From Phycisphaerales bacterium (GTDB taxonomy: Bacteria > Planctomycetota > Phycisphaerae > Phycisphaerales > UBA1924), in assembly GCA_040221175.1 (NCBI GenBank), contig JAVJVK010000013.1, positions 248,001 through 312,000 on the forward strand: a stretch of 64,000 bases of DNA. Reading direction: 5' to 3'. The notes beneath the pieces are model-generated. The model ran no database searches and was not told the DNA's origin. It saw only the letters and a program-made list of their open reading frames with translations. Shown here piece after piece: positions 1 through 64,000 of this stretch. Every line of letters begins with the position of its first letter. The stretch's first letter is position 1. Made by a program: the position numbers and the translations under genes.

Positions 1-308
1 GTACGCCCCAGCCGCGCCGCCACGTGGCCGGCGATGCCGATGAGCCAAGAGCTCAGCCGGCCGCGGCCGCGCTCGTACCGGCCAGCCGCGTAGGAGCGCG
101 CGAACTCGGCGAGCGTCTGCTGGGCGATCTCGGCGGCGTCGTGGTCGGCAAAGCCCCGGCGGCGGGCAATGGCCACGAGGATGGGCCGGTAGCGGGCGTC
201 GAAGCCCTCCCACGCGGCGGCGTTGGCCGGGTCGCGCAGGTCGTCCAGCAGCCGCGTGGTGGTACGCGTTCCCAGGGGGGCCGGGCCGCCGGGCGGTGGC
301 GTGGACAT
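1..308 (-). CDS. ECF-type RNA polymerase sigma factor, N-terminal part (cut by window edge)
   Basis: Read on the minus strand from the ATG at 308, the protein begins MSTPPPGG and continues into a region that matches sigma region 2. It has WEGFDARYRP, an acidic DAAEIAQQTLAEF helix, then YERGRGRLSSWLIGIAGHVA. The order 'single folded block, acidic helix, F/W-rich promoter-melting segment' is typical of planctomycete ECF sigma factors. Only about 102 residues are present and region 4, which reads the -35 element, lies beyond base 1. Another protein in the overlapping frame at this place is arginine/proline-rich low-complexity and is not real. The next gene downstream of its start, on the same strand, is 52 bp away. 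The sigma identity is fairly secure; the regulon is unknown. Confidence 0.8.
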   Translation of the reverse strand, partial: MSTPPPGGPAPLGTRTTTRLLDDLRDPANAAAWEGFDARYRPILVAIARRRGFADHDAAEIAQQTLAEFARSYAAGRYERGRGRLSSWLIGIAGHVAARLGR

Positions 309-360
309 GCCCGATGGTACGCGAGGGACGGGTGGGGCGCGGGCATTCCCGGAAGGTCGA

Positions 361-930
361 TCAGGTCGTCGTGCCGGCCCGCTGAGACTCCTGCCACTGG
401 CGACGCCAGTCTCCGGCGTGCGTATTGATCGCGGCCTCGAATCGTGCGGCGCGCCATTGGGCGCCACACTCGGGGCAGGTGGCCATGCCGTCGTCGTCTT
501 GAGGTACGTCGTTCTTGTGCAGATCAAGGGCCAGGTCGTGGCCGCAGGCGGGGCAGAGGCCGGCCTGGGCCCACGCGTGGATAGCCCGTCGGTTGGTCTC
601 GCGGGCTCGGGCGTTGGCGACGAAGGGAACCCAGCGGTAGGCGCAGGCAATGAAGAGCCCGATGGCGAGCATGACAACATGCCAGTACCAATCCGGGAGC
701 ACGGGCTGGGACGAGACCGCCTGGATGACGACGAGGATCAGGCCGGGGCCGATGGCAATCAGCAAGAAGGCGAAGAAGGCCGACCAGTGCATGTTCTGCG
801 AGTTGCCCAGCGAGATCTCGCCGCTGAGCTTCCTCAGCCGCTTCGATGGCTTCTTGGGAAGGTCCAATGCCTGGAGTGTCACGGCGCGGCCGCGGTCATC
901 GGTCGGTTGGGTGGCCTCCTGCGAGTTCAT
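361..930 (-). CDS. Two-helix membrane protein with C-terminal zinc ribbon
   Basis: 189 residues starting MNSQEATQ. Two hydrophobic segments (about residues 51-70, HWSAFFAFLLIAIGPGLILV, and 84-101) predict a membrane hairpin. After the second helix a cytoplasmic tail carries CPACGHD and, about 20 residues on, CPECGAQW, a four-cysteine zinc ribbon. The start codon overlaps the scpA stop in an ATGA (927-930), so the two are almost certainly co-translated. I know no function for this family. Two other small membrane proteins in the window (6156-6620, 47819-48520) end in the same kind of ribbon, so it looks like a lineage-specific module attached to varied membrane anchors. Confidence 0.75.
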   Translation of the reverse strand: MNSQEATQPTDDRGRAVTLQALDLPKKPSKRLRKLSGEISLGNSQNMHWSAFFAFLLIAIGPGLILVVIQAVSSQPVLPDWYWHVVMLAIGLFIACAYRWVPFVANARARETNRRAIHAWAQAGLCPACGHDLALDLHKNDVPQDDDGMATCPECGAQWRAARFEAAINTHAGDWRRQWQESQRAGTTT

Positions 931-1748
931 GCGTCCTCGGCCGCCTCCCCCTCGACCAACCCCAGCCACACCTGCCCGGGCTCTTCCCCGACCGCCTCGC
1001 CGCGCCACGCGCGAACGCGGACGTTGCGGACCAGCTCGAGGATGCCCAGGAACATGCCGATGGCCTCGCCCCGCGTGCGGCCGGTGAACAGGGCGGCCAG
1101 GGGCAGGGCGGGCCGGCCGGTTTCCTCTCTTGCGCGCTCCAGGCGGTCGATGGCGTCGGCCTGGTGCAGCTCGATGGGCGTGTCGTCGTCTGTGACGGTG
1201 TGCTCGCCCAGGCGGTCGAACTGGATGCTGCTGGCGATGCGGTCGAAGGCCTCGACCAGGTCGGTCAGCGACAGGTCGTCCATGTCCAGGGCGAGGTCTT
1301 CTTCGCTCTCGTCGCGGGCGGGCCGCAGGGCGGGGGCGACGCGGGCGCGGGCCTGCCATTGCTCGAGGCGCTGCTCGAGCGCATCGGCCCGGTCGCGGAG
1401 GCGCTTGTATTCCAGGAGCTGGCGGACGAGCTCGGCCCGCGGGTCCTCAGGTTCCTTGTCGTCCTTGCGGTGCTCGCGCCTGGCGGCCTCGGCGTCCTCG
1501 GGGCTCAGATTCTCGGCTGCGACGACGCGGCTCTTGATCTCCGCCAGCGTCGCGGCCATGACCAGGAACTCGCCGGCGGTGTCGATGTCGATGGTCGACA
1601 GGTCGCGGATCGCCTCCATGTATCGCTCGGCGATGAGGGCGACGGGGATGTCGTGGATGTCGACCTCGTGCACGCGGACCAGGTGCAGCAGCAGGTCCAT
1701 GGGCCCCTCGAAGGCGTCGACGGCGATGGCGGGGCCGGTGGCGTCCAT
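927..1748 (-). CDS. scpA: Segregation and condensation protein A (ScpA kleisin)
   Basis: 273 residues. The N-terminus has the ScpA hallmark FEGPMDLLLHLVR (residues 13-25), followed by VDIHDIPVALIAERYM and the conserved EFLVMAATLAEIKSR helix that binds the SMC neck. A charged variable middle follows, then a winged-helix C-terminal part (GRTRGEAIGMFLGILELVR). The length is usual for the family. ScpA links SMC heads and ScpB in the bacterial condensin and acts on the nucleoid. scpB is not adjacent here; the co-translated downstream gene is a zinc-ribbon membrane protein. The gene is divergent from kdsD, with only 39 bp between starts, so both promoters must overlap or lie inside the genes. Confidence 0.92.
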   Translation of the reverse strand: MDATGPAIAVDAFEGPMDLLLHLVRVHEVDIHDIPVALIAERYMEAIRDLSTIDIDTAGEFLVMAATLAEIKSRVVAAENLSPEDAEAARREHRKDDKEPEDPRAELVRQLLEYKRLRDRADALEQRLEQWQARARVAPALRPARDESEEDLALDMDDLSLTDLVEAFDRIASSIQFDRLGEHTVTDDDTPIELHQADAIDRLERAREETGRPALPLAALFTGRTRGEAIGMFLGILELVRNVRVRAWRGEAVGEEPGQVWLGLVEGEAAEDA

Positions 1749-1787
1749 GGGGGAGTCTAGGGCGGTTTTCGCGTCATACCCTCACCG

Positions 1788-2816
1788 ATGACGACCGCCA
1801 TGCGTACGACCGAGCACCTCGAACTGGCCAGCCAACTCCTCAAGGAAGAGGCGGCGGCGGTGGGGGCGCTCGCGGAACTTCCTGACGGTTTCGCGAAGGC
1901 CGTGGAGATGATCGACGGGTGCGCTCGCGCGGGCGGCACGGTGCTGGTCACCGGGCTGGGCAAGAGCGGCCACGTGGGCGCCAAGATCAGCGCGACGATG
2001 GCCAGCCTGGGCATCCCCAGCCACCTGGTCCATCCCACCGAGGCGGCCCACGGCGACCTTGGCCGCTTCCGGCCCAGCGACCTGGTGCTCGCGCTGAGCT
2101 TCAGCGGCAAGACGGCGGAGGTTGTCGCGCTGTGCGGGCTGCTGCGCCAGGACAAGCTGCCCATCATCACGATGACGGGGTCGCGGCCCGAGAACGGGGC
2201 CCAGCCCGACCCGCTCAGCCGGCTGGCGACCGTGCCGCTCTACCTGGGCTTGAAGCACGAGGCCCTGCACCCCCGTTTCAGTGCGCCCACCGCCAGCACG
2301 ACCGCGACGCTCGCGCTCGGCGACGCCCTGGCCATCTCGGCGGCGGCGCGGCGTGGCTTCACCGACGCGGACTTCGCCCGCCGCCACCCCGGCGGGGCGC
2401 TCGGCGGCGCGCTGCGGCCGGTCATGGACATCGCGCGGTGCACCATCGACGACCACCTGCCCGTGGCGCCAGAGCGCGTGAGCGTCATCGAGGCGCAGCA
2501 CGCGGTGCAGAACAAGAGCGGCCGACGGCCTGGAGCGATCCTGCTCGTTGATGATGGCGGAAGGCTCACGGGCATCTTCACCGATGGGGATCTGCGCAGG
2601 CTCGTCCTTCGCGATCGCGCCGAGCTCGATCGGCCCATCGCGGACGTCATGACGAAGAACCCACGCACGATCAGCAGCGACGCCCTCGCGCGCGACGCGG
2701 TCGCGCTCGTGCTCGAATACCGCCAGGACGAGGTGCCGATCGTCGACGCCGACGGCAAGCCGGTTGGCCTGCTGGACGTGCAGGACCTGGTGGCGCTCAA
2801 GCTGGTCGAGGGCTAG
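1788..2816 (+). CDS. kdsD: D-arabinose 5-phosphate isomerase, KpsF/GutQ family
   Basis: 342 residues (a second start lies four codons in, at 1800). The N-terminal SIS sugar-isomerase domain (about residues 45-180) shows VTGLGKSGHVG, HPTEAAHGDLG and LSFSGKT, the phosphosugar-binding loops of this family, and later RHPGGALG. Two CBS domains follow (about 207-265 and 280-340; ILLVDDGGRLTGIFTDGDLRR and VPIVDADGKPVGLLDVQDL). The enzyme interconverts ribulose 5-phosphate and arabinose 5-phosphate, the first step toward KDO for lipopolysaccharide, in the cytoplasm. Its presence agrees with a Gram-negative outer membrane. No other KDO gene is adjacent. Length and architecture are standard. Confidence 0.93.
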   Translation: MTTAMRTTEHLELASQLLKEEAAAVGALAELPDGFAKAVEMIDGCARAGGTVLVTGLGKSGHVGAKISATMASLGIPSHLVHPTEAAHGDLGRFRPSDLVLALSFSGKTAEVVALCGLLRQDKLPIITMTGSRPENGAQPDPLSRLATVPLYLGLKHEALHPRFSAPTASTTATLALGDALAISAAARRGFTDADFARRHPGGALGGALRPVMDIARCTIDDHLPVAPERVSVIEAQHAVQNKSGRRPGAILLVDDGGRLTGIFTDGDLRRLVLRDRAELDRPIADVMTKNPRTISSDALARDAVALVLEYRQDEVPIVDADGKPVGLLDVQDLVALKLVEG

Positions 2817-2828
2817 CTCGCGGGCTAC

Positions 2829-2879
2829 GGGCACGCGGGCAATGGGCACGCGGGCACTGGGCCGTCGGCAATGGGCAAT
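2829..2879. repeat. Degenerate heptamer tandem array (GGGCAAT/GGGCACT)
   Basis: Seven consecutive units of 6-8 bp: GGGCACGC, GGGCAAT, GGGCACGC, GGGCACT, GGGCCGTC, GGCAAT, GGGCAAT. The array lies just after the kdsD stop and just before a strong hairpin. It resembles the short tandemly repeated (heptamer) sequences known from cyanobacteria in form only. Related arrays occur at 17442, 18535 and 48505. Confidence 0.7.
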
Positions 2880-2885
2880 GAGAAC

Positions 2886-2918
2886 GAGGCAACCGGCCGG
2901 GCTACGGCCGATTGCCTC
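2886..2918. terminator. Strong hairpin between convergent genes
   Basis: Arms GAGGCAA-C-CGGCCG and CGGCCG-A-TTGCCTC pair over 13 bp with one C/A mismatch around a GGCTA loop. It lies between the convergent kdsD and FN3 genes, so it can serve both strands. There is no clear T-tract, so a bidirectional terminator or mRNA 3'-end stabiliser is an inference. Confidence 0.55.
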
Positions 2919-2945
2919 CAACTGCGTGACGATGCCCGCCCCGGC

Positions 2946-3596
2946 CTACGCGGCGGCTTCTTCGCCCTGGGCCCCGTTGCTGGTCCCAAAGCGGACGTAG
3001 ATCGGCTCGCCGGGCACGCGGTTGTCGGTGTGCACGGCGACGATCTGGTAGATCACCGGCGTCGCGCCGTTGGGCACCGTGTCGTCGGTGAACGCCTTCT
3101 CGCTCGTGTCGCCGATGAAGAAGAACTTCGTCTCGGTCGGCAGCTTGCGCATGACGTGGTAGCGGGTGCCGCCGGGGCCCTTGCCCTTCCAGGTCAGGTG
3201 CACGTCGCCATCGTTGGTGATGGTGCTGCGCGCATCGCTGGGCATGTTGGGGGGCGGCGCCTCGCCGGGCTTCTCGCGCTTGGAGATCTGGGCGAGCTGG
3301 TACACCTGCTCGCCCCCGTCGCCGCGGGCGTAGGCCTTGAGCTCCAGGATCAGGTCGCTCGAGTAGGCCTTCATCTGGTCGGCCGCCGCGTGCCAGGCGG
3401 CTGTTGCGGCCTTGGCGGCCGATCTGGCCTGGCCGGCGGCGATCTGCTTCTGGCGCGCCGTCTGGGCCAATAGGGTTATCGCCGCGATCTGCTCGGCGCT
3501 CAGGTTGATCGCCGCCTGGTTCTCCGTCCAGGGCTCGAGGTGCTCCTCGACCCAGTCCACTGCTTGTGCCCGGTCGCCGGGCATGTTGGTCCCCAT
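2946..3596 (-). CDS. Helical + fibronectin-III-like protein, paralogue 1 of 3
   Basis: 216 residues from the ATG at 3596, chosen because GGAGG lies 5 bp upstream (3602-3606 on the minus strand). The first half (about 1-105) is alanine-rich helix containing PWTENQAAINLS and ends VYQLAQISKR. After a proline-rich linker (PGEAPPPNMP) a beta-sandwich of FN3 type follows (about 115-205: VHLTWKGKGPGGTRYHVMRK ... FTDDTVPNGATPVIYQIVAV). There is no signal peptide. The same order of parts, with matching PWTEN, YQLAQI and FTDxxVPxG anchors, is seen at 17562-18353 and, more diverged, at 46788-47495. I do not recognise a function. The frame stays open far upstream through a 21-bp repeat array, but composition there is low-complexity and I do not include it. 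Confidence 0.75.
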   Translation of the reverse strand: MGTNMPGDRAQAVDWVEEHLEPWTENQAAINLSAEQIAAITLLAQTARQKQIAAGQARSAAKAATAAWHAAADQMKAYSSDLILELKAYARGDGGEQVYQLAQISKREKPGEAPPPNMPSDARSTITNDGDVHLTWKGKGPGGTRYHVMRKLPTETKFFFIGDTSEKAFTDDTVPNGATPVIYQIVAVHTDNRVPGEPIYVRFGTSNGAQGEEAAA

Positions 3597-4016
3597 GGGG
3601 AGCCTCCGATCGTGCGCGTGGGGATCTGTTCTCCGCCCGGCCGCCCCACGCGCGTGGCCGGTGCGAGGTGGCGCCCCCGGCCGCTCGGCCGATCGGTCGC
3701 CCCGATTCCTGCCGGCCCCGCCCGATGCGTCGGGCACGTCGGGGCCGGACCTTGGATCGACGGCTTCGGAGGGCGACTTCACTCCGAGTGCGATCCTTCG
3801 GCAGACTTTTTTCGTGCCCCGCGTCGGTCGTGCGGGCGAAGGGGGCGAAAACGCAGGCGGAATGGGAAGAATCGGGCGGCCGCTGCCACGAAGAATTCCG
3901 GACCCGTGCCCGGCGAAAACACCCCTGATCGGGGGATTCGTAGGGTTCTCGGACGATCTCCGCGGTCCGCCCGGGCCCGTGCGAGAGCGTCCAACGAATT
4001 TGTGGCGGGCCGCACG
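3597..4016. other. Intergenic region upstream of FN3 paralogue 1
   Basis: 420 bp between the FN3 gene and a 21-bp repeat array. I see no credible gene; open frames here are low-complexity consequences of high GC. It holds a minus-strand motif GGGCACGAAAAAAGTCTGCC (3800-3819) that resembles one near carB (38123-38143) and one at 22357-22375. A promoter for the FN3 gene presumably lies here but I cannot assign -35/-10 boxes. Confidence 0.5.
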
Positions 4017-4205
4017 TTCAAAGATCGGCGCTCGCCATTCGAACGTCGGCCCGCCTCGCTCGAACGTCGGCCACGCCAATTCGAATGGCGAGCGTCCAGA
4101 TTCGAGCGGCGGGCGCCGCGCGTTGAATGGCCGGGCCCGGCGATGAACCGCCGCGCCCGGCCGTTCGATCAACAGGCCCGGCGATGCGAAGGACGCGGCC
4201 GGCCC
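4017..4205. repeat. 21-bp tandem array A (nine degenerate units)
   Basis: Units begin at 4017, 4038, 4059, 4080, 4101, 4122, 4143, 4164 and 4185, each exactly 21 bp. The best-conserved part is TTCGAA followed by a G/C-rich stretch (for example TTCGAACGTCGGCCCGCCTC at 4038). There are no spacers, so this is not CRISPR. Because 21 is divisible by three, all frames stay open and read as 7-residue repeats on both strands; none is preferred. The array lies between FN3 paralogue 1 and the OLD-like gene, ending 45 bp before the latter. Confidence 0.85.
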
Positions 4206-4250
4206 GAGCCGCGGCGTGGCGCGTGCGCACGTGCGGGGATACGCTGGGCC

Positions 4251-6071
4251 ATGAGCATCTTCGAGGCCTTCGAGACCCCCAAGGACCTGCGCGATCAGTA
4301 CGAGACGAGCCCCTGCACGGCGGGGGTGATGGGGCTCAAGACGCTGAACGTGATCTGTGGGCCGAATAACTCGGGGAAGAGCCGGTTGTTGAGAGCACTA
4401 GTTCAGTCTTTGACGTCAACCAATTGGGCAATGATAGCGAGTTTTGACATTTTCAATGATCGCTGGCGGGCGCAATGGAGCGAGGGGCTTCAAAGCCTTG
4501 CCAAGCACTTGAACCGTTCGCCACTCTACACCAGATTTGTCACGCCCATCGATGAAACTGATGGAAACTCGCATCGGTACAACAAGTACCTATCCGTGCT
4601 TTTGGGGGATGTCGATGCCTTTGGGTCTGATGGGCTCCAAACGCTCCAGCAGGACGGCTTTGATGCTCCCAAGGCCAGGACGGTTTTGCAGGGAGCGTTG
4701 GCGAAGAATGATGGTGTCTCTTTTTCATACATCCCGGCAATTCGGAGTTGTCGCGATCTTAGGAATACGTCGAGCATACTCGAGCACATAAGCCACCGAT
4801 ACTTCCGTGGCGGTCTTCAACAACAGAATCTGTTTGCGGGCCAAGAGCTGTATGAAAAGGTAAAAGCGTTCTTGCTTGGCCGCCCTGCTCAGCGTCAGTT
4901 GATTCAGGACTTCGAGGCGTTGCTTTCTGAGCAATTCTTCGATGGGCGCGCCGTCAGTCTCTCGCCGCGGCAGGAAAGCGGCAGGAGCGAGTTGCATATC
5001 CGCATTGAGCCAGAGCATGAGAGACCGATATCTGAACTTGGCGACGGGATGCAGAGCATCATCATCCAGTTGGCTCCTGCATTTCTTTCTGAAGGCAGGT
5101 ACTTAGCGCTCTTCATCGAGGAGCCCGAACTCTACCTCCACCCCGGCCTCCAACGCCGCCTCTTCGAGGTGCTGCTCGACCTTGACAAGCACACGCACTG
5201 GGAACGACACCAGGTCTTCGTGACCTCGCACTCCAACCACCTGCTCGACCTGACGCTCGACCACGAGCGGATCGCCATCCTCCGCGTCGAGAAGACCGTC
5301 GGCGATCGCAGCGACGACCAAGTGCTCCGCGCGACCGCCGAAGAATACGCAAGGTTCAAGGTCGAGATGGTCGCTCCCGGCGAGATCCGGCTGCTGCACG
5401 ACCTGGGCGTGCAGAGCTCCAGCGTGTTCCTGTCGAATTGCACGATCTGGGTCGAGGGGCCGACCGACCGCATCATCCTCCGTCGCTACATGGAACTGGT
5501 CGCCAAAGAGCAAAACGTCGAGTTGCGCGAGGATCTGGACTACTCCTTTGTGTTCTATGCAGGGTCCGTCGCCAAGCACCTGAGCTTGTTCGACGACAAA
5601 GGTCCCGACGTAAACCGTATCTGCTCGCACATGCTCTTCGTCGCAGATTACGATGGCGAGAAGAAGGCCGCCGACGCCGAGACGCTCAAGGAGAAGCTGG
5701 GCGACCGCTTCCACAGGCTCGAGTGCCGAGAAATCGAGAACACCGTCTCGTCCGAGGTGCTCCGCCGCGTCGTCGCCGCGTGGACCAAGAGTGATCCCGA
5801 GAAACTCGAACTGCTTGGCCAAGACGAGATCGCTGAGCAGGGCATTGGCGAACTGATTAACGACCACTACGCCGAGTTTCTCAAAGAGAGGGATCGGTGG
5901 GCGGATGAGGATGGTGGGCTAAGCCAGAAGCGCAAGACGAAGTTCGCCGAACTCGTTCGAGAGCACACCGGGTCCGTGGCCGATCTCTCCCCCGCGGCAC
6001 TGGCCGTTGCCGAGGCCGCCGTCGCGTTCGTCCGGGATCACCGGGCTGCGGCCAACGCGCCTGCCACCTGA
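4251..6071 (+). CDS. OLD-like AAA ATPase with TOPRIM nuclease domain
   Basis: 606 residues. The ABC-type ATPase domain has Walker A GPNNSGKS (residues 37-44), an ELGDGMQS signature (262-269), Walker B LALFIEEPELYLHP (285-298) and the switch histidine in VTSHSNHLLD. A TOPRIM domain follows: IWVEGPTDRIILRRYM (glutamate about 402) and FVADYDGEKK (aspartates about 466 and 468). This is the layout of OLD-family nucleases and relatives, many of which serve in phage defence; the specific role here is inference. The start is the ATG 45 bp after repeat array A. Codons 43-285 (about 4377-5105) are clearly lower in GC than both ends and the flanking genome, which suggests transfer or recombination. No toxin or reverse-transcriptase partner is adjacent. 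Confidence 0.82.
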   Translation: MSIFEAFETPKDLRDQYETSPCTAGVMGLKTLNVICGPNNSGKSRLLRALVQSLTSTNWAMIASFDIFNDRWRAQWSEGLQSLAKHLNRSPLYTRFVTPIDETDGNSHRYNKYLSVLLGDVDAFGSDGLQTLQQDGFDAPKARTVLQGALAKNDGVSFSYIPAIRSCRDLRNTSSILEHISHRYFRGGLQQQNLFAGQELYEKVKAFLLGRPAQRQLIQDFEALLSEQFFDGRAVSLSPRQESGRSELHIRIEPEHERPISELGDGMQSIIIQLAPAFLSEGRYLALFIEEPELYLHPGLQRRLFEVLLDLDKHTHWERHQVFVTSHSNHLLDLTLDHERIAILRVEKTVGDRSDDQVLRATAEEYARFKVEMVAPGEIRLLHDLGVQSSSVFLSNCTIWVEGPTDRIILRRYMELVAKEQNVELREDLDYSFVFYAGSVAKHLSLFDDKGPDVNRICSHMLFVADYDGEKKAADAETLKEKLGDRFHRLECREIENTVSSEVLRRVVAAWTKSDPEKLELLGQDEIAEQGIGELINDHYAEFLKERDRWADEDGGLSQKRKTKFAELVREHTGSVADLSPAALAVAEAAVAFVRDHRAAANAPAT

Positions 6072-6143
6072 GACTTCGACGGTGATGGCCACTTCGCCAT
6101 CTTCGACTTCCCGGCCTTCCAGAACGCCTTCGGTGCGGGGTGC
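6072..6143 (+). pseudogene. Remnant of a GC-type dockerin tail
   Basis: Directly after the TGA of the OLD-like gene, in the same frame, the DNA reads DFDGDGHFAIFDFPAFQNAF followed by GAGC. This closely matches the C-terminal half of the dockerin-like tails in the window (DFDGDGELTIFDFLAYQTAF at 18648-20045). The first half of the tail, any catalytic or structural part, and the stop codon that normally follows the final Cys are missing. It is therefore a fragment of a destroyed secreted-protein gene, left where the ATPase gene now ends. Confidence 0.75.
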
Positions 6144-6155
6144 GACCGACCGCGA

Positions 6156-6620
6156 TCAGGCGTCGGCCCGCCCGACCCCCGCCCCGCACTCGGGGCATTG
6201 CGCCAGCCCCGTGGCGTCGTAGCCGCAGGCGGGGCAGGGGGTGCGGCCGGCGGCGCGCATGCGTGCAAGCCGACGATGGTGGGCGAGGCGGCGCGTGCGG
6301 GCGATGCCCATGACGACGAGCGTGGGGGCCAGCAGGAAGGGCCACGCCGGTCCGCCGATGATGAATATGGGGGCGTGGTTTTGAATGACGCTCCACGACC
6401 CGCACATGAAGCCCAGCCAGCCTCCGAGGCCCGGCTCCCACCGAAGCGTATCGAACGGTTCACCGAGCACCGCCATCTGTCCCGGGGTCGCGGACCATCG
6501 GTACACGCCCCCGCCGGCCACGACCCACGCGCCGTGGCCACCGGGCTCGTAGATGACCCCGAAGAGGAGGAACGGCAGCCCCGACGCCAGCACCACGAAC
6601 CCCAGCCACGATGCGAGCAC
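6156..6620 (-). CDS. Small membrane protein with C-terminal zinc ribbon
   Basis: 154 residues if the GTG at 6620 is used. Hydrophobic segments lie at about residues 4-24 (SWLGFVVLASGLPFLLFGVI) and 84-104, with a tryptophan/glycine-rich loop between. The tail ends RTPCPACGYDATGLAQCPEC, a four-Cys zinc ribbon of the type common in Phycisphaerae membrane proteins. The frame remains open 34 codons upstream (LRIVRRGWRFARRRP before the GTG) without an ATG or TTG, so the true start may be a rarer codon further up. Function unknown. It lies convergent to the OLD-like gene and divergent from the P-loop NTPase at 6816. Confidence 0.6.
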   Translation of the reverse strand: MLASWLGFVVLASGLPFLLFGVIYEPGGHGAWVVAGGGVYRWSATPGQMAVLGEPFDTLRWEPGLGGWLGFMCGSWSVIQNHAPIFIIGGPAWPFLLAPTLVVMGIARTRRLAHHRRLARMRAAGRTPCPACGYDATGLAQCPECGAGVGRADA

Positions 6621-6815
6621 CGGGCGGCGGCGGGCGAACCGCCAGCCCCGGCGGACGATGCGCAGGCTCAGTTCTCCGGGTCCGATTGGTCTGATGGCGG
6701 CCTCCGGGTGATCCTTGGCGGCTGCGGGGGCCGTTTTTCGGTCGCTGGAACCCCCCCGGGCGGCCCTCTAGCCTCTCTGGACCGGTCTTTCGACCCCCAC
6801 GGAGCGGAGCGTCCC

Positions 6816-8426
6816 ATGAACCTCGGCCAGTTCTTCGAGCATTGGAGCATCGCCGAGAACCCATTCCGGGGCGAGGAGGCCCGCCACGACGCGGTGTTCG
6901 CCCGGCTGACCCAGGGGCCGCGCGGGCCGGAGGGCGAGGCGGACCAGCGCGTCGATACCGCCGGCGGCGTGCGCGAAGGCGTCGGCGAGGCCGCCGCGGC
7001 GGCGCCCCGTGGCGACACCCGGCACAGCGACTTCGAGAAGATCGTGGGCGACCTGAGCAGCCCGAGCACCTCCATCGTCTTCGGCGAGAAGGGCAGCGGC
7101 AAGACCGCCCTGCGGCTGCAGATCGAGGGCCGCGTGCACGGGCATAACCGCGCCCACGCCGGCCGGCGCGTCTTCATGATCGCCCACGACGACCTCAACG
7201 CCGTCATCGATCGGTTCCACGAGCGCAGCGGCCAGGAATCGGCGCTCGAGAGCCTCAAGCACTTCCGGCTGGTCGACCACATCGACGCCATGCTGCTGTG
7301 GGCCACGCCCCGGCTGGTCGATGCGCTGCTGGAAGACCCCGCGCCCGAGGGCGCGGTCGACCTGGCCGAAGGCCAGAAGAAGAGCCTGCGCCGGCTCGAC
7401 CCGGGCGCGCGGCGCGACCTGCTGCTGCTCCAGGCGGTCTACGACCGGCCCGACACGGCCGACCTGCGCACCGGCCGCCTGCGCCGGGCCCTCAGGCTGC
7501 CGCGCGGCGGGGGGCGGCTGGCCTGGGACGTGGCGATGTTCGCCGGCTGGATCCTGCCCCTGGCCGCCCTCATCGGCTGGTGGCAGCTGGGCGGCCTGCC
7601 CGACGTGGTCTGGTGGGTGCTGGTGGCGGCGGGCGCGGTGGCGTGGGCGGCCGCGGGCGTCAAGCGCCTGGTGCTGGACCGCCTGGCCATGCAGCGATTG
7701 GGCCGCAAGGTGCGCAAGCAGGTGCGCGTGAGCGCCCGCGGCGACGCGAGCTATGCGCACAGCTTCGCCCAGCTCGACCCGGTCATCGCCACCCAGCAGA
7801 ACCTGCCCACCACCGACGCCGACGACACGCGCTACGCCATGCTCGACCGCCTGCGCCGCGTGCTGGCCCCGCTTGGCTACCGCGGCCTGCTCATCGTGAT
7901 CGACCGCGTCGACGAGCCGAGCCTCATCAGCGGCAACCCCGAGGCGATGCGGGCGCTGATCTGGCCCTTGCTCAGCAACAAGTTCCTGCAGATGGACGGC
8001 GTGGGCGTCAAGATGCTGCTGCCCATCGAGCTGCGCCACGCGCTCTACCGCGAGAGCAGCGCGTTCTTCCAGGAAGCGCGATTGGACAAGCAGAACCTGG
8101 TCGACCGCCTGAGCTGGACCGGCGCGATGCTCTACGACCTGTGCGATGCAAGGCTGAAGGCGTGCCTGGAGCCGGGCGCCAAGCCCATCACGCTGGTGGA
8201 CCTCTTCGCCGAGGACGTGACCGAACGCGACCTGGTCGATGCGCTCGACCAGATGCACCAGCCGCGCGACGCGTTCAAGTTCCTCTACCAGTGCCTGAGC
8301 GAGCACTGCTCGAACGTCACGGCCCAGGAGCAGGCCTGGCGGGTGCCCAGGCTGGTGCTCGAGACGGTCCGCAAGCAGCAGAGCGAGCGGGTGCAACAGC
8401 TGTATCGCGGTATCAGCCCGGCGTAG
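6816..8426 (+). CDS. Membrane-anchored P-loop NTPase (KAP-like architecture)
   Basis: 536 residues from the ATG at 6816, which follows GGAGCGGAG. Walker A is FGEKGSGKTAL (about 89-99) and Walker B is LLIVIDRVDEP (about 358-368). Between them, at about 237-256 and 264-283, are two transmembrane helices forming a hairpin. Insertion of a membrane hairpin inside the nucleotide-binding domain is the hallmark of KAP-type NTPases, some of which act in conflict or defence systems. I see too little else to assign it firmly. An alanine/glycine-rich low-complexity segment (about 35-68) precedes the domain. Its neighbour across one zinc-ribbon gene is the OLD-like nuclease. Role unknown. Confidence 0.7.
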   Translation: MNLGQFFEHWSIAENPFRGEEARHDAVFARLTQGPRGPEGEADQRVDTAGGVREGVGEAAAAAPRGDTRHSDFEKIVGDLSSPSTSIVFGEKGSGKTALRLQIEGRVHGHNRAHAGRRVFMIAHDDLNAVIDRFHERSGQESALESLKHFRLVDHIDAMLLWATPRLVDALLEDPAPEGAVDLAEGQKKSLRRLDPGARRDLLLLQAVYDRPDTADLRTGRLRRALRLPRGGGRLAWDVAMFAGWILPLAALIGWWQLGGLPDVVWWVLVAAGAVAWAAAGVKRLVLDRLAMQRLGRKVRKQVRVSARGDASYAHSFAQLDPVIATQQNLPTTDADDTRYAMLDRLRRVLAPLGYRGLLIVIDRVDEPSLISGNPEAMRALIWPLLSNKFLQMDGVGVKMLLPIELRHALYRESSAFFQEARLDKQNLVDRLSWTGAMLYDLCDARLKACLEPGAKPITLVDLFAEDVTERDLVDALDQMHQPRDAFKFLYQCLSEHCSNVTAQEQAWRVPRLVLETVRKQQSERVQQLYRGISPA

Positions 8427-8732
8427 CGGGGGGGCATCAGCCCGGGGTAACCGGCAGCGTCGGTCCGGCCGGGAAACGAGCGGTTCGCGGGCGAACGGCC
8501 CGCCAACCGACACGTTCGCGACAGTTGGCCGGCGGCGCGTAACCCCGCGCGGTCGGGCGGCATATGGAGGCCCAAAGTGGCGTTGCGGCCCGGCTTTGGG
8601 CCGATGAGGGCTTGAATCGGGAGCCTGTTCGGGGGATGATGCCTCCACGCGCCACGCGGAGCGCCGTCTCGCTGGGGCCCGCGCACCGGAGCCGACCGTG
8701 CCGTCGGCACGAAGAGAAAGGACCACCAACCC
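8427..8732. other. 306-bp leader before the AGCS symporter gene
   Basis: No gene seen. The string ATCAGCCCGGCGTA at the end of the NTPase gene is nearly repeated about 30 bp on (ATCAGCCCGGGGTA). A perfect hairpin CGTGCC-GTC-GGCACG occupies 8697-8711, just upstream of the AAAGGA ribosome site of the next gene. This could hinder or regulate initiation. I looked for a glycine-riboswitch core and did not find a convincing one. Confidence 0.45.
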
Positions 8733-10661
8733 ATGGCCGGCATCGAGAGCTTCATCAACACGCTCAACGGGCTGCTGTTCCACGACTTCGTGGTGTACGC
8801 ACTGCTGCTGGTGGGCCTGGTGTTCACCATCTGGAGCGGCTTCGGCCAGTACCGGGCATTGACCCACGGCGTGGCGGTCGTCCGCGGCAAGTACGACGAC
8901 AAGAACGATCCGGGCGCCATCAACCACTTCCAGGCGCTCTCGGCGGCCCTGTCGGCCACGGTGGGCCTGGGCAACATCGGCGGCGTGGCGCTGGCGGTGG
9001 CCCTGGGCGGCCCGGGCGCGGTCTTCTGGATGTGGGTGATCGGCATCCTGGGCATGGCCCTGAAGATGACCGAGGTCACCCAGAGCATGCTCTACCGCAA
9101 CACCGACGACCCCGACAACCCCCACGGCGGTCCAATGTTCGTCGTGCGCGAGGGCTTCAAAAAGTGGGGGCTGGGCCCGTTGGGCGCCATCTTCGGCGGC
9201 GTTTTCTGCGTCACGCTGCTCATCAGCGCCATCACCGGCGGCAACATGTTCCAGGCGTGGAACGTGGCCGACCTGAGCTACACCTACTTCGAGGTGCCCC
9301 AGTTCGCCACGGGCCTGATCCTGGCGATCGTGGTGGGCCTGGTCATCATCGGCGGCATCAAGCGCATCGGCTCGGTCGCCGGCCGCATCGTGCCGCTCAT
9401 GTGCGTGCTGTACGTCGTGGCGGCGCTGTACGTGCTGCTCATGAACATCTCGGTCATCCCCGACATGTTCATGCTGATCATCAAGAGCGGCCTGCCCGGC
9501 TTCCTGGGCGGCCAGAGCCCCGATCCCACCGGCGCCTTCCTGGGCGGCACGTTCGGCTACGCGGCCATGTGGGGCGTGAAGCGCGCCCTGTTCAGCTCCG
9601 AGGCCGGCCAGGGCTCCAGCCCCATCGCCCACTCGGCGGCCAAGACCGACGAGCCCGTGCGCGAGGGCGTGGTCGCCGGCCTGGAGCCCTTCATCGACAC
9701 CATCGTGGTGTGCACGCTGACGGCGCTCGTGATCCTCTCCAGCGGCGCGTACAACCGCCCGCCCGAGGCGTTCATCCCCGCCGAGCAGGGCATGCAGGTC
9801 GTCCAGGCGACCAACGCCGACGGCCAGCCGATCGCAAACACCTGGACGCTGGGCTCGGCCCAGCTTCCCGGCAAGACCGTGGCCGCCAAGCGCACGCTGA
9901 ATACGCCCCAGGGCGAGGCCGGCTGGCGTGACGGCGAGACGGTGTTCATCGTCGTCGAGGCCGACATGGACGAGAACACGGGGCGCAACCTGCGCCGCCT
10001 GAGCGGCACGGTCTCGCGCGACGCCCAGGACCAGTGGGTCGTCAACTGGGGCACGCTCGAGAGCGACCAGCGGCCGGCGCTGCACTCGACCATCGATCCG
10101 GACTTCGAAGCGCCCGAAGAGGGCATGACCGCCGAGCCAGACGACGCGGGGGTGGGCGTCTACGGCGACTACGCCGGCGCGAGCCTGACGGCGCACGCGT
10201 TCGACCGCGTGACGCCGGGCCTTGGCAAGTGGCTGGTGACGGTCGCGGCGTGGCTGTTCGCCGTATCGACGATGATCTCGTGGAGCTACTACGGCGAGCA
10301 GGGCATCTTCTACCTGTTCGGCCAGCTCGGCAAGAAGCGCGTCGACGCCATCGTCCTGTTCTACAAGGTCGTGTACTGCCTGCTCATCCTGCTGACCACT
10401 GTGGCCGCCATGCCGCTGGTGACCGGACCCGATGGCTCCAAGCGGGCCCTGATCGGCACCGATGCGCAGCTGGACATGTGGACCACCCTGGGCCTGGGCG
10501 TGATGCTCGTGGCCAACATCCCGATCATGATCATCTTCGGTAGCCAAGCCATGAAGGCCTACCACGAGTACATGGGCCGCCTGAAGCGCGGCGAGCTGGA
10601 GGCGGGCGCCCACGAGCCGGCGTCGATCCAGGACGTGGTCGAGGGCAAGGACGTCGAGTAA
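8733..10661 (+). CDS. Sodium/alanine-type symporter (AGCS family) with a soluble insert
   Basis: 642 residues. The AGCS core is clear: VGLGNIGGVALAVALGGPGA (78-97), the family signature MWGVKRALFSSEAGQGSSPI (279-298) and about ten hydrophobic helices. The family usually runs 440-550 residues. Here helices near 338 and 500 are separated by about 140 hydrophilic residues (341-480) rich in D/E/G, which should form an extra soluble domain (EGMQVVQATNADGQPIANTW ... TVFIVVEADMDEN). The carrier imports an amino acid, typically alanine or glycine, with Na+ at the inner membrane. The start follows AAAGGA at good spacing. Downstream genes for NfeD-like protein and flotillin run in the same direction. 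Confidence 0.88.
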   Translation: MAGIESFINTLNGLLFHDFVVYALLLVGLVFTIWSGFGQYRALTHGVAVVRGKYDDKNDPGAINHFQALSAALSATVGLGNIGGVALAVALGGPGAVFWMWVIGILGMALKMTEVTQSMLYRNTDDPDNPHGGPMFVVREGFKKWGLGPLGAIFGGVFCVTLLISAITGGNMFQAWNVADLSYTYFEVPQFATGLILAIVVGLVIIGGIKRIGSVAGRIVPLMCVLYVVAALYVLLMNISVIPDMFMLIIKSGLPGFLGGQSPDPTGAFLGGTFGYAAMWGVKRALFSSEAGQGSSPIAHSAAKTDEPVREGVVAGLEPFIDTIVVCTLTALVILSSGAYNRPPEAFIPAEQGMQVVQATNADGQPIANTWTLGSAQLPGKTVAAKRTLNTPQGEAGWRDGETVFIVVEADMDENTGRNLRRLSGTVSRDAQDQWVVNWGTLESDQRPALHSTIDPDFEAPEEGMTAEPDDAGVGVYGDYAGASLTAHAFDRVTPGLGKWLVTVAAWLFAVSTMISWSYYGEQGIFYLFGQLGKKRVDAIVLFYKVVYCLLILLTTVAAMPLVTGPDGSKRALIGTDAQLDMWTTLGLGVMLVANIPIMIIFGSQAMKAYHEYMGRLKRGELEAGAHEPASIQDVVEGKDVE

Positions 10662-10710
10662 AACTGCCGCGATCAATTCCCCAACAAGCTCGCGGAGGGG
10701 AGGGCTCGAC

Positions 10711-11274
10711 ATGCTCGACTGGTTCTTTGCCGATGGGGCCATCTGGTTCGCGATCCCTGCGCTGTTCGGCACGGGGCTGTTCGTGATCCAGCTCCTGGCC
10801 GGCGAGCTCGGGGGCGACTTCGACCTGGACGCCGACGTCGATCTGGATGCCAGCGGGGCCGGCGACTTCCGGGCCCTGAGCATCCAGACCATCGCGGCCT
10901 TCTGCCTGGGCAGCGGCTGGATGGGCCTTGGGGCGTTCCGCGTGCTCGACCTTGGTATGACTGGGGCCGTCGCCATCGCGGTGGTCAGCGGCTTGGGCAT
11001 CGCGTGGCTGATGGGCTGGATGACGCGGCAGGTCTTCAAGATGCAGCGTTCGGGCAACATCAGCATCGCCAGCGCCGCCGGGCTCACCGGCGACGTGGCC
11101 GTCACCGTGCCGCCGGCCAACGCCGGGCGTGGGGCGGTGTCGGTCGTCATCAACGGCAACCGCCGCGAGTACGACGCGGTACAAGCCGGCGAGGAACCGA
11201 TCCCGCCTCGCACGAGCGTCAAGATCGTGTCGGCGGACGATCAGAACAACACGGTGCTGGTCGAGCGGGCGTAA
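10711..11274 (+). CDS. NfeD/YqiJ-like membrane protein with OB-fold tail
   Basis: 187 residues. There is an N-terminal membrane helix (about 10-30), an acidic loop with FDLDADVDLDA, two close hydrophobic helices (about 58-108), and a C-terminal beta domain of the NfeD OB-fold type (LTGDVAVTVPPANAGRGAVS ... VKIVSADDQNNTVLVERA). Proteins of this group are nearly always encoded beside flotillin-type SPFH proteins and are thought to act with them in membrane microdomains. That pairing is kept here: a flotillin gene begins 73 bp downstream. Start follows GCGGAGGGGAGG. Confidence 0.8.
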   Translation: MLDWFFADGAIWFAIPALFGTGLFVIQLLAGELGGDFDLDADVDLDASGAGDFRALSIQTIAAFCLGSGWMGLGAFRVLDLGMTGAVAIAVVSGLGIAWLMGWMTRQVFKMQRSGNISIASAAGLTGDVAVTVPPANAGRGAVSVVINGNRREYDAVQAGEEPIPPRTSVKIVSADDQNNTVLVERA

Positions 11275-11347
11275 GCACCGCCTTGGCCTATCCTGATTCG
11301 CACATGCCGCCCCGATCATGGGCGGCAATCGGGGGGAGATCGCGCCC

Positions 11348-13036
11348 ATGAGGCTCACTGCATTGATGACGCTCCAGACCCTGCTGGCCCAGAGCTCGGA
11401 CGCTTCGGGCGACAGCATCGGCATCTTCGCGATGATCGGCCTGGGCGTGGTGCTGTTCATCACGCTGCTGATCATCTGGTTCCTGGCCAGCCGCGTGCAG
11501 CGCTGCCCGCCGAACCGGGTGCTGGTGGTCTGGGGTAGCGCCGGCAAGAGCGGCCGTCGCTGCTACAACGGCGGCATCAAGGTCGTCTTCCCGGTCATCC
11601 AGCAGCACGGTTACATGAGCATGGAGCCGTTGGTGATCGACATCCCCCTCGAAGGGGCGCTGTCGCTCAACAACATCCGCGTGAACGTGCCGTCGACCTT
11701 TACGGTGCGCATCTCGCCCGACCCGGTGCTCATGGCCGCCGCGGCGGAGAACCTGCTGGGCAAGCCCCCGCAGGGCATCCGCGAACTGGCGCAGGACATC
11801 GTTCTGGGCCAGCTCCGCCTGGTCATCGCGACGCTGTCGATCGAGGAGATTAACAAGGACCGCGAGAAGTTCGAGAGCCTGATCCGCGACAACGTCACGC
11901 AGGAGATCAACAAGGTCGGCCTGGAGCTGATCAACGTCAACATCCGCGATATCACCGACGAGAGCGGCTACATCCGCGCCATCGGCCAGCGGGCGGCGGC
12001 CGAGGCCATCAACAAGGCCAAGGTCGAGGTGGCCCAGGCCGACCGCGACGGCGCCACGGGCGAGGCCATGGCTAACCGCGAGCGCACGGTGAGCGTGGCC
12101 CGTGAGACGGCCGCCGCCACCGAGGGCGAGAAGGAAGCCGAACGCAAGCAGCGCGTGGCGGTCGCCGAGTTTGAGGCCCAGGCCGTCACGGGCGAGGCCG
12201 AAAGCAAGCGCGACCAGGACATCGCCGTGGCCGAGCGTCGCGCCGAGACCGCAGCGGCGAGCAAGCGGGCCGAGCAGACCCAGCGCGTGGCCGTGGCCGA
12301 GGCCGAGGCGCGTGCGGTCGAGGGCGAGAACGCCAGCCAGGCGCAGATTGCCGAGTACAACGCCAAGCTGGCCGAGGTACGGGCCGAGAGCCGGCGCAGG
12401 TCCGACGTGGCCGCCGCGCAGGCCCACGAGGCCATCCTGAAGGCCGAGCGCGAGCAGGAGATCGCCCGCCTTGGCAAGGAAGAACTGGCGCCCCAGGAGA
12501 TCGAGAAGCAGCGCATCGAGATCGCCGCCGAGGCCGAGGCCGAGAAGAAGCGTCGCGAAGCGCGAGGCGAAGCCGACGCCACGCTGGCCAAGTACCAGGC
12601 CGAGGCCGAGGGCGTGCGGCAGGTGCTCGAAGCCAAGGCCGCCGGCTACCGCCAGCTCATGGAGGCCGCCGCCGACAACCCGCAGGTGGCGCCCACGCTG
12701 CTGCTCATCGAGCAGTTGCCCGAGCTGGTCGCCCAGCAGGTCAAGGCCATCAGCAACCTCAAGATCGACAAGATCACCGTGTGGGACACCGGCGCCGGTG
12801 GCGGGGGCGCCGGCAAGAACGGCGTGGGCGGCAGCACCAGCGACTTCCTGGCGGGCCTCATCGGCTCGCTCCCGCCCGTGCACGAACTGGCGCGCCAGGC
12901 GGGCGTCGAGCTGCCGGGCGCCTTGGGACGGGTGACCGAGCCCACGGGCGAACGCATCGATGAAGATCACCAGCCTAAGGAGCCTGCGCGCACGCCCAGG
13001 CCAGATGCCAAGCCCAACCCCAAGCCCGATCGCTGA
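11348..13036 (+). CDS. Flotillin-family SPFH protein
   Basis: 562 residues from the ATG at 11348, preferred over one ten codons upstream because GGGGGGAG lies at fitting distance. A single N-terminal membrane helix (about residues 26-46, IFAMIGLGVVLFITLLIIWF) is followed by a SPFH domain (about 55-215, ending VGLELINVNIRDITDESGYI) and a long alanine/glutamate-rich coiled coil (about 215-440) with repeated EA/AE blocks. A glycine-rich segment and a proline/lysine tail close the protein. Flotillins oligomerise on the inner face of the membrane and organise microdomains. The NfeD-like gene directly upstream is the usual partner. Confidence 0.9.
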   Translation: MRLTALMTLQTLLAQSSDASGDSIGIFAMIGLGVVLFITLLIIWFLASRVQRCPPNRVLVVWGSAGKSGRRCYNGGIKVVFPVIQQHGYMSMEPLVIDIPLEGALSLNNIRVNVPSTFTVRISPDPVLMAAAAENLLGKPPQGIRELAQDIVLGQLRLVIATLSIEEINKDREKFESLIRDNVTQEINKVGLELINVNIRDITDESGYIRAIGQRAAAEAINKAKVEVAQADRDGATGEAMANRERTVSVARETAAATEGEKEAERKQRVAVAEFEAQAVTGEAESKRDQDIAVAERRAETAAASKRAEQTQRVAVAEAEARAVEGENASQAQIAEYNAKLAEVRAESRRRSDVAAAQAHEAILKAEREQEIARLGKEELAPQEIEKQRIEIAAEAEAEKKRREARGEADATLAKYQAEAEGVRQVLEAKAAGYRQLMEAAADNPQVAPTLLLIEQLPELVAQQVKAISNLKIDKITVWDTGAGGGGAGKNGVGGSTSDFLAGLIGSLPPVHELARQAGVELPGALGRVTEPTGERIDEDHQPKEPARTPRPDAKPNPKPDR

Positions 13037-13071
13037 GCGATCTTGAACCCATGACGGAAGGACCTCATCGC

Positions 13072-14061
13072 ATGCGACGCCCGTTCACCACCTTCATGAT
13101 CCTGGCGGCGATGCTGGGCGCCGGCGGCGTTTGTTCCGCGATGCCGCAGGACGAGGCTCCACGGGCCGAGCCCGCGCCCGAGGCAAAGCCCGCGGTGATC
13201 GAGCTTCTCGAGCCAGGCGAAGACCCGCAAATCCGTCGGTACGAGCTGGCCGAGGGCGACAAGACCACGCTGCGGATGGTCACCGACTTCCAGATGAAGA
13301 TGGACATGGGCGGCGGCTTCGAGGGCGCACAACTGCCCGCCAGCGAGATGTTCATGACCCTGCACGTGCGCGGCGTGGATGATGATGGCATCGCCAGCGT
13401 CGAAGGCATTCTCGAACGCGTGGGCGTGGTGCCCGAAGAGGGCATCGATCCCTTCGTCGCCGACGCCTATAGCGAGGGGCTCGCGCCCATGCGCGGGGTC
13501 AGGATCCGCTACAAGATCGACCCGGTGGGCCGGACGACCGATGTCGTCGCCACGTCCGAAGACGGCTCGCCGATCACCGATCCGCAGATGCGGTCGACCA
13601 TGGAAGACACGGCGTCGTCGGCCAGCGTGCAACTGCCCGAGGAGCCCATCGGCGTTGGCGGCCGCTGGCGCGTGACCGAGGACATCGCCATCAACGGCGT
13701 TCGCATGCAGCGCACCTCGACGCACACGCTCAAGAGCATCGAACAGGGCCGTCTGCACGTCAGTTCGGACATCAAGGTCAGCACAAAGCCCCACGACGTC
13801 GAAAGCCCGGACCTGCCTCCCGGCACGCGCCTGCGGATGGAGTCGACCACCATGGCCGGCAAGAGCGAGTCGGTCTTCTCGCTCGACTCGGTCGAGGGCC
13901 GTGCCCAGGTCGATACCAGCGGCGAGGTCCACATGACCGTGTTCCAGGATGGCGTGCCGATCAAGGTCCGCCAGCGCATCTCCATCGCCATGAAGATCGA
14001 GCCCCACAAGGGCGACCTTCCCGCAATCGACGGCGGCGCCGATGAGGCCCCGCCCTTCTGA
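13072..14061 (+). CDS. Secreted protein of unknown function
   Basis: 329 residues from the ATG at 13072, chosen because GGAAGGA precedes it and a signal peptide (MRRPFTTFMILAAMLGAGGV, then CSAMPQ) begins there. The mature part has a proline/glutamate linker and then a beta-rich region with alternating hydrophobic residues (LRMVTDFQMKMDMGGGFEG, IRYKIDPVGRTTDVVATSED, WRVTEDIAINGVRMQRTSTH). It resembles envelope proteins with repeated beta-hairpins, but I do not recognise the family. The stop codon overlaps the start of the next gene (TGATG), so the two are probably translated together. Confidence 0.65.
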   Translation: MRRPFTTFMILAAMLGAGGVCSAMPQDEAPRAEPAPEAKPAVIELLEPGEDPQIRRYELAEGDKTTLRMVTDFQMKMDMGGGFEGAQLPASEMFMTLHVRGVDDDGIASVEGILERVGVVPEEGIDPFVADAYSEGLAPMRGVRIRYKIDPVGRTTDVVATSEDGSPITDPQMRSTMEDTASSASVQLPEEPIGVGGRWRVTEDIAINGVRMQRTSTHTLKSIEQGRLHVSSDIKVSTKPHDVESPDLPPGTRLRMESTTMAGKSESVFSLDSVEGRAQVDTSGEVHMTVFQDGVPIKVRQRISIAMKIEPHKGDLPAIDGGADEAPPF

Positions 14062-14840
14062 TGACCACCCACGCCGGGGGCACACCGACCATGACCAAGC
14101 CCGTTTTCTCCGTCGCCGTCGCGGCCCTGCTCGCCAGCTTTACTGCTCTCGGTGGTTGCCGGAGCGGTGTGAGCGGCGAGGCGGTGCCGGAGCCACCGGC
14201 CGAACCTGCGAGCGCTCCGGCGCGCGACTACGCCATGATCTTCATCAAGACCGGTCCGCTCCGCACGCCCTCGCGGGCGCAGCAATCCGAAGCAATGCAG
14301 GGCCACATGGCCAACATGCGCCGGCTTGCCGAGGAGGGCACGCTGTTGATCGCCGGGCCGCTGGCCGAGCCCAAGAGCGACCCGGACCACCGGGGCATCT
14401 TCGTGTTCGACGCCGACACGATCGAGAAGGGGGCGGCCCTCGCGGCGACCGATCCGGGCGCCCAGATGGGCGTGTTCGCGATGGAGCCCTACCTGCTGAC
14501 CACTGCTGCGCCGCTCACCGAACTCACCCGGCTCGAGGAAGAATTCGAGCAGCGCCGCCTGGCCGACCCGGAAGTCCCCGACGAGTGGTTCGGACGCATG
14601 TACGTCATGGCCAGCGCGCCATACGACGAGGACCTGGCCCAGACGCTGCCCGGCGCCGAGGGCGTGCTCATCGCCGGCACGCTGACCAATCCGCGCGGCC
14701 AGCAGCGCGTCTTCGCCTGGCTCGATGCGCCCAACGCGCCCCTGGCCGCCGGCCTGCTGCCCGAGGCCGACTGGACCTTCCACGGCTGGTATGGAAGCCC
14801 GACGCTCGAGTTGCTGCCCGGCCTCGAACCGGGCCCGTGA
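14061..14840 (+). CDS. Lipoprotein with two YciI-like domains
   Basis: 259 residues from the ATG that overlaps the previous stop by one base; another start at 14091 would leave a tighter lipoprotein signal. The leader VAALLASFTALGGC has a lipobox with Cys at about residue 33. The mature protein has two copies of a YciI/YCII-type ferredoxin-like fold: YAMIFIKTGPLRTPSRAQQS ... GTLLIAGPLAEP ... GIFVFDADTIEKGAALAATD and, less conserved, RMYVMASAPYDEDLAQTLPG ... GVLIAGTLTNPRGQQRVFAW. YciI-like domains are small alpha/beta modules of uncertain chemistry. A membrane-tethered form is unusual. Confidence 0.7.
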   Translation: MTTHAGGTPTMTKPVFSVAVAALLASFTALGGCRSGVSGEAVPEPPAEPASAPARDYAMIFIKTGPLRTPSRAQQSEAMQGHMANMRRLAEEGTLLIAGPLAEPKSDPDHRGIFVFDADTIEKGAALAATDPGAQMGVFAMEPYLLTTAAPLTELTRLEEEFEQRRLADPEVPDEWFGRMYVMASAPYDEDLAQTLPGAEGVLIAGTLTNPRGQQRVFAWLDAPNAPLAAGLLPEADWTFHGWYGSPTLELLPGLEPGP

Positions 14841-14919
14841 GCGCGGGCTCATCGCGGGCGAACGCTTGGCCCGACGCCCATAGCATTGGGCTGCCCGGAT
14901 ACAGAAGGGAGGCCCCACG

Positions 14920-15603
14920 ATGAGCAACCACGACGAGCACACGCACAGCGACACCCAGGCCAAGGCCGAGGCCATCGCGAGCGATCCGACCGCTTCGGAG
15001 GGCGACGTGCGCCGGCGCATCAGCGACCTGGTGGCCAGCGCGGCCGCCACGCCCGGCCGCATGATCGAGGGCGGCGCCAGCGCGGTGCAGCGCGTCACGC
15101 GCGAGGTGCTCGAGGGCGCCAGCCGCGGCGCCCACGCCATCAGCGACGAGCGCAAGGACTCGGTCATGGCCGAGACGCTCGAGGGCCTGGGCGAAGGGCT
15201 GGGCAAGGCCGCCCACGCCACGCAATTGGCGCTCGAGGAAGCCCGCTCGCGCGGCGAGAGCTTCGCCAAGGACGACGTGAAGGCCGCCATCGAGGACCTG
15301 CGCACCATCGAGGACCTGCTGCGCGACTCGGGCTCGCGATTGACCAAGGCCGCCGGCAGCAACGCCAAGGGCGCCGCCACCGACCTGACCCACCATGCCG
15401 GCCGCGTGTTCGAGGGCATCCGCCCGGCGGTCGAGGGCGCCCTCCGCGAAGCGATGCGGCATCCGGTCGCCACGGCCGGCGATGCGGCGGCGACGGCGGT
15501 CGACGCGGCCCGCATGGGCGTGGGCTCGCTCTTCGACGCGGCCGGCGGGCTGCTCAAGGGCGCCGGCGGCATGATCAGCGGCAAGAAGCCCGGCGAGAAG
15601 TAA
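14920..15603 (+). CDS. Unrecognised alanine/glycine-rich helical protein
   Basis: 227 residues, starting after AGGGAGG. There is no signal peptide and no clear membrane helix, although alanine/glycine-rich stretches near 165-220 (AATAVDAARMGVGSLFDAAG) are amphipathic. The rest is a string of charged helices (RRRISDLVASAAATPGRMIE, SRGAHAISDERKDSVMAETL, VKAAIEDLRTIEDLLRDSGS). Composition suggests a coiled or phasin-like helical bundle, which is inference. It is the last plus-strand gene before the convergent UbiB-type kinase gene, 20 bp away. I do not recognise the family. Confidence 0.6.
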   Translation: MSNHDEHTHSDTQAKAEAIASDPTASEGDVRRRISDLVASAAATPGRMIEGGASAVQRVTREVLEGASRGAHAISDERKDSVMAETLEGLGEGLGKAAHATQLALEEARSRGESFAKDDVKAAIEDLRTIEDLLRDSGSRLTKAAGSNAKGAATDLTHHAGRVFEGIRPAVEGALREAMRHPVATAGDAAATAVDAARMGVGSLFDAAGGLLKGAGGMISGKKPGEK

Positions 15604-15623
15604 GCTCCGAAACGAGAAGTGAG

Positions 15624-17423
<1,800 letters not shown>

Positions 17424-17441
17424 GGCGGGAGGGTAGGGAAG

Positions 17442-17481
17442 AAGCGACGGAGTCACGAAGCGACGCGGTGACGAAGGGATG
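17442..17481. repeat. Octamer tandem array
   Basis: Five 8-bp units: AAGCGACG, GAGTCACG, AAGCGACG, CGGTGACG, AAGGGATG. It lies immediately upstream of the UbiB-type gene start, so it could sit in that gene's 5' leader. Its units match those of the inverted arrays at 18535-18649. Confidence 0.6.
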
Positions 17482-17561
17482 CAGCGCTCGGCGCCCATTG
17501 AACACGCGGCGGACGGGCCCATGCCCATCCGCCGCGACGCGAGTCGAGTTGAATCCCCTTC

Positions 17562-18353
17562 TTAGCCGGCCTTGGGCTTGCCCTTGGCAGTCTGGGCGTC
17601 CTTGAGCTGCTGGGCGCCCTCGATGGTCAGCGGCTCCTGGCCGTCGCCCTCGGGGGCCGCGTCCACCGGCTCGCTCTGGGCACTCTGCGCGGCGGCCGCC
17701 TGCACCGGGGTCGCCTGGTTGCCGCTGCCGAAGTAGAAGGGCGCCGGGAAGCTCCACTGGCTGACGATGCCGGTGGTCAGCACGGTGCGCACGCGGTAGT
17801 TGATCTGGGCCATGCCGCTGGGCACGTTCTGATCGGTGAATTCCTTCGTCCCGATCGTCCCCAGTTGCTGCCAGGGGCCGGGCAATTCGCCCACGGGCAC
17901 GAGCTGGCGCTGCACCTCGAAGACCGAGCCGCCGGTCTTGGTCCCCTTAAAGGTCAGCACGACCTGGCCGCTGGTGGTCGTGTCGGTCGCCAGGTTGGTG
18001 GGGATGGGCGCCTCGGTGCGCGGGGTCGCCTTCTTGGGCGGGTCGATCTGGGCGAGCTGGTAGAGCTCGTTGGTGCCGTCCTTGCGGGCGGCCACGCGGA
18101 TCTGCTGGACCAGGAGCGAGGTGAAGTCGTACAGCGCGTCGATGGCCTCGTCCTGGGCGTCGACCTTGGCGCGGTACTGGTTCCAGGCCTCCTTGGCGTC
18201 GTCGAACTTGGTCTGGGCGTCGCTCAAGAGGCTCGACAGCGTCGTGGTGTCTTCCAATGAAAGGGTGAGCTGCTCGGCGTTCTCCGTCCAGGGGCCGATC
18301 CGCTGGCTGACGAAGTTGAGCGTGCCTTGTTGCGTCTGCTGAATCGTCGACAT
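17562..18353 (-). CDS. Helical + fibronectin-III-like protein, paralogue 2 of 3
   Basis: 263 residues. The N-terminal helical half begins with IGPWTENAEQLTLSLED and ends ELYQLAQIDPPKK. After the linker TPRTEAPIPTN an FN3-like sandwich follows (QVVLTFKGTKTGGSVFEVQR ... FTDQNVPSGMAQINYRVRTV ... FYFGSG). Shared anchors with 2946-3596 are PWTEN, YQLAQI, TFKG/TWKG and FTDxxVPxG, so the two are clear paralogues. A C-terminal extension (about 215-263, glutamine/alanine/glutamate-rich) is unique to this copy. There is no signal peptide. Unlike the other two copies, its upstream region has inverted heptamer arrays rather than a 21-bp array. Function unknown. Confidence 0.75.
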   Translation of the reverse strand: MSTIQQTQQGTLNFVSQRIGPWTENAEQLTLSLEDTTTLSSLLSDAQTKFDDAKEAWNQYRAKVDAQDEAIDALYDFTSLLVQQIRVAARKDGTNELYQLAQIDPPKKATPRTEAPIPTNLATDTTTSGQVVLTFKGTKTGGSVFEVQRQLVPVGELPGPWQQLGTIGTKEFTDQNVPSGMAQINYRVRTVLTTGIVSQWSFPAPFYFGSGNQATPVQAAAAQSAQSEPVDAAPEGDGQEPLTIEGAQQLKDAQTAKGKPKAG

Positions 18354-18534
18354 GGTTTCACCATCCGGTTGATGTGTCGCGGGCGCCGGCGGCCATCCGC
18401 CCGGTCACCCCGATCGGCCCGCAACTGCACGGGCCGCTGGGGCGGTCATCGGGAAAGGAATCCCGCCGATCCAGTGGTCGGCGCGTGCCGGGGGCGAAAA
18501 TGGGTCCGGTCGTGCGGGTTGGGGGGGTAAAGGG

Positions 18535-18649
18535 GAGCGACGAAGGCACGCAGCGGCGGAGCGACGAAGGGAAGAACGAAGAAGGGGACCGGTTCTCGGT
18601 CCCCCCCTCCGTCGCTTCGTCGCTCGATCGCTGCGTCGCTTTCTTCCTC
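18535..18649. repeat. Inverted heptamer/octamer arrays around a hairpin
   Basis: Left array of GCGACGAAG-like units (18535-18585), a perfect hairpin GGACCG-GTTCT-CGGTCC (18586-18602), and a right array of TCGTCGCT-like units (18607-18649) that is the reverse complement of the left over about 34 imperfect positions. The whole could fold into one long stem. It lies between the 3' end of the dockerin gene and the start of FN3 paralogue 2, both on the minus strand, so it may be a terminator or 3'-end structure. Confidence 0.65.
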
Positions 18650-20045
18650 AGCACCCCGCGTCGAACGCCGTTTGATACGCGAGGAAGTCGAAGATGGTCA
18701 GCTCGCCGTCGCCGTCGAAGTCGGCTTGTGCGTCGCCGTCCTGGAAAAAGTTCGCAAAGCTCAGGAAGTCGAAGATTGTGAGGTCGCCGTCGGCGTCAAG
18801 GTCAGCGGGGCAATCGAAGCACGCGAGGTTGTAGGCGTAGGCGGCGCCGCCGGGCTCCTCGTTGTGCGCGCCAACGATTGCCCAGGGGCCGTGCAGGGCC
18901 GTAGTCGATCCGAAGTCGTGTGGGCCGCTCGACGCCCCGTCCCCAGGACGGAGCACGGCGGTTTCGCGCCAGGCCCCGTCGGCTCCGCGCTGAAAGGCGA
19001 ATGCTCGGTAGTCGTCGAGCCGGCCGTGGCCCGTGATCAGATGATCGCCATAGACCGAGATACTTTGGCCGAAGCCTGCGCGAAATGCAGGCATACTGGA
19101 CAGTATTTCTTGTCGCAGCGTCCAGATGTCCCCATCTAGTTCGTAGATGTAGACCGCTCCTTGAGACCTGAAGGCACGCTCGACGCCTCGCGCCCCGACC
19201 GCGAGCGTGGTGCCATCAAAGGCGAGGCCGTACCCGAAGTTCACGCTTTGCTCAGTCAGAGGTGGCTGCTCCGGCGGCAACATCCGCTGGACATATTCCA
19301 GCGAGCCGTCGGGATTGCGATGGTACACAATCACCGAGCCGTGCAGCGGCGAACCATGCGGCGAGCCGGTGGAGCTGTCGCGGTAAGCGCCGATGAAAAC
19401 CCAATCTCCGAGCATCAAGACGGACTCGTTGGCGTAGTAGCTGAGTTCGGACACCTCCGGCGGCCGCTCGATGGTCTGCTCATGCGCCCACTGGCCGCCC
19501 ACTTCCCGGAACCGATAGACGAGCCCGGCTTGGCTGACGAGCGCCGTATCGCCGTACAGCGCGGCCGCCCTGCCGAACCCGCTCCTCCCTACTGGCTCCC
19601 CGTCCGGCCGCGGGATGCGAGCGGTTTCGACCCACAGCTCACCGTCGTACTCATAAATGTGGCCGTAGCCGAGCTCGCCCTGGCCCATCTTGAGCGCCGT
19701 GACCGTCAGGAAACGATTGGGGTTGAGCGGGTCGAGCGCCACGGCCGCGCCGAAGCCATCGAGGAAGCCGATGTCCGGCGGAATGATAGTCTGGGTCTGG
19801 ATCCAGCGCGATCCCTCGCGCTCGAAGGCATAGACGGCCCCGGCCTGGCAGCCGAACGGGTCGCCGCCGGGGCAGAACGAAACCGCCAGACCATCGCCCA
19901 CGATCAGGTGCCGCTCGTTCATCGAAAGGGCGTGGCCGAAGCCCTTGGCCAGGTCGGGCGGGCCGACGAGGCGCTGGACGGGGTCGTCGGCCAGCCCGGA
20001 TGACGCAAATACGACAGCGACGAGAGCGTGGAGCAAAGAATTCAT
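18648..20045 (-). CDS. Secreted FG-GAP-like protein with GC-type dockerin tail
   Basis: 465 residues from the ATG at 20045, where a signal peptide starts (MNSLLHALVAVVFASSGLAD); ATGs 3 and 12 codons upstream are possible. The body has about seven repeats of an FG-GAP-like blade (FGHALSMNERHLIVGDG, GFGAAVALDPLN, GFGRAAALYGDTALVS, NFGYGLAFDGTTLAVGARG, GFGQSISVYGDHLITGHG), suggesting a beta-propeller. The last 53 residues carry two EF-hand-like calcium loops, DLDADGDLTIFDFLSFANFF and DFDGDGELTIFDFLAYQTAF, and a terminal Cys: the Phycisphaerae GC-type dockerin. It is likely an exported surface or extracellular protein; the tail's receptor is unknown. Confidence 0.82.
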   Translation of the reverse strand: MNSLLHALVAVVFASSGLADDPVQRLVGPPDLAKGFGHALSMNERHLIVGDGLAVSFCPGGDPFGCQAGAVYAFEREGSRWIQTQTIIPPDIGFLDGFGAAVALDPLNPNRFLTVTALKMGQGELGYGHIYEYDGELWVETARIPRPDGEPVGRSGFGRAAALYGDTALVSQAGLVYRFREVGGQWAHEQTIERPPEVSELSYYANESVLMLGDWVFIGAYRDSSTGSPHGSPLHGSVIVYHRNPDGSLEYVQRMLPPEQPPLTEQSVNFGYGLAFDGTTLAVGARGVERAFRSQGAVYIYELDGDIWTLRQEILSSMPAFRAGFGQSISVYGDHLITGHGRLDDYRAFAFQRGADGAWRETAVLRPGDGASSGPHDFGSTTALHGPWAIVGAHNEEPGGAAYAYNLACFDCPADLDADGDLTIFDFLSFANFFQDGDAQADFDGDGELTIFDFLAYQTAFDAGC

Positions 20046-20131
20046 GACATCCATTGTGACGGATTTCGCCCCGCGATGCAAGCGAATCTAGCCGGATATG
20101 TCAAGAAATCGGGTGATCGAGTGAAAAGGGG

Positions 20132-20163
20132 TTGACAGCGCCCCCCCCCCCATCTTGTACATT
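20132..20163 (+). promoter_or_regulatory. Putative promoter with a C11 tract in the spacer
   Basis: A perfect TTGACA (20132-20137) is followed by G-C-G and a run of eleven C (20141-20151). The best -10 candidate is TACATT (20158-20163), giving a 20-bp spacer, longer than the optimal 17. It lies 38 bp before the secreted-protein start at 20202. The tract could vary in length and tune spacing; this is inference. Confidence 0.5.
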
Positions 20164-20201
20164 ATCTCACGTTCGACACTCGCGGCACAGGGGGATCACA
20201 C

Positions 20202-22211
20202 ATGCAGACTCGCAACGCGTTCACGCTGGCATCGATCGTCATCGCGTGCGGCCTGCCCGTGGGCACGGCCCACGCGCAGACCCCGCCCAACGACTACGTG
20301 GCCCACGAGCAGGACGCAACGGATGGGGCCAACAACGAGGGAGCCTGGCCGACCGCCCCGGCGGTGGGCGTGAGCAACCTGGGCGTGCTGGCCGCCGGCA
20401 CACGGTACCTCTCGCTGTTCTCCAAGGCCGCCACGATCACCGCGCTCGACGAGCGCGGCGTGGACGACCTTGACTTCCCTTTCGTGCCCGTCATCTCGAG
20501 CGGCGCAGTGCTGCTCGACCCGGTGGCCAACCACGATCCGATCCACAATCGATTGTGGGGGCTCTACACCGAGGCCGAGGTGGTCTCCATCGATCCGCTT
20601 GCGATCGATGACTGCGCCTTTAGCTCCTCGCTACACCTGTCGGTGAACAAGTCTGGGGCGAACTTTGGCATCACCGACCCCCTCGACGATTCGGAGTGGT
20701 GGTACTACACCGGCAGCGGCGGGTCGGCGGGTAACGGGGGCGAAGCGTTCGATCTCTTGGACGACGTGTCGATTCAGAAGTACAAGGGCGACGCCGCCCA
20801 TGTACCCCCGTTCTACACAACGCGGCTGGGCTCTCTTGGCTTCCACACCATCACCGGCGACCCCAACGACCGCTCTGGCGGCCTGATTCTGGCGACCAAT
20901 GCACGCACTCGGTGTTTTCTTCCAGAGGGCACCAATGGTCCGACGCCGCTCAACCAAGAGGTCCGCCAGTTCATCTACGTCATTCCCTACGAACACGATG
21001 GGGGCGCCTCGTCGATCCTCGACGGTGATCGGCCGGGCGAGAGCGACATGACGGTGATCAGGCCATTCGAGGGTGACGTAACACTTGGCGTCGTTGCTGA
21101 TACCTCAACTTACGGCTGCGTCGTGCAGGCCCCCTTCGAGCAGGTGGAGAACGCCACGTTTATCATCAGCGTGCCCGACACCTATCAACCGTTCGGTTCG
21201 ACCATCCCCTCGGAGGCAATCCGGCTGAAGGGCGTGTTCGACGCCGACGCAGGCGTGGGCGTGGATTGGACGCTCCAGCAGCGGACCTCGTCCGGCACGC
21301 TCTCGGACAACACGGTCGACACGACGCTCAAGTTCTATCCGCCCCGGGAGGCAGACGACTTCGGACCCATCACGCTGCCGCGGACGCCAGACGGTACGTG
21401 GGAGCCCGAGGCCCAGGGCGCGTACTTCCATTCGGCGGTGATCGCCAAAGACGGCAGCGCCAACGGCGGGGCCTTCCGCATCTTCGCCGTCCACGCCGTG
21501 CTGCCCGAGGACCAGGGCAACATCGTGCAGCAATGGGTCGTGCAGTGGTACGTGCTCGATCCGAATCTGAGCAACTTCCAATCGACGACCCCCGACATGT
21601 GGCAGCCCACGATCGTGGCCCAAGGCCGCATCCCGGTCGACATCAGCGAGGACGAGGGCGACCGGTACCACCCGGTCATCGTCGTCAACCGTCGCGGCCA
21701 GGCGTTCATCGAGTACACCTACTCGGACGAGACCGACCCGATGAACGACGACACGTGGCCTGAGGTCCGCCGCGTCCGCCTAAACAACTCGTACACTGGC
21801 ATCGTCGGCTCGGAGACGGTCGTGCGTTCGGGCCCGCTGGTCGCCTACGACGACTCGATCCTGGAGACGTGGGCGAACGTTGCCGATGCACAGGCCGATC
21901 CGGTCAATCCGTGTTCGTATTGGTCGACGCACACGCTGGTGGCCGACGACAGCCCCAGCCCGACGACGAAGCGCGACGCGTGGCTGTTCCATCAGGCCTA
22001 CGGCACATCGGTCGGGCGTAATTGCTTCCAGACGCCCGCCATGCTCGACCTGACCGACGATGCGGCGGTCGACGCCTACGACATGGCCGCCTTCACGCCC
22101 CTGTACGACCGCCGGGCCCGCCGCGTCGACATCGACGGCAGCGGCGAGGTCGACGCCATCGACATGCTGCTCTACATCGACGCGTTCGACGCGTACACGC
22201 GCGGCCGGTAA
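20202..22211 (+). CDS. Large secreted protein with dockerin-like C-terminus
   Basis: 669 residues. A signal peptide is clear (MQTRNAFTLASIVIACGLPV ending AHAQ). The mature part is rich in aromatic/beta segments typical of secreted planctomycete proteins (EWWYYTGSGGSAGNGGEAFD, RQFIYVIPYEHDGGASSILD, VVQWYVLDPNLSNFQSTTPD) but I do not recognise a domain. The C-terminal 50 residues form two calcium-loop motifs, LTDDAAVDAYDMAAFTPLYD and DIDGSGEVDAIDMLLYIDAF, a type I-like dockerin rather than the TIFDFL variety seen elsewhere. The start follows GGGGGAT. It is divergently transcribed from the FG-GAP dockerin gene, and has its own terminator at 22239-22264. Confidence 0.75.
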   Translation: MQTRNAFTLASIVIACGLPVGTAHAQTPPNDYVAHEQDATDGANNEGAWPTAPAVGVSNLGVLAAGTRYLSLFSKAATITALDERGVDDLDFPFVPVISSGAVLLDPVANHDPIHNRLWGLYTEAEVVSIDPLAIDDCAFSSSLHLSVNKSGANFGITDPLDDSEWWYYTGSGGSAGNGGEAFDLLDDVSIQKYKGDAAHVPPFYTTRLGSLGFHTITGDPNDRSGGLILATNARTRCFLPEGTNGPTPLNQEVRQFIYVIPYEHDGGASSILDGDRPGESDMTVIRPFEGDVTLGVVADTSTYGCVVQAPFEQVENATFIISVPDTYQPFGSTIPSEAIRLKGVFDADAGVGVDWTLQQRTSSGTLSDNTVDTTLKFYPPREADDFGPITLPRTPDGTWEPEAQGAYFHSAVIAKDGSANGGAFRIFAVHAVLPEDQGNIVQQWVVQWYVLDPNLSNFQSTTPDMWQPTIVAQGRIPVDISEDEGDRYHPVIVVNRRGQAFIEYTYSDETDPMNDDTWPEVRRVRLNNSYTGIVGSETVVRSGPLVAYDDSILETWANVADAQADPVNPCSYWSTHTLVADDSPSPTTKRDAWLFHQAYGTSVGRNCFQTPAMLDLTDDAAVDAYDMAAFTPLYDRRARRVDIDGSGEVDAIDMLLYIDAFDAYTRGR

Positions 22212-22238
22212 TCGCCGCTCCCAACACGAACACCCCTC

Positions 22239-22264
22239 GGCCCGCCACGCGGGCCTTTCTTATT
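22239..22264 (+). terminator. Rho-independent terminator
   Basis: Perfect 7-bp stem GGCCCGC-CAC-GCGGGCC followed by TTTCTTATT, 27 bp after the stop of the secreted protein gene. Orientation suits the plus-strand gene. Confidence 0.85.
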
Positions 22265-22429
22265 GGTCCCGCCGACGCGCACCACCGTACGTCCGAGAGC
22301 CACGGCCACCCGACCACGCTCCGATCACCCACCAACCAACCCCCGCCCCAAACAAAGCCGAGACTTTTTTTCTGGTCAATGTTCGAGTTAGCACCCCTGA
22401 CGCCCGCGCCAGAGAGGCCAAGGTCCGGA
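22265..22429. other. Gene-free stretch between terminator and array B
   Basis: No gene seen in this part of the 750-bp gap between convergent genes. It is lower in GC near 22340-22385 and holds T8 in GCCGAGACTTTTTTTCTGG (22357-22375), similar to a motif upstream of FN3 paralogue 1. Confidence 0.4.
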
Positions 22430-22744
22430 TCCATGGGCGCGGATTGCCAGGACTCGGCACGGGATTGCCAATCCGCGCGACGAAACTGGCAATCCGCGCG
22501 ACGGAACTGCCAATCCGCGCGACGGGACTGGCGGCCGGCGCGATGGTCCTTGCGATCCGCGCGATCGGGGCGCCAGCCCGCGCGACCGGACTGGCGGCCC
22601 CCTCAACGGTCCCGGCAGTCCGCGCGATCGGGAAGCCAGCCCGCGCGACAGGACCGCCAGCCCGATCGCGCGCCCCGGCTCCCCCGTCGCGCGGGCCGGC
22701 GGCCTTCGGGCCCGGGCCGGCGACCCGCGCGATCGATCCGCGGG
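22430..22744. repeat. 21-bp tandem array B (about 15 units)
   Basis: Units start every 21 bp from 22430. The core is TCCGCGCGAC...CTGGC (clearest copies at 22472, 22493 and 22514). All reading frames are open for the reason of period, giving 7-residue repeats such as SARRNWQ or IRATELP, with no favoured frame and no start or ribosome site, so it is treated as non-coding. It is bounded by terminators at both ends (22239, 22788). Sequence is unrelated to arrays A and C although the period is identical. Confidence 0.88.
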
Positions 22745-22787
22745 CCCGGGCGTCCGCAAACGCGGCGATGCGAGCCGGCGCACGAGA

Positions 22788-22816
22788 AAGCCCGGGCTCG
22801 CGCCCGGGCTTCATTT
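22788..22816. terminator. Strong bidirectional terminator hairpin
   Basis: Perfect 10-bp stem AAGCCCGGGC-TCGC-GCCCGGGCTT followed by CATTTC on the plus strand and CTTTCTC on the minus strand. It closes array B on the side of the phosphohexomutase gene. Confidence 0.8.
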
Positions 22817-22842
22817 CACCACACAAGTCGATTGTGCCCCAG

Positions 22843-22958
22843 GGCCTCGTTCTTACGAGGCAAGCTCACCGCCGGAGGCGGTGACTCAATGTGCTGGTTG
22901 CCCGAAGAGGAACCGGCCTCGTTCTTACGAGGCCAACTCACCGCCGGAGGCGGTGACT
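22843..22958. repeat. Direct pair of a 44-bp double-hairpin element
   Basis: Copies at 22843-22886 and 22915-22958 differ at two adjacent-region bases. Each contains two perfect hairpins in a row: GCCTCG-TTCTTA-CGAGGC and TCACCGCC-GGA-GGCGGTGA. The second copy ends 3 bp before the stop of the phosphohexomutase gene, so on the minus strand both lie in its 3' region. Four stems in 116 bp between convergent genes suggest an mRNA-end or terminator element, or a small repeated element of the genome. Confidence 0.85.
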
Positions 22959-22961
22959 ATG

Positions 22962-24404
22962 TCAATGCTCGACGCGCTTGCCCAGCAGCGGGCCCACGCG
23001 GTCGACCAGGCGGTTGAGCGTCTGGCGGTCCTTCGCCTCGGCGTTGAGGCGCAGCAGGGGTTCGGTGTTGCTCATCCGCACGTTGATCCACCAGCCTTCC
23101 TTTTCGAAGGCGTCGATCGTGATACCGTCCAGGTTGTCAACGAGTGCATCGTCGCCGGCGATCTCCTCCTCGAGCTTGTTGATCGCCTCCTGGGGCTCCT
23201 CGTTGGTGTAATTCAGCTCGCCGCTCTGCACGTAGCGCGCAATCGGCTTGATGAGCTGGCCCAGGCTCTTCTTGCTGCGGCCCAAGAGGCCCAGGACGGT
23301 CGACATCGCGATGGCGCCCGAGTCGGCGTTGTAATTGTCCTGGAAGTAGAAGTGGCCGCTGAGCTCGCCCCCAAACACGGCGCCGTGCTCGGCCATCGCG
23401 GCCTTCATGAACACGTGGCCCACGCGGCCGCGCACGGGCGTGCCGCCGGCCTTGCGGACGTCCTCCTCGACGGCCTTGCTCGAGCGCAGGTCGTAGACGA
23501 TGGCGCTGCCCGGGTGCCGCTCGAGCGCATCGGCGGCCAGCAGCGCGGTGAGGTGGTCGCAGCCGATGATCTGGGCCTCGTCGTCGACCACCATGCAGCG
23601 GTCGGCGTCGCCATCGAAGCAAAAACCAACGTCGGCGTTATGCTCGATGACCGCCTCCTGCGTGTTGCGCATGTTGCTCTTGACAAGAGGATTCGGCGGG
23701 TGGGCGAACTCGCCGCTGGTATTGTCCATGTTGACGGTGATGAGCTCGATGCCGCAGTCGAGGTAGCCCTCGAGCAGCTCGCCCTTCTCGCCGAAGACCT
23801 TGGGGATCATCGTGCCGGCCATGGCGTTGGAGGCGTCGACGACGACCTTGAGGGGCCTATTGCGCGTCGAGGGCCCGCCCGCACGCACGAAGTGCCGCAC
23901 GTGCTTGGCGTAGGGCTTCCACAAATCACGCTGCTCGACGCGGCCGCTTGGGTCGTCGATCGTGCGCATGTCGGCCATCGCGGCGTGCTTGCGGATGTCG
24001 GCCAGGCCGGTCGCCTCGCCGATGGGCCTGGCCTTGGGTCCGGCGATCTTGAAGCCGTTCCAGTTGGGCGGGTTGTGGCTCGCGGTAACCATCACCCCGC
24101 CCGCGCAGCCCAGGTGGTTGATGGCGAAGTAGATCATGGGCGTGTCGACCAGGCCCAGGTCGATGACGCTGACGCCCGTGCGCGTGAGCCCGTCGATGAG
24201 CTGGTCGGTGAGCACGGGCCCGCTCTCGCGCATGTCGCGCCCGACGACGACGGTGCGCATCATGGGCGTGTTCTCGCCGGTGGCCTTGGCGACTTCTAAG
24301 ACGAAGCGCCCCGTGCCCACGCCCACCTGCCAGGCCATGCGGTCGGTCAAGAGGTCGGGGTAGGTTCCGCGGATGTCGTACGCCTTGAAGACTCGTCCGA
24401 GCAT
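22962..24404 (-). CDS. Phosphomannomutase/phosphoglucomutase (alpha-D-phosphohexomutase family)
   Basis: 480 residues from the ATG at 24404, preceded by GGAG; an upstream in-frame ATG gives a less likely N-terminus. The four signature loops are present: VTASHNPPNWNGFK with the phosphoserine, the metal loop DGDADRCM, the sugar loop GGELSGHFYF, and the phosphate loop MSNTEPLLRLNAEA. The enzyme moves phosphate between C1 and C6 of mannose or glucose, supplying GDP-mannose or UDP-glucose routes to surface polysaccharide in the cytoplasm. It stands alone here, convergent to the secreted-protein gene. Substrate preference cannot be read from the sequence. Confidence 0.93.
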   Translation of the reverse strand: MLGRVFKAYDIRGTYPDLLTDRMAWQVGVGTGRFVLEVAKATGENTPMMRTVVVGRDMRESGPVLTDQLIDGLTRTGVSVIDLGLVDTPMIYFAINHLGCAGGVMVTASHNPPNWNGFKIAGPKARPIGEATGLADIRKHAAMADMRTIDDPSGRVEQRDLWKPYAKHVRHFVRAGGPSTRNRPLKVVVDASNAMAGTMIPKVFGEKGELLEGYLDCGIELITVNMDNTSGEFAHPPNPLVKSNMRNTQEAVIEHNADVGFCFDGDADRCMVVDDEAQIIGCDHLTALLAADALERHPGSAIVYDLRSSKAVEEDVRKAGGTPVRGRVGHVFMKAAMAEHGAVFGGELSGHFYFQDNYNADSGAIAMSTVLGLLGRSKKSLGQLIKPIARYVQSGELNYTNEEPQEAINKLEEEIAGDDALVDNLDGITIDAFEKEGWWINVRMSNTEPLLRLNAEAKDRQTLNRLVDRVGPLLGKRVEH

Positions 24405-24692
24405 GGGGGCTCCGTTGGGGGGTGTGAGGGGCCGTGTCAAAGAGGCCTTGTATGTGGGTATGTGGGGGGGGGAAGTTGCAAAACGGCAACATTAGCCGGC
24501 GGGTTCGTGGGCGTCTTGTTTGTCGGAGTTATGTTTGGGTTGATTCGGTGTTGTCGGCCGGCGGAGGCGCCTTGGAGCGGATCGCTCGCCGCTGAGCGGA
24601 GATTCACGCGGCGTTCACCCCTGGCTCAACGGCGGGAGGTATGACTTGGTGAACACGTCGACGCCGACGAACACCAATCGAAGGGAGCACCC

Positions 24693-25340
24693 ATGACCGC
24701 CAACGCCTCCACGCTCACCGGCCTGCTCGCCGCCGCCCTGGCCGGGGCCGGCACGCTGCACATCGCCCCCGCGGGCGGATCCATGCACGGGATCGACCAG
24801 CACGCCCAGCACCGCCAACAGGCCCGGCACGCCGAGCACGCCCTGCACGACGTGGACCGTGCCGTGGCGGCCATCGGACCCACCGAGGGCAACGACGGCG
24901 TTTCGGGCACCATCCGCTTCGAGAAGGTCGAGAACGGCGTCCGCGTGACGGCATACGTGGAGGGTCTGGAGCCCAACTCGAAGCACGGCTTCCACGTCCA
25001 CCAGTATGGCGACGCCACCGCGGCCGACGGCACCAGCGCGGGCGGGCACTACGACCCCTCGGGCAGCGGCCACCACGCCCGGCCCGGCACTGATGACTCA
25101 CACCACGCCGGCGACTTCGGGAACCTGGAAGCGAATTCTGAGGGGGTCGCCCGCTACGACCGAACCTTCGAGAGCCTGACCATCGCCGGGTCGGAGGCGC
25201 CGGTCCTGGGCCGGGCGGTGATCATCCACGCCCAGCCCGACCGGTTCGACCAGCCCACCGGCAGCGCGGGGGCGCGGATCGGCATCGGGGTGATCGGCGT
25301 GGCGAATCCGGAGCTGTTCGATCGGCCATTGCGGCCCTGA
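24693..25340 (+). CDS. sodC: Cu/Zn superoxide dismutase, histidine-rich N-terminus, no disulfide cysteines
   Basis: 215 residues after an AAGGGAG site. An N-terminal hydrophobic leader (LLAAALAGAGTLHI) suggests export. A tail of about 22 residues (32-52) holds seven histidines (HGIDQHAQHRQQARHAEHAL), likely metal-binding as in some periplasmic SodC. The dismutase domain has copper/zinc ligands in GFHVHQYGD (His 101, 103), GGHYDP (119), HHAGDFGNL and VIIHAQ (179), and the catalytic arginine in GARIGIG. The two cysteines that form the conserved intrasubunit disulfide are both absent: GTSAGGHYDP where CTSAG is usual, and ARIGIGVIG where RLACGVIG is usual. A 288-bp divergent region with an inverted repeat GTTGC-AAAACG-GCAAC separates it from the mutase gene. 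Confidence 0.9.
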   Translation: MTANASTLTGLLAAALAGAGTLHIAPAGGSMHGIDQHAQHRQQARHAEHALHDVDRAVAAIGPTEGNDGVSGTIRFEKVENGVRVTAYVEGLEPNSKHGFHVHQYGDATAADGTSAGGHYDPSGSGHHARPGTDDSHHAGDFGNLEANSEGVARYDRTFESLTIAGSEAPVLGRAVIIHAQPDRFDQPTGSAGARIGIGVIGVANPELFDRPLRP

Positions 25341-25531
25341 GCCTTGCCCCCCGCCCGCGGACGTGGCTATCATCTCGACCCGGCTCAGCCGGGAGCCAGC
25401 CTGCGGGATGTCCCACGGGCCGACAACGAAACGCCGAACGCACCACCGCGTCCGCGTGGCAGCCCTGGCCGGCCCACGCGACCACGCCCCCCGGAAGGGG
25501 GCGGCGGGGACCGGTGGGAGGTGGAGAAACG

Positions 25532-25957
25532 ATGGCCAAACGCGAAGTCGCTCACGTTTTCAAGATCATGGCCCCGGGCGGGTCCGCCACGCCCGCGCCG
25601 CCGCTTGGCCCCGTGCTGGGCGCCAAGGGCGTCAACCCCGGCCAGTTCATCCAGCAGTTCAACGCCGCCACCGCCCACCTGAACGGCAAGGTCGTCGGGT
25701 GCGTGGTGACCAGCTACACCGACCGCTCGTTCGAGTTCGAGGTGAAGAGTTCGCCCGCGTCGGTGCTCATCAAGGAGGCCGCCGGCATCGACAAGGGCGC
25801 CGGCACGCCGCAGACGCCCATCGCGAAGATCACCCGCGACCAGTGCCGCAAGATCGCCGAGGAAAAGATGGCCGACCTGAACGCCACCGATATCGAGGCG
25901 GCGGCGGACGTGATCGCAGGCACCGCCCGCTCGATGGGCGTCAGGGTGGAGGGCTGA
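25532..25957 (+). CDS. rplK: 50S ribosomal protein L11
   Basis: 141 residues starting MAKREVAHVFKIM after a strong GGGAGGTGGAG site. Family motifs PAPPLGPVLGAKGVNPGQFI and the C-terminal DLNATDIEAAADVIAGTARS are intact. L11 binds 23S rRNA at the GTPase centre. The 191 bp before it hold hairpins CCCGGC-TCA-GCCGGG (25379-25393) and GCCCCC-CGGAA-GGGGGC (25486-25502), the latter just upstream of the ribosome site. nusG and secE, often found directly upstream, are not there; sodC is. Confidence 0.96.
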   Translation: MAKREVAHVFKIMAPGGSATPAPPLGPVLGAKGVNPGQFIQQFNAATAHLNGKVVGCVVTSYTDRSFEFEVKSSPASVLIKEAAGIDKGAGTPQTPIAKITRDQCRKIAEEKMADLNATDIEAAADVIAGTARSMGVRVEG

Positions 25958-25958
25958 G

Positions 25959-26654
25959 ATGGCACACGTGAGCAAGCGACGCAAGGCGAACCTGAAGGCC
26001 GCGCCCACCGAGGCCATGCCGGTCGAGCAGGCCATCAGCGCCGTCAAGAAGTTCAAGGGCCCGCGCTTCGACCAGACGGTCGAGGTCTGCATGCACCTGA
26101 ACATCAACACCAAGCAGGCCGATCAGGCCCTGCGCGGCTCAGTCGCCCTGCCCAAGGGCATCGGCCAGAGCAAGCGGGTCGTGGCCTTCTGCAGCGAGGA
26201 CAAGGTCCAGACCTGCCTGGACGCCGGAGCCATCAAGGCCGGCGGCGAGGAGCTGGTCGCCGAGATCGAAAAGGGCTGGATGGACTTCGATGTCGCGGTC
26301 GCCAGCCCCGACATGATGCGCGTTATCAGCAAGCTGGGCCGCGTGCTGGGCCCCAAGGGCCTGATGCCCAGCCCCAAGGCCGGCACCGTGACCACCGACG
26401 TGCCGCAGGCGGTGAAGGAATACGCCGCGGGCAAGCTGGAGTACCGGGCCGACGCGGGCGGCAACATCCACGCCGTCATCGGCAAGATGAGCTTCCCCGA
26501 AGCCGACCTGAAGGAAAACTTCGAGTACTTCGTGCAGGCCATCGAGAAGATCCGTCCCAGCGCCGTCAAGGGCGAGTACATCAAGAAGATCACCATCAGC
26601 GGCACCATGACCCCCGGCGTCCGCGTGCACCACGAGGCCGCCGTCGTCTCCTGA
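25959..26654 (+). CDS. rplA: 50S ribosomal protein L1
   Basis: 231 residues, start one base after the rplK stop (TGAGATG arrangement), so co-translated. Motifs FKGPRFDQTVEVCMHLNINT, KLGRVLGPKGLMPSPKAGTV and the C-terminal KKITISGTMTPGVRV are typical. L1 builds the L1 stalk and in many bacteria represses the L11 operon by binding the leader; whether it does so here is not tested. Confidence 0.97.
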   Translation: MAHVSKRRKANLKAAPTEAMPVEQAISAVKKFKGPRFDQTVEVCMHLNINTKQADQALRGSVALPKGIGQSKRVVAFCSEDKVQTCLDAGAIKAGGEELVAEIEKGWMDFDVAVASPDMMRVISKLGRVLGPKGLMPSPKAGTVTTDVPQAVKEYAAGKLEYRADAGGNIHAVIGKMSFPEADLKENFEYFVQAIEKIRPSAVKGEYIKKITISGTMTPGVRVHHEAAVVS

Positions 26655-26675
26655 CGAGCGGGAAAGGAAGCACCC

Positions 26676-27221
26676 ATGTCCAAGCCCGTCAAAGAAATGA
26701 TGATGGCCGATTACATGGCCAAGCTGGGCGAGAACGGCGAGGCCCTGCTGATCAACATCCGCGGCGTCGGCGCCAACGACACCAACGCCCTTCGCAAAGA
26801 CCTTGCCAAGAGCGAGATCTCGGTCACCGTGCTGCGCAACAACGTGGCCCGCAAGGCCTTCGAAGGCACAGGCCTGGAGCCCCTGGGCGAACTGCTCACC
26901 GGCCCCAACGCCCTGGTCTACGGCGCCGAGACCGTCGTCGAGGTGGCCCGCAAGATCGTCGACATCGCCAAGGACATGCCCGACATGGAGCTCCGCGGCG
27001 CGGTGCTCGATGGCGAGCTGTTCGAGGGTGAAGAGGGCGTCAAGCGCCTGAGCAAGTTCCCCACGCGCGACGAGGCGATCGCCAAGGTCGTCACCGTCGT
27101 GCTCGCCCCCGGCGGCAAGCTGGTCAGCGCCGCCACCAGCCCGGCGAGCAACATCGCCGGCATCCTCAAGACCCTCCAGGAAAAACTGGAGAACGGCGAG
27201 ACCATCGCCAAGACCGCCTAG
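26676..27221 (+). CDS. rplJ: 50S ribosomal protein L10
   Basis: 181 residues after GGGAAAGGAAG. Starts MSKPVKEMMMADYMAKLGEN and has the conserved N-terminal RNA-binding part (VLRNNVARKAFEGTGLEPLG, LTGPNALVYG) and the long C-terminal helix that carries L7/L12 dimers (GILKTLQEKLENGET). Spaced 21 bp from rplA. It is followed by an unusually long 182-bp gap before rplL containing a likely attenuator. Confidence 0.96.
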   Translation: MSKPVKEMMMADYMAKLGENGEALLINIRGVGANDTNALRKDLAKSEISVTVLRNNVARKAFEGTGLEPLGELLTGPNALVYGAETVVEVARKIVDIAKDMPDMELRGAVLDGELFEGEEGVKRLSKFPTRDEAIAKVVTVVLAPGGKLVSAATSPASNIAGILKTLQEKLENGETIAKTA

Positions 27222-27231
27222 CAGGCACAAC

Positions 27232-27266
27232 CGTCCTGATCGTGGAAACGCGAGCGGGACGTTTTT
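27232..27266 (+). terminator. Possible attenuator between rplJ and rplL
   Basis: CGTCC...GGGACG arms enclose a smaller TCG/CGA pairing and are followed by G and five T (27262-27266). It lies 10 bp after the rplJ stop. It could reduce or modulate transcription into rplL; a partial rather than complete stop is expected because L7/L12 is needed in excess. Stem strength was judged by eye. Confidence 0.45.
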
Positions 27267-27403
27267 GATTCGTAGCCGTCGAGCACGGCGACCACCGACT
27301 GGCCCCGGCATGCTCCCACGCGGAGCGGGGTTAAAGCGCCGAACGGTTCGGCCCCACTCGGAGGCGCACGGATTCGACACAGCACTCGGAAAGAAGCACG
27401 ACC

Positions 27404-27814
27404 ATGAGCGACGAAGGCGGCACCAAGACGTTTGACGCGAAGATCACCAAGATGGGCGACGAGATCGTCGGCCTGACCCTCAAGGAAGCCGTCGACCTGG
27501 CGGACTACCTGAAGGACACCTACGGCATCGAGCCCGCCGCCGGCGGCGCGGTCATGATGGCCGGCCCCGCCGAGGGTGGCGGTGGCGGCGGCGCCGAGGA
27601 GAAGACCGAGTTCGACGTCGTCCTCAAGGGCGACGGCGGCAAGAAGATCCAGGTCATCAAGGTCGTTCGCGAAGCCACCGGCCTGGGCCTGAAGGAGGCC
27701 AAGGACATGGTCGACAACCTGCCGGCCAAGATCAAGGAAGGCCTCAGCAAGGACGACGCCGAGGCCCTGGCCGAGAAGCTCAAGGAAGCCGGCGGCGAGG
27801 TCGAACTGGCCTGA
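27404..27814 (+). CDS. rplL: 50S ribosomal protein L7/L12
   Basis: 136 residues. N-terminal dimerisation helix ([20 protein letters not shown]), a flexible glycine/alanine hinge ([17 protein letters not shown]) and the C-terminal factor-binding domain ([20 protein letters not shown]). The N-terminal extension [14 protein letters not shown] is a little longer than in most species. Separated from rplJ by 182 bp and from rpoB by 342 bp, each gap holding transcription signals. Confidence 0.95.
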
Positions 27815-27881
27815 TCGCCGAACAACCGCGTCGGCCAGTTGTTCCGGTGCAACAGGGTATTCCACAACTATCGTTGGCACA

Positions 27882-27913
27882 GGCCGCGTGCATTCCCGCA
27901 CGCGGCCTTGTCA
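27882..27913 (+). terminator. Terminator after rplL
   Basis: Perfect 10-bp stem GGCCGCGTGC-ATTCCC-GCACGCGGCC followed by TTGTC, 68 bp after the rplL stop. The T-run is short, so read-through is possible. Confidence 0.7.
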
Positions 27914-28003
27914 TCGGGTGCAGGAGCGATCGGGAGCCGCGTCGGGCGGCTCCGGGATCGTCTTGAACATTCATTCTCATCGTGCTAGCGAAAACCATGC
28001 CCC

Positions 28004-28032
28004 TTGTCAAGAGGGATTGTGAGCGCTATCCT
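28004..28032 (+). promoter_or_regulatory. Sigma-70-type promoter for rpoBC
   Basis: TTGTCA (28004-28009), 17-bp spacer, TATCCT (28027-28032). The -35 matches consensus at five of six positions, the -10 at four of six, and the spacing is ideal. It is about 125 bp before the rpoB start and follows the rplL terminator, which suggests that rpoBC can be transcribed separately from the ribosomal genes. Confidence 0.65.
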
Positions 28033-28156
28033 GACTATTGCGTCATGAAACAGGACGGGGCTGGCGGCGATCCGAACAGCACGATGTAGATCCAGATGGA
28101 CCCTCCACAGGCCTCGGGCTGTGGGCATGGGTCCGCTTCCCATCGCGAGGTGACCG

Positions 28157-31978
<3,822 letters not shown>

Positions 31979-32055
31979 CGGGCTCATCCAGGCACCTCCC
32001 CCCTCTGCTGCGTCCCGAACCGATCGACTTTCACCGGTAACCACCGGAGGCACAC

Positions 32056-36450
<4,395 letters not shown>

Positions 36451-36502
36451 TTCGTTGAACGTGGGGGTCAAACCCTGGTGAACCCCAGGGATGGATTGAG
36501 AG

Positions 36503-36547
36503 AAAAAACGCCGGGTGGGAGCTCGCTCCTGCCCGGCGGTTTCGTTT
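36503..36547. terminator. Bidirectional terminator of rpoC and the convergent gene
   Basis: Stem CGCCGGGTGGGAGC-TC-GCTCCTGCCCGGCG (36509-36538; two wobble/mismatch positions) has A6 before it and TTTCGTTT after it, so it offers a T-tract on both strands. It lies between the convergent rpoC and outer-membrane protein genes. Confidence 0.82.
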
Positions 36548-36564
36548 GTGAATCTGAACTTGAA

Positions 36565-37995
36565 TCAGAACGGCAGCTGCACGCCGAGCTGAACCTTGTG
36601 GGCTTCGTAGTCGTCGCCGAAGTCGCCCTCGTACGCCAGGCGGACGTTGAAGCCCCCGCCCGTGCGGAAGCCGAAGCCGGCGGTGGGGCTGTAGTAGTTG
36701 TCCACTGCGGCGTCGTCGAGGAAGTCCGAATAGCTCCCGCCAGCGAAGACATAGGCGTTGTCGCCGATGTGGTACGAGGCCTTGCCGCCTACGCGGACAT
36801 AGTCCTGGGTCAGGGCGGGGTCGAACTCAAACTCGCTGAGTTCCAGGGAGATCGAGTCGAAGTGCGTGTAGCTGGCGGCGCCGCTGAAGAGCCAGTCGCC
36901 GACTTCGTAACTGGCCAGCGCTGTGCCGCCCACGCCCCAGAACAACCCTCCCGAGACCATCTCGTAGCTGCCCGAGCCGGCGATGAGGGCGCCCGGTGCG
37001 ATCTGGAACGTGAAGCCCTTGCCGTCTTCTTGCTGGATGAGCCGGATGGGCACGTCCAGGTGGGCGCCGGCGGTGAAGACGTCGGCACCCTCAACGTCGT
37101 AGTAGCTGATGGGGAATGACGCGGCAACGCCCCAGAACCGATTCACTCGATACTCCAGGCTGCCCGCGAGATTCACGAAGGTGGTTTCCAGCCCGTCGGC
37201 GTCCGAGATGCCCGCCTGGGCGTCAAAGCGAATGCGTAGCCCACGGTCAGAGCCCGGTTGGAACCACTGCATGCTCGCCGAACCCACCGGTGCACTCTCC
37301 ATCTGCATGGGGTCACTCGCCGGATCCCGAGAGCCGTCCTGGCCGAAGCCGCTGGCATCGCCCACGGCTTGCATGTCCCCTGTTTGTTCCTGTCGTGTGG
37401 TGCGGAATACGCCGGGTGAGGCGGCCGCGGGCTGGACGATTTCCCCCCGCATGATCCGGCGTTCCAGGCGTGTCAGGTCCTGGTGCTTGCCGAAGCGGTC
37501 GTACTTGTACGAGGCCATGCGCGCGGTGGTGGACTGGGGGTTGCCGTCGGTGACGGCGACCAGCGACCGCTGGTTGATCTCTTTCAGGAAGTCGGCGACG
37601 GTGGCCGAGCCTTCCTTCTCCAGGAAATCGACGATCTGGTCTTCCACGTCGCCCGTCGCGTCGGTCATGAAGACCAGCGGGTCGCCCTCGCGGCCCAGGA
37701 ACTGGAGCGTGGCGCGGTCGCCGTCGTCGCTGAGGGTGAAGCTGATGGCATCGTCGACGCCCGCGTATCGCAGCGACGCCGCGAAGGCCTCGCCGTCGAA
37801 GATGGCAAAGTCGTTCTGCGTGTCCAGCAGGTCCTCGACGAGATCGGGCACCGAAGAGCCGCCCACCGACAGGGTTCCGACCATGGGGTCGTCGGCCACG
37901 ACCATCACGCGGAACAGGTCATCGCCCCGGGCGGTGGGGGACAGGCAGGCAAGGCCAGCAGCGGCCAGCAGGCCAGCGGTCGCGCATCGACGCAT
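36565..37995 (-). CDS. Exported protein with C-terminal outer-membrane beta-barrel
   Basis: 476 residues from the ATG at 37995, which follows AGGAGA and opens a signal peptide (MRRCATAGLLAAAGLACLSP). The N-terminal 190 residues form a soluble domain (VPDLVEDLLDTQNDFAIFDG, DDGDRATLQFLGREGDPLVF). The C-terminal 220 residues alternate polar and hydrophobic/aromatic residues in about ten strands (LRIRFDAQAGISDADGLETT, YRVNRFWGVAASFPISYYDV, NVRLAYEGDFGDDYEAHKVQ) and end in phenylalanine, LGVQLPF, as outer-membrane proteins recognised by the Bam machinery do. A barrel with a periplasmic front domain is likely; transport substrate or role unknown. Confidence 0.75.
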   Translation of the reverse strand: MRRCATAGLLAAAGLACLSPTARGDDLFRVMVVADDPMVGTLSVGGSSVPDLVEDLLDTQNDFAIFDGEAFAASLRYAGVDDAISFTLSDDGDRATLQFLGREGDPLVFMTDATGDVEDQIVDFLEKEGSATVADFLKEINQRSLVAVTDGNPQSTTARMASYKYDRFGKHQDLTRLERRIMRGEIVQPAAASPGVFRTTRQEQTGDMQAVGDASGFGQDGSRDPASDPMQMESAPVGSASMQWFQPGSDRGLRIRFDAQAGISDADGLETTFVNLAGSLEYRVNRFWGVAASFPISYYDVEGADVFTAGAHLDVPIRLIQQEDGKGFTFQIAPGALIAGSGSYEMVSGGLFWGVGGTALASYEVGDWLFSGAASYTHFDSISLELSEFEFDPALTQDYVRVGGKASYHIGDNAYVFAGGSYSDFLDDAAVDNYYSPTAGFGFRTGGGFNVRLAYEGDFGDDYEAHKVQLGVQLPF

Positions 37996-38238
37996 GGTGG
38001 GTTCTCCTCTGGGCGCCCGGGGCGCGCTGTTGCTTGCGGCCAGCGCTCCGATGCCGACCAAGGGTGTTATCGACCGCTCTCCGGCCGCGGTTGAGCTTCA
38101 TCGCAGATCGAGCGTGAATTTGTGGGGACGCGCAAAGTCTGCCGCCATACGATGCTTCCCGGGGCCCGATTTCGGGGCCCACACCCTGCTCACGGCGAGC
38201 GTTCATCGGTCTGGATGACCCCCGGAGGTGGCCTCGGG

Positions 38239-41790
<3,552 letters not shown>

Positions 41791-41793
41791 CTT

Positions 41794-41811
41794 CCGACCA
41801 TCTCCGGTCGG
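41794..41811 (+). terminator. Terminator-like hairpin after carB
   Basis: Perfect 6-bp stem CCGACC-ATCTCC-GGTCGG three bases after the carB stop, followed by TCTTCCGCCCGCTTTT. The T4 comes late, so termination efficiency is uncertain. Confidence 0.5.
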
Positions 41812-42177
41812 TCTTCCGCCCGCTTTTCGTTGGGCCCGGTGCGTCCGCACGGGGCCGAGAACGCGGCGGCTGCCGCCTCCAGCGTGCCCCCGGGTGCCCG
41901 GAGCCGGATGCGCGTTCCCAGATTCTTGCTCGATCCGCCCGCCGCTCGCTCGGCGGCGACGGGTTGCAACCGGCCGGTCGTCCACTGGTACAAAACGCGG
42001 CACGGTCGATTCCCAACGACCTTGAGGCGTTGGAACGCACGACCGCCGGAGCACACCGGGCCCGACCGGGCCCTGCGAGTTCGCCCCCAGCCGGGGACGC
42101 CGACCGCTCCGACCTGTTGGATAGCTGCTTACCCAGGGCCACGACCGGACGGCACGCCGGGGGAAAGGACTCTTTGT
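41812..42177. other. 366-bp region upstream of the AraC-type regulator
   Basis: No gene supported; the regulator's frame stays open through it but the composition is random-looking and the ribosome site AAAGGA lies just before 42178. A possible promoter is TTGCAA followed after 19 bp by TACAAA (about 41964-41994), weak in spacing. Inverted GGGCCC/CCCGGGCCC stretches are present near 42057-42075. Confidence 0.4.
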
Positions 42178-43254
42178 ATGCGGATGAGTGAGCGAGGCGC
42201 GTCGCGGTTCCATCGCCTGCGCGGCAGGCCGGGGCAGGGCCCCAACGAGCTGGTCGTGGCCGACCGCGACTGGCTGCATGGGCGCTTCCGCCTGTCGATC
42301 GATGCGCCCAACTTCGCCAACACCGGCCCGATCTTCTGGCCCACGGTCGTCTTCGCGCGCGATCCGGTCATCATCACGCAAGAGGGCGCCGAGCCGGTCG
42401 TCGCCGACCCCAACACGACGATGGTCTACAACGCCATGCGCCCCTATACGCGCGAAGCGCTCACCGAGCGCGGCGATCGCTGCGAGTGGTTCAGCGTCGC
42501 GCCGCACCTGGCGATGGAGATCGCCCGCAGCCTGGGGCTCAAGGCCGACGCGCCCGAGTCGCTCGCGCCCTTCACGCACGCGACGTGCCCGCCCGAGCTC
42601 TATCGCGACCAGCGGCGCCTGAGCCTGGACCTGGCGGCCGCCCAGTCCGACCCGCTGGGCCTGGGCGAGGCGGTGCTGGACGTCTTCCGCCGCGCGCTCG
42701 AACCCGGCGTGGGCGGCGCGGGCCTGCGCCGCCGGCGATCGGCGGCCACCACCGAGCCCACGCGCCGGGCCCACCGCGACCTGGCCGAGAACGCCAAGGC
42801 CGTGCTGGCCCAGCGCTACGCCGAGCGCCTGACGCTCGACGAGCTGTCGGACGAACTCGAGGTCTCGCCCTTCCACCTCGCTCGGACGTTCCGCCACTGG
42901 ACGGGCCAGACCGTGCACAAGTACCTCACGGCCCTGCGCATCGCCGCCGCGCTGGACTTCATTGCCCAGGGCATGCCGCTCAACCAGGTCGCCGCCAGCA
43001 CGGGCTTTTCCAGCCACAGCCACTTCACGCAGACCTTCGGCTGCCTGCTGGGTGAGAGCCCCTCGGCCTGGCGTCGCAAGATCACTTCGCCCGCCCCGGC
43101 CCGGAGGCCCGCCCGATCCTCGTGTGCTGCCACGGGCGGCGAGCGCCGCGAGCCGCTGCGCCCGGCCTCACGCGATGTTCATGATTCCGGGCTTGATGAC
43201 TCTGAACTTCATGATTCCGGGCTCCCCGATTCCGGGCTTCATGACGCCGGATAG
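42178..43254 (+). CDS. AraC-family transcriptional regulator with repeat tail
   Basis: 358 residues. The N-terminal about 190 residues form an effector-type beta domain without a recognised ligand motif (LSIDAPNFANTGPIFWPTVV, SVAPHLAMEIARSLGLKADA). Two helix-turn-helix motifs follow (about 205-300): LTLDELSDELEVSPFHLART and LNQVAASTGFSSHSHFTQTF, the latter the AraC signature, ending SAWRRK. The last 25 residues are an imperfect 5-residue repeat (HDSGL, DDSEL, HDSGL, PDSGL, HDAG) from a 15-bp DNA repeat, and the stop codon lies 16 bp inside the convergent PTPS gene. The start follows AAAGGA. No obvious target next door other than the divergent or convergent genes. Confidence 0.85.
   Translation: MRMSERGASRFHRLRGRPGQGPNELVVADRDWLHGRFRLSIDAPNFANTGPIFWPTVVFARDPVIITQEGAEPVVADPNTTMVYNAMRPYTREALTERGDRCEWFSVAPHLAMEIARSLGLKADAPESLAPFTHATCPPELYRDQRRLSLDLAAAQSDPLGLGEAVLDVFRRALEPGVGGAGLRRRRSAATTEPTRRAHRDLAENAKAVLAQRYAERLTLDELSDELEVSPFHLARTFRHWTGQTVHKYLTALRIAAALDFIAQGMPLNQVAASTGFSSHSHFTQTFGCLLGESPSAWRRKITSPAPARRPARSSCAATGGERREPLRPASRDVHDSGLDDSELHDSGLPDSGLHDAG
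43178..43252 (+). repeat. 15-bp tandem repeat, five units, at two convergent gene ends
   Basis: Units of TTCATGATTCCGGGC at 43178, 43193 (diverged), 43208, 43223 (first bases changed) and 43238 (diverged). They encode the AraC protein's C-terminal pentapeptides, and the last unit also encodes the final codons of the PTPS gene on the other strand. Units 1 and 3 are identical. Confidence 0.85.
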
Positions 43255-44105
43255 GTGCAGCGCGTGCGGTCGGTCTCCCACACGGTGATCTCGCGCAGGC
43301 GCGCCCCCGAGCCCGTGGCGTCGATGGCCTTGCTCAATCGTTCATAGCACACGCGGGCGATGTGCTCGACGCTGGGGTTGACGCCCGCCTGGCTGAAGTC
43401 GGGCGGGTCGGTGTTCAGGTTGGTGTGGTCGAAGGCCTGCACGATGGCCTCGTCGGTCAGCCGTTCGAGGTCGTGCATCGTAAAGGGCATCGCGCCCCCG
43501 CCCTCGTAGGTGTCGGGAATGGGCGCTTCGACGGCCGGCTCGACCTGGTAGTTGTGCCCGTGGCCGCTGGGGTTGTTGCACTTGCCGAAGAGGCGCTGGT
43601 TCTCCTCGTCGCTGAGGCTCGCCACGTGCAGCCGATGGGCGGCGGCGAAGTCCACGCGCGTGCGGAGGATGACGGTCGTGGGGGTCGGAGATGTTCGTGT
43701 GTCGGTCGTCATGGTGATGCTCGTGACGGGGGTCAGGTTCCAGCGCAGGCTCGCCAGCTCGACGGGCAGGGCCTCGCGCAGGGCGTCGAGCAGCTCGGGC
43801 AGCAGCGTCGCCGGCTCGCGCGTGGGGTCCTCGTGACAGGCGGTGGCGATCATCGGGATGACGCTCGCGCGCACCGCCCGGTCGATGCCCTTGATGTCGA
43901 TGAGGTAGCCGGTGGTGGCGTCCGGCTCGCCGCGGGCGGTGACGTCGACGCTGTAGTACCGCCCCAGCCCGCGCATGGCGGGCTTGGCGTTGAAGCCGTT
44001 GGGGTCGCCGGCGATCTGGCTGGCGACATCCCCGAACGACGGATCGTTCACGCAGAAGCGCGTGGTGCGCGTGAGTTCGATGGTTGTGGCGGCGGTCCGG
44101 GCCAT
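43239..44105 (-). CDS. Tandem 6-pyruvoyltetrahydropterin synthase/QueD protein, first domain degenerate
   Basis: 288 residues, about twice the single-domain length. The C-terminal domain (about 145-288) has every key residue: zinc histidines in AAAHRLHV (157) and GHGHNYQV (182, 184), catalytic cysteine in FGKCNN (176), histidine in AFDHTNLN and glutamate in VWETDR. The N-terminal domain (about 8-133) aligns by TGYLIDIKGIDRAVRASVIP with the usual TGMVMDLKDLK segment, but where HGHNY belongs it reads RGLGRYY and the catalytic Cys is not placed. So one active and one pseudo-domain are fused. The reaction is on dihydroneopterin triphosphate, toward tetrahydropterins or queuosine; which is not decided here. 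Confidence 0.85.
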   Translation of the reverse strand: MARTAATTIELTRTTRFCVNDPSFGDVASQIAGDPNGFNAKPAMRGLGRYYSVDVTARGEPDATTGYLIDIKGIDRAVRASVIPMIATACHEDPTREPATLLPELLDALREALPVELASLRWNLTPVTSITMTTDTRTSPTPTTVILRTRVDFAAAHRLHVASLSDEENQRLFGKCNNPSGHGHNYQVEPAVEAPIPDTYEGGGAMPFTMHDLERLTDEAIVQAFDHTNLNTDPPDFSQAGVNPSVEHIARVCYERLSKAIDATGSGARLREITVWETDRTRCTYPAS

Positions 44106-44177
44106 GCTTGCCCGTCAGGGTAGTACCATTCCCCGGCCCGCCCCGTTCGTTCCATCCTTGCAGACGGAGGTTCCCCC

Positions 44178-44798
44178 ATGCGTACGAAGAGCATCATCAC
44201 CCTGGCCGCCGGCTCGCTGGCGATCGCCGCCCTCTCGGCCTGCTCGGGCAACGGCGAGGCCGATGGATCGAGCGCGACTGATTCGAGCGCGACCCAGCAG
44301 GAGAGCAGCATGACCCAGACCGACTCCACGGCGCCCAGCGTTCGCGGCGCGAGCTTCCAGATGGCCGACGGCACGCAAGCCAGCATGGACGACTACCAGG
44401 GCCAGGTCGTGCTGGTGGTCAACGTCGCCAGCGCGTGCGGCCTGCGCCCGCAGGTGGCCGAGCTCGAGACGCTCTACGAGAAGAACAAGGCCAAGGGCTT
44501 CACCGTCATCGCCTTCCCCAGCGCGAGCTTCAATCAAGAGCCGCTGGATGCCGAAGGCGCCGCCGACTTCTGCCAGGCCCAGGGCGCGACGTATCCCGTG
44601 GCCGCCAAGGTCGACGTGAAGGGCCAGAGCGCCCACCCGCTGTTCGCCACGCTCAGCAAGCAGGGCGGCGAGCCGGACTGGAACTACACCAAGTACCTGG
44701 TGGGAAAGGACGGCCGCGTCATCGCCCGCTTCGCCCCGCGCACCAGCCCGACGAGCGCGGAGGTCCAGTCGGCGATCGACGCGGCGCTGCGGGGCTGA
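44178..44798 (+). CDS. Glutathione-peroxidase-like lipoprotein
   Basis: 206 residues after GGAGG. A lipoprotein signal (MRTKSIITLAAGSLAIAALS, then AC, with lipid Cys 22) and a 30-residue Ser/Thr-rich linker precede a peroxidase domain. The peroxidatic Cys is in VVNVASACGLRPQ (87) and the structural WNYTKYLV tryptophan (168) is kept. The motif that normally reads FPCNQFGGQEP is here FPSASFNQEP (113-122): both the resolving Cys and the catalytic-tetrad Gln are replaced. A Cys at 132 (ADFCQAQ) might serve instead. It should reduce peroxides at the membrane using a thioredoxin-like donor; activity is uncertain for the reason given. Confidence 0.83.
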   Translation: MRTKSIITLAAGSLAIAALSACSGNGEADGSSATDSSATQQESSMTQTDSTAPSVRGASFQMADGTQASMDDYQGQVVLVVNVASACGLRPQVAELETLYEKNKAKGFTVIAFPSASFNQEPLDAEGAADFCQAQGATYPVAAKVDVKGQSAHPLFATLSKQGGEPDWNYTKYLVGKDGRVIARFAPRTSPTSAEVQSAIDAALRG

Positions 44799-44890
44799 GA
44801 CAGGCCCGAACTAGCCTTGTGATGGCGCGGATCTTCGGGTATATTGGCCTCGCACCGCCGCCCGTCGTGGCTGGAGTGAGGGAGAGGCCG

Positions 44891-46783
44891 ATGTCGAAGA
44901 CCCGCCCGTCCGTCTATGCCATTTCGGCGCTCGGCCTTGTTGCGAGTGCCGGCCTTGCCCAGAGCACTTTTCGATGGGCCAGCCCGGTGGATGGCGACTT
45001 CGAAGTCGCGGCCAATTGGCTGCCCGCGGTGGTGCCGGGGGCGACGGATACGGCGGTGTTGGGGGGTGTGGGGGCGTACACGGTCTTCGCCGCTGTTGGC
45101 GATGTGGGCGTGATCGATCTGGCGAACCCCGACGCGACGCTCCAGATCGTGCCGGGGCCATCGGGATCGCCCACCTTTGCCGTCGGCGATGTCATGGGGT
45201 CGGGCGTGCTCCAGATCGGGACAGGAGTCTTTGGCGAGTCTGCCCGTATGAACCTTCGCGGCCTTCTGGACGCCACCGTCGTGCTCCCGGGCCGTGCTGT
45301 TTTGTATAGCGGTGATGCCCGGCTTGGGCCATCGGCCGTCATCAGTGGGAGAGGCATGGTCGAGGGCACGTGGTCGGGCCCGGGCACGCTGCGCATCGAC
45401 GGGCCCGGGTTGCTCGACCTCGACGTCAGGTTCGAGGGCGTCACGCTGCACAGCTCGGGCGGCGGCACGCTCAACATCAATCGCGCGGTCGTGACCGATG
45501 CCACCATCGAGTCGACGGCCGACGGCGCGTACGTGAGCGGCGAGTCGACCGTGGTCGAGCGCTGCGTGTTCACGGGCCTGTACCGGGTCCAACCCGGCAA
45601 CACGATCAACCTCGGCGGCGGGAACGTCTTCGAGGACGGGCTGCACGTCGACGGCGGGCAGGTGCGGGTGTGGGACGGCCAGGCATTCGATTCGACGGTG
45701 CGGCTCGATGCGGGCAGCCTGGTCGGCCCGATCGGCGGCGTGGCGCTCCTGGAATCCGGCGGCCTCATTACCGGCACGGGCAGCGTCTCGGCCGCGTGGG
45801 CCGGCGACGGCACGATCGCCATCGACGAGCCCGGCACGCTCGGGTTCGGTGGCGAGTGCACCGGCGGCACGTTCCGGGCGAGCAACGGCGGCACGCTCGA
45901 TCTCGAAGGCGCGAGGCTGACCGGGGCCACGATCGAGGTCGGCGACGGTGGGCTCTTCCAAACCAATACCGCGACGTCGTTTACCGAAACCACCATCCTT
46001 GGCCAGTTCCGCGTGCGGCCGGACAACCAGCTCACGCTGGGCGAGGGCGTCGTGGCCGACGACGGCATCGTGGTCGGCGATTCGTCCGTGATCGCGATCG
46101 CCGAGCTCTCTGTGCTGCCCGAGACGGCGATCAACGCGCCGGTCATCCTTGACGGCGGGATCGCCGGCACACGGAGCGTTCTCAGGACGCTCCCCAGCCG
46201 CCGGGCCCGCATCGGCACCGGCGGGGTGGTCTCCGGTCGCGGCCAGTTGCAAGGCCGCTGGTTCCTCGACGGCACGCTGGCGCCGCGTGAGGGAAGCCAG
46301 GCTGGGCTCATCCGGCTGTGGGTGGACACCATCCTCAGCGTCGAGGCGACCGGGCGCGTGGAGATGTCGATCGCGGGCGCCGACGAGTCCGAGTTCGACC
46401 GGATCGTCGGCGCCGGCCCGACGCCCGAGCTGCGGCTGGGCGGCACGCTGGGGGTCCGCTTCGCCGATGGCTTCGAGCCCGCGGCGGGCGACCGCTTCGA
46501 GATCGTGAGCGTCGGCACCATCGAGGGCGAGTTCGCCGCCGTCGAGATCGATCCGGTTGCAGCCGTCGGCCCGGCCCACGTCGTCTACTCGGGGGACGCC
46601 ATCACCGTCGTCGTCTGCGCCGCCGATCGCGATGGCGATGGCGAACTCACGATCTTCGACTTTCTGGAGTTTCAGAACCAGTTCGACGCGGGCGATGCGC
46701 AGGCCGACCTGGACGCCGACGGCGCGCTGACGATCTTTGATTTTCTCGTCTTCCAGAACCGCTTCGCCGCCGGCTGCGGCTGA
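44891..46783 (+). CDS. Secreted beta-solenoid-like protein with GC-type dockerin tail
   Basis: 630 residues from the ATG at 44891 after GGGAGAGG. A signal peptide is present (YAISALGLVASAGLAQS). The body has many short glycine-rich strands in a repetitive pattern (GTGSVSAAWAGDGTIAIDEP, GGTFRASNGGTLDLEGARLT, ATIEVGDGGLF), the look of a right-handed beta-helix or autotransporter-like PEP-type passenger. The C-terminal tail carries DRDGDGELTIFDFLEFQNQF and DLDADGALTIFDFLVFQNRF and ends GCG, a GC-type dockerin with an extra Gly. It probably acts outside the cell. Its 3' end is 4 bp from the convergent FN3 paralogue 3. Confidence 0.8.
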   Translation: MSKTRPSVYAISALGLVASAGLAQSTFRWASPVDGDFEVAANWLPAVVPGATDTAVLGGVGAYTVFAAVGDVGVIDLANPDATLQIVPGPSGSPTFAVGDVMGSGVLQIGTGVFGESARMNLRGLLDATVVLPGRAVLYSGDARLGPSAVISGRGMVEGTWSGPGTLRIDGPGLLDLDVRFEGVTLHSSGGGTLNINRAVVTDATIESTADGAYVSGESTVVERCVFTGLYRVQPGNTINLGGGNVFEDGLHVDGGQVRVWDGQAFDSTVRLDAGSLVGPIGGVALLESGGLITGTGSVSAAWAGDGTIAIDEPGTLGFGGECTGGTFRASNGGTLDLEGARLTGATIEVGDGGLFQTNTATSFTETTILGQFRVRPDNQLTLGEGVVADDGIVVGDSSVIAIAELSVLPETAINAPVILDGGIAGTRSVLRTLPSRRARIGTGGVVSGRGQLQGRWFLDGTLAPREGSQAGLIRLWVDTILSVEATGRVEMSIAGADESEFDRIVGAGPTPELRLGGTLGVRFADGFEPAAGDRFEIVSVGTIEGEFAAVEIDPVAAVGPAHVVYSGDAITVVVCAADRDGDGELTIFDFLEFQNQFDAGDAQADLDADGALTIFDFLVFQNRFAAGCG

Positions 46784-46787
46784 GGCC

Positions 46788-47495
46788 CTACGCCGCGCGG
46801 CCGCGCTGGGCGGGCAACGCGCTGGCCAGCACCACGTCCTCGCCCGCCAGGCGCACCATGTGGATGGCTACCGGGCCGTCCTTGGTGGAGGTCTGGGCGG
46901 TGACCTTATAGATGACCACCACCGTGCCGGGGGGGATCGACGCGTCGGTGAACGAGCGCTTGCGGGCGGTGGTGAAGAACTCGAAGGGCGTGCCCCTGCC
47001 GCTCGACTGGCCCGACCACAGCGACCGATCCACGCGGTAGGTCACCCCGCGCACGCCGCGCGGGTGCTTGCAGGCAAAGTCGATCTTCAGCGTGCCCGTG
47101 GGGCCGACGAGCTGCACGTCGAAGCGCTCGGCCCGGCCCGGGGCGGGCAGGGGGCTGCGCGTGTCCGGGGCGGGCACGCGGGCGGCCGAGTAGATCGTTT
47201 GCGGGCTCGCGCTCGTGCGGGCGACCGCGCGGATGCGCGCCAGCAGCCCGCCCGCGTGGGCCCGCATGGCCGCGGTCGCCACGCGGCTCATGCCCGCGGC
47301 CGCGCGGTACTGATTGCGGGCCTGCTGGAGCTCCCGCCGTGCCTGGGCCGCGGTCTCGGCCAGAGCGGCCAGCTCCTGGACCTCCTCGTCCGTGAGCCGG
47401 AGGATGGCCTTGTGCTCGCTCCATCGCGTGGCCATCGCCTGGCACCAGGCGATGGCCTTGCCTGCCTGCTCGGGGATGGTGGGTGGTCGTGGCAT
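46788..47495 (-). CDS. Helical + beta-sandwich protein, FN3 paralogue 3 of 3
   Basis: 235 residues from the ATG at 47495 (MPRPPTIPEQAGKA). It is the most diverged of three paralogues but keeps the plan: a helical first half with RWSEHKAILRLTDEEVQELA where the others have PWTENxxxLxLS, a switch segment IYSAARVPAP matching YQLAQIxxP, then a beta-sandwich ending FTDASIPPGTVVVIYKVTAQ, matching FTDxxVPxG. No signal peptide. Upstream, past about 100 bp, lies 21-bp array C, just as paralogue 1 is backed by array A. Function unknown. Confidence 0.7.
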   Translation of the reverse strand: MPRPPTIPEQAGKAIAWCQAMATRWSEHKAILRLTDEEVQELAALAETAAQARRELQQARNQYRAAAGMSRVATAAMRAHAGGLLARIRAVARTSASPQTIYSAARVPAPDTRSPLPAPGRAERFDVQLVGPTGTLKIDFACKHPRGVRGVTYRVDRSLWSGQSSGRGTPFEFFTTARKRSFTDASIPPGTVVVIYKVTAQTSTKDGPVAIHMVRLAGEDVVLASALPAQRGRAA

Positions 47496-47593
47496 GGTCT
47501 TCTGGCTCCCTGGTAGTTGGTCCTGCGAGGTCGGCTCCGTGCGCGGGCCGCGGCGGCCCGTCCGGTGTGTCATCGATCCCACACCAACCGGGC

Positions 47594-47761
47594 TTGAGCC
47601 AAAGTGCGCCGGCCGGGCCAACGGGGGCGCTCGGCCCGGCACCGCGAGCGCCCGCAACGTCCGAGAATGCGCTCGATCTGCCACGCTGGGGCCTCGTCGC
47701 GGCATCAAGAGGCCTCGCCGCGACGGTTCGAGCGCACGGATCGACGATTCGTGCGCTCGAA
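47594..47761. repeat. 21-bp tandem array C (eight units) in the 323-bp divergent gap
   Basis: Units start at 47594, 47615, 47636, 47657, 47678, 47699, 47720 and 47741. Only a shared column pattern remains, with TGCGCTCG/GAGCGC-like bases near position 12 of each unit, and the period is exactly 21. It fills half of the gap between FN3 paralogue 3 and the zinc-ribbon gene (47496-47818). The remaining gap shows no gene. Frames are open through it on both strands; I treat it as non-coding. Confidence 0.7.
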
Positions 47762-47818
47762 CCGGCGGGGCGGGGTGGTGGGGCGCGGGCGCACCCCGTG
47801 GCGGGGCTACCGTCGGCG

Positions 47819-48520
47819 ATGGGGGCGGCGCGGCCACGCATCCTGACGCCGCGACTGGTCGCGGTGGCGCTGGCGGCCGGGGTGCTGCTGGCGGCGCTCA
47901 GCGTGCCGGCGGGGGCGATCGCCATGCAGCGGCGGGCGAGCGCCATGCCGACGGCGGTCGCCGGCCCGCCCGTCTTCGCCCTGGCCGAGTACTCCAAGCG
48001 CGATGGCCACATCGTGCTGGTGACGCGGCGGGACTTTCCGACCGGCACGATCCATCGCGCCATGAGCGCCCCCGACGGGGCGTCGTGGGTGCTGGCGATG
48101 GCGGCGGGCATCCCCAATGCCGGGTTGGTCGAGCGCGACGCCCGGCCCGGCCCGCTCCGAGAACCGCTGGACGGCCGCGATCGCTGGAGCGAGATGCGCT
48201 CGGCGGGCTGGCCGTTTGCGGCGGCCTTCGGCGTCGAGCGATCGACGACCGGCGGCATGACGCGGAAGGCCGGCCTGTGGGAGGTGGCCGCGCTGGGGCG
48301 GACCTGGGTGGTGCCCTACGCCCCGCGGTGGCCGGGCCTGCTGGCCAACACGCTGTTCTACGCGGGCCTCGTGCTGGCCATCCTCGCGTGGCTGCGGGCG
48401 CGCACGATGCGCCGCCGCCGCGCCGCGGGCCGGTGCCTGGCGTGCGGGTACGAGCTCGGCGCGGGCGTGGAGCGGTGCCCCGAGTGCGGGCTGGCGCAGG
48501 AAGCGGGCCATGGGCGATAG
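47819..48520 (+). CDS. Membrane protein with C-terminal zinc ribbon
   Basis: 233 residues. An N-terminal membrane helix (LVAVALAAGVLLAALSVPAG), a periplasmic stretch of about 140 residues (GHIVLVTRRDFPTGTIHRAM and others, no recognised domain), a second helix (LLANTLFYAGLVLAILAWL) and a cytoplasmic arginine-rich tail ending CLACGYELGAGVERCPECG. The same ribbon ends 361-930 and 6156-6620. The stop lies inside a heptamer array. It precedes the secretion operon in the same direction, separated by 128 bp, but a functional tie is not shown. Confidence 0.7.
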   Translation: MGAARPRILTPRLVAVALAAGVLLAALSVPAGAIAMQRRASAMPTAVAGPPVFALAEYSKRDGHIVLVTRRDFPTGTIHRAMSAPDGASWVLAMAAGIPNAGLVERDARPGPLREPLDGRDRWSEMRSAGWPFAAAFGVERSTTGGMTRKAGLWEVAALGRTWVVPYAPRWPGLLANTLFYAGLVLAILAWLRARTMRRRRAAGRCLACGYELGAGVERCPECGLAQEAGHGR

Positions 48521-48611
48521 GCGATGGGCCACGGGGCCAGAGAAGGAGAGCCTCCTCTTCTCGGACGCCCAGTGTCCGATGCTCGCGGCCCACTGCCCAC
48601 TGCCCGCTGCC
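48505..48611. repeat. Inverted heptamer arrays around a hairpin core
   Basis: Left array GGGCCAT, GGGCGAT, AGGCGAT, GGGCCAC, GGGGCCA (48505-48539), a purine/pyrimidine core with AGAAGGAG...CTCCTCTTCT and CGGAC...GTCCG pairings, and a right array CACTGCC, CACTGCC, CGCTGCC (48591-48611) that reads as the complement of the left. The plan matches 18535-18649 with different units. It ends 38 bp before gspF. Confidence 0.65.
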
Positions 48612-48648
48612 TGAAGCCGAATCCCTTCCCCCACGCGTAACCTTCCCC

Positions 48649-49839
48649 ATGCCCACCTTCCGCTACCAGGCCGTCGACGCGAACGGGCAGGCCGTTGTTG
48701 GCACGCTCGCGGGCGCCAGCGAGGCGGCGATCCTGGGCGAGCTGGCCGAGCGGAGCCTGGTGCCCGTCGAGGTCACCGCCCAGAAGCCCAAGGCGTCGTT
48801 CCGACGCAAGGGCCTGGGCCCGCGGCAGCTCGCCACGGCCTACCAGCAGGTGGCCGACCTCTTGCGCGCGGGCGTGCCGCTGATGCGGGCCATCACGCTG
48901 CTGGCCCGCGGCAAGAGCAAGCCGCGAAGGGCCGAGATCTTCCGCCAGCTGGCCGAGGGGGTCAGCCGGGGCGAAGAACTCGCCGACGCCATGGCCGCCC
49001 AGGAGGGGGTGTTTCCGCAGACCCACATCGCCATGGTGCGGGCCGGGGAGAAGGGCGGGAGCCTGGAGCCGGTCTTGGTGCGCCTGGCGGGCATGGTCAA
49101 GGCCCAGGCCGAGATGCGGGCCAAGCTGTTCGGGGCCCTGGCGTACCCGGCGGTGCTGGTGTTCGTGGGTGTGGGCGTGCTGGGGCTGATCTTTGGTTTG
49201 TTCCTGCCCATGTTCGGCGACGTGCTCGAGCAGGTCGACCCCATGCCGCCCATCACCGTGGCCCTGTTCGCCATCAGCGCGGCGGTGACCAGCAAGGGGC
49301 CGATCACCGCCATCGTGCTGGGCGTGCTGGGGTTCATCGCCTGGCGGCTGAGCAAGCGGCCGGACGTGAGCCGGGCCATCGCCGTGGCCAAGACGCGGGC
49401 CCCGGTGCTGGGGCCGCTGGTGCGGTCGATCGCGGTGGCGCGGTTCTGCCGGACATTCGGGACGATGCTGGCCAACGGCGTGCCGGTCCTGGCCGCCATG
49501 CGCATCGCCGAGGACGCCGCGGGCAACGTGCTCCTGAAGGAAGCCGTGGCCCGGGCGAGCGAGGCGGTGAAGGCGGGCGAGCCCCTCGCCGGGCCGCTGG
49601 GCGTGAGCGGGCTGTTCGACGAGGACGTGATCGAGATGATCTCGGTGGGCGAGAGCGCCAACAACCTGGCCGATGTGCTGGAAACGATCGCCGAGACGAT
49701 CGAGACGCGGGTCGAGCGGCTGCTGTCGACCGCGGTGGCGCTGGTGGGGCCCATGATGCTGCTGGGGCTGGCGGTGGTGGTGGCCTTTGTGGCTATCGGA
49801 CTGATCTTGCCGATGCTGGAGCTCAGCGACGTGGGCTGA
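48649..49839 (+). CDS. gspF: Type II secretion inner-membrane protein GspF
   Basis: 396 residues, N-terminus MPTFRYQAVDANGQAVVGTL as in GspF/PilC. Two homologous GspF domains (about 62-185 and 265-390) each begin with a cytoplasmic helical bundle (LATAYQQVADLLRAGVPLMR; ARFCRTFGTMLANGVPVLAA) with the acidic Ca-site residues and end in membrane helices (YPAVLVFVGVGVLGLIFGLF; LVGPMMLLGLAVVVAFVAIG). It forms the inner-membrane platform that, with GspE ATPase, drives pseudopilus assembly. No gspE is found before or after it in the window. Three hairpins separate it from gspG. Confidence 0.93.
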   Translation: MPTFRYQAVDANGQAVVGTLAGASEAAILGELAERSLVPVEVTAQKPKASFRRKGLGPRQLATAYQQVADLLRAGVPLMRAITLLARGKSKPRRAEIFRQLAEGVSRGEELADAMAAQEGVFPQTHIAMVRAGEKGGSLEPVLVRLAGMVKAQAEMRAKLFGALAYPAVLVFVGVGVLGLIFGLFLPMFGDVLEQVDPMPPITVALFAISAAVTSKGPITAIVLGVLGFIAWRLSKRPDVSRAIAVAKTRAPVLGPLVRSIAVARFCRTFGTMLANGVPVLAAMRIAEDAAGNVLLKEAVARASEAVKAGEPLAGPLGVSGLFDEDVIEMISVGESANNLADVLETIAETIETRVERLLSTAVALVGPMMLLGLAVVVAFVAIGLILPMLELSDVG

Positions 49840-49874
49840 TCGCCCGGCGGCGGTCGCGCGCGGCGGCTTTTCGC

Positions 49875-49895
49875 ACCGGCGGGCGTTACGCCGGT
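49875..49895 (+). terminator. Hairpin between gspF and gspG
   Basis: Stem ACCGGCG-GGCGTTA-CGCCGGT, perfect over 7 bp, 35 bp after the gspF stop, followed by an AT-richer stretch (AGCTAGCGTAAACTAATCCA) in which TAAACT (49909-49914) could be a -10. GGGCC-ATTC-GGCCC follows. The 162-bp gap may thus end one transcript and start another. Confidence 0.45.
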
Positions 49896-50001
49896 CGGTA
49901 AGCTAGCGTAAACTAATCCACAGGGCCATTCGGCCCGGTGCGATGGATTGATCAAGGAACTGGGGCGGGCCCCTGGCCCGGGCCGAAGGGGTGACGGAAC
50001 G

Positions 50002-50529
50002 ATGCACACGACGACGGAGCGCCGCGAAGAAAATCGGAAGTCCATGGCTCGCAAGCGGTTGCAGCGGCGGGCCTTCTCGCTGATCGAGATCATGATCGTC
50101 CTGGCGATCATCGTCATGATCAGCGGGCTGGTGGGCTTCGCCCTGCTCAGCCGCCGCGACGAGGCCAAGGTGAACGAGGCGGAGATCAAGATCAACACCC
50201 TCAAGGGCGCCCTGCTGGACTTCAACCGCCGCTACGGCCGCTACCCGACCGAGGACGAGGGTCTGGCCGTGCTGTGGAGCAGTTCGACGGTCGACCCGGA
50301 GCTGGAAGACCAGTGGTCCGAGTCGGTCAGCGAGGCCATGCCCAACGACCCCTGGGGCAACCCGTGGGAGTACAACCCCGAGGGCCTGCGTCGCGAGGGG
50401 TACTACGACCTCTCGAGCAACGGCCCCGACGGCGAGCCGGAGACCGAGGACGACATCTACGCCTGGGACGAGGACGAGGACGGCATGGGCGGCAGCGAGG
50501 GCCTAGCGCCCCCGCCGCCGGCCGGCTGA
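50002..50529 (+). CDS. gspG: Major pseudopilin GspG
   Basis: 175 residues; a start at 50044 is an alternative. The type IV prepilin motif is RRAFSLIEIMIVLAIIVMIS, with Ala rather than the usual Gly before the cleavage point, and Glu at +5. The body matches GspG: RRYGRYPTEDEGLAVLW, the NDPWGNPWEYNPEG block, YYDLSSNGPDGEPETEDDIY, then a C-terminal acidic DEDEDGMGG loop likely to bind calcium. A proline tail is extra. It forms the shaft of the periplasmic pseudopilus. Confidence 0.93.
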   Translation: MHTTTERREENRKSMARKRLQRRAFSLIEIMIVLAIIVMISGLVGFALLSRRDEAKVNEAEIKINTLKGALLDFNRRYGRYPTEDEGLAVLWSSSTVDPELEDQWSESVSEAMPNDPWGNPWEYNPEGLRREGYYDLSSNGPDGEPETEDDIYAWDEDEDGMGGSEGLAPPPPAG

Positions 50530-50601
50530 GGCGTCCGGTTCGCGTTCCCGGAGGAACGCCAGGGTCCGACAGGAGGGTCTGCAAGGGGAGGTGTCCGGTC
50601 C

Positions 50602-51681
50602 ATGCACCGCCGTCGCGGCTTCACGCTCATCGAGGTGCTGGTGGCCCTCGGGCTGCTCGTGGTGATCACGTCGCTGGCCCTGCCGGTGGCGCTGACCAAC
50701 ACCCAGGCCGCCCGGGCCCGCACGGCCGAGCGCGTGCTGACGCTCTCGCCCGCCGTGGCGCGGGGCGAGGCCCAGCGCCGGGGCGTGCCCGTGGCGCTGG
50801 TGCTGGCGCCGACCGAGGACGGGCAGGGCCTGCGACTGCTCGTGGTCCGCGAGCCGCAGGCCGGCTCGGACGACGCCGCCGATCAGGCCGCCGACCCGCA
50901 GGACGTGACGACCTGGCCGGCGGTCGACCAGCCCAGGCAGCTGCCCGAGGGCACGCGGCTGTGGCGGGGCGACATGGACGAACTGGAGGCCTTCGAAGCG
51001 CGCCGCCAGCTGGACGCGGCCGCCGACGCCGGGAGCGACGGCGGCGACGCCATGCTCGATCGGGCCTTTGCCGAGCCCGCTGCGCCCATGGCCCCCGCGG
51101 GCGCGCTGGACGATCGTCCCGATGCGGTGACGCTGGCGTGGTACCTCAGCGATGGGTCGGCCGTGGCCGGTGACGCCACGGTGGTGCGGCTGGCCGACGG
51201 GCGCGTCGTTCGGGCGCGGATCGAGCCGCTGGTGGGCCGGCTGCTGTTTACCAGGGCGCCCGAACTGGAAGAGAGCGCGCAAGCGCAGGACCCGACCGAT
51301 GAGGACCCGGCCGATCCGAACCGGGCCCCCGCGGGCGAGTCGGACCCTGTCGACGGGCCGCCCATGGACGATGCGGGCAGCCCGGAGGGCAGGCCCGCGC
51401 CCGGCTTCGATCCGCTGGAGTTCGACGGGCCGCAGTTCGAGCAGCGCGCCTTCGATCGACCGGAATTCGACGAGCGTGCCTTCGACCCGCTGGAGTTCGA
51501 TCGGCCCGAGTTCAATCGGCCCGAGTTTGATCCGCTCGAGTTCGACCCCTTGGCGTTCGATCGGCTCGAATTCGATTCGCTGGAACCCGACGACCGCCGG
51601 GAGGGCGAGGATGCCTCCGGGCAGCCGCAAGAGAAGGACGGCGCCACGCGCACGAACCCGGAGCCGCCCCAACCGAGATAG
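50602..51681 (+). CDS. gspH: GspH-like minor pseudopilin with pentapeptide-repeat tail
   Basis: 359 residues after GGGGAGG. The prepilin motif is RRRGFTLIEVLVALGLLVVI with Gly before the cut and Glu at +5. A pilin-like beta region follows (VARGEAQRRGVPVALVLAPT ... LAWYLSDGSAVAGDATVVRL), then an acidic linker. Residues 269-328 are twelve perfect-length pentapeptides of form F-D/E-x-x-E/A (FDPLE, FDGPQ, FEQRA, FDRPE, ...), then a charged tail. Minor pseudopilins of this type are normally 150-200 residues, so the repeat tail is an addition. Assignment to GspH is from position and motif. Confidence 0.85.
   Translation: MHRRRGFTLIEVLVALGLLVVITSLALPVALTNTQAARARTAERVLTLSPAVARGEAQRRGVPVALVLAPTEDGQGLRLLVVREPQAGSDDAADQAADPQDVTTWPAVDQPRQLPEGTRLWRGDMDELEAFEARRQLDAAADAGSDGGDAMLDRAFAEPAAPMAPAGALDDRPDAVTLAWYLSDGSAVAGDATVVRLADGRVVRARIEPLVGRLLFTRAPELEESAQAQDPTDEDPADPNRAPAGESDPVDGPPMDDAGSPEGRPAPGFDPLEFDGPQFEQRAFDRPEFDERAFDPLEFDRPEFNRPEFDPLEFDPLAFDRLEFDSLEPDDRREGEDASGQPQEKDGATRTNPEPPQPR
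51406..51585 (+). repeat. 15-bp coding tandem repeat, twelve units, in gspH
   Basis: Consensus TTCGATCGGCCCGAG with the first five bases nearly invariant. Period 15 without an indel over 180 bp. The unit resembles the TTCGAA-headed units of array A in bases as well as order. It encodes the FDxxE pentapeptides. Confidence 0.93.
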
Positions 51682-52170
51682 ATGATGCGACCGAGCACGC
51701 GGCGGAGCCGCAGGCCAATCGAGCGACAGGGACGTCCACGCCCGCACCGGCGCGCGGGGTTCGTGCTGCTCGACCTCGTGCTGGCGCTGGCCATGTTCGT
51801 GGTGGGCGGGCTTGCCGTGCTCAGCCAGCTGGACTTCGGGGCCCGGCGGATCATCGACGCCGAGCAGCGCATGGGCGCCACCGGGGTGGCGCGCACGGCC
51901 CTGGGCCTGCTCGAGAGCGGGGCCATGAGCGACCGCGAGCTGACCGGGCCCGCCAGCGCGTGGGCCACGCCCGAGGGCGCCGCCGTCGGCGACGACGCGA
52001 TGGCCGAATGGATGTGCGAGGTGGACATCGAGCCCAGCGAGTGGCCGGGGCTTTCGCTGGCGACCGTGCGCGTGCGCCGGGCCGTCGTCGGCGCCGGGGC
52101 GGGCGAGGGGCCGGTGCTGGCCACGCTGCACCAGCTGGTGCCGACCGAGCCGGTGGGGGGTGGCCCATGA
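51682..52170 (+). CDS. gspI: GspI-like minor pseudopilin
   Basis: 162 residues, ATG directly after the gspH stop. The prepilin motif HRRAGFVLLDLVLALAMFVV has Gly before the cut and Asp in place of Glu at +5, as tolerated in some minor pseudopilins. The remainder is short with no recognised motif (AEWMCEVDIEPSEWPGLSLA). It overlaps gspJ by ATGA. Minor pseudopilins I-J-K cap the pseudopilus tip. Confidence 0.82.
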   Translation: MMRPSTRRSRRPIERQGRPRPHRRAGFVLLDLVLALAMFVVGGLAVLSQLDFGARRIIDAEQRMGATGVARTALGLLESGAMSDRELTGPASAWATPEGAAVGDDAMAEWMCEVDIEPSEWPGLSLATVRVRRAVVGAGAGEGPVLATLHQLVPTEPVGGGP

Positions 52171-52853
52171 CCGGTCTGCGGGCGCATCGCGGTGGCTTCA
52201 CGATGCTGGAGGTGATGGTCGCAATCGGGATCCTGGTGGTCCTGAGCGCGGCCCTGATCACGTTCACGTTCGGGCTTGCCGGTCGGCGGGACCGGCTGGT
52301 CCGCGAGGGCGAGCGTGCCGCGATGCTGGCGCGCGTGCTTGATCGGGTCGAGCGCATCGCCGCGACCGCGCCCGACCATGCCCGCCACGGCGACGACTGG
52401 CTGGAGCTGCGGGGCCGCGGCGTGTGGCCCGCGGTCGGGCGCGCGGGCGTGCCGGCCGGGCCCATGGACTTCACGGGCCGGCTGGCGTTTTCTGAGGACG
52501 CCGGCGAGCTGACGTGGACCGAGACGAATAGCCGGGGCGAGTCGGTGGAACTCGTGGTGACCGACGTGCAGGCCGTGCTGGTCGATCACTTCGACGACCT
52601 GGTGACCGCGTCGGACCGCCAGCCGCCGCTGCGCGTGTGCCTCTGGCTCGCGCCGGTCGGCGTCGCCCGGGCCCCGGCCGATCGCGAATCGAGCGAGATG
52701 CCGGCGCCCCAGCCCGAGATGGAAATGCCCGGGCTGGACGAGGCATTGCTGCCCGAGCGGCCCGCGGACGTGGCGTTCGTCGTGGCCGGGCCGATGGCCG
52801 GGATCGGGCAGAGCGGTCCTGACGAGGATGATCCGATGGGGGCGACCCCATGA
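52167..52853 (+). CDS. gspJ: GspJ-like minor pseudopilin
   Basis: 228 residues. Prepilin motif AHRGGFTMLEVMVAIGILVV. The mature protein has a beta-rich mid-part (WLELRGRGVWPAVGRAGVPA) and an acidic/proline tail (EMPAPQPEMEMPGLDEALLP) that is not usual. Overlaps by four bases at both ends with gspI and gspK. Identity as GspJ rests on order and length. Confidence 0.82.
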   Translation: MTGLRAHRGGFTMLEVMVAIGILVVLSAALITFTFGLAGRRDRLVREGERAAMLARVLDRVERIAATAPDHARHGDDWLELRGRGVWPAVGRAGVPAGPMDFTGRLAFSEDAGELTWTETNSRGESVELVVTDVQAVLVDHFDDLVTASDRQPPLRVCLWLAPVGVARAPADRESSEMPAPQPEMEMPGLDEALLPERPADVAFVVAGPMAGIGQSGPDEDDPMGATP

Positions 52854-54190
52854 AGCGTCGCATGAAGCGTGGTGCGCACGAGCGTGGGGTTGCGGTGCTG
52901 GTGGTGCTGGTGGTCATCGCCATCGGTGCCCTGGCGGGCACGGTGGCGCTGCTGGCGGCGCGAAGCGCGGGGGAGGCGGCGTCGGCGTCGGCCGGTCGGT
53001 TGCAGTCCCGGCTGACGATGCGTTCGGGCGTGCTGGCCGTCGAGCAGATGGCCATCGAGCAGCGGCAGGACGTGCTGGGCGGGGCGGACCTCGACGTGGA
53101 GGACCCCATCGAGTTGTTCGAGCGGGGCAACCAGACGGGGCTCTTCCGCCTCGATGCGACGATCACGCCCGACCCGGTGTCGCTGGATGCGCTGCTGGAC
53201 ATCAACACCTGCACCGCCGCGATGCTCGCCAGGCTGCCGGGCATGGACGAGACGCTCGGGGCCGCCGTCGCGGCGGCCCTGCCGGTTTCATCGCTGCGGG
53301 CTTTGCTGGACGTCGAGGGCCTGACGGTGGAGCAGGTCTACGGGGAATACGACCAGGACGGGCGGCTGGTCTCGGACGTGCCTCCTTTGGCCAGCCTGTT
53401 GACGGTGGGTTCGGCCGATCCGGCGGTGGCCATCGGCGTGGGCGGCGCGACCCCGCTGGCCGAGCGCGTGGACGTCTCCAGGGCCTACGAGGAAGCGATG
53501 GGCGACCGCCTGCGTGAGGCGCTGGGCGAGCAGCAGGGGGCGTCCCAGTTGATCGCCGTGCTGGAGCGGCGCGATGCGCCGCCGGCTTCGCTGGCCGAGG
53601 TTGCAAGGGCGTTGCGTGGGCAGATGACCCTTGCCACGTCCGGACAGGTGCTGGACGCGGTGTGCATCGGTGAAGCGCCCGCCCGGGGCCGCGTGGACAT
53701 CAATCGCGCGCCGGTGGAGGTGCTGGCGGCCCTGCCCGGGCTCGATCAGGAGAAGGCCCAACGGATCGTGGACGCCCGCCGCAGCCTCGATGAGGAAGCG
53801 TTGCGTGATCCCCTGTGGCCTCTGCGCGAGGGGGTGGTCGATGAGGGTTCCATGCTGGAGGTCCTCGACCGGGTCACGACCAGGAGCGTGCGGTGGGTGT
53901 TGCGTGCCGAGGCGGGCGTGGCGGTCGTGCGCGAGCGGTCGGTAGGCATCGATTCGCTGGAAGACGCCCAGCGGGTACGGGCGGGGATGGCCTCGGCCGA
54001 GGAAGATCGCCTGCGTGAGCGTGTGGCGATGGACCTGTTGGTCGACTTCTCGTCCGGGCGTCCGGTTGTTGTTCCGTTGGGAGAGGTCAGCATCGCCGGC
54101 GAACTTGCGGCGGTGGCGCGCACGCTGGCCGAGGCGGATGGATGGGCGGAGCTTCCCGGGGCGGCACGGGACGCGGGAGAAGGCCCATGA
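52850..54190 (+). CDS. gspK: GspK-like minor pseudopilin with helix-hairpin-helix parts
   Basis: 446 residues. The N-terminal segment RGVAVLVVLVVIAIGALAGT is the hydrophobic prepilin helix; Gly before Val replaces the usual GF. Two helix-hairpin-helix-like segments (LDINTCTAAMLARLPGM; VDINRAPVEVLAALPGLDQE) and a large alpha domain are characteristic of GspK, the tip pseudopilin. It overlaps gspL in ATGA. A C-terminal region (RVAMDLLVDFSSGRPVVVPL) is longer than in enterobacterial GspK. Confidence 0.88.
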   Translation: MKRRMKRGAHERGVAVLVVLVVIAIGALAGTVALLAARSAGEAASASAGRLQSRLTMRSGVLAVEQMAIEQRQDVLGGADLDVEDPIELFERGNQTGLFRLDATITPDPVSLDALLDINTCTAAMLARLPGMDETLGAAVAAALPVSSLRALLDVEGLTVEQVYGEYDQDGRLVSDVPPLASLLTVGSADPAVAIGVGGATPLAERVDVSRAYEEAMGDRLREALGEQQGASQLIAVLERRDAPPASLAEVARALRGQMTLATSGQVLDAVCIGEAPARGRVDINRAPVEVLAALPGLDQEKAQRIVDARRSLDEEALRDPLWPLREGVVDEGSMLEVLDRVTTRSVRWVLRAEAGVAVVRERSVGIDSLEDAQRVRAGMASAEEDRLRERVAMDLLVDFSSGRPVVVPLGEVSIAGELAAVARTLAEADGWAELPGAARDAGEGP

Positions 54191-55725
54191 GCGGCGCGCG
54201 GCTGGCAATGGAGTGGCACGCGGGTTGGCTGACCGCGGTGCTGGTGGGCACCGAGAAGGGGCGACCGAGGCTGGGGACGGGCCTGTGCGCGAAGCTGCCC
54301 GAGAGCGTGCCCAGCGGCGACGCCGAGGCCGTTGGCGCCTGGGTGGGCGAGCAACTCTCGCAGGCTGGCCTGAAGGGCAAGCAGGTGGCGTGGGTTGCCG
54401 GCCGCGGCGACTTGCTGCTGAAGCGGTTGAGCCTGCCCAAGCCGCCCAACGCCGGACAGATTCCGGCGATGGTGAAGCTGCAGATGAGCCGGGCGATGCC
54501 GGTCCAGGGCTCGGATGCCTGCACCGACTTCGTGGTGTTGCGCGACGAGGACGGCCACCTGGACCTGCTGGGCGCATCGGTGCCCGCCGAGCGGCTTTCC
54601 TGGATGCGGACGATGCTGTCGGGCGCCAAGCTGAAGCTCGGCTCGGTCGTGCTGCGGGCGCAATGCTCGGCGTGCATTGCCGGGCTGCCCGATGCGGGGC
54701 ACGCGCGGATCGTGGTGTCTCCGGGCGCCTCGTCGGTGGAGATCGCGGTGGTCGAGCCGGGCGGGGTGGTGACCAGCCGCGGCGTGGATGCGACGTGGCC
54801 CGCGGGCGAGCAGGAGGGCTTCGTCCGCCGGATCTCGGTGGAAGTGAAGCGGACGTGGATGGGCTATCGCGCTGCCCAGAATTCTCTGCCGGTGCAGGAT
54901 GCGGTGGTCATCGGTGGCAGCGCGTTGTGCGCGTCGATCGCTGAGGCGGTGGGCGAAGCGATCGAGGTCGAGGCGACGACGGCGCCCGTCGACTCGTTCG
55001 CGGTCCGCGGCGACCCGGACGGCGTCGATCCAACGCGCTGGCTGGCGCTCTGCGGCATCGCGGTGTCGGCCTGCGACCGGATCGACCTGCTGAACCCCAC
55101 GCGCGCCAAGGCTGAGCGATCGCGGACGCGGGAGCGGGCGTTGCTGGGCGCGATGGCGGCGATCGCCGTCGCCGGTGGCCTTGGCGTGTATGGCTACATC
55201 CGGCTGGGGGATCTGGAGCGAGAGAAGTCTCGCCTGAGCGGGCAAGTCTCCAAGCTGCGCGATGATTACACGGCGCTGGTGCTGGACCGAACGCGGCTGC
55301 AGCACCTGCAGGCGCTGCGCGAGACCAGGCCGCAGTGGCCCGGGCACCTGGAGCGCGTGATGCAGCACGCGGCGGCGTCGGGTGTTCGCATCGAGCAGTT
55401 GTCGGGCGCCTCTCGTGGCGGCGTGTGGTTCGGCGACCCCAAGGGCTCGCGGAGCTATTCGTTTACGGCAGCGGAGTATCGCCCGGCCGTGCGTGGCGAG
55501 TTGAGCCTCCAGGGCGTGGGCGAGCATCGCGAGATGGCCGGCATTGTGCGAGGGCGTCTGGTCGACGATCCGCTGTATCTGGTGCAGACCCAGGGGCCCG
55601 ACGCGGGCCTGAGCTTCAAGCTCGAGGTCGATACGAGCACGCGCGTGGTGCCCGAGGGCGATGCAGATGCCGGCCAGTCCGCCCAGGGCGATCAATCCGA
55701 TGCAGGTGAAGGGGGTGGCGCATGA
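54187..55725 (+). CDS. gspL: GspL/PilM-like assembly protein
   Basis: 512 residues. An actin-like cytoplasmic domain (1-300) has a PilM/GspL-type core (KRLSLPKPPNAGQIPAMVKL, ARIVVSPGASSVEIAVVEPG, QDAVVIGGSALCASIAEAVG), one membrane helix (about 318-338, LLGAMAAIAVAGGLGVYGYI), a coiled-coil stalk and a periplasmic ferredoxin-like domain (LERVMQHAAASGVRIEQLSG ...). It should recruit the GspE ATPase to the platform. Overlaps both neighbours by four bases. Confidence 0.85.
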   Translation: MSGARLAMEWHAGWLTAVLVGTEKGRPRLGTGLCAKLPESVPSGDAEAVGAWVGEQLSQAGLKGKQVAWVAGRGDLLLKRLSLPKPPNAGQIPAMVKLQMSRAMPVQGSDACTDFVVLRDEDGHLDLLGASVPAERLSWMRTMLSGAKLKLGSVVLRAQCSACIAGLPDAGHARIVVSPGASSVEIAVVEPGGVVTSRGVDATWPAGEQEGFVRRISVEVKRTWMGYRAAQNSLPVQDAVVIGGSALCASIAEAVGEAIEVEATTAPVDSFAVRGDPDGVDPTRWLALCGIAVSACDRIDLLNPTRAKAERSRTRERALLGAMAAIAVAGGLGVYGYIRLGDLEREKSRLSGQVSKLRDDYTALVLDRTRLQHLQALRETRPQWPGHLERVMQHAAASGVRIEQLSGASRGGVWFGDPKGSRSYSFTAAEYRPAVRGELSLQGVGEHREMAGIVRGRLVDDPLYLVQTQGPDAGLSFKLEVDTSTRVVPEGDADAGQSAQGDQSDAGEGGGA

Positions 55726-56729
55726 ACCCCCGCCTGACCCGATTGCTTGCGGCGTGCGGCGGCGCAGTTGTGCTGGCTGGTGGTGGCTGGTGGGCGTATG
55801 CCTCGCTCTACGAAGCGCCGGCCGCGGCGCTGCGAGACGACATCGACGCATTGATCGCCGAGAAGAGTGCGTACGAGACGGCGTTGCTCCAGGAGAGCCG
55901 CGTGCGACGCGAACTCGACGAGATCATCGCGGGCGCGGTGCAGGGCAATCGCGAGTCGCTTGAACATCGCTTGCGAACGGCAAGTGCGACGCTGGCCTTC
56001 GAGGCCGGGCTGACCCGGCTGGAGGTCAATTCGCTGCCGCCACGGGCTCTGGGCAACCCGGCGGGGCAGGCGCGGGGCATCAAGGAGCGGTCGTTCCAGC
56101 GGACGCTGCGCGATCGCGTCGACGCGAGCGAGTCGCGCGTGGTGATCTCGGGCGAGGGCACGCTGGAGGCGGTGTTGCGAGCCCTGGCCCTGGCCGATGC
56201 ACAGCGTTGGACGCTGGGCGTAGACAGTTGGACGATCAAGCCCGCGCGCATCGAAGAGGGCAAGCCGGCCGTGTTCTCGCTCTCGATGACGCTGACGGCG
56301 CTCGTCGTCGACGACGAGGGATCGCTTGCGGGTGAGATTCCGGTCGATCCGCTGGACGATCGGGTGCTGGCACAGCTGATGTCGACGGTGGAGACCGACC
56401 CGTTCCGCACGGCGGTCAAGCCCGAACCGGTTGTGGCGCAGGCGCCGCCCCCGCCCCCGCCGCCCAAGCAGGAGCAAACGGCTCCGCCGCCTCCGCCGCC
56501 GGGGGCGGGCTGGCGTCTTGCGGGCGTGCTGCGCGGGCAGACCGGGCAGTACGCCATCGTCGTGCACGAGAGTGGCCGTCGACGGACGCTCGCGCTGGGG
56601 GAAGAAGTGGGCGGGCTTCGGCTTGCCGACGTGCTGGGAGAGGTGGCCACGTTCGAGGCCAACGAAGAGCGATTCGAGGTGCGCAACGGCGAGCTTCTGG
56701 CAGCCGCGCGCGGAAGGGAACGGCGATGA
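55722..56729 (+). CDS. gspM: GspM-like protein with C-terminal GspC-type domain
   Basis: 335 residues. A single N-terminal membrane helix (LLAACGGAVVLAGGGWWAYA), a coiled coil, and a periplasmic ferredoxin-like part (ESRVVISGEGTLEAVLRALA) fit GspM. After a polyproline linker (residues about 243-262) a small beta domain (GWRLAGVLRGQTGQYAIVVH ... TLALGEEVGGLRLADVLGEV) resembles the HR domain of GspC that touches the secretin N0 domain. If right, GspM and GspC functions are fused. Translation is coupled to the secretin gene by an ATGA overlap. Confidence 0.75.
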   Translation: MNPRLTRLLAACGGAVVLAGGGWWAYASLYEAPAAALRDDIDALIAEKSAYETALLQESRVRRELDEIIAGAVQGNRESLEHRLRTASATLAFEAGLTRLEVNSLPPRALGNPAGQARGIKERSFQRTLRDRVDASESRVVISGEGTLEAVLRALALADAQRWTLGVDSWTIKPARIEEGKPAVFSLSMTLTALVVDDEGSLAGEIPVDPLDDRVLAQLMSTVETDPFRTAVKPEPVVAQAPPPPPPPKQEQTAPPPPPPGAGWRLAGVLRGQTGQYAIVVHESGRRRTLALGEEVGGLRLADVLGEVATFEANEERFEVRNGELLAAARGRERR

Positions 56730-56806
56730 CCGTACACGCACTACAGGTACCCGAGAACTCGGACGCGCCGCGGCGCACCAACTCGAAGGCGAAGGGAGAC
56801 GCTCGC

Positions 56807-59800
56807 ATGGGCGCAATGGTCAAGGGACACGTGGCGGCGGCCATGGTGCTGTCGTGCGGTCTGGCGATGAGCGTGCAGGCTGCCCAGGAGCAGGCATCGG
56901 GCGCGGCGTTGGCCGAAGCGCCGCCGGCCGACCCGCCCGCGGCTGCCGAAGAGCGCGCGAACACACCGATCAGCTTCAGCTTCGAGAACGCACCGTATTC
57001 GGAGGTGCTGGGCTTCTTTTCGCGTGAGGCGGGCGTGCCGATCATCTATCAGGCGCCGGTTCCCGAGCAGGGGATGACGTTCATCAGCGGGGAGTCGTAC
57101 TCGTTCGAGACGGCGCTGGACATCCTGAACCGGTTCCTGCTTCCGCACAAGACGTGGCTGAGCCAGCAGGGCGAGTACCTGTATTACCGGTCGATCGCGG
57201 ACGCTGCCCGCCAGCCGGGCGACATCTTCCAGGGCGAGTTGCCAGGCCAGGTTCGCGACGGCGCGATCGTGACGCTCGCGATTCCGCTGACCAACGTGGA
57301 CGCGGCGGCCGTGGCCGAGCAACTCAAGGGCATGGTGGCGGCGTACGGCTCGCTGGTGCCGGTGACCTCGCAGAACCTGCTGGTGGTGACCGAGACGGGC
57401 GAGCAGATCCGCCGGATTCGCGAGGTCGTGCGCCTGGTCGACAGCCAGCCGCCCAGCGATTCGGACTATCGGGTGTATCCGCTGCGCAATGCGCAGGTGA
57501 ACGACGTCATCGCGACGCTGCGGACGCTGGTGCCCGAGTACGAGAAGACGATCGTCAAGAACGGCAACCGCCAGGAAGTCGTCGACGACGTGACCAAGCC
57601 GCCGGTGCGTTTCCAGGCCAATGACCGCTCGAACTCGATCATCGCGATCGGTCCGACGCGGCGGCTGGAGACGGCGGCGCAGCTCATCGAGATGCTCGAT
57701 CAAGCCGACGACGGCGGCGTCGACGGGCGGCGGATGGCGAGCTTCGTGCTCGAGAGCGTGACGCCCCAGGATGCGGCGCGTCAACTGGATCGTTTGTTCT
57801 CCAGCGTGCCCAATGATCGCCGGCCGACGGTCATCCCCATGGAGACCCAGGGCAAGATCACGGTCGTCGGCAGCGCGTCGCTGGTCATGCAGGCCGAGGC
57901 GCTGCTGGGCGAACTCGATCCCGGGCTGGATGATCGCAAGGACGAGGCCAACCGCACAACGGTCGTCGAACTGACGAAGACCGATGCCATGTCGATGGAG
58001 CGGATGGTGGGCCGGTTGCTCTCGCCTCGCCAGCAGCAGGTACTGCGATTCGCCCCGCTTGCGGGTGGCCGATCCCTCATGGTGACGGGGCCGGCGGCGG
58101 ACGTCGAAGCGTTCGAAGAGTTGGCGCGAACGCTCGACAGCGGCCAGGCCATCGCGAGAGACGTGCGCACGCTCTCGGTGAACCGGGGAGATCCCGAGGC
58201 CGTGGTCGATCGCGCGTTGGAGCTCTACGAGCTGAGCGGGATGGAAGAGCGTGAGCCGCTGGTCGTCGACGTCGACGCGGCCCGGCGGACGGTGACGGTG
58301 GTGGGCCAGCGTGAGGGGCTTGACAAGTTCGTCGAGTTCATGCGTCAGAGCGAGGCAGGAGTCGTGGTGCAGCGCGAGTCGCGCACGTACACCATGGCGT
58401 CGACCAAACCCAGCCAGGTGGCCCAGCGTGCGCAGCGCGTGGTCGAGGCGATGCTGCGGCCGGCGGATGGCTCCGCGTACGAGGCGCCACAGTTCGAGGC
58501 CATCGACGAGGTGAATCAGCTCATCGTGCGGGCGGGCGAGGGCCAGTTCTCGGTGATCGAAGCGGTCATCGCGCAGCTCGACAAGCCCGCCGGACAATCG
58601 CGGTTCGTGACGGTGCCTGTACGCAACGCCACGCCGCAGCAGTTGCTCGATCGCGTGCAACCGGTATACGAGGCCGAGGCTGCACGGCGGGAAGATCCGT
58701 CGCTCAACGACATCTCGCTGACGCCCGATGCGGCGGCCGGCGCGATCATCGCACAGGGATCTGCTTCGGCCGTTGCCTTGTTCCAGGAGGTGCTGCAGCA
58801 GGTTCAACAACTCGTGCCGCCGGCACGGACCACGAAGATGCTGGACTTGGAGTTTGCCAGCGCCGATCAGGTGCTGCCGACGCTGCAGGGACTGATCGAG
58901 GGCCGTGAGCCGGTGGATCCTTCGCGCGAGGCGCCTGCACCGGAGATCAGCGTGCTGGAGCGAACCAACACGCTGGTGGTGAAGGCCGAGCCCGCGCAGC
59001 ATGCGATGGTGGCCGAACTGGTGGCGCGACTCGACACGCCCGAGCCGATGGACCTGCCGCCGCTGAAGCTGCTGCAATTGCGCACGGCCAACGCCGGCAA
59101 CATCGCGCGGATGTTGAATGATCAGTACCGCCAGCGTCCGCAGGCCGACCGCATCGCGCGGCCGGTGGACGTGCGTGCCGACGAGGCAACCAACACGCTG
59201 ATCGTGTCGGCGCACGAGGACCTGCTGGCGGATATCAAGTCGTTCGTGGACGAGATCAACGAAGAGAGCCAGCAGGGGCCCGAGCGTGCGCCGCTGCTCT
59301 TCCGCCTGTCGGTGGCCAAGGCGACCGACGTGGCCGACGCGATGAATCGGTTGTATCCCGAGCCGGCGATCCCGCGTGATCGGCGTGGCCAGCCCATGCC
59401 GTGGCTGCAGCAGCCGCGAGAGGTGGTGGTGTCGGCCGATGAATCGAGCAACTCGCTGATTATCGATGCGCCGGTGGAAATGCACGAGTCGCTACGCGAA
59501 CTGGCGTCGCAGCTCGACCAGGTGGAGGTGCCGCCCAGCGCCGAGCTGCGAACCTATCGCGTGGTGAACGCGGACGTGACGACGATCAAGCGCGTGCTGG
59601 AGGGCATGGACCGCCAGGGCAACCTGAGTGCGCCGGCCCAGGCGGGGCGTCAGAGCGTACGGGTGACGATCGAGGCCGAGCCGCGCAGCGGAACGCTGAT
59701 CGTGGCGGGTGACACGGTCACGTTCGAGCGGGTCGAAGCGATGCTGGAAGACCTGTCGGCGGTGCCGGTGGAGCGTGAGACGGCAATCGTGCCGATCGCC

Positions 59801-62800
59801 AACGCCGATGCAAAGGAAGTGGGCGATCGGGCGCTGTCGATCTACCAGGCGCAGGTTGCTGGCGTGCCGGGGGCGGGCGAGGTTGAGTTGTCGATCAATG
59901 AGACGACCAACGCACTCGAGATCGTGGCCGATGCGCAGGCGATGGAGCGCTTCCTGGGCGTGATCGATCTGCTGCAGGATCAGGCCGGCCCGCCACGCGA
60001 GGCTCGGTTGATCCAGCTTCAGCAGGCCAAGGCTTCGGACGTGATCGTGTTCCTGCGCGACCTCGTTGGTTCGAGCAACTCGCTGCGCCAGCAGGGCGGA
60101 CCCGAGCCGGTGTTCGAGGCCATCGAGAGCACGAACTCGATCCTGGCTGCGGCGGTGCCGTCGCAGTTCGGCATCATTGAGCAGTTGGTTGCGGATCTCG
60201 ACCGCCAGCAATCGGCGGGCCGTCAGCCGTTGCGGATCTTGCGTCTCCGTACGACCGAGGCGGGCAACATCGCCGAGATGCTGCAAGAGAGCTACCAGCG
60301 CCGTACGCCCGAGGAGCGGGCGCGGCAGCCGGTGGACATCCGCGCCGACGCAGCGACCAACACGCTGCTGGTGTCGGCGCATCCGGAGATGATGCCCGAG
60401 ATCGAGTCGGTGGTCTCGCAGCTGAATGAGGCGCGGACGATCGACGACGAGGATCGCGAGATCCGCATCTTCCCTTTGCAGCACGCCCGGGCCGAGGAAC
60501 TCGCGCGGACCATCGACGAGATGTACCCCGAGCCCCCGATGCCGCGGGACTCGCGCGGTCGGCCGCGTCCGGACCTGCAGCAGCCCAAGGAAGTGGTCGT
60601 GCGGGCCAACCGCAGCACCAACGCGCTCATCGTGGATGCGCCGTCGCGGCGTCTTTCGGGATTCGAGCAGATCGTCAACTCGCTGGATCGGTCGGAACTG
60701 GACAGCGACGTCGTCGTCCGGACGTACCGCCCTCAACGGGCCGAGCCCCAGGCGATCGCCAACGCGATTCGGGAGTTGGCAGGCAGTGGCGCTTTGGGTG
60801 GCAGTCCGCGGACGCCGCTGAGCGTTTCGGTCGAGCCGGCCACGCGCACGCTGATCGTCAGCGGCCCGGCCGAGGCATTCGTGCAGGTCGAGTCGCTGTT
60901 GGCTGATCTGGACGGCTCGCCGGCTCGTCCGGAATCGACGGTCAAGCTCTACAAGCTGAAGCACGCCCGGGCCGATCGGCTGGAGCCCCTGCTGCGTGAT
61001 TTGCTGACTACGCGGTTGCGCGAGCAGCAGCAGGTCGAGGGCGGCCTGGGCGTGGCCGATGTCGCGTCGCTGCTGACGGTGAGCGCCGAGCCGGCGACGA
61101 ACACGCTGATTATCTCGGCGCCGCCCGTGGCGCAGGAGCTGGCGCAGAGCCTGGTCGATGCGTTGGACACCGACGAGGTTGGAGCCGCGGCTCCGGTGGT
61201 GCGCGTCGTTCCGCTGAGCTACGGCCGTTCTGATCAGATTGCGCCTCAGCTTGAGCGGGCGATCGACGGACTGGTACTGCCAAGCGTCGGCGACGTTCGC
61301 GTGAGTTCGGTGGGCGGCGCCAACGCCCTGATCCTGACCGGGTCGCAGAACGACCTGGAACTCGTCGGCACGCTGATTGATGATCTGGATACGCCGCCGT
61401 TCGATCCCGAATCGGTGGGGGTGCAGACGTTCGAGCTCCAGCACGCCGATGCCGAACGCGTAGGCCCGGTCATCGAGCGCTTGCTCGAGCAGCAGCGCGA
61501 GAGCAATCCTTTCATCTTGCGAGAGTTGATGCGGCGCGACCCCACGGCCGTCCAAGTGACGCCGGTACGTGTCGAGGTCGATAGCGGCACGAACGCGCTG
61601 CTGGTGAGCGGGCCGTCGAAGATGGTCGAGCTGGCCCGGGAGCTTATCGAGCGTTTGGATCGACCGTCGGCCGAGGCCGGGCGGACGCTGCTGACCTACA
61701 CGCCCTCGCGGGCCCAGCCACAGGCGCTGGTCGATGCGGTGTCGGGCGTTGCCGAGCAGACGATCGAACGCGATCGACAGGGCCTGGAGATCACCGCCGA
61801 TCCGAACACCGGGACGGTGCTGGTGGTCGGTGGTGAAGCGGCGGCGGTCAAGGCCGTCGAGCTTCTTCAGCGTTTCGATGATCGCGCGCCCGCGGCGCCG
61901 GTCGCCGACGTGACCGTGGTGTCGCTGCGCAATGCGTCGGCAACCAACGTAGCCCAGACCGTGGAATCGTTGTTGAACGATCGAGGTCGTTGGCCGGCCG
62001 AACTGGTGCGCGCCGAGCGGGCGGGCTTGGACGTGCCGCGTCCGACGGTACGCGCCGATGCGACCGCTAATCGCATTGTCATGAGCGTGCCCAGCGCGAT
62101 GATGCCTATGGCCGGCAAGCTGATCGAGGCGATGGACGCAGCGCCCGATGGCCAGGGCGAGCGCGGGGTTCGGCTCGTGCGCCTGACGCAGGGCGATGCG
62201 GACTCGGTCGCCAACGCCGTGCAGGATGCGTTACGCGCTGGGGTGCGTCCCGGGCAGCCCCAGCCGACGGTGCGTGCCGAAACGCGAAGCAACAGCATCG
62301 TCATCTCGGCTTCACAGTCGCAGATCGAAGAAGCCGTCGAGTTGATCAACCAGATGGACGTGCAGGTCGAGCCCGAGGCGGTGGGCGTGCTCACGCTGCG
62401 CCTGAAGCACACCCGGGCCGAGACGGTGGCGCCCATCCTCGAAACCATCCTGCAGCAGGAATCGGTCGTGGATCTGCTCCCCTGGTGGGCGGTCAGCGAC
62501 TTTGCCGCTCGCAACCCAGACCAGGCGGTGAAGCCGGCGATCCGCGTGATTCCCGAGCCGGGCAGCAACACCGTGGTGGTGGCGGCTCCGCGTCCGATGC
62601 TCGAACTGGCCCAGCAGGTGGTGGCCGAACTCGACACGGCCGAGAGCGCGGGCGATGGTGACCGCCGGATGGTCCGGTTGATTCCCCTGCGCAATGCCGA
62701 TGCGACGGAGGTCTCGCAGAACCTCTCGGGCGTGCTGAGCGATGAGGGCGGGGTCGAGCCTCCGACGATCCGAGTCGATCGTGGCAGCAACACGCTGATC

Positions 62801-64000
62801 GTTCGGGCTACGCAGTCTCAGATGGAGGAGATCGAAAGCCTGGCCCAGCAGATCGACTCTGCCACGCTGAGCAGCAGCCGGCAGATGCGGCTGATTCCCA
62901 TCGATCGCTCTCGCGGCGATGCGGCGATGGTGGCCCAGACCCTGCGTCAACTGCTCGAGCAGCAGGGCGGGGTGCGTGTGCAGGTCATCGGCGTCGATGA
63001 GTTGATGAAGGATGCCAAGAAGCCCGTGGGCCCCGGAAGTGCGCTCCCGCAGCGTCGAGACCCATTGCACGAGTCGGTTGCCGCGGCGGTGCTGGCCGGA
63101 ATCCAGGATGCGCAAGCCGAAGACTCTCAGCCGGCGACCGATGCCGAGCCTGAGCCGGCGTCTGAAGCCGTTGATGATCAGGCAGAAGCGGGTCCGACGG
63201 TGACGATCGCCGTGGATCCGGCGACGAACACGCTCGTGGTCGTCGGTTCGCCTCGCCTGACGGATCGGCTGGCGTCCTTGGCCGAGCAGATCCAGCAGCA
63301 GTTCCCGCAAGAGGCGACGCGGACGCGCGTGATCCGGCTGCCCAGCTCGGCCGACGCGAACGCGATCGCGCAGATCGTTCGCCAGACGGTGCAGCGTGTG
63401 GGCCGCGCGAGCACGGAGAACCCGTCGGGTTTTACCGGGCGCCCTGACGTTGTTCCCGACCCGATAGGCTCGTCGCTCATCGTCTGGGCCAACGACACCG
63501 ACTTCGAGGTGCTGGGCGAGTTGATCGCCGCGGTCTCGCGTCTGGAGGCCACCGAGTCCCTGACGCTGAAGATCTATCCCCTTGTGAACATCGACGCCGA
63601 CGATGCGGCCGATTCGATCAACGATCTCGTGAGTGCACAGCCCACGGGTCAGCAGGCGCGCCGGTTCCGGCGGCAGCAGACGCCGGCGCGCGCGAGCGAG
63701 TTGACGCTGCTCGGCCCCGATGGCCAGCGGGTGGAGGCATCGATCGATCCCGATACCGTCCGGGTGCTTGCCGATCCCAGTGGGACGCGGCTGGTCGTGA
63801 CGGCGCCGCGCGACGTGCTGCCCTTGATCGACTCGTTCGTGAGCCTGATCGACCAGAGCCCCTTAGCCGATCGGCTGTCGATCCGCCGGTACGAACTTGA
63901 TAACGCCGAGGCACAGCAGCTTTCTCGGGCGTTTGCGGACCTCTTTCGCGCGCAGCGTCGCGGTCCGGGTGGGAGTTCGATTCCAGAGCCAAGCTTCGTG
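56807..64000 (+). CDS. gspD: Giant secretin-like GspD with about 28 N-domain repeats (runs off window)
   Basis: A single frame open from 56726 to the last base. I place the start at the ATG 56807, which has AAGGGAGA 7 bp upstream and opens a signal peptide (MGAMVKGHVAAAMVLSCGLA, then MSVQA); the ATG at 56726 overlapping gspM would add 27 residues. At least 2,398 codons are present. After an alanine/proline linker an N0-type domain follows (about 52-130: ISFSFENAPYSEVLGFFSRE). Then come about 28 tandem domains of 65-95 residues, each with a first strand like VxLxxADAxxLAxxL and a second half like VxVxADxxTNTLIVSAxxxx followed by an LIxxLD helix: the secretin N/NolW fold. The pore domain and the VPLLGxIPxxGxLF motif are not reached. 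Usual GspD is 650-800 residues with three or four N domains. Frames on the opposite strand are shadows. Confidence 0.9.
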   Translation, partial: MGAMVKGHVAAAMVLSCGLAMSVQAAQEQASGAALAEAPPADPPAAAEERANTPISFSFENAPYSEVLGFFSREAGVPIIYQAPVPEQGMTFISGESYSFETALDILNRFLLPHKTWLSQQGEYLYYRSIADAARQPGDIFQGELPGQVRDGAIVTLAIPLTNVDAAAVAEQLKGMVAAYGSLVPVTSQNLLVVTETGEQIRRIREVVRLVDSQPPSDSDYRVYPLRNAQVNDVIATLRTLVPEYEKTIVKNGNRQEVVDDVTKPPVRFQANDRSNSIIAIGPTRRLETAAQLIEMLDQADDGGVDGRRMASFVLESVTPQDAARQLDRLFSSVPNDRRPTVIPMETQGKITVVGSASLVMQAEALLGELDPGLDDRKDEANRTTVVELTKTDAMSMERMVGRLLSPRQQQVLRFAPLAGGRSLMVTGPAADVEAFEELARTLDSGQAIARDVRTLSVNRGDPEAVVDRALELYELSGMEEREPLVVDVDAARRTVTVVGQREGLDKFVEFMRQSEAGVVVQRESRTYTMASTKPSQVAQRAQRVVEAMLRPADGSAYEAPQFEAIDEVNQLIVRAGEGQFSVIEAVIAQLDKPAGQSRFVTVPVRNATPQQLLDRVQPVYEAEAARREDPSLNDISLTPDAAAGAIIAQGSASAVALFQEVLQQVQQLVPPARTTKMLDLEFASADQVLPTLQGLIEGREPVDPSREAPAPEISVLERTNTLVVKAEPAQHAMVAELVARLDTPEPMDLPPLKLLQLRTANAGNIARMLNDQYRQRPQADRIARPVDVRADEATNTLIVSAHEDLLADIKSFVDEINEESQQGPERAPLLFRLSVAKATDVADAMNRLYPEPAIPRDRRGQPMPWLQQPREVVVSADESSNSLIIDAPVEMHESLRELASQLDQVEVPPSAELRTYRVVNADVTTIKRVLEGMDRQGNLSAPAQAGRQSVRVTIEAEPRSGTLIVAGDTVTFERVEAMLEDLSAVPVERETAIVPIANADAKEVGDRALSIYQAQVAGVPGAGEVELSINETTNALEIVADAQAMERFLGVIDLLQDQAGPPREARLIQLQQAKASDVIVFLRDLVGSSNSLRQQGGPEPVFEAIESTNSILAAAVPSQFGIIEQLVADLDRQQSAGRQPLRILRLRTTEAGNIAEMLQESYQRRTPEERARQPVDIRADAATNTLLVSAHPEMMPEIESVVSQLNEARTIDDEDREIRIFPLQHARAEELARTIDEMYPEPPMPRDSRGRPRPDLQQPKEVVVRANRSTNALIVDAPSRRLSGFEQIVNSLDRSELDSDVVVRTYRPQRAEPQAIANAIRELAGSGALGGSPRTPLSVSVEPATRTLIVSGPAEAFVQVESLLADLDGSPARPESTVKLYKLKHARADRLEPLLRDLLTTRLREQQQVEGGLGVADVASLLTVSAEPATNTLIISAPPVAQELAQSLVDALDTDEVGAAAPVVRVVPLSYGRSDQIAPQLERAIDGLVLPSVGDVRVSSVGGANALILTGSQNDLELVGTLIDDLDTPPFDPESVGVQTFELQHADAERVGPVIERLLEQQRESNPFILRELMRRDPTAVQVTPVRVEVDSGTNALLVSGPSKMVELARELIERLDRPSAEAGRTLLTYTPSRAQPQALVDAVSGVAEQTIERDRQGLEITADPNTGTVLVVGGEAAAVKAVELLQRFDDRAPAAPVADVTVVSLRNASATNVAQTVESLLNDRGRWPAELVRAERAGLDVPRPTVRADATANRIVMSVPSAMMPMAGKLIEAMDAAPDGQGERGVRLVRLTQGDADSVANAVQDALRAGVRPGQPQPTVRAETRSNSIVISASQSQIEEAVELINQMDVQVEPEAVGVLTLRLKHTRAETVAPILETILQQESVVDLLPWWAVSDFAARNPDQAVKPAIRVIPEPGSNTVVVAAPRPMLELAQQVVAELDTAESAGDGDRRMVRLIPLRNADATEVSQNLSGVLSDEGGVEPPTIRVDRGSNTLIVRATQSQMEEIESLAQQIDSATLSSSRQMRLIPIDRSRGDAAMVAQTLRQLLEQQGGVRVQVIGVDELMKDAKKPVGPGSALPQRRDPLHESVAAAVLAGIQDAQAEDSQPATDAEPEPASEAVDDQAEAGPTVTIAVDPATNTLVVVGSPRLTDRLASLAEQIQQQFPQEATRTRVIRLPSSADANAIAQIVRQTVQRVGRASTENPSGFTGRPDVVPDPIGSSLIVWANDTDFEVLGELIAAVSRLEATESLTLKIYPLVNIDADDAADSINDLVSAQPTGQQARRFRRQQTPARASELTLLGPDGQRVEASIDPDTVRVLADPSGTRLVVTAPRDVLPLIDSFVSLIDQSPLADRLSIRRYELDNAEAQQLSRAFADLFRAQRRGPGGSSIPEPSFV
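57266..64000 (+). repeat. Tandem secretin-N domain array in the giant gspD
   Basis: Approximate domain starts: 57266, 57464, 57731, 57950, 58157, 58370, 58598, 58829, 59060, 59282, 59540, 59768, 59996, 60224, 60452, 60704, 60929, 61187, 61409, 61676, 61898, 62156, 62384, 62657, 62876, 63311, 63551, 63857 (cut). Domain 25 holds a low-complexity insert (63010-63190, acidic/alanine-rich). Boundaries were set by eye from the strand and LD-helix motifs. Confidence 0.8.
59060..60928 (+). repeat. Duplicated three-domain block within gspD
   Basis: Domains 9-11 (from 59060) and 14-16 (from 60224) are far more alike than other pairs. Examples: LRTANAGNIARML with LRTTEAGNIAEML; RPVDVRADEATNTLIVSAHE with QPVDIRADAATNTLLVSAHP; LYPEPAIPRDRRGQP with MYPEPPMPRDSRGRP. 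The offset is about 1,164-1,170 bp (388-390 codons) across all three, as expected from one segmental duplication. Confidence 0.85.

What the first reader, a model, noticed from the sequence alone, without database searches (positions are those of the whole stretch)
56807..64000. A giant GspD-like protein with about 28 tandem secretin N domains
One frame of at least 2,398 codons follows gspM and encodes a signal peptide, an N0-like domain and about 28 N1-type repeats, still without the pore domain at the window edge. Canonical secretins have three or four such domains, which span the periplasm; about 28 would make a channel vestibule many times longer or a differently folded scaffold. Expanded secretin N regions have been discussed in planctomycetes, so the principle may not be new, but this size and the operon setting deserve study. 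A long periplasmic tunnel could match a wide planctomycete periplasm.
Basis: partly seen in the sequence, partly recalled or inferred. Interest (0 to 1): 0.9.

Follow-up and report, generated by a model that had tools for sequence, protein, structure and literature searches.

The report
Giant secretin with fifty N domains
A bacterium of the Planctomycetes group carries a gene for a secretion-channel protein of about 4,600 amino acids with fifty ring-type domains in a row where about three are usual, and many relatives carry a similar one, so it may build a much longer tunnel through the cell envelope than the ones studied so far.

Summary
The frame runs 6.6 kb past the window edge and ends in a secretin pore domain: 4,597 aa from ATG 56807, or 4,624 aa from an ATG overlapping the gspM stop. 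Between an N0 domain and the pore lie 50 contiguous secretin N domains. An assembly artefact is very unlikely: the domains average 25% identity, five congeners keep the same 50 in the same order, selection is purifying, and single-contig genomes carry such genes. At least 78 of 298 sampled genomes of the class have secretin frames of 2,300 codons or more. In two families and one genus the array is split into a pore-less N0+N protein and a shorter secretin, encoded in that order. Presence tracks the operon's GspL (47 of 48). The upstream protein has a GspC-HR-like fold. Best reading: a type II secretion secretin with a hugely lengthened periplasmic ring stack, roughly 130-200 nm if every domain makes one ring. 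The stacking is inferred; AlphaFold2 did not fix the domain arrangement (pTM 0.34). New variant of a known kind.

The parts
48649..49839 (+). gspF, inner-membrane platform protein
   Evidence: Pfam T2SSF, E 1.2e-50; start
50044..50529 (+). gspG, major pseudopilin
   Evidence: NCBIfam typeII_sec_gspG 99.6 bits, over its cut-off 88.85; Pfam T2SSG
50602..51681 (+). gspH-like pseudopilin
   Evidence: prepilin methylation motif; gspH model only 29.6 bits, under its cut-off 80
51682..52170 (+). gspI-like, named by position only
   Evidence: no Pfam or NCBIfam match; pilin-like N-terminus by eye
52167..52853 (+). gspJ-like pseudopilin, named by position
   Evidence: IV_pilin_GFxxxE 22.1 bits, over cut-off 16.3
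52850..54190 (+). gspK-like minor pseudopilin
   Evidence: T2SSK 23.2 bits, just under cut-off 24.2; HHH_3; T2SS_GspK below cut-off
54187..55725 (+). gspL-like inner-membrane protein (the frame is open from 54142)
   Evidence: position; weak Amuc_1101 PilM-like match E 0.0078; no Pfam match; co-occurs with the giant secretin
55722..56729 (+). gspM-like protein with a C-terminal GspC-HR/PilP-like domain (residues about 260-323)
   Evidence: AlphaFold2 model pLDDT 81.9, pTM 0.50; VIA-align: PilO 2rjz_A Z 11.0 over 96 residues, GspC HR 3oss_C Z 8.5, 2.2 A over 62 of 65; no Pfam, NCBIfam or PDB sequence match
56726..64000 (+). giant gspD, 5' part; continues to window coordinate 70600 on the contig (4,624 aa; alternative start 56807 gives 4,597 aa). 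Signal peptide, N0, N1-N27 and part of N28 lie in the window
56954..57256 (+). N0 domain (residues 50-150 of the 4,597-aa form)
   Evidence: profile of 12 N0 domains matches GspD/PilQ N0 in the PDB, E 5e-6 to 6e-6; Pfam type_II_gspD_N0 in 9 of 12 members, not in the window's own sequence alone
57269..64000 (+). tandem secretin N domains 1-28 (28 cut); domains 28-50 and the pore lie beyond the window at 64000-70600
   Evidence: domain table

Best explanation
The gene encodes the outer-membrane secretin of a type II secretion system whose periplasmic N-module has grown to N0 plus 50 ring-building domains. Shown here: one continuous frame; N0 at the start and pore at the end; 50 N domains with the secretin ring-building fold and mostly 0-4 residue linkers between domain hits; place directly after gspF-G-H-I-J-K-L-M; conservation in the genus and across the class; natural splits that keep the order N0 part, then pore part. 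Inferred: N0 docks on the GspC-HR-like domain of the preceding gspM-like protein at the inner membrane; each N domain forms one ring in a homo-oligomer of about 15 chains; the rings stack coaxially into a tube from inner to outer membrane; secreted proteins and the endopilus travel inside it. With an assumed 2.5-4 nm per ring, 51 rings would span about 130-200 nm (arithmetic), with a 15-mer of about 7.5 MDa. It would suit a lineage with a deep periplasm.
For: Complete secretin with N0 and pore. Four-domain model: four beta-alpha-beta-beta-alpha units; all 34 Foldseek matches with E <= 0.001 are secretins or type II/III secretion entries, best 2.2e-9; VIA-align Z 10.4 to XcpQ N012, 3.6 A over 135 residues. 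Precedent: passages of PMC5745081 say Thermus PilQ has six stacked N rings that let it span most of a wide periplasm, and PMC4463427 gives about 35 nm for that channel; passages of PMC10550240 say the N-module is a set of superposed rings whose number depends on the machine and that N0 contacts inner-membrane partners. Inner-membrane partner: GspC-HR-like fold in the adjacent gene. Coupling: 47 genomes have both the giant/expanded secretin and this GspL, 1 only the secretin, 1 only GspL, 72 neither (n = 121; Fisher p 2.4e-31, not corrected for kinship). Order and number: 50 of 50 domains are colinear reciprocal best matches with each of five congeners. Splits: a pore-less N0+N protein directly before a shorter secretin in 12 of 12 f19/f17 loci examined (9 complete, 3 cut by contig ends) and in both g46 loci; totals of 34-46 N domains in the complete ones, inside the single-chain range 30-62.
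Against: Stacking was not obtained: pTM 0.34, and long multi-domain alignments had rmsd 14-45 A. No expression, location or oligomer data. Array length is not fixed: within the window's family some members lack blocks of domains (39 or 45 instead of 50), and 30-62 in the class, which fits poorly with one fixed periplasm width. Outside the families f1, f2 and f4 the domain order is hardly kept (7-12 colinear pairs; shuffles reach 7-11), so a position-specific role of each domain is not general. Passages of PMC8882080 say described Phycisphaeraceae lack crateriform structures, so the known planctomycete outer-membrane/inner-membrane junctions give no support. 72 of 121 genomes of the order lack both genes. 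No gspE lies in the operon.
Confidence: 0.55

Rival explanations
1. Only the last few N domains near the pore, and N0, make rings. The rest of the array is a flexible tether or cross-linked mesh that anchors the channel to the inner membrane or peptidoglycan, not a tube.
For: The model gives no fixed packing between domains. Array length varies by whole-domain blocks, and the array can be cut into two proteins, which a tether also tolerates. Some domains carry long low-complexity inserts, for example domain 25 of 145 residues.
Against: The linkers between domain hits are 0-4 residues in 47 of 49 gaps (one is 7, one 17; one overlaps by 1), too short for loose tethering. Each domain keeps the ring-building fold. 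A pore-less N-array protein would need its own way to bind the secretin.
Confidence: 0.25
2. The precursor is cut after export. The pore part with a few N domains works as an ordinary secretin, and the released N-domain chain does another job, for instance as a surface or periplasmic polymer.
For: Pore-less N-array proteins exist as separate genes in f19, f17 and g46, and L078 in another class holds a stand-alone N0 + 16 N protein away from gsp genes.
Against: N0, the inner-membrane docking domain, sits at the far end of the array in all 39 complete single-chain loci. In the split loci the two parts stay adjacent and in order. No cleavage site was looked for.
Confidence: 0.12
3. Assembly or frame artefact, or a decaying gene.
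For: Repeat genes are prone to assembly errors. In G019 the gene is read in three overlapping frames, most likely by frameshifts.
Against: Divergent repeats, purifying selection, 50-of-50 colinearity in five other genomes, and giant frames in genomes held as a single contig (G007, G033, G065, G122, G307, G353).
Confidence: 0.01
4. A type IV pilus or uptake machine rather than an exporter: the secretin guides a pilus that brings polymers into the periplasm, as proposed for other planctomycetes.
For: The GspC-HR-like domain also resembles PilP, and the gspM-like domain is closest to PilO. GspL has only a weak PilM-like match. Passages of PMC5394234 link pili-like fibres of Planctomycetia to dextran uptake.
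Against: GspG is over the type II equivalog cut-off and the secretin's best full model is type_II_gspD. Described Phycisphaeraceae lack the crateriform structures involved (passages of PMC8882080).
Confidence: 0.15

Closest known systems
Type II secretion secretin GspD (PulD, XcpQ; PDB 5wln, 5wq7, 6hcg, 5mp2)
   Same: N0, ring-building N domains, pore domain and gsp operon
   Different: 50 N domains instead of three (N1-N3; number from passages); 4,597-4,624 aa against 624-657 residues for chains 5wln_G, 5wq7_A and 6hcg_A
PilQ of Thermus thermophilus
   Same: Lengthened N-module; passages describe six stacked rings N0-N5 in a wide periplasm
   Different: Six rings against N0 plus 50 domains; a pilus/DNA-uptake secretin; one gene of 757 residues
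Expanded secretins of other Planctomycetota classes (L088-L101)
   Same: Pore plus more N domains than usual
   Different: 6-8 (5 loci), 8-12 (7 loci) or 28-29 (2 loci) N domains detected
GspC/PilP with GspM/PilO inner-membrane partners
   Same: The preceding gene joins a PilO/GspM-like domain and a GspC-HR/PilP-like domain in the predicted model
   Different: Both in one chain; no sequence-level match

Membership tests
Secretin superfamily (PF00263) | C-terminal secretin pore domain | tested here: met
   Residues 4353-4518, E 3e-45, 154.3 bits, cut-off 27.5
Secretin superfamily (PF00263) | Ring-building N domains before the pore | tested here: met
   50 domains; fold of four of them
Type II secretin GspD | Full-length family model over its cut-off | tested here: met
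   TIGR02517 1162.6 bits against 351.35; 26 stretches add up, and PilQ and YscC models also pass their cut-offs (347.6/284.35, 309.9/238.45), so this alone does not separate the subfamilies
Type II secretin GspD | N0 domain at the N-terminus | tested here: met
   Alignment profile hits GspD and PilQ N0, E 5e-6 to 2e-4; Pfam N0 in 9 of 12 members, the window's own not on its own
Type II secretin GspD | Encoded with gsp inner-membrane and pseudopilin genes | tested here: met
   gspF and gspG by model, the others by weak match or position
Type II secretin GspD | Oligomeric channel in the outer membrane | not testable with these tools
   no experiment
Type II secretin GspD | Dedicated ATPase GspE in the operon | tested here: not met
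   No T2SSE match on contig 13; 14 matches elsewhere in the genome. Not taken as defining for the secretin itself
Canonical GspD architecture N0-N1-N2-N3-pore | three ring-building domains | tested here: not met
   50; hence filed as a variant
GspC HR / PilP domain (gspM-like gene) | HR fold | tested here: met
   3oss_C Z 8.5, 2.2 A, 62 aligned; also PilP, GspB, LspC and PulC HR entries at Z 5.8-7.9. Z of 7-8 can occur without kinship; sequence search negative
Crateriform structures of planctomycetes | presence in the lineage | not testable with these tools
   Passages of PMC8882080 report their absence in described Phycisphaeraceae

The most novel reading that the evidence does not exclude
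The giant secretin forms a continuous striated tube of about 50 stacked rings, some 130-200 nm long and about 7.5 MDa, the longest protein channel across a bacterial envelope known to me. Its length evolves by gain and loss of whole domains (6 to 62 detected in the phylum), and in some families it is assembled from two separately exported segments placed end to end, so the machine reads out the depth of the periplasm of each lineage.
Probability: 0.4. Interest if true: 0.95.

Novelty: new variant of a known kind. Interest (0 to 1): 0.85.

Why it matters
Secretin N-modules are textbook rings, three or four per type II machine and six in the longest example met in the papers here. Fifty in one chain, kept in order in a genus and present in many members of a class, makes it testable how envelope machines are matched to periplasm depth, how a chain of about 500 kDa is exported and assembled into an oligomer, and whether ring stacks work when the chain is cut. 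The graded series from 6 to 62 domains is a natural length experiment. It also gives planctomycete cell biology a molecular handle on its disputed, enlarged periplasm.

Tried and rejected
Assembly artefact: rejected. Three-piece split in G019 (L060): first taken as a split, then set aside because the frames overlap and the later pieces show no signal peptide by the score used; it is counted among the 48 expanded genomes. Charge docking in split pairs (basic tail of the N0 part, acidic start of the pore part): seen in L067, L068 and L069, but the pore part is positive or neutral in L066, L071 and L074, so not general. Crateriform structures as the home of the machine: not supported. GspC-HR by sequence: no match; found only by fold. 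Inter-domain geometry: not resolved. The self-BLASTP printed no rows and was not used. Naming by genome contigs gave three near relatives only.

Prior description: ten full-text searches in an open-access library without preprints listed no paper whose title or abstract start describes such a secretin; most listed papers were not opened. Papers seen as passages only: PMC5394234, PMC10550240, PMC6532946, PMC8882080, PMC5745081, PMC4463427, PMC10632474, PMC6906331.

Limits of counts: listings are capped, so counts of giant frames are lower bounds. Domain counts use a profile made from these same proteins at i-E below 0.01 (below 1). Signal peptides were judged by a simple hydrophobicity score or by eye. 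Loci were chosen by me for long frames, so domain ranges describe the chosen loci, not a random sample.

Full report
What is there. The window is C13:248001-312000 of a 3.44-Mb genome in 20 contigs. The reported frame continues on the contig and stops at C13:318600. From ATG 56807 it encodes 4,597 aa (P0001); from ATG 56726, which overlaps the gspM stop codon as ATGA, 4,624 aa and 501 kDa before processing. It has one cysteine, at residue 44 of the longer form, in the signal-peptide region. Pfam gives Secretin_N (40 stretches) and the Secretin pore at 4353-4518; NCBIfam gives type_II_gspD far over its cut-off. KH-domain families also match weakly, which fits the related fold. The genome has six secretin pores; only this one is in a frame over 1,236 codons.

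The repeat array. A profile trained on the Pfam-defined domains and then on 1,553 domains from 41 loci finds 50 contiguous domains at residues 155-4288; the gaps between hits are mostly 0-4 residues. Inside the window lie 27 and part of the 28th. Mean pairwise identity is 25%; the closest pair is 9 and 14 at 50%. DNA repeats are weak. Four consecutive domains (13-16) modelled with 15 sequences give four beta-alpha-beta-beta-alpha units, pLDDT 77.1 but pTM 0.34. Foldseek and VIA-align put GspD, XcpQ, PulD, PilQ and InvG on top. So the fold of the unit is shown; how units pack is not.

N0 and the inner-membrane partner. The N-terminal domain of the window's protein does not reach a Pfam N0 model alone, but nine of 12 homologous domains match type_II_gspD_N0, and their profile matches the N0 of XcpQ, LspD and PilQ in the PDB. 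The preceding gspM-like gene has, in its model (pLDDT 81.9, pTM 0.50), a PilO-like domain and a small C-terminal beta domain whose best match is the HR domain of GspC in complex with GspD (3oss_C, Z 8.5, 2.2 A over 62 of 65 residues), with PilP, GspB, LspC and PulC HR entries below it. Foldseek E for 3oss_C is only 0.024, and a sequence-profile search missed it. In known systems HR binds N0 (passages; title of 3oss). This puts a likely anchor at one end of the array and the pore at the other.

Operon. gspF and gspG are certain by model; H, I, J, K and L are named by pilin motif, weak match or position. No gspE is on the contig. Downstream come a 177-aa frame without Pfam match and phosphate-transporter-like genes.

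Kinship. Class Phycisphaerae is inferred: three near relatives with titles were found, and two of their contigs have the lengths of contigs of G012 and G071, same-genus genomes here. In 298 genomes of the class, 140 appear in the capped listing with the pore query; 78 have a frame of 2,300 codons or more and 30 one of 1,500-2,299. In 39 complete single-chain loci that I fetched because of their long frames, all have N0 and pore, with 30 to 62 N domains; the largest frame is 6,169 codons.

Conservation. All 50 domains pair one-to-one and in order with those of each of five congeners. In eight other members of the family, 38 to 50 do so. L026 lacks domains 7-15 and 29-30, and L028 lacks 8-12, cut at domain borders. 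In family f2 and f4 loci 24-41 are colinear. In nine loci from elsewhere in the order or class only 7-12 are colinear, near the maximum of shuffles (7-11), although the first domain pairs with the first in at least the two listed in full (L040, L050). So the arrays either diverged and reshuffled or grew in part independently. The N region is under purifying selection, dN/dS 0.08 to 0.29 as ratios of the values, less tightly than the pore by identity.

Splits. In families f19 and f17, 12 of 12 loci examined have a pore-less frame with N domains directly before a secretin of 1,518-1,908 codons with 12-16 N domains and no N0 hit. In the nine complete ones the first protein carries N0 and 22-32 N domains; three are cut by contig ends. 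In the two g46 genomes the cut lies elsewhere (15 or 18 N, then 24 N plus pore). The second protein has a signal-peptide-like start by score in seven loci (L063, L066-L069, L071, L074) and by eye in L047, L048, L062 and L075. The splits therefore look genuine and arose at least at two different places. Totals are 34-46 N domains. Chain continuity is thus not needed, while the order N0 part, pore part is kept, which is what a coaxial stack would allow.

Coupling. In 121 genomes of the order, 48 have the giant or expanded secretin (frames of 1,519 codons or more, two of them explained by frameshifts or a contig end) and 48 have this operon's GspL; 47 coincide. Of 14 genomes whose best pore match lies only in a conventional 721-936-codon frame, 13 lack this GspL. 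Shared ancestry was not corrected for.

Other classes. In 148 genomes of another class of the phylum, the pore query finds frames of about 600 to 3,270 codons. Fourteen chosen loci have 6-8 (five loci), 8-12 (seven) or 28-29 (two) detected N domains. Lengthening is thus graded in the phylum, and most extreme in the class of the window among the genomes sampled.

Mechanism. I take the protein for a working type II secretin with a greatly lengthened ring stack. The Thermus PilQ precedent links more rings to a wider periplasm (passages), and planctomycetes of another class have an enlarged periplasm (passages). Ring height is assumed, not measured. The tube is the most economical reading of N0 at one end, pore at the other, short linkers and order-keeping splits, but varying domain numbers and the missing packing model leave room for a tether or mesh.

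Novelty. It is a member of the secretin family by pore, N0, N-domain fold and operon, but not of the canonical architecture. Ten library searches listed no description (see Tried and rejected). I rate it a new variant of a known kind with high interest.

Noticed in passing
L050 (G159), minus strand, frame of 6,169 codons: Largest secretin frame met: N0, 62 N domains and pore.
   Followed up: partly
L078 (G497), 8774-16780 minus strand: In another class of the phylum, a stand-alone 2,669-aa protein with N0 and 16 N domains, no pore, not next to gsp genes.
   Followed up: partly
L094 and L095 (family f122, another class): Secretin frames of 3,269 and 3,270 codons with 29 and 28 detected N domains of rather even length, which looks like a separate large expansion.
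   Followed up: partly
L060 (G019): Expanded secretin read in three overlapping frames (24, 18 and 13 N domains), probably frameshifts in the assembly or a broken gene.
   Followed up: partly
L010:1277-8156: Directly downstream of the giant gene lie a phosphate-binding-type PBP, two ABC permease-type genes, one with weak WD40-like matches in its N-terminal part, and an ABC ATPase.
   Followed up: no
window:44435-46783 +: Large predicted secreted protein ending in two short D-rich repeats and GCG, without Pfam match; its dockerin-like look is recalled, and it could be a secreted substrate.
   Followed up: no
whole genome G000: Fourteen T2SSE-type ATPase matches but none beside the giant gspD operon.
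   Followed up: no
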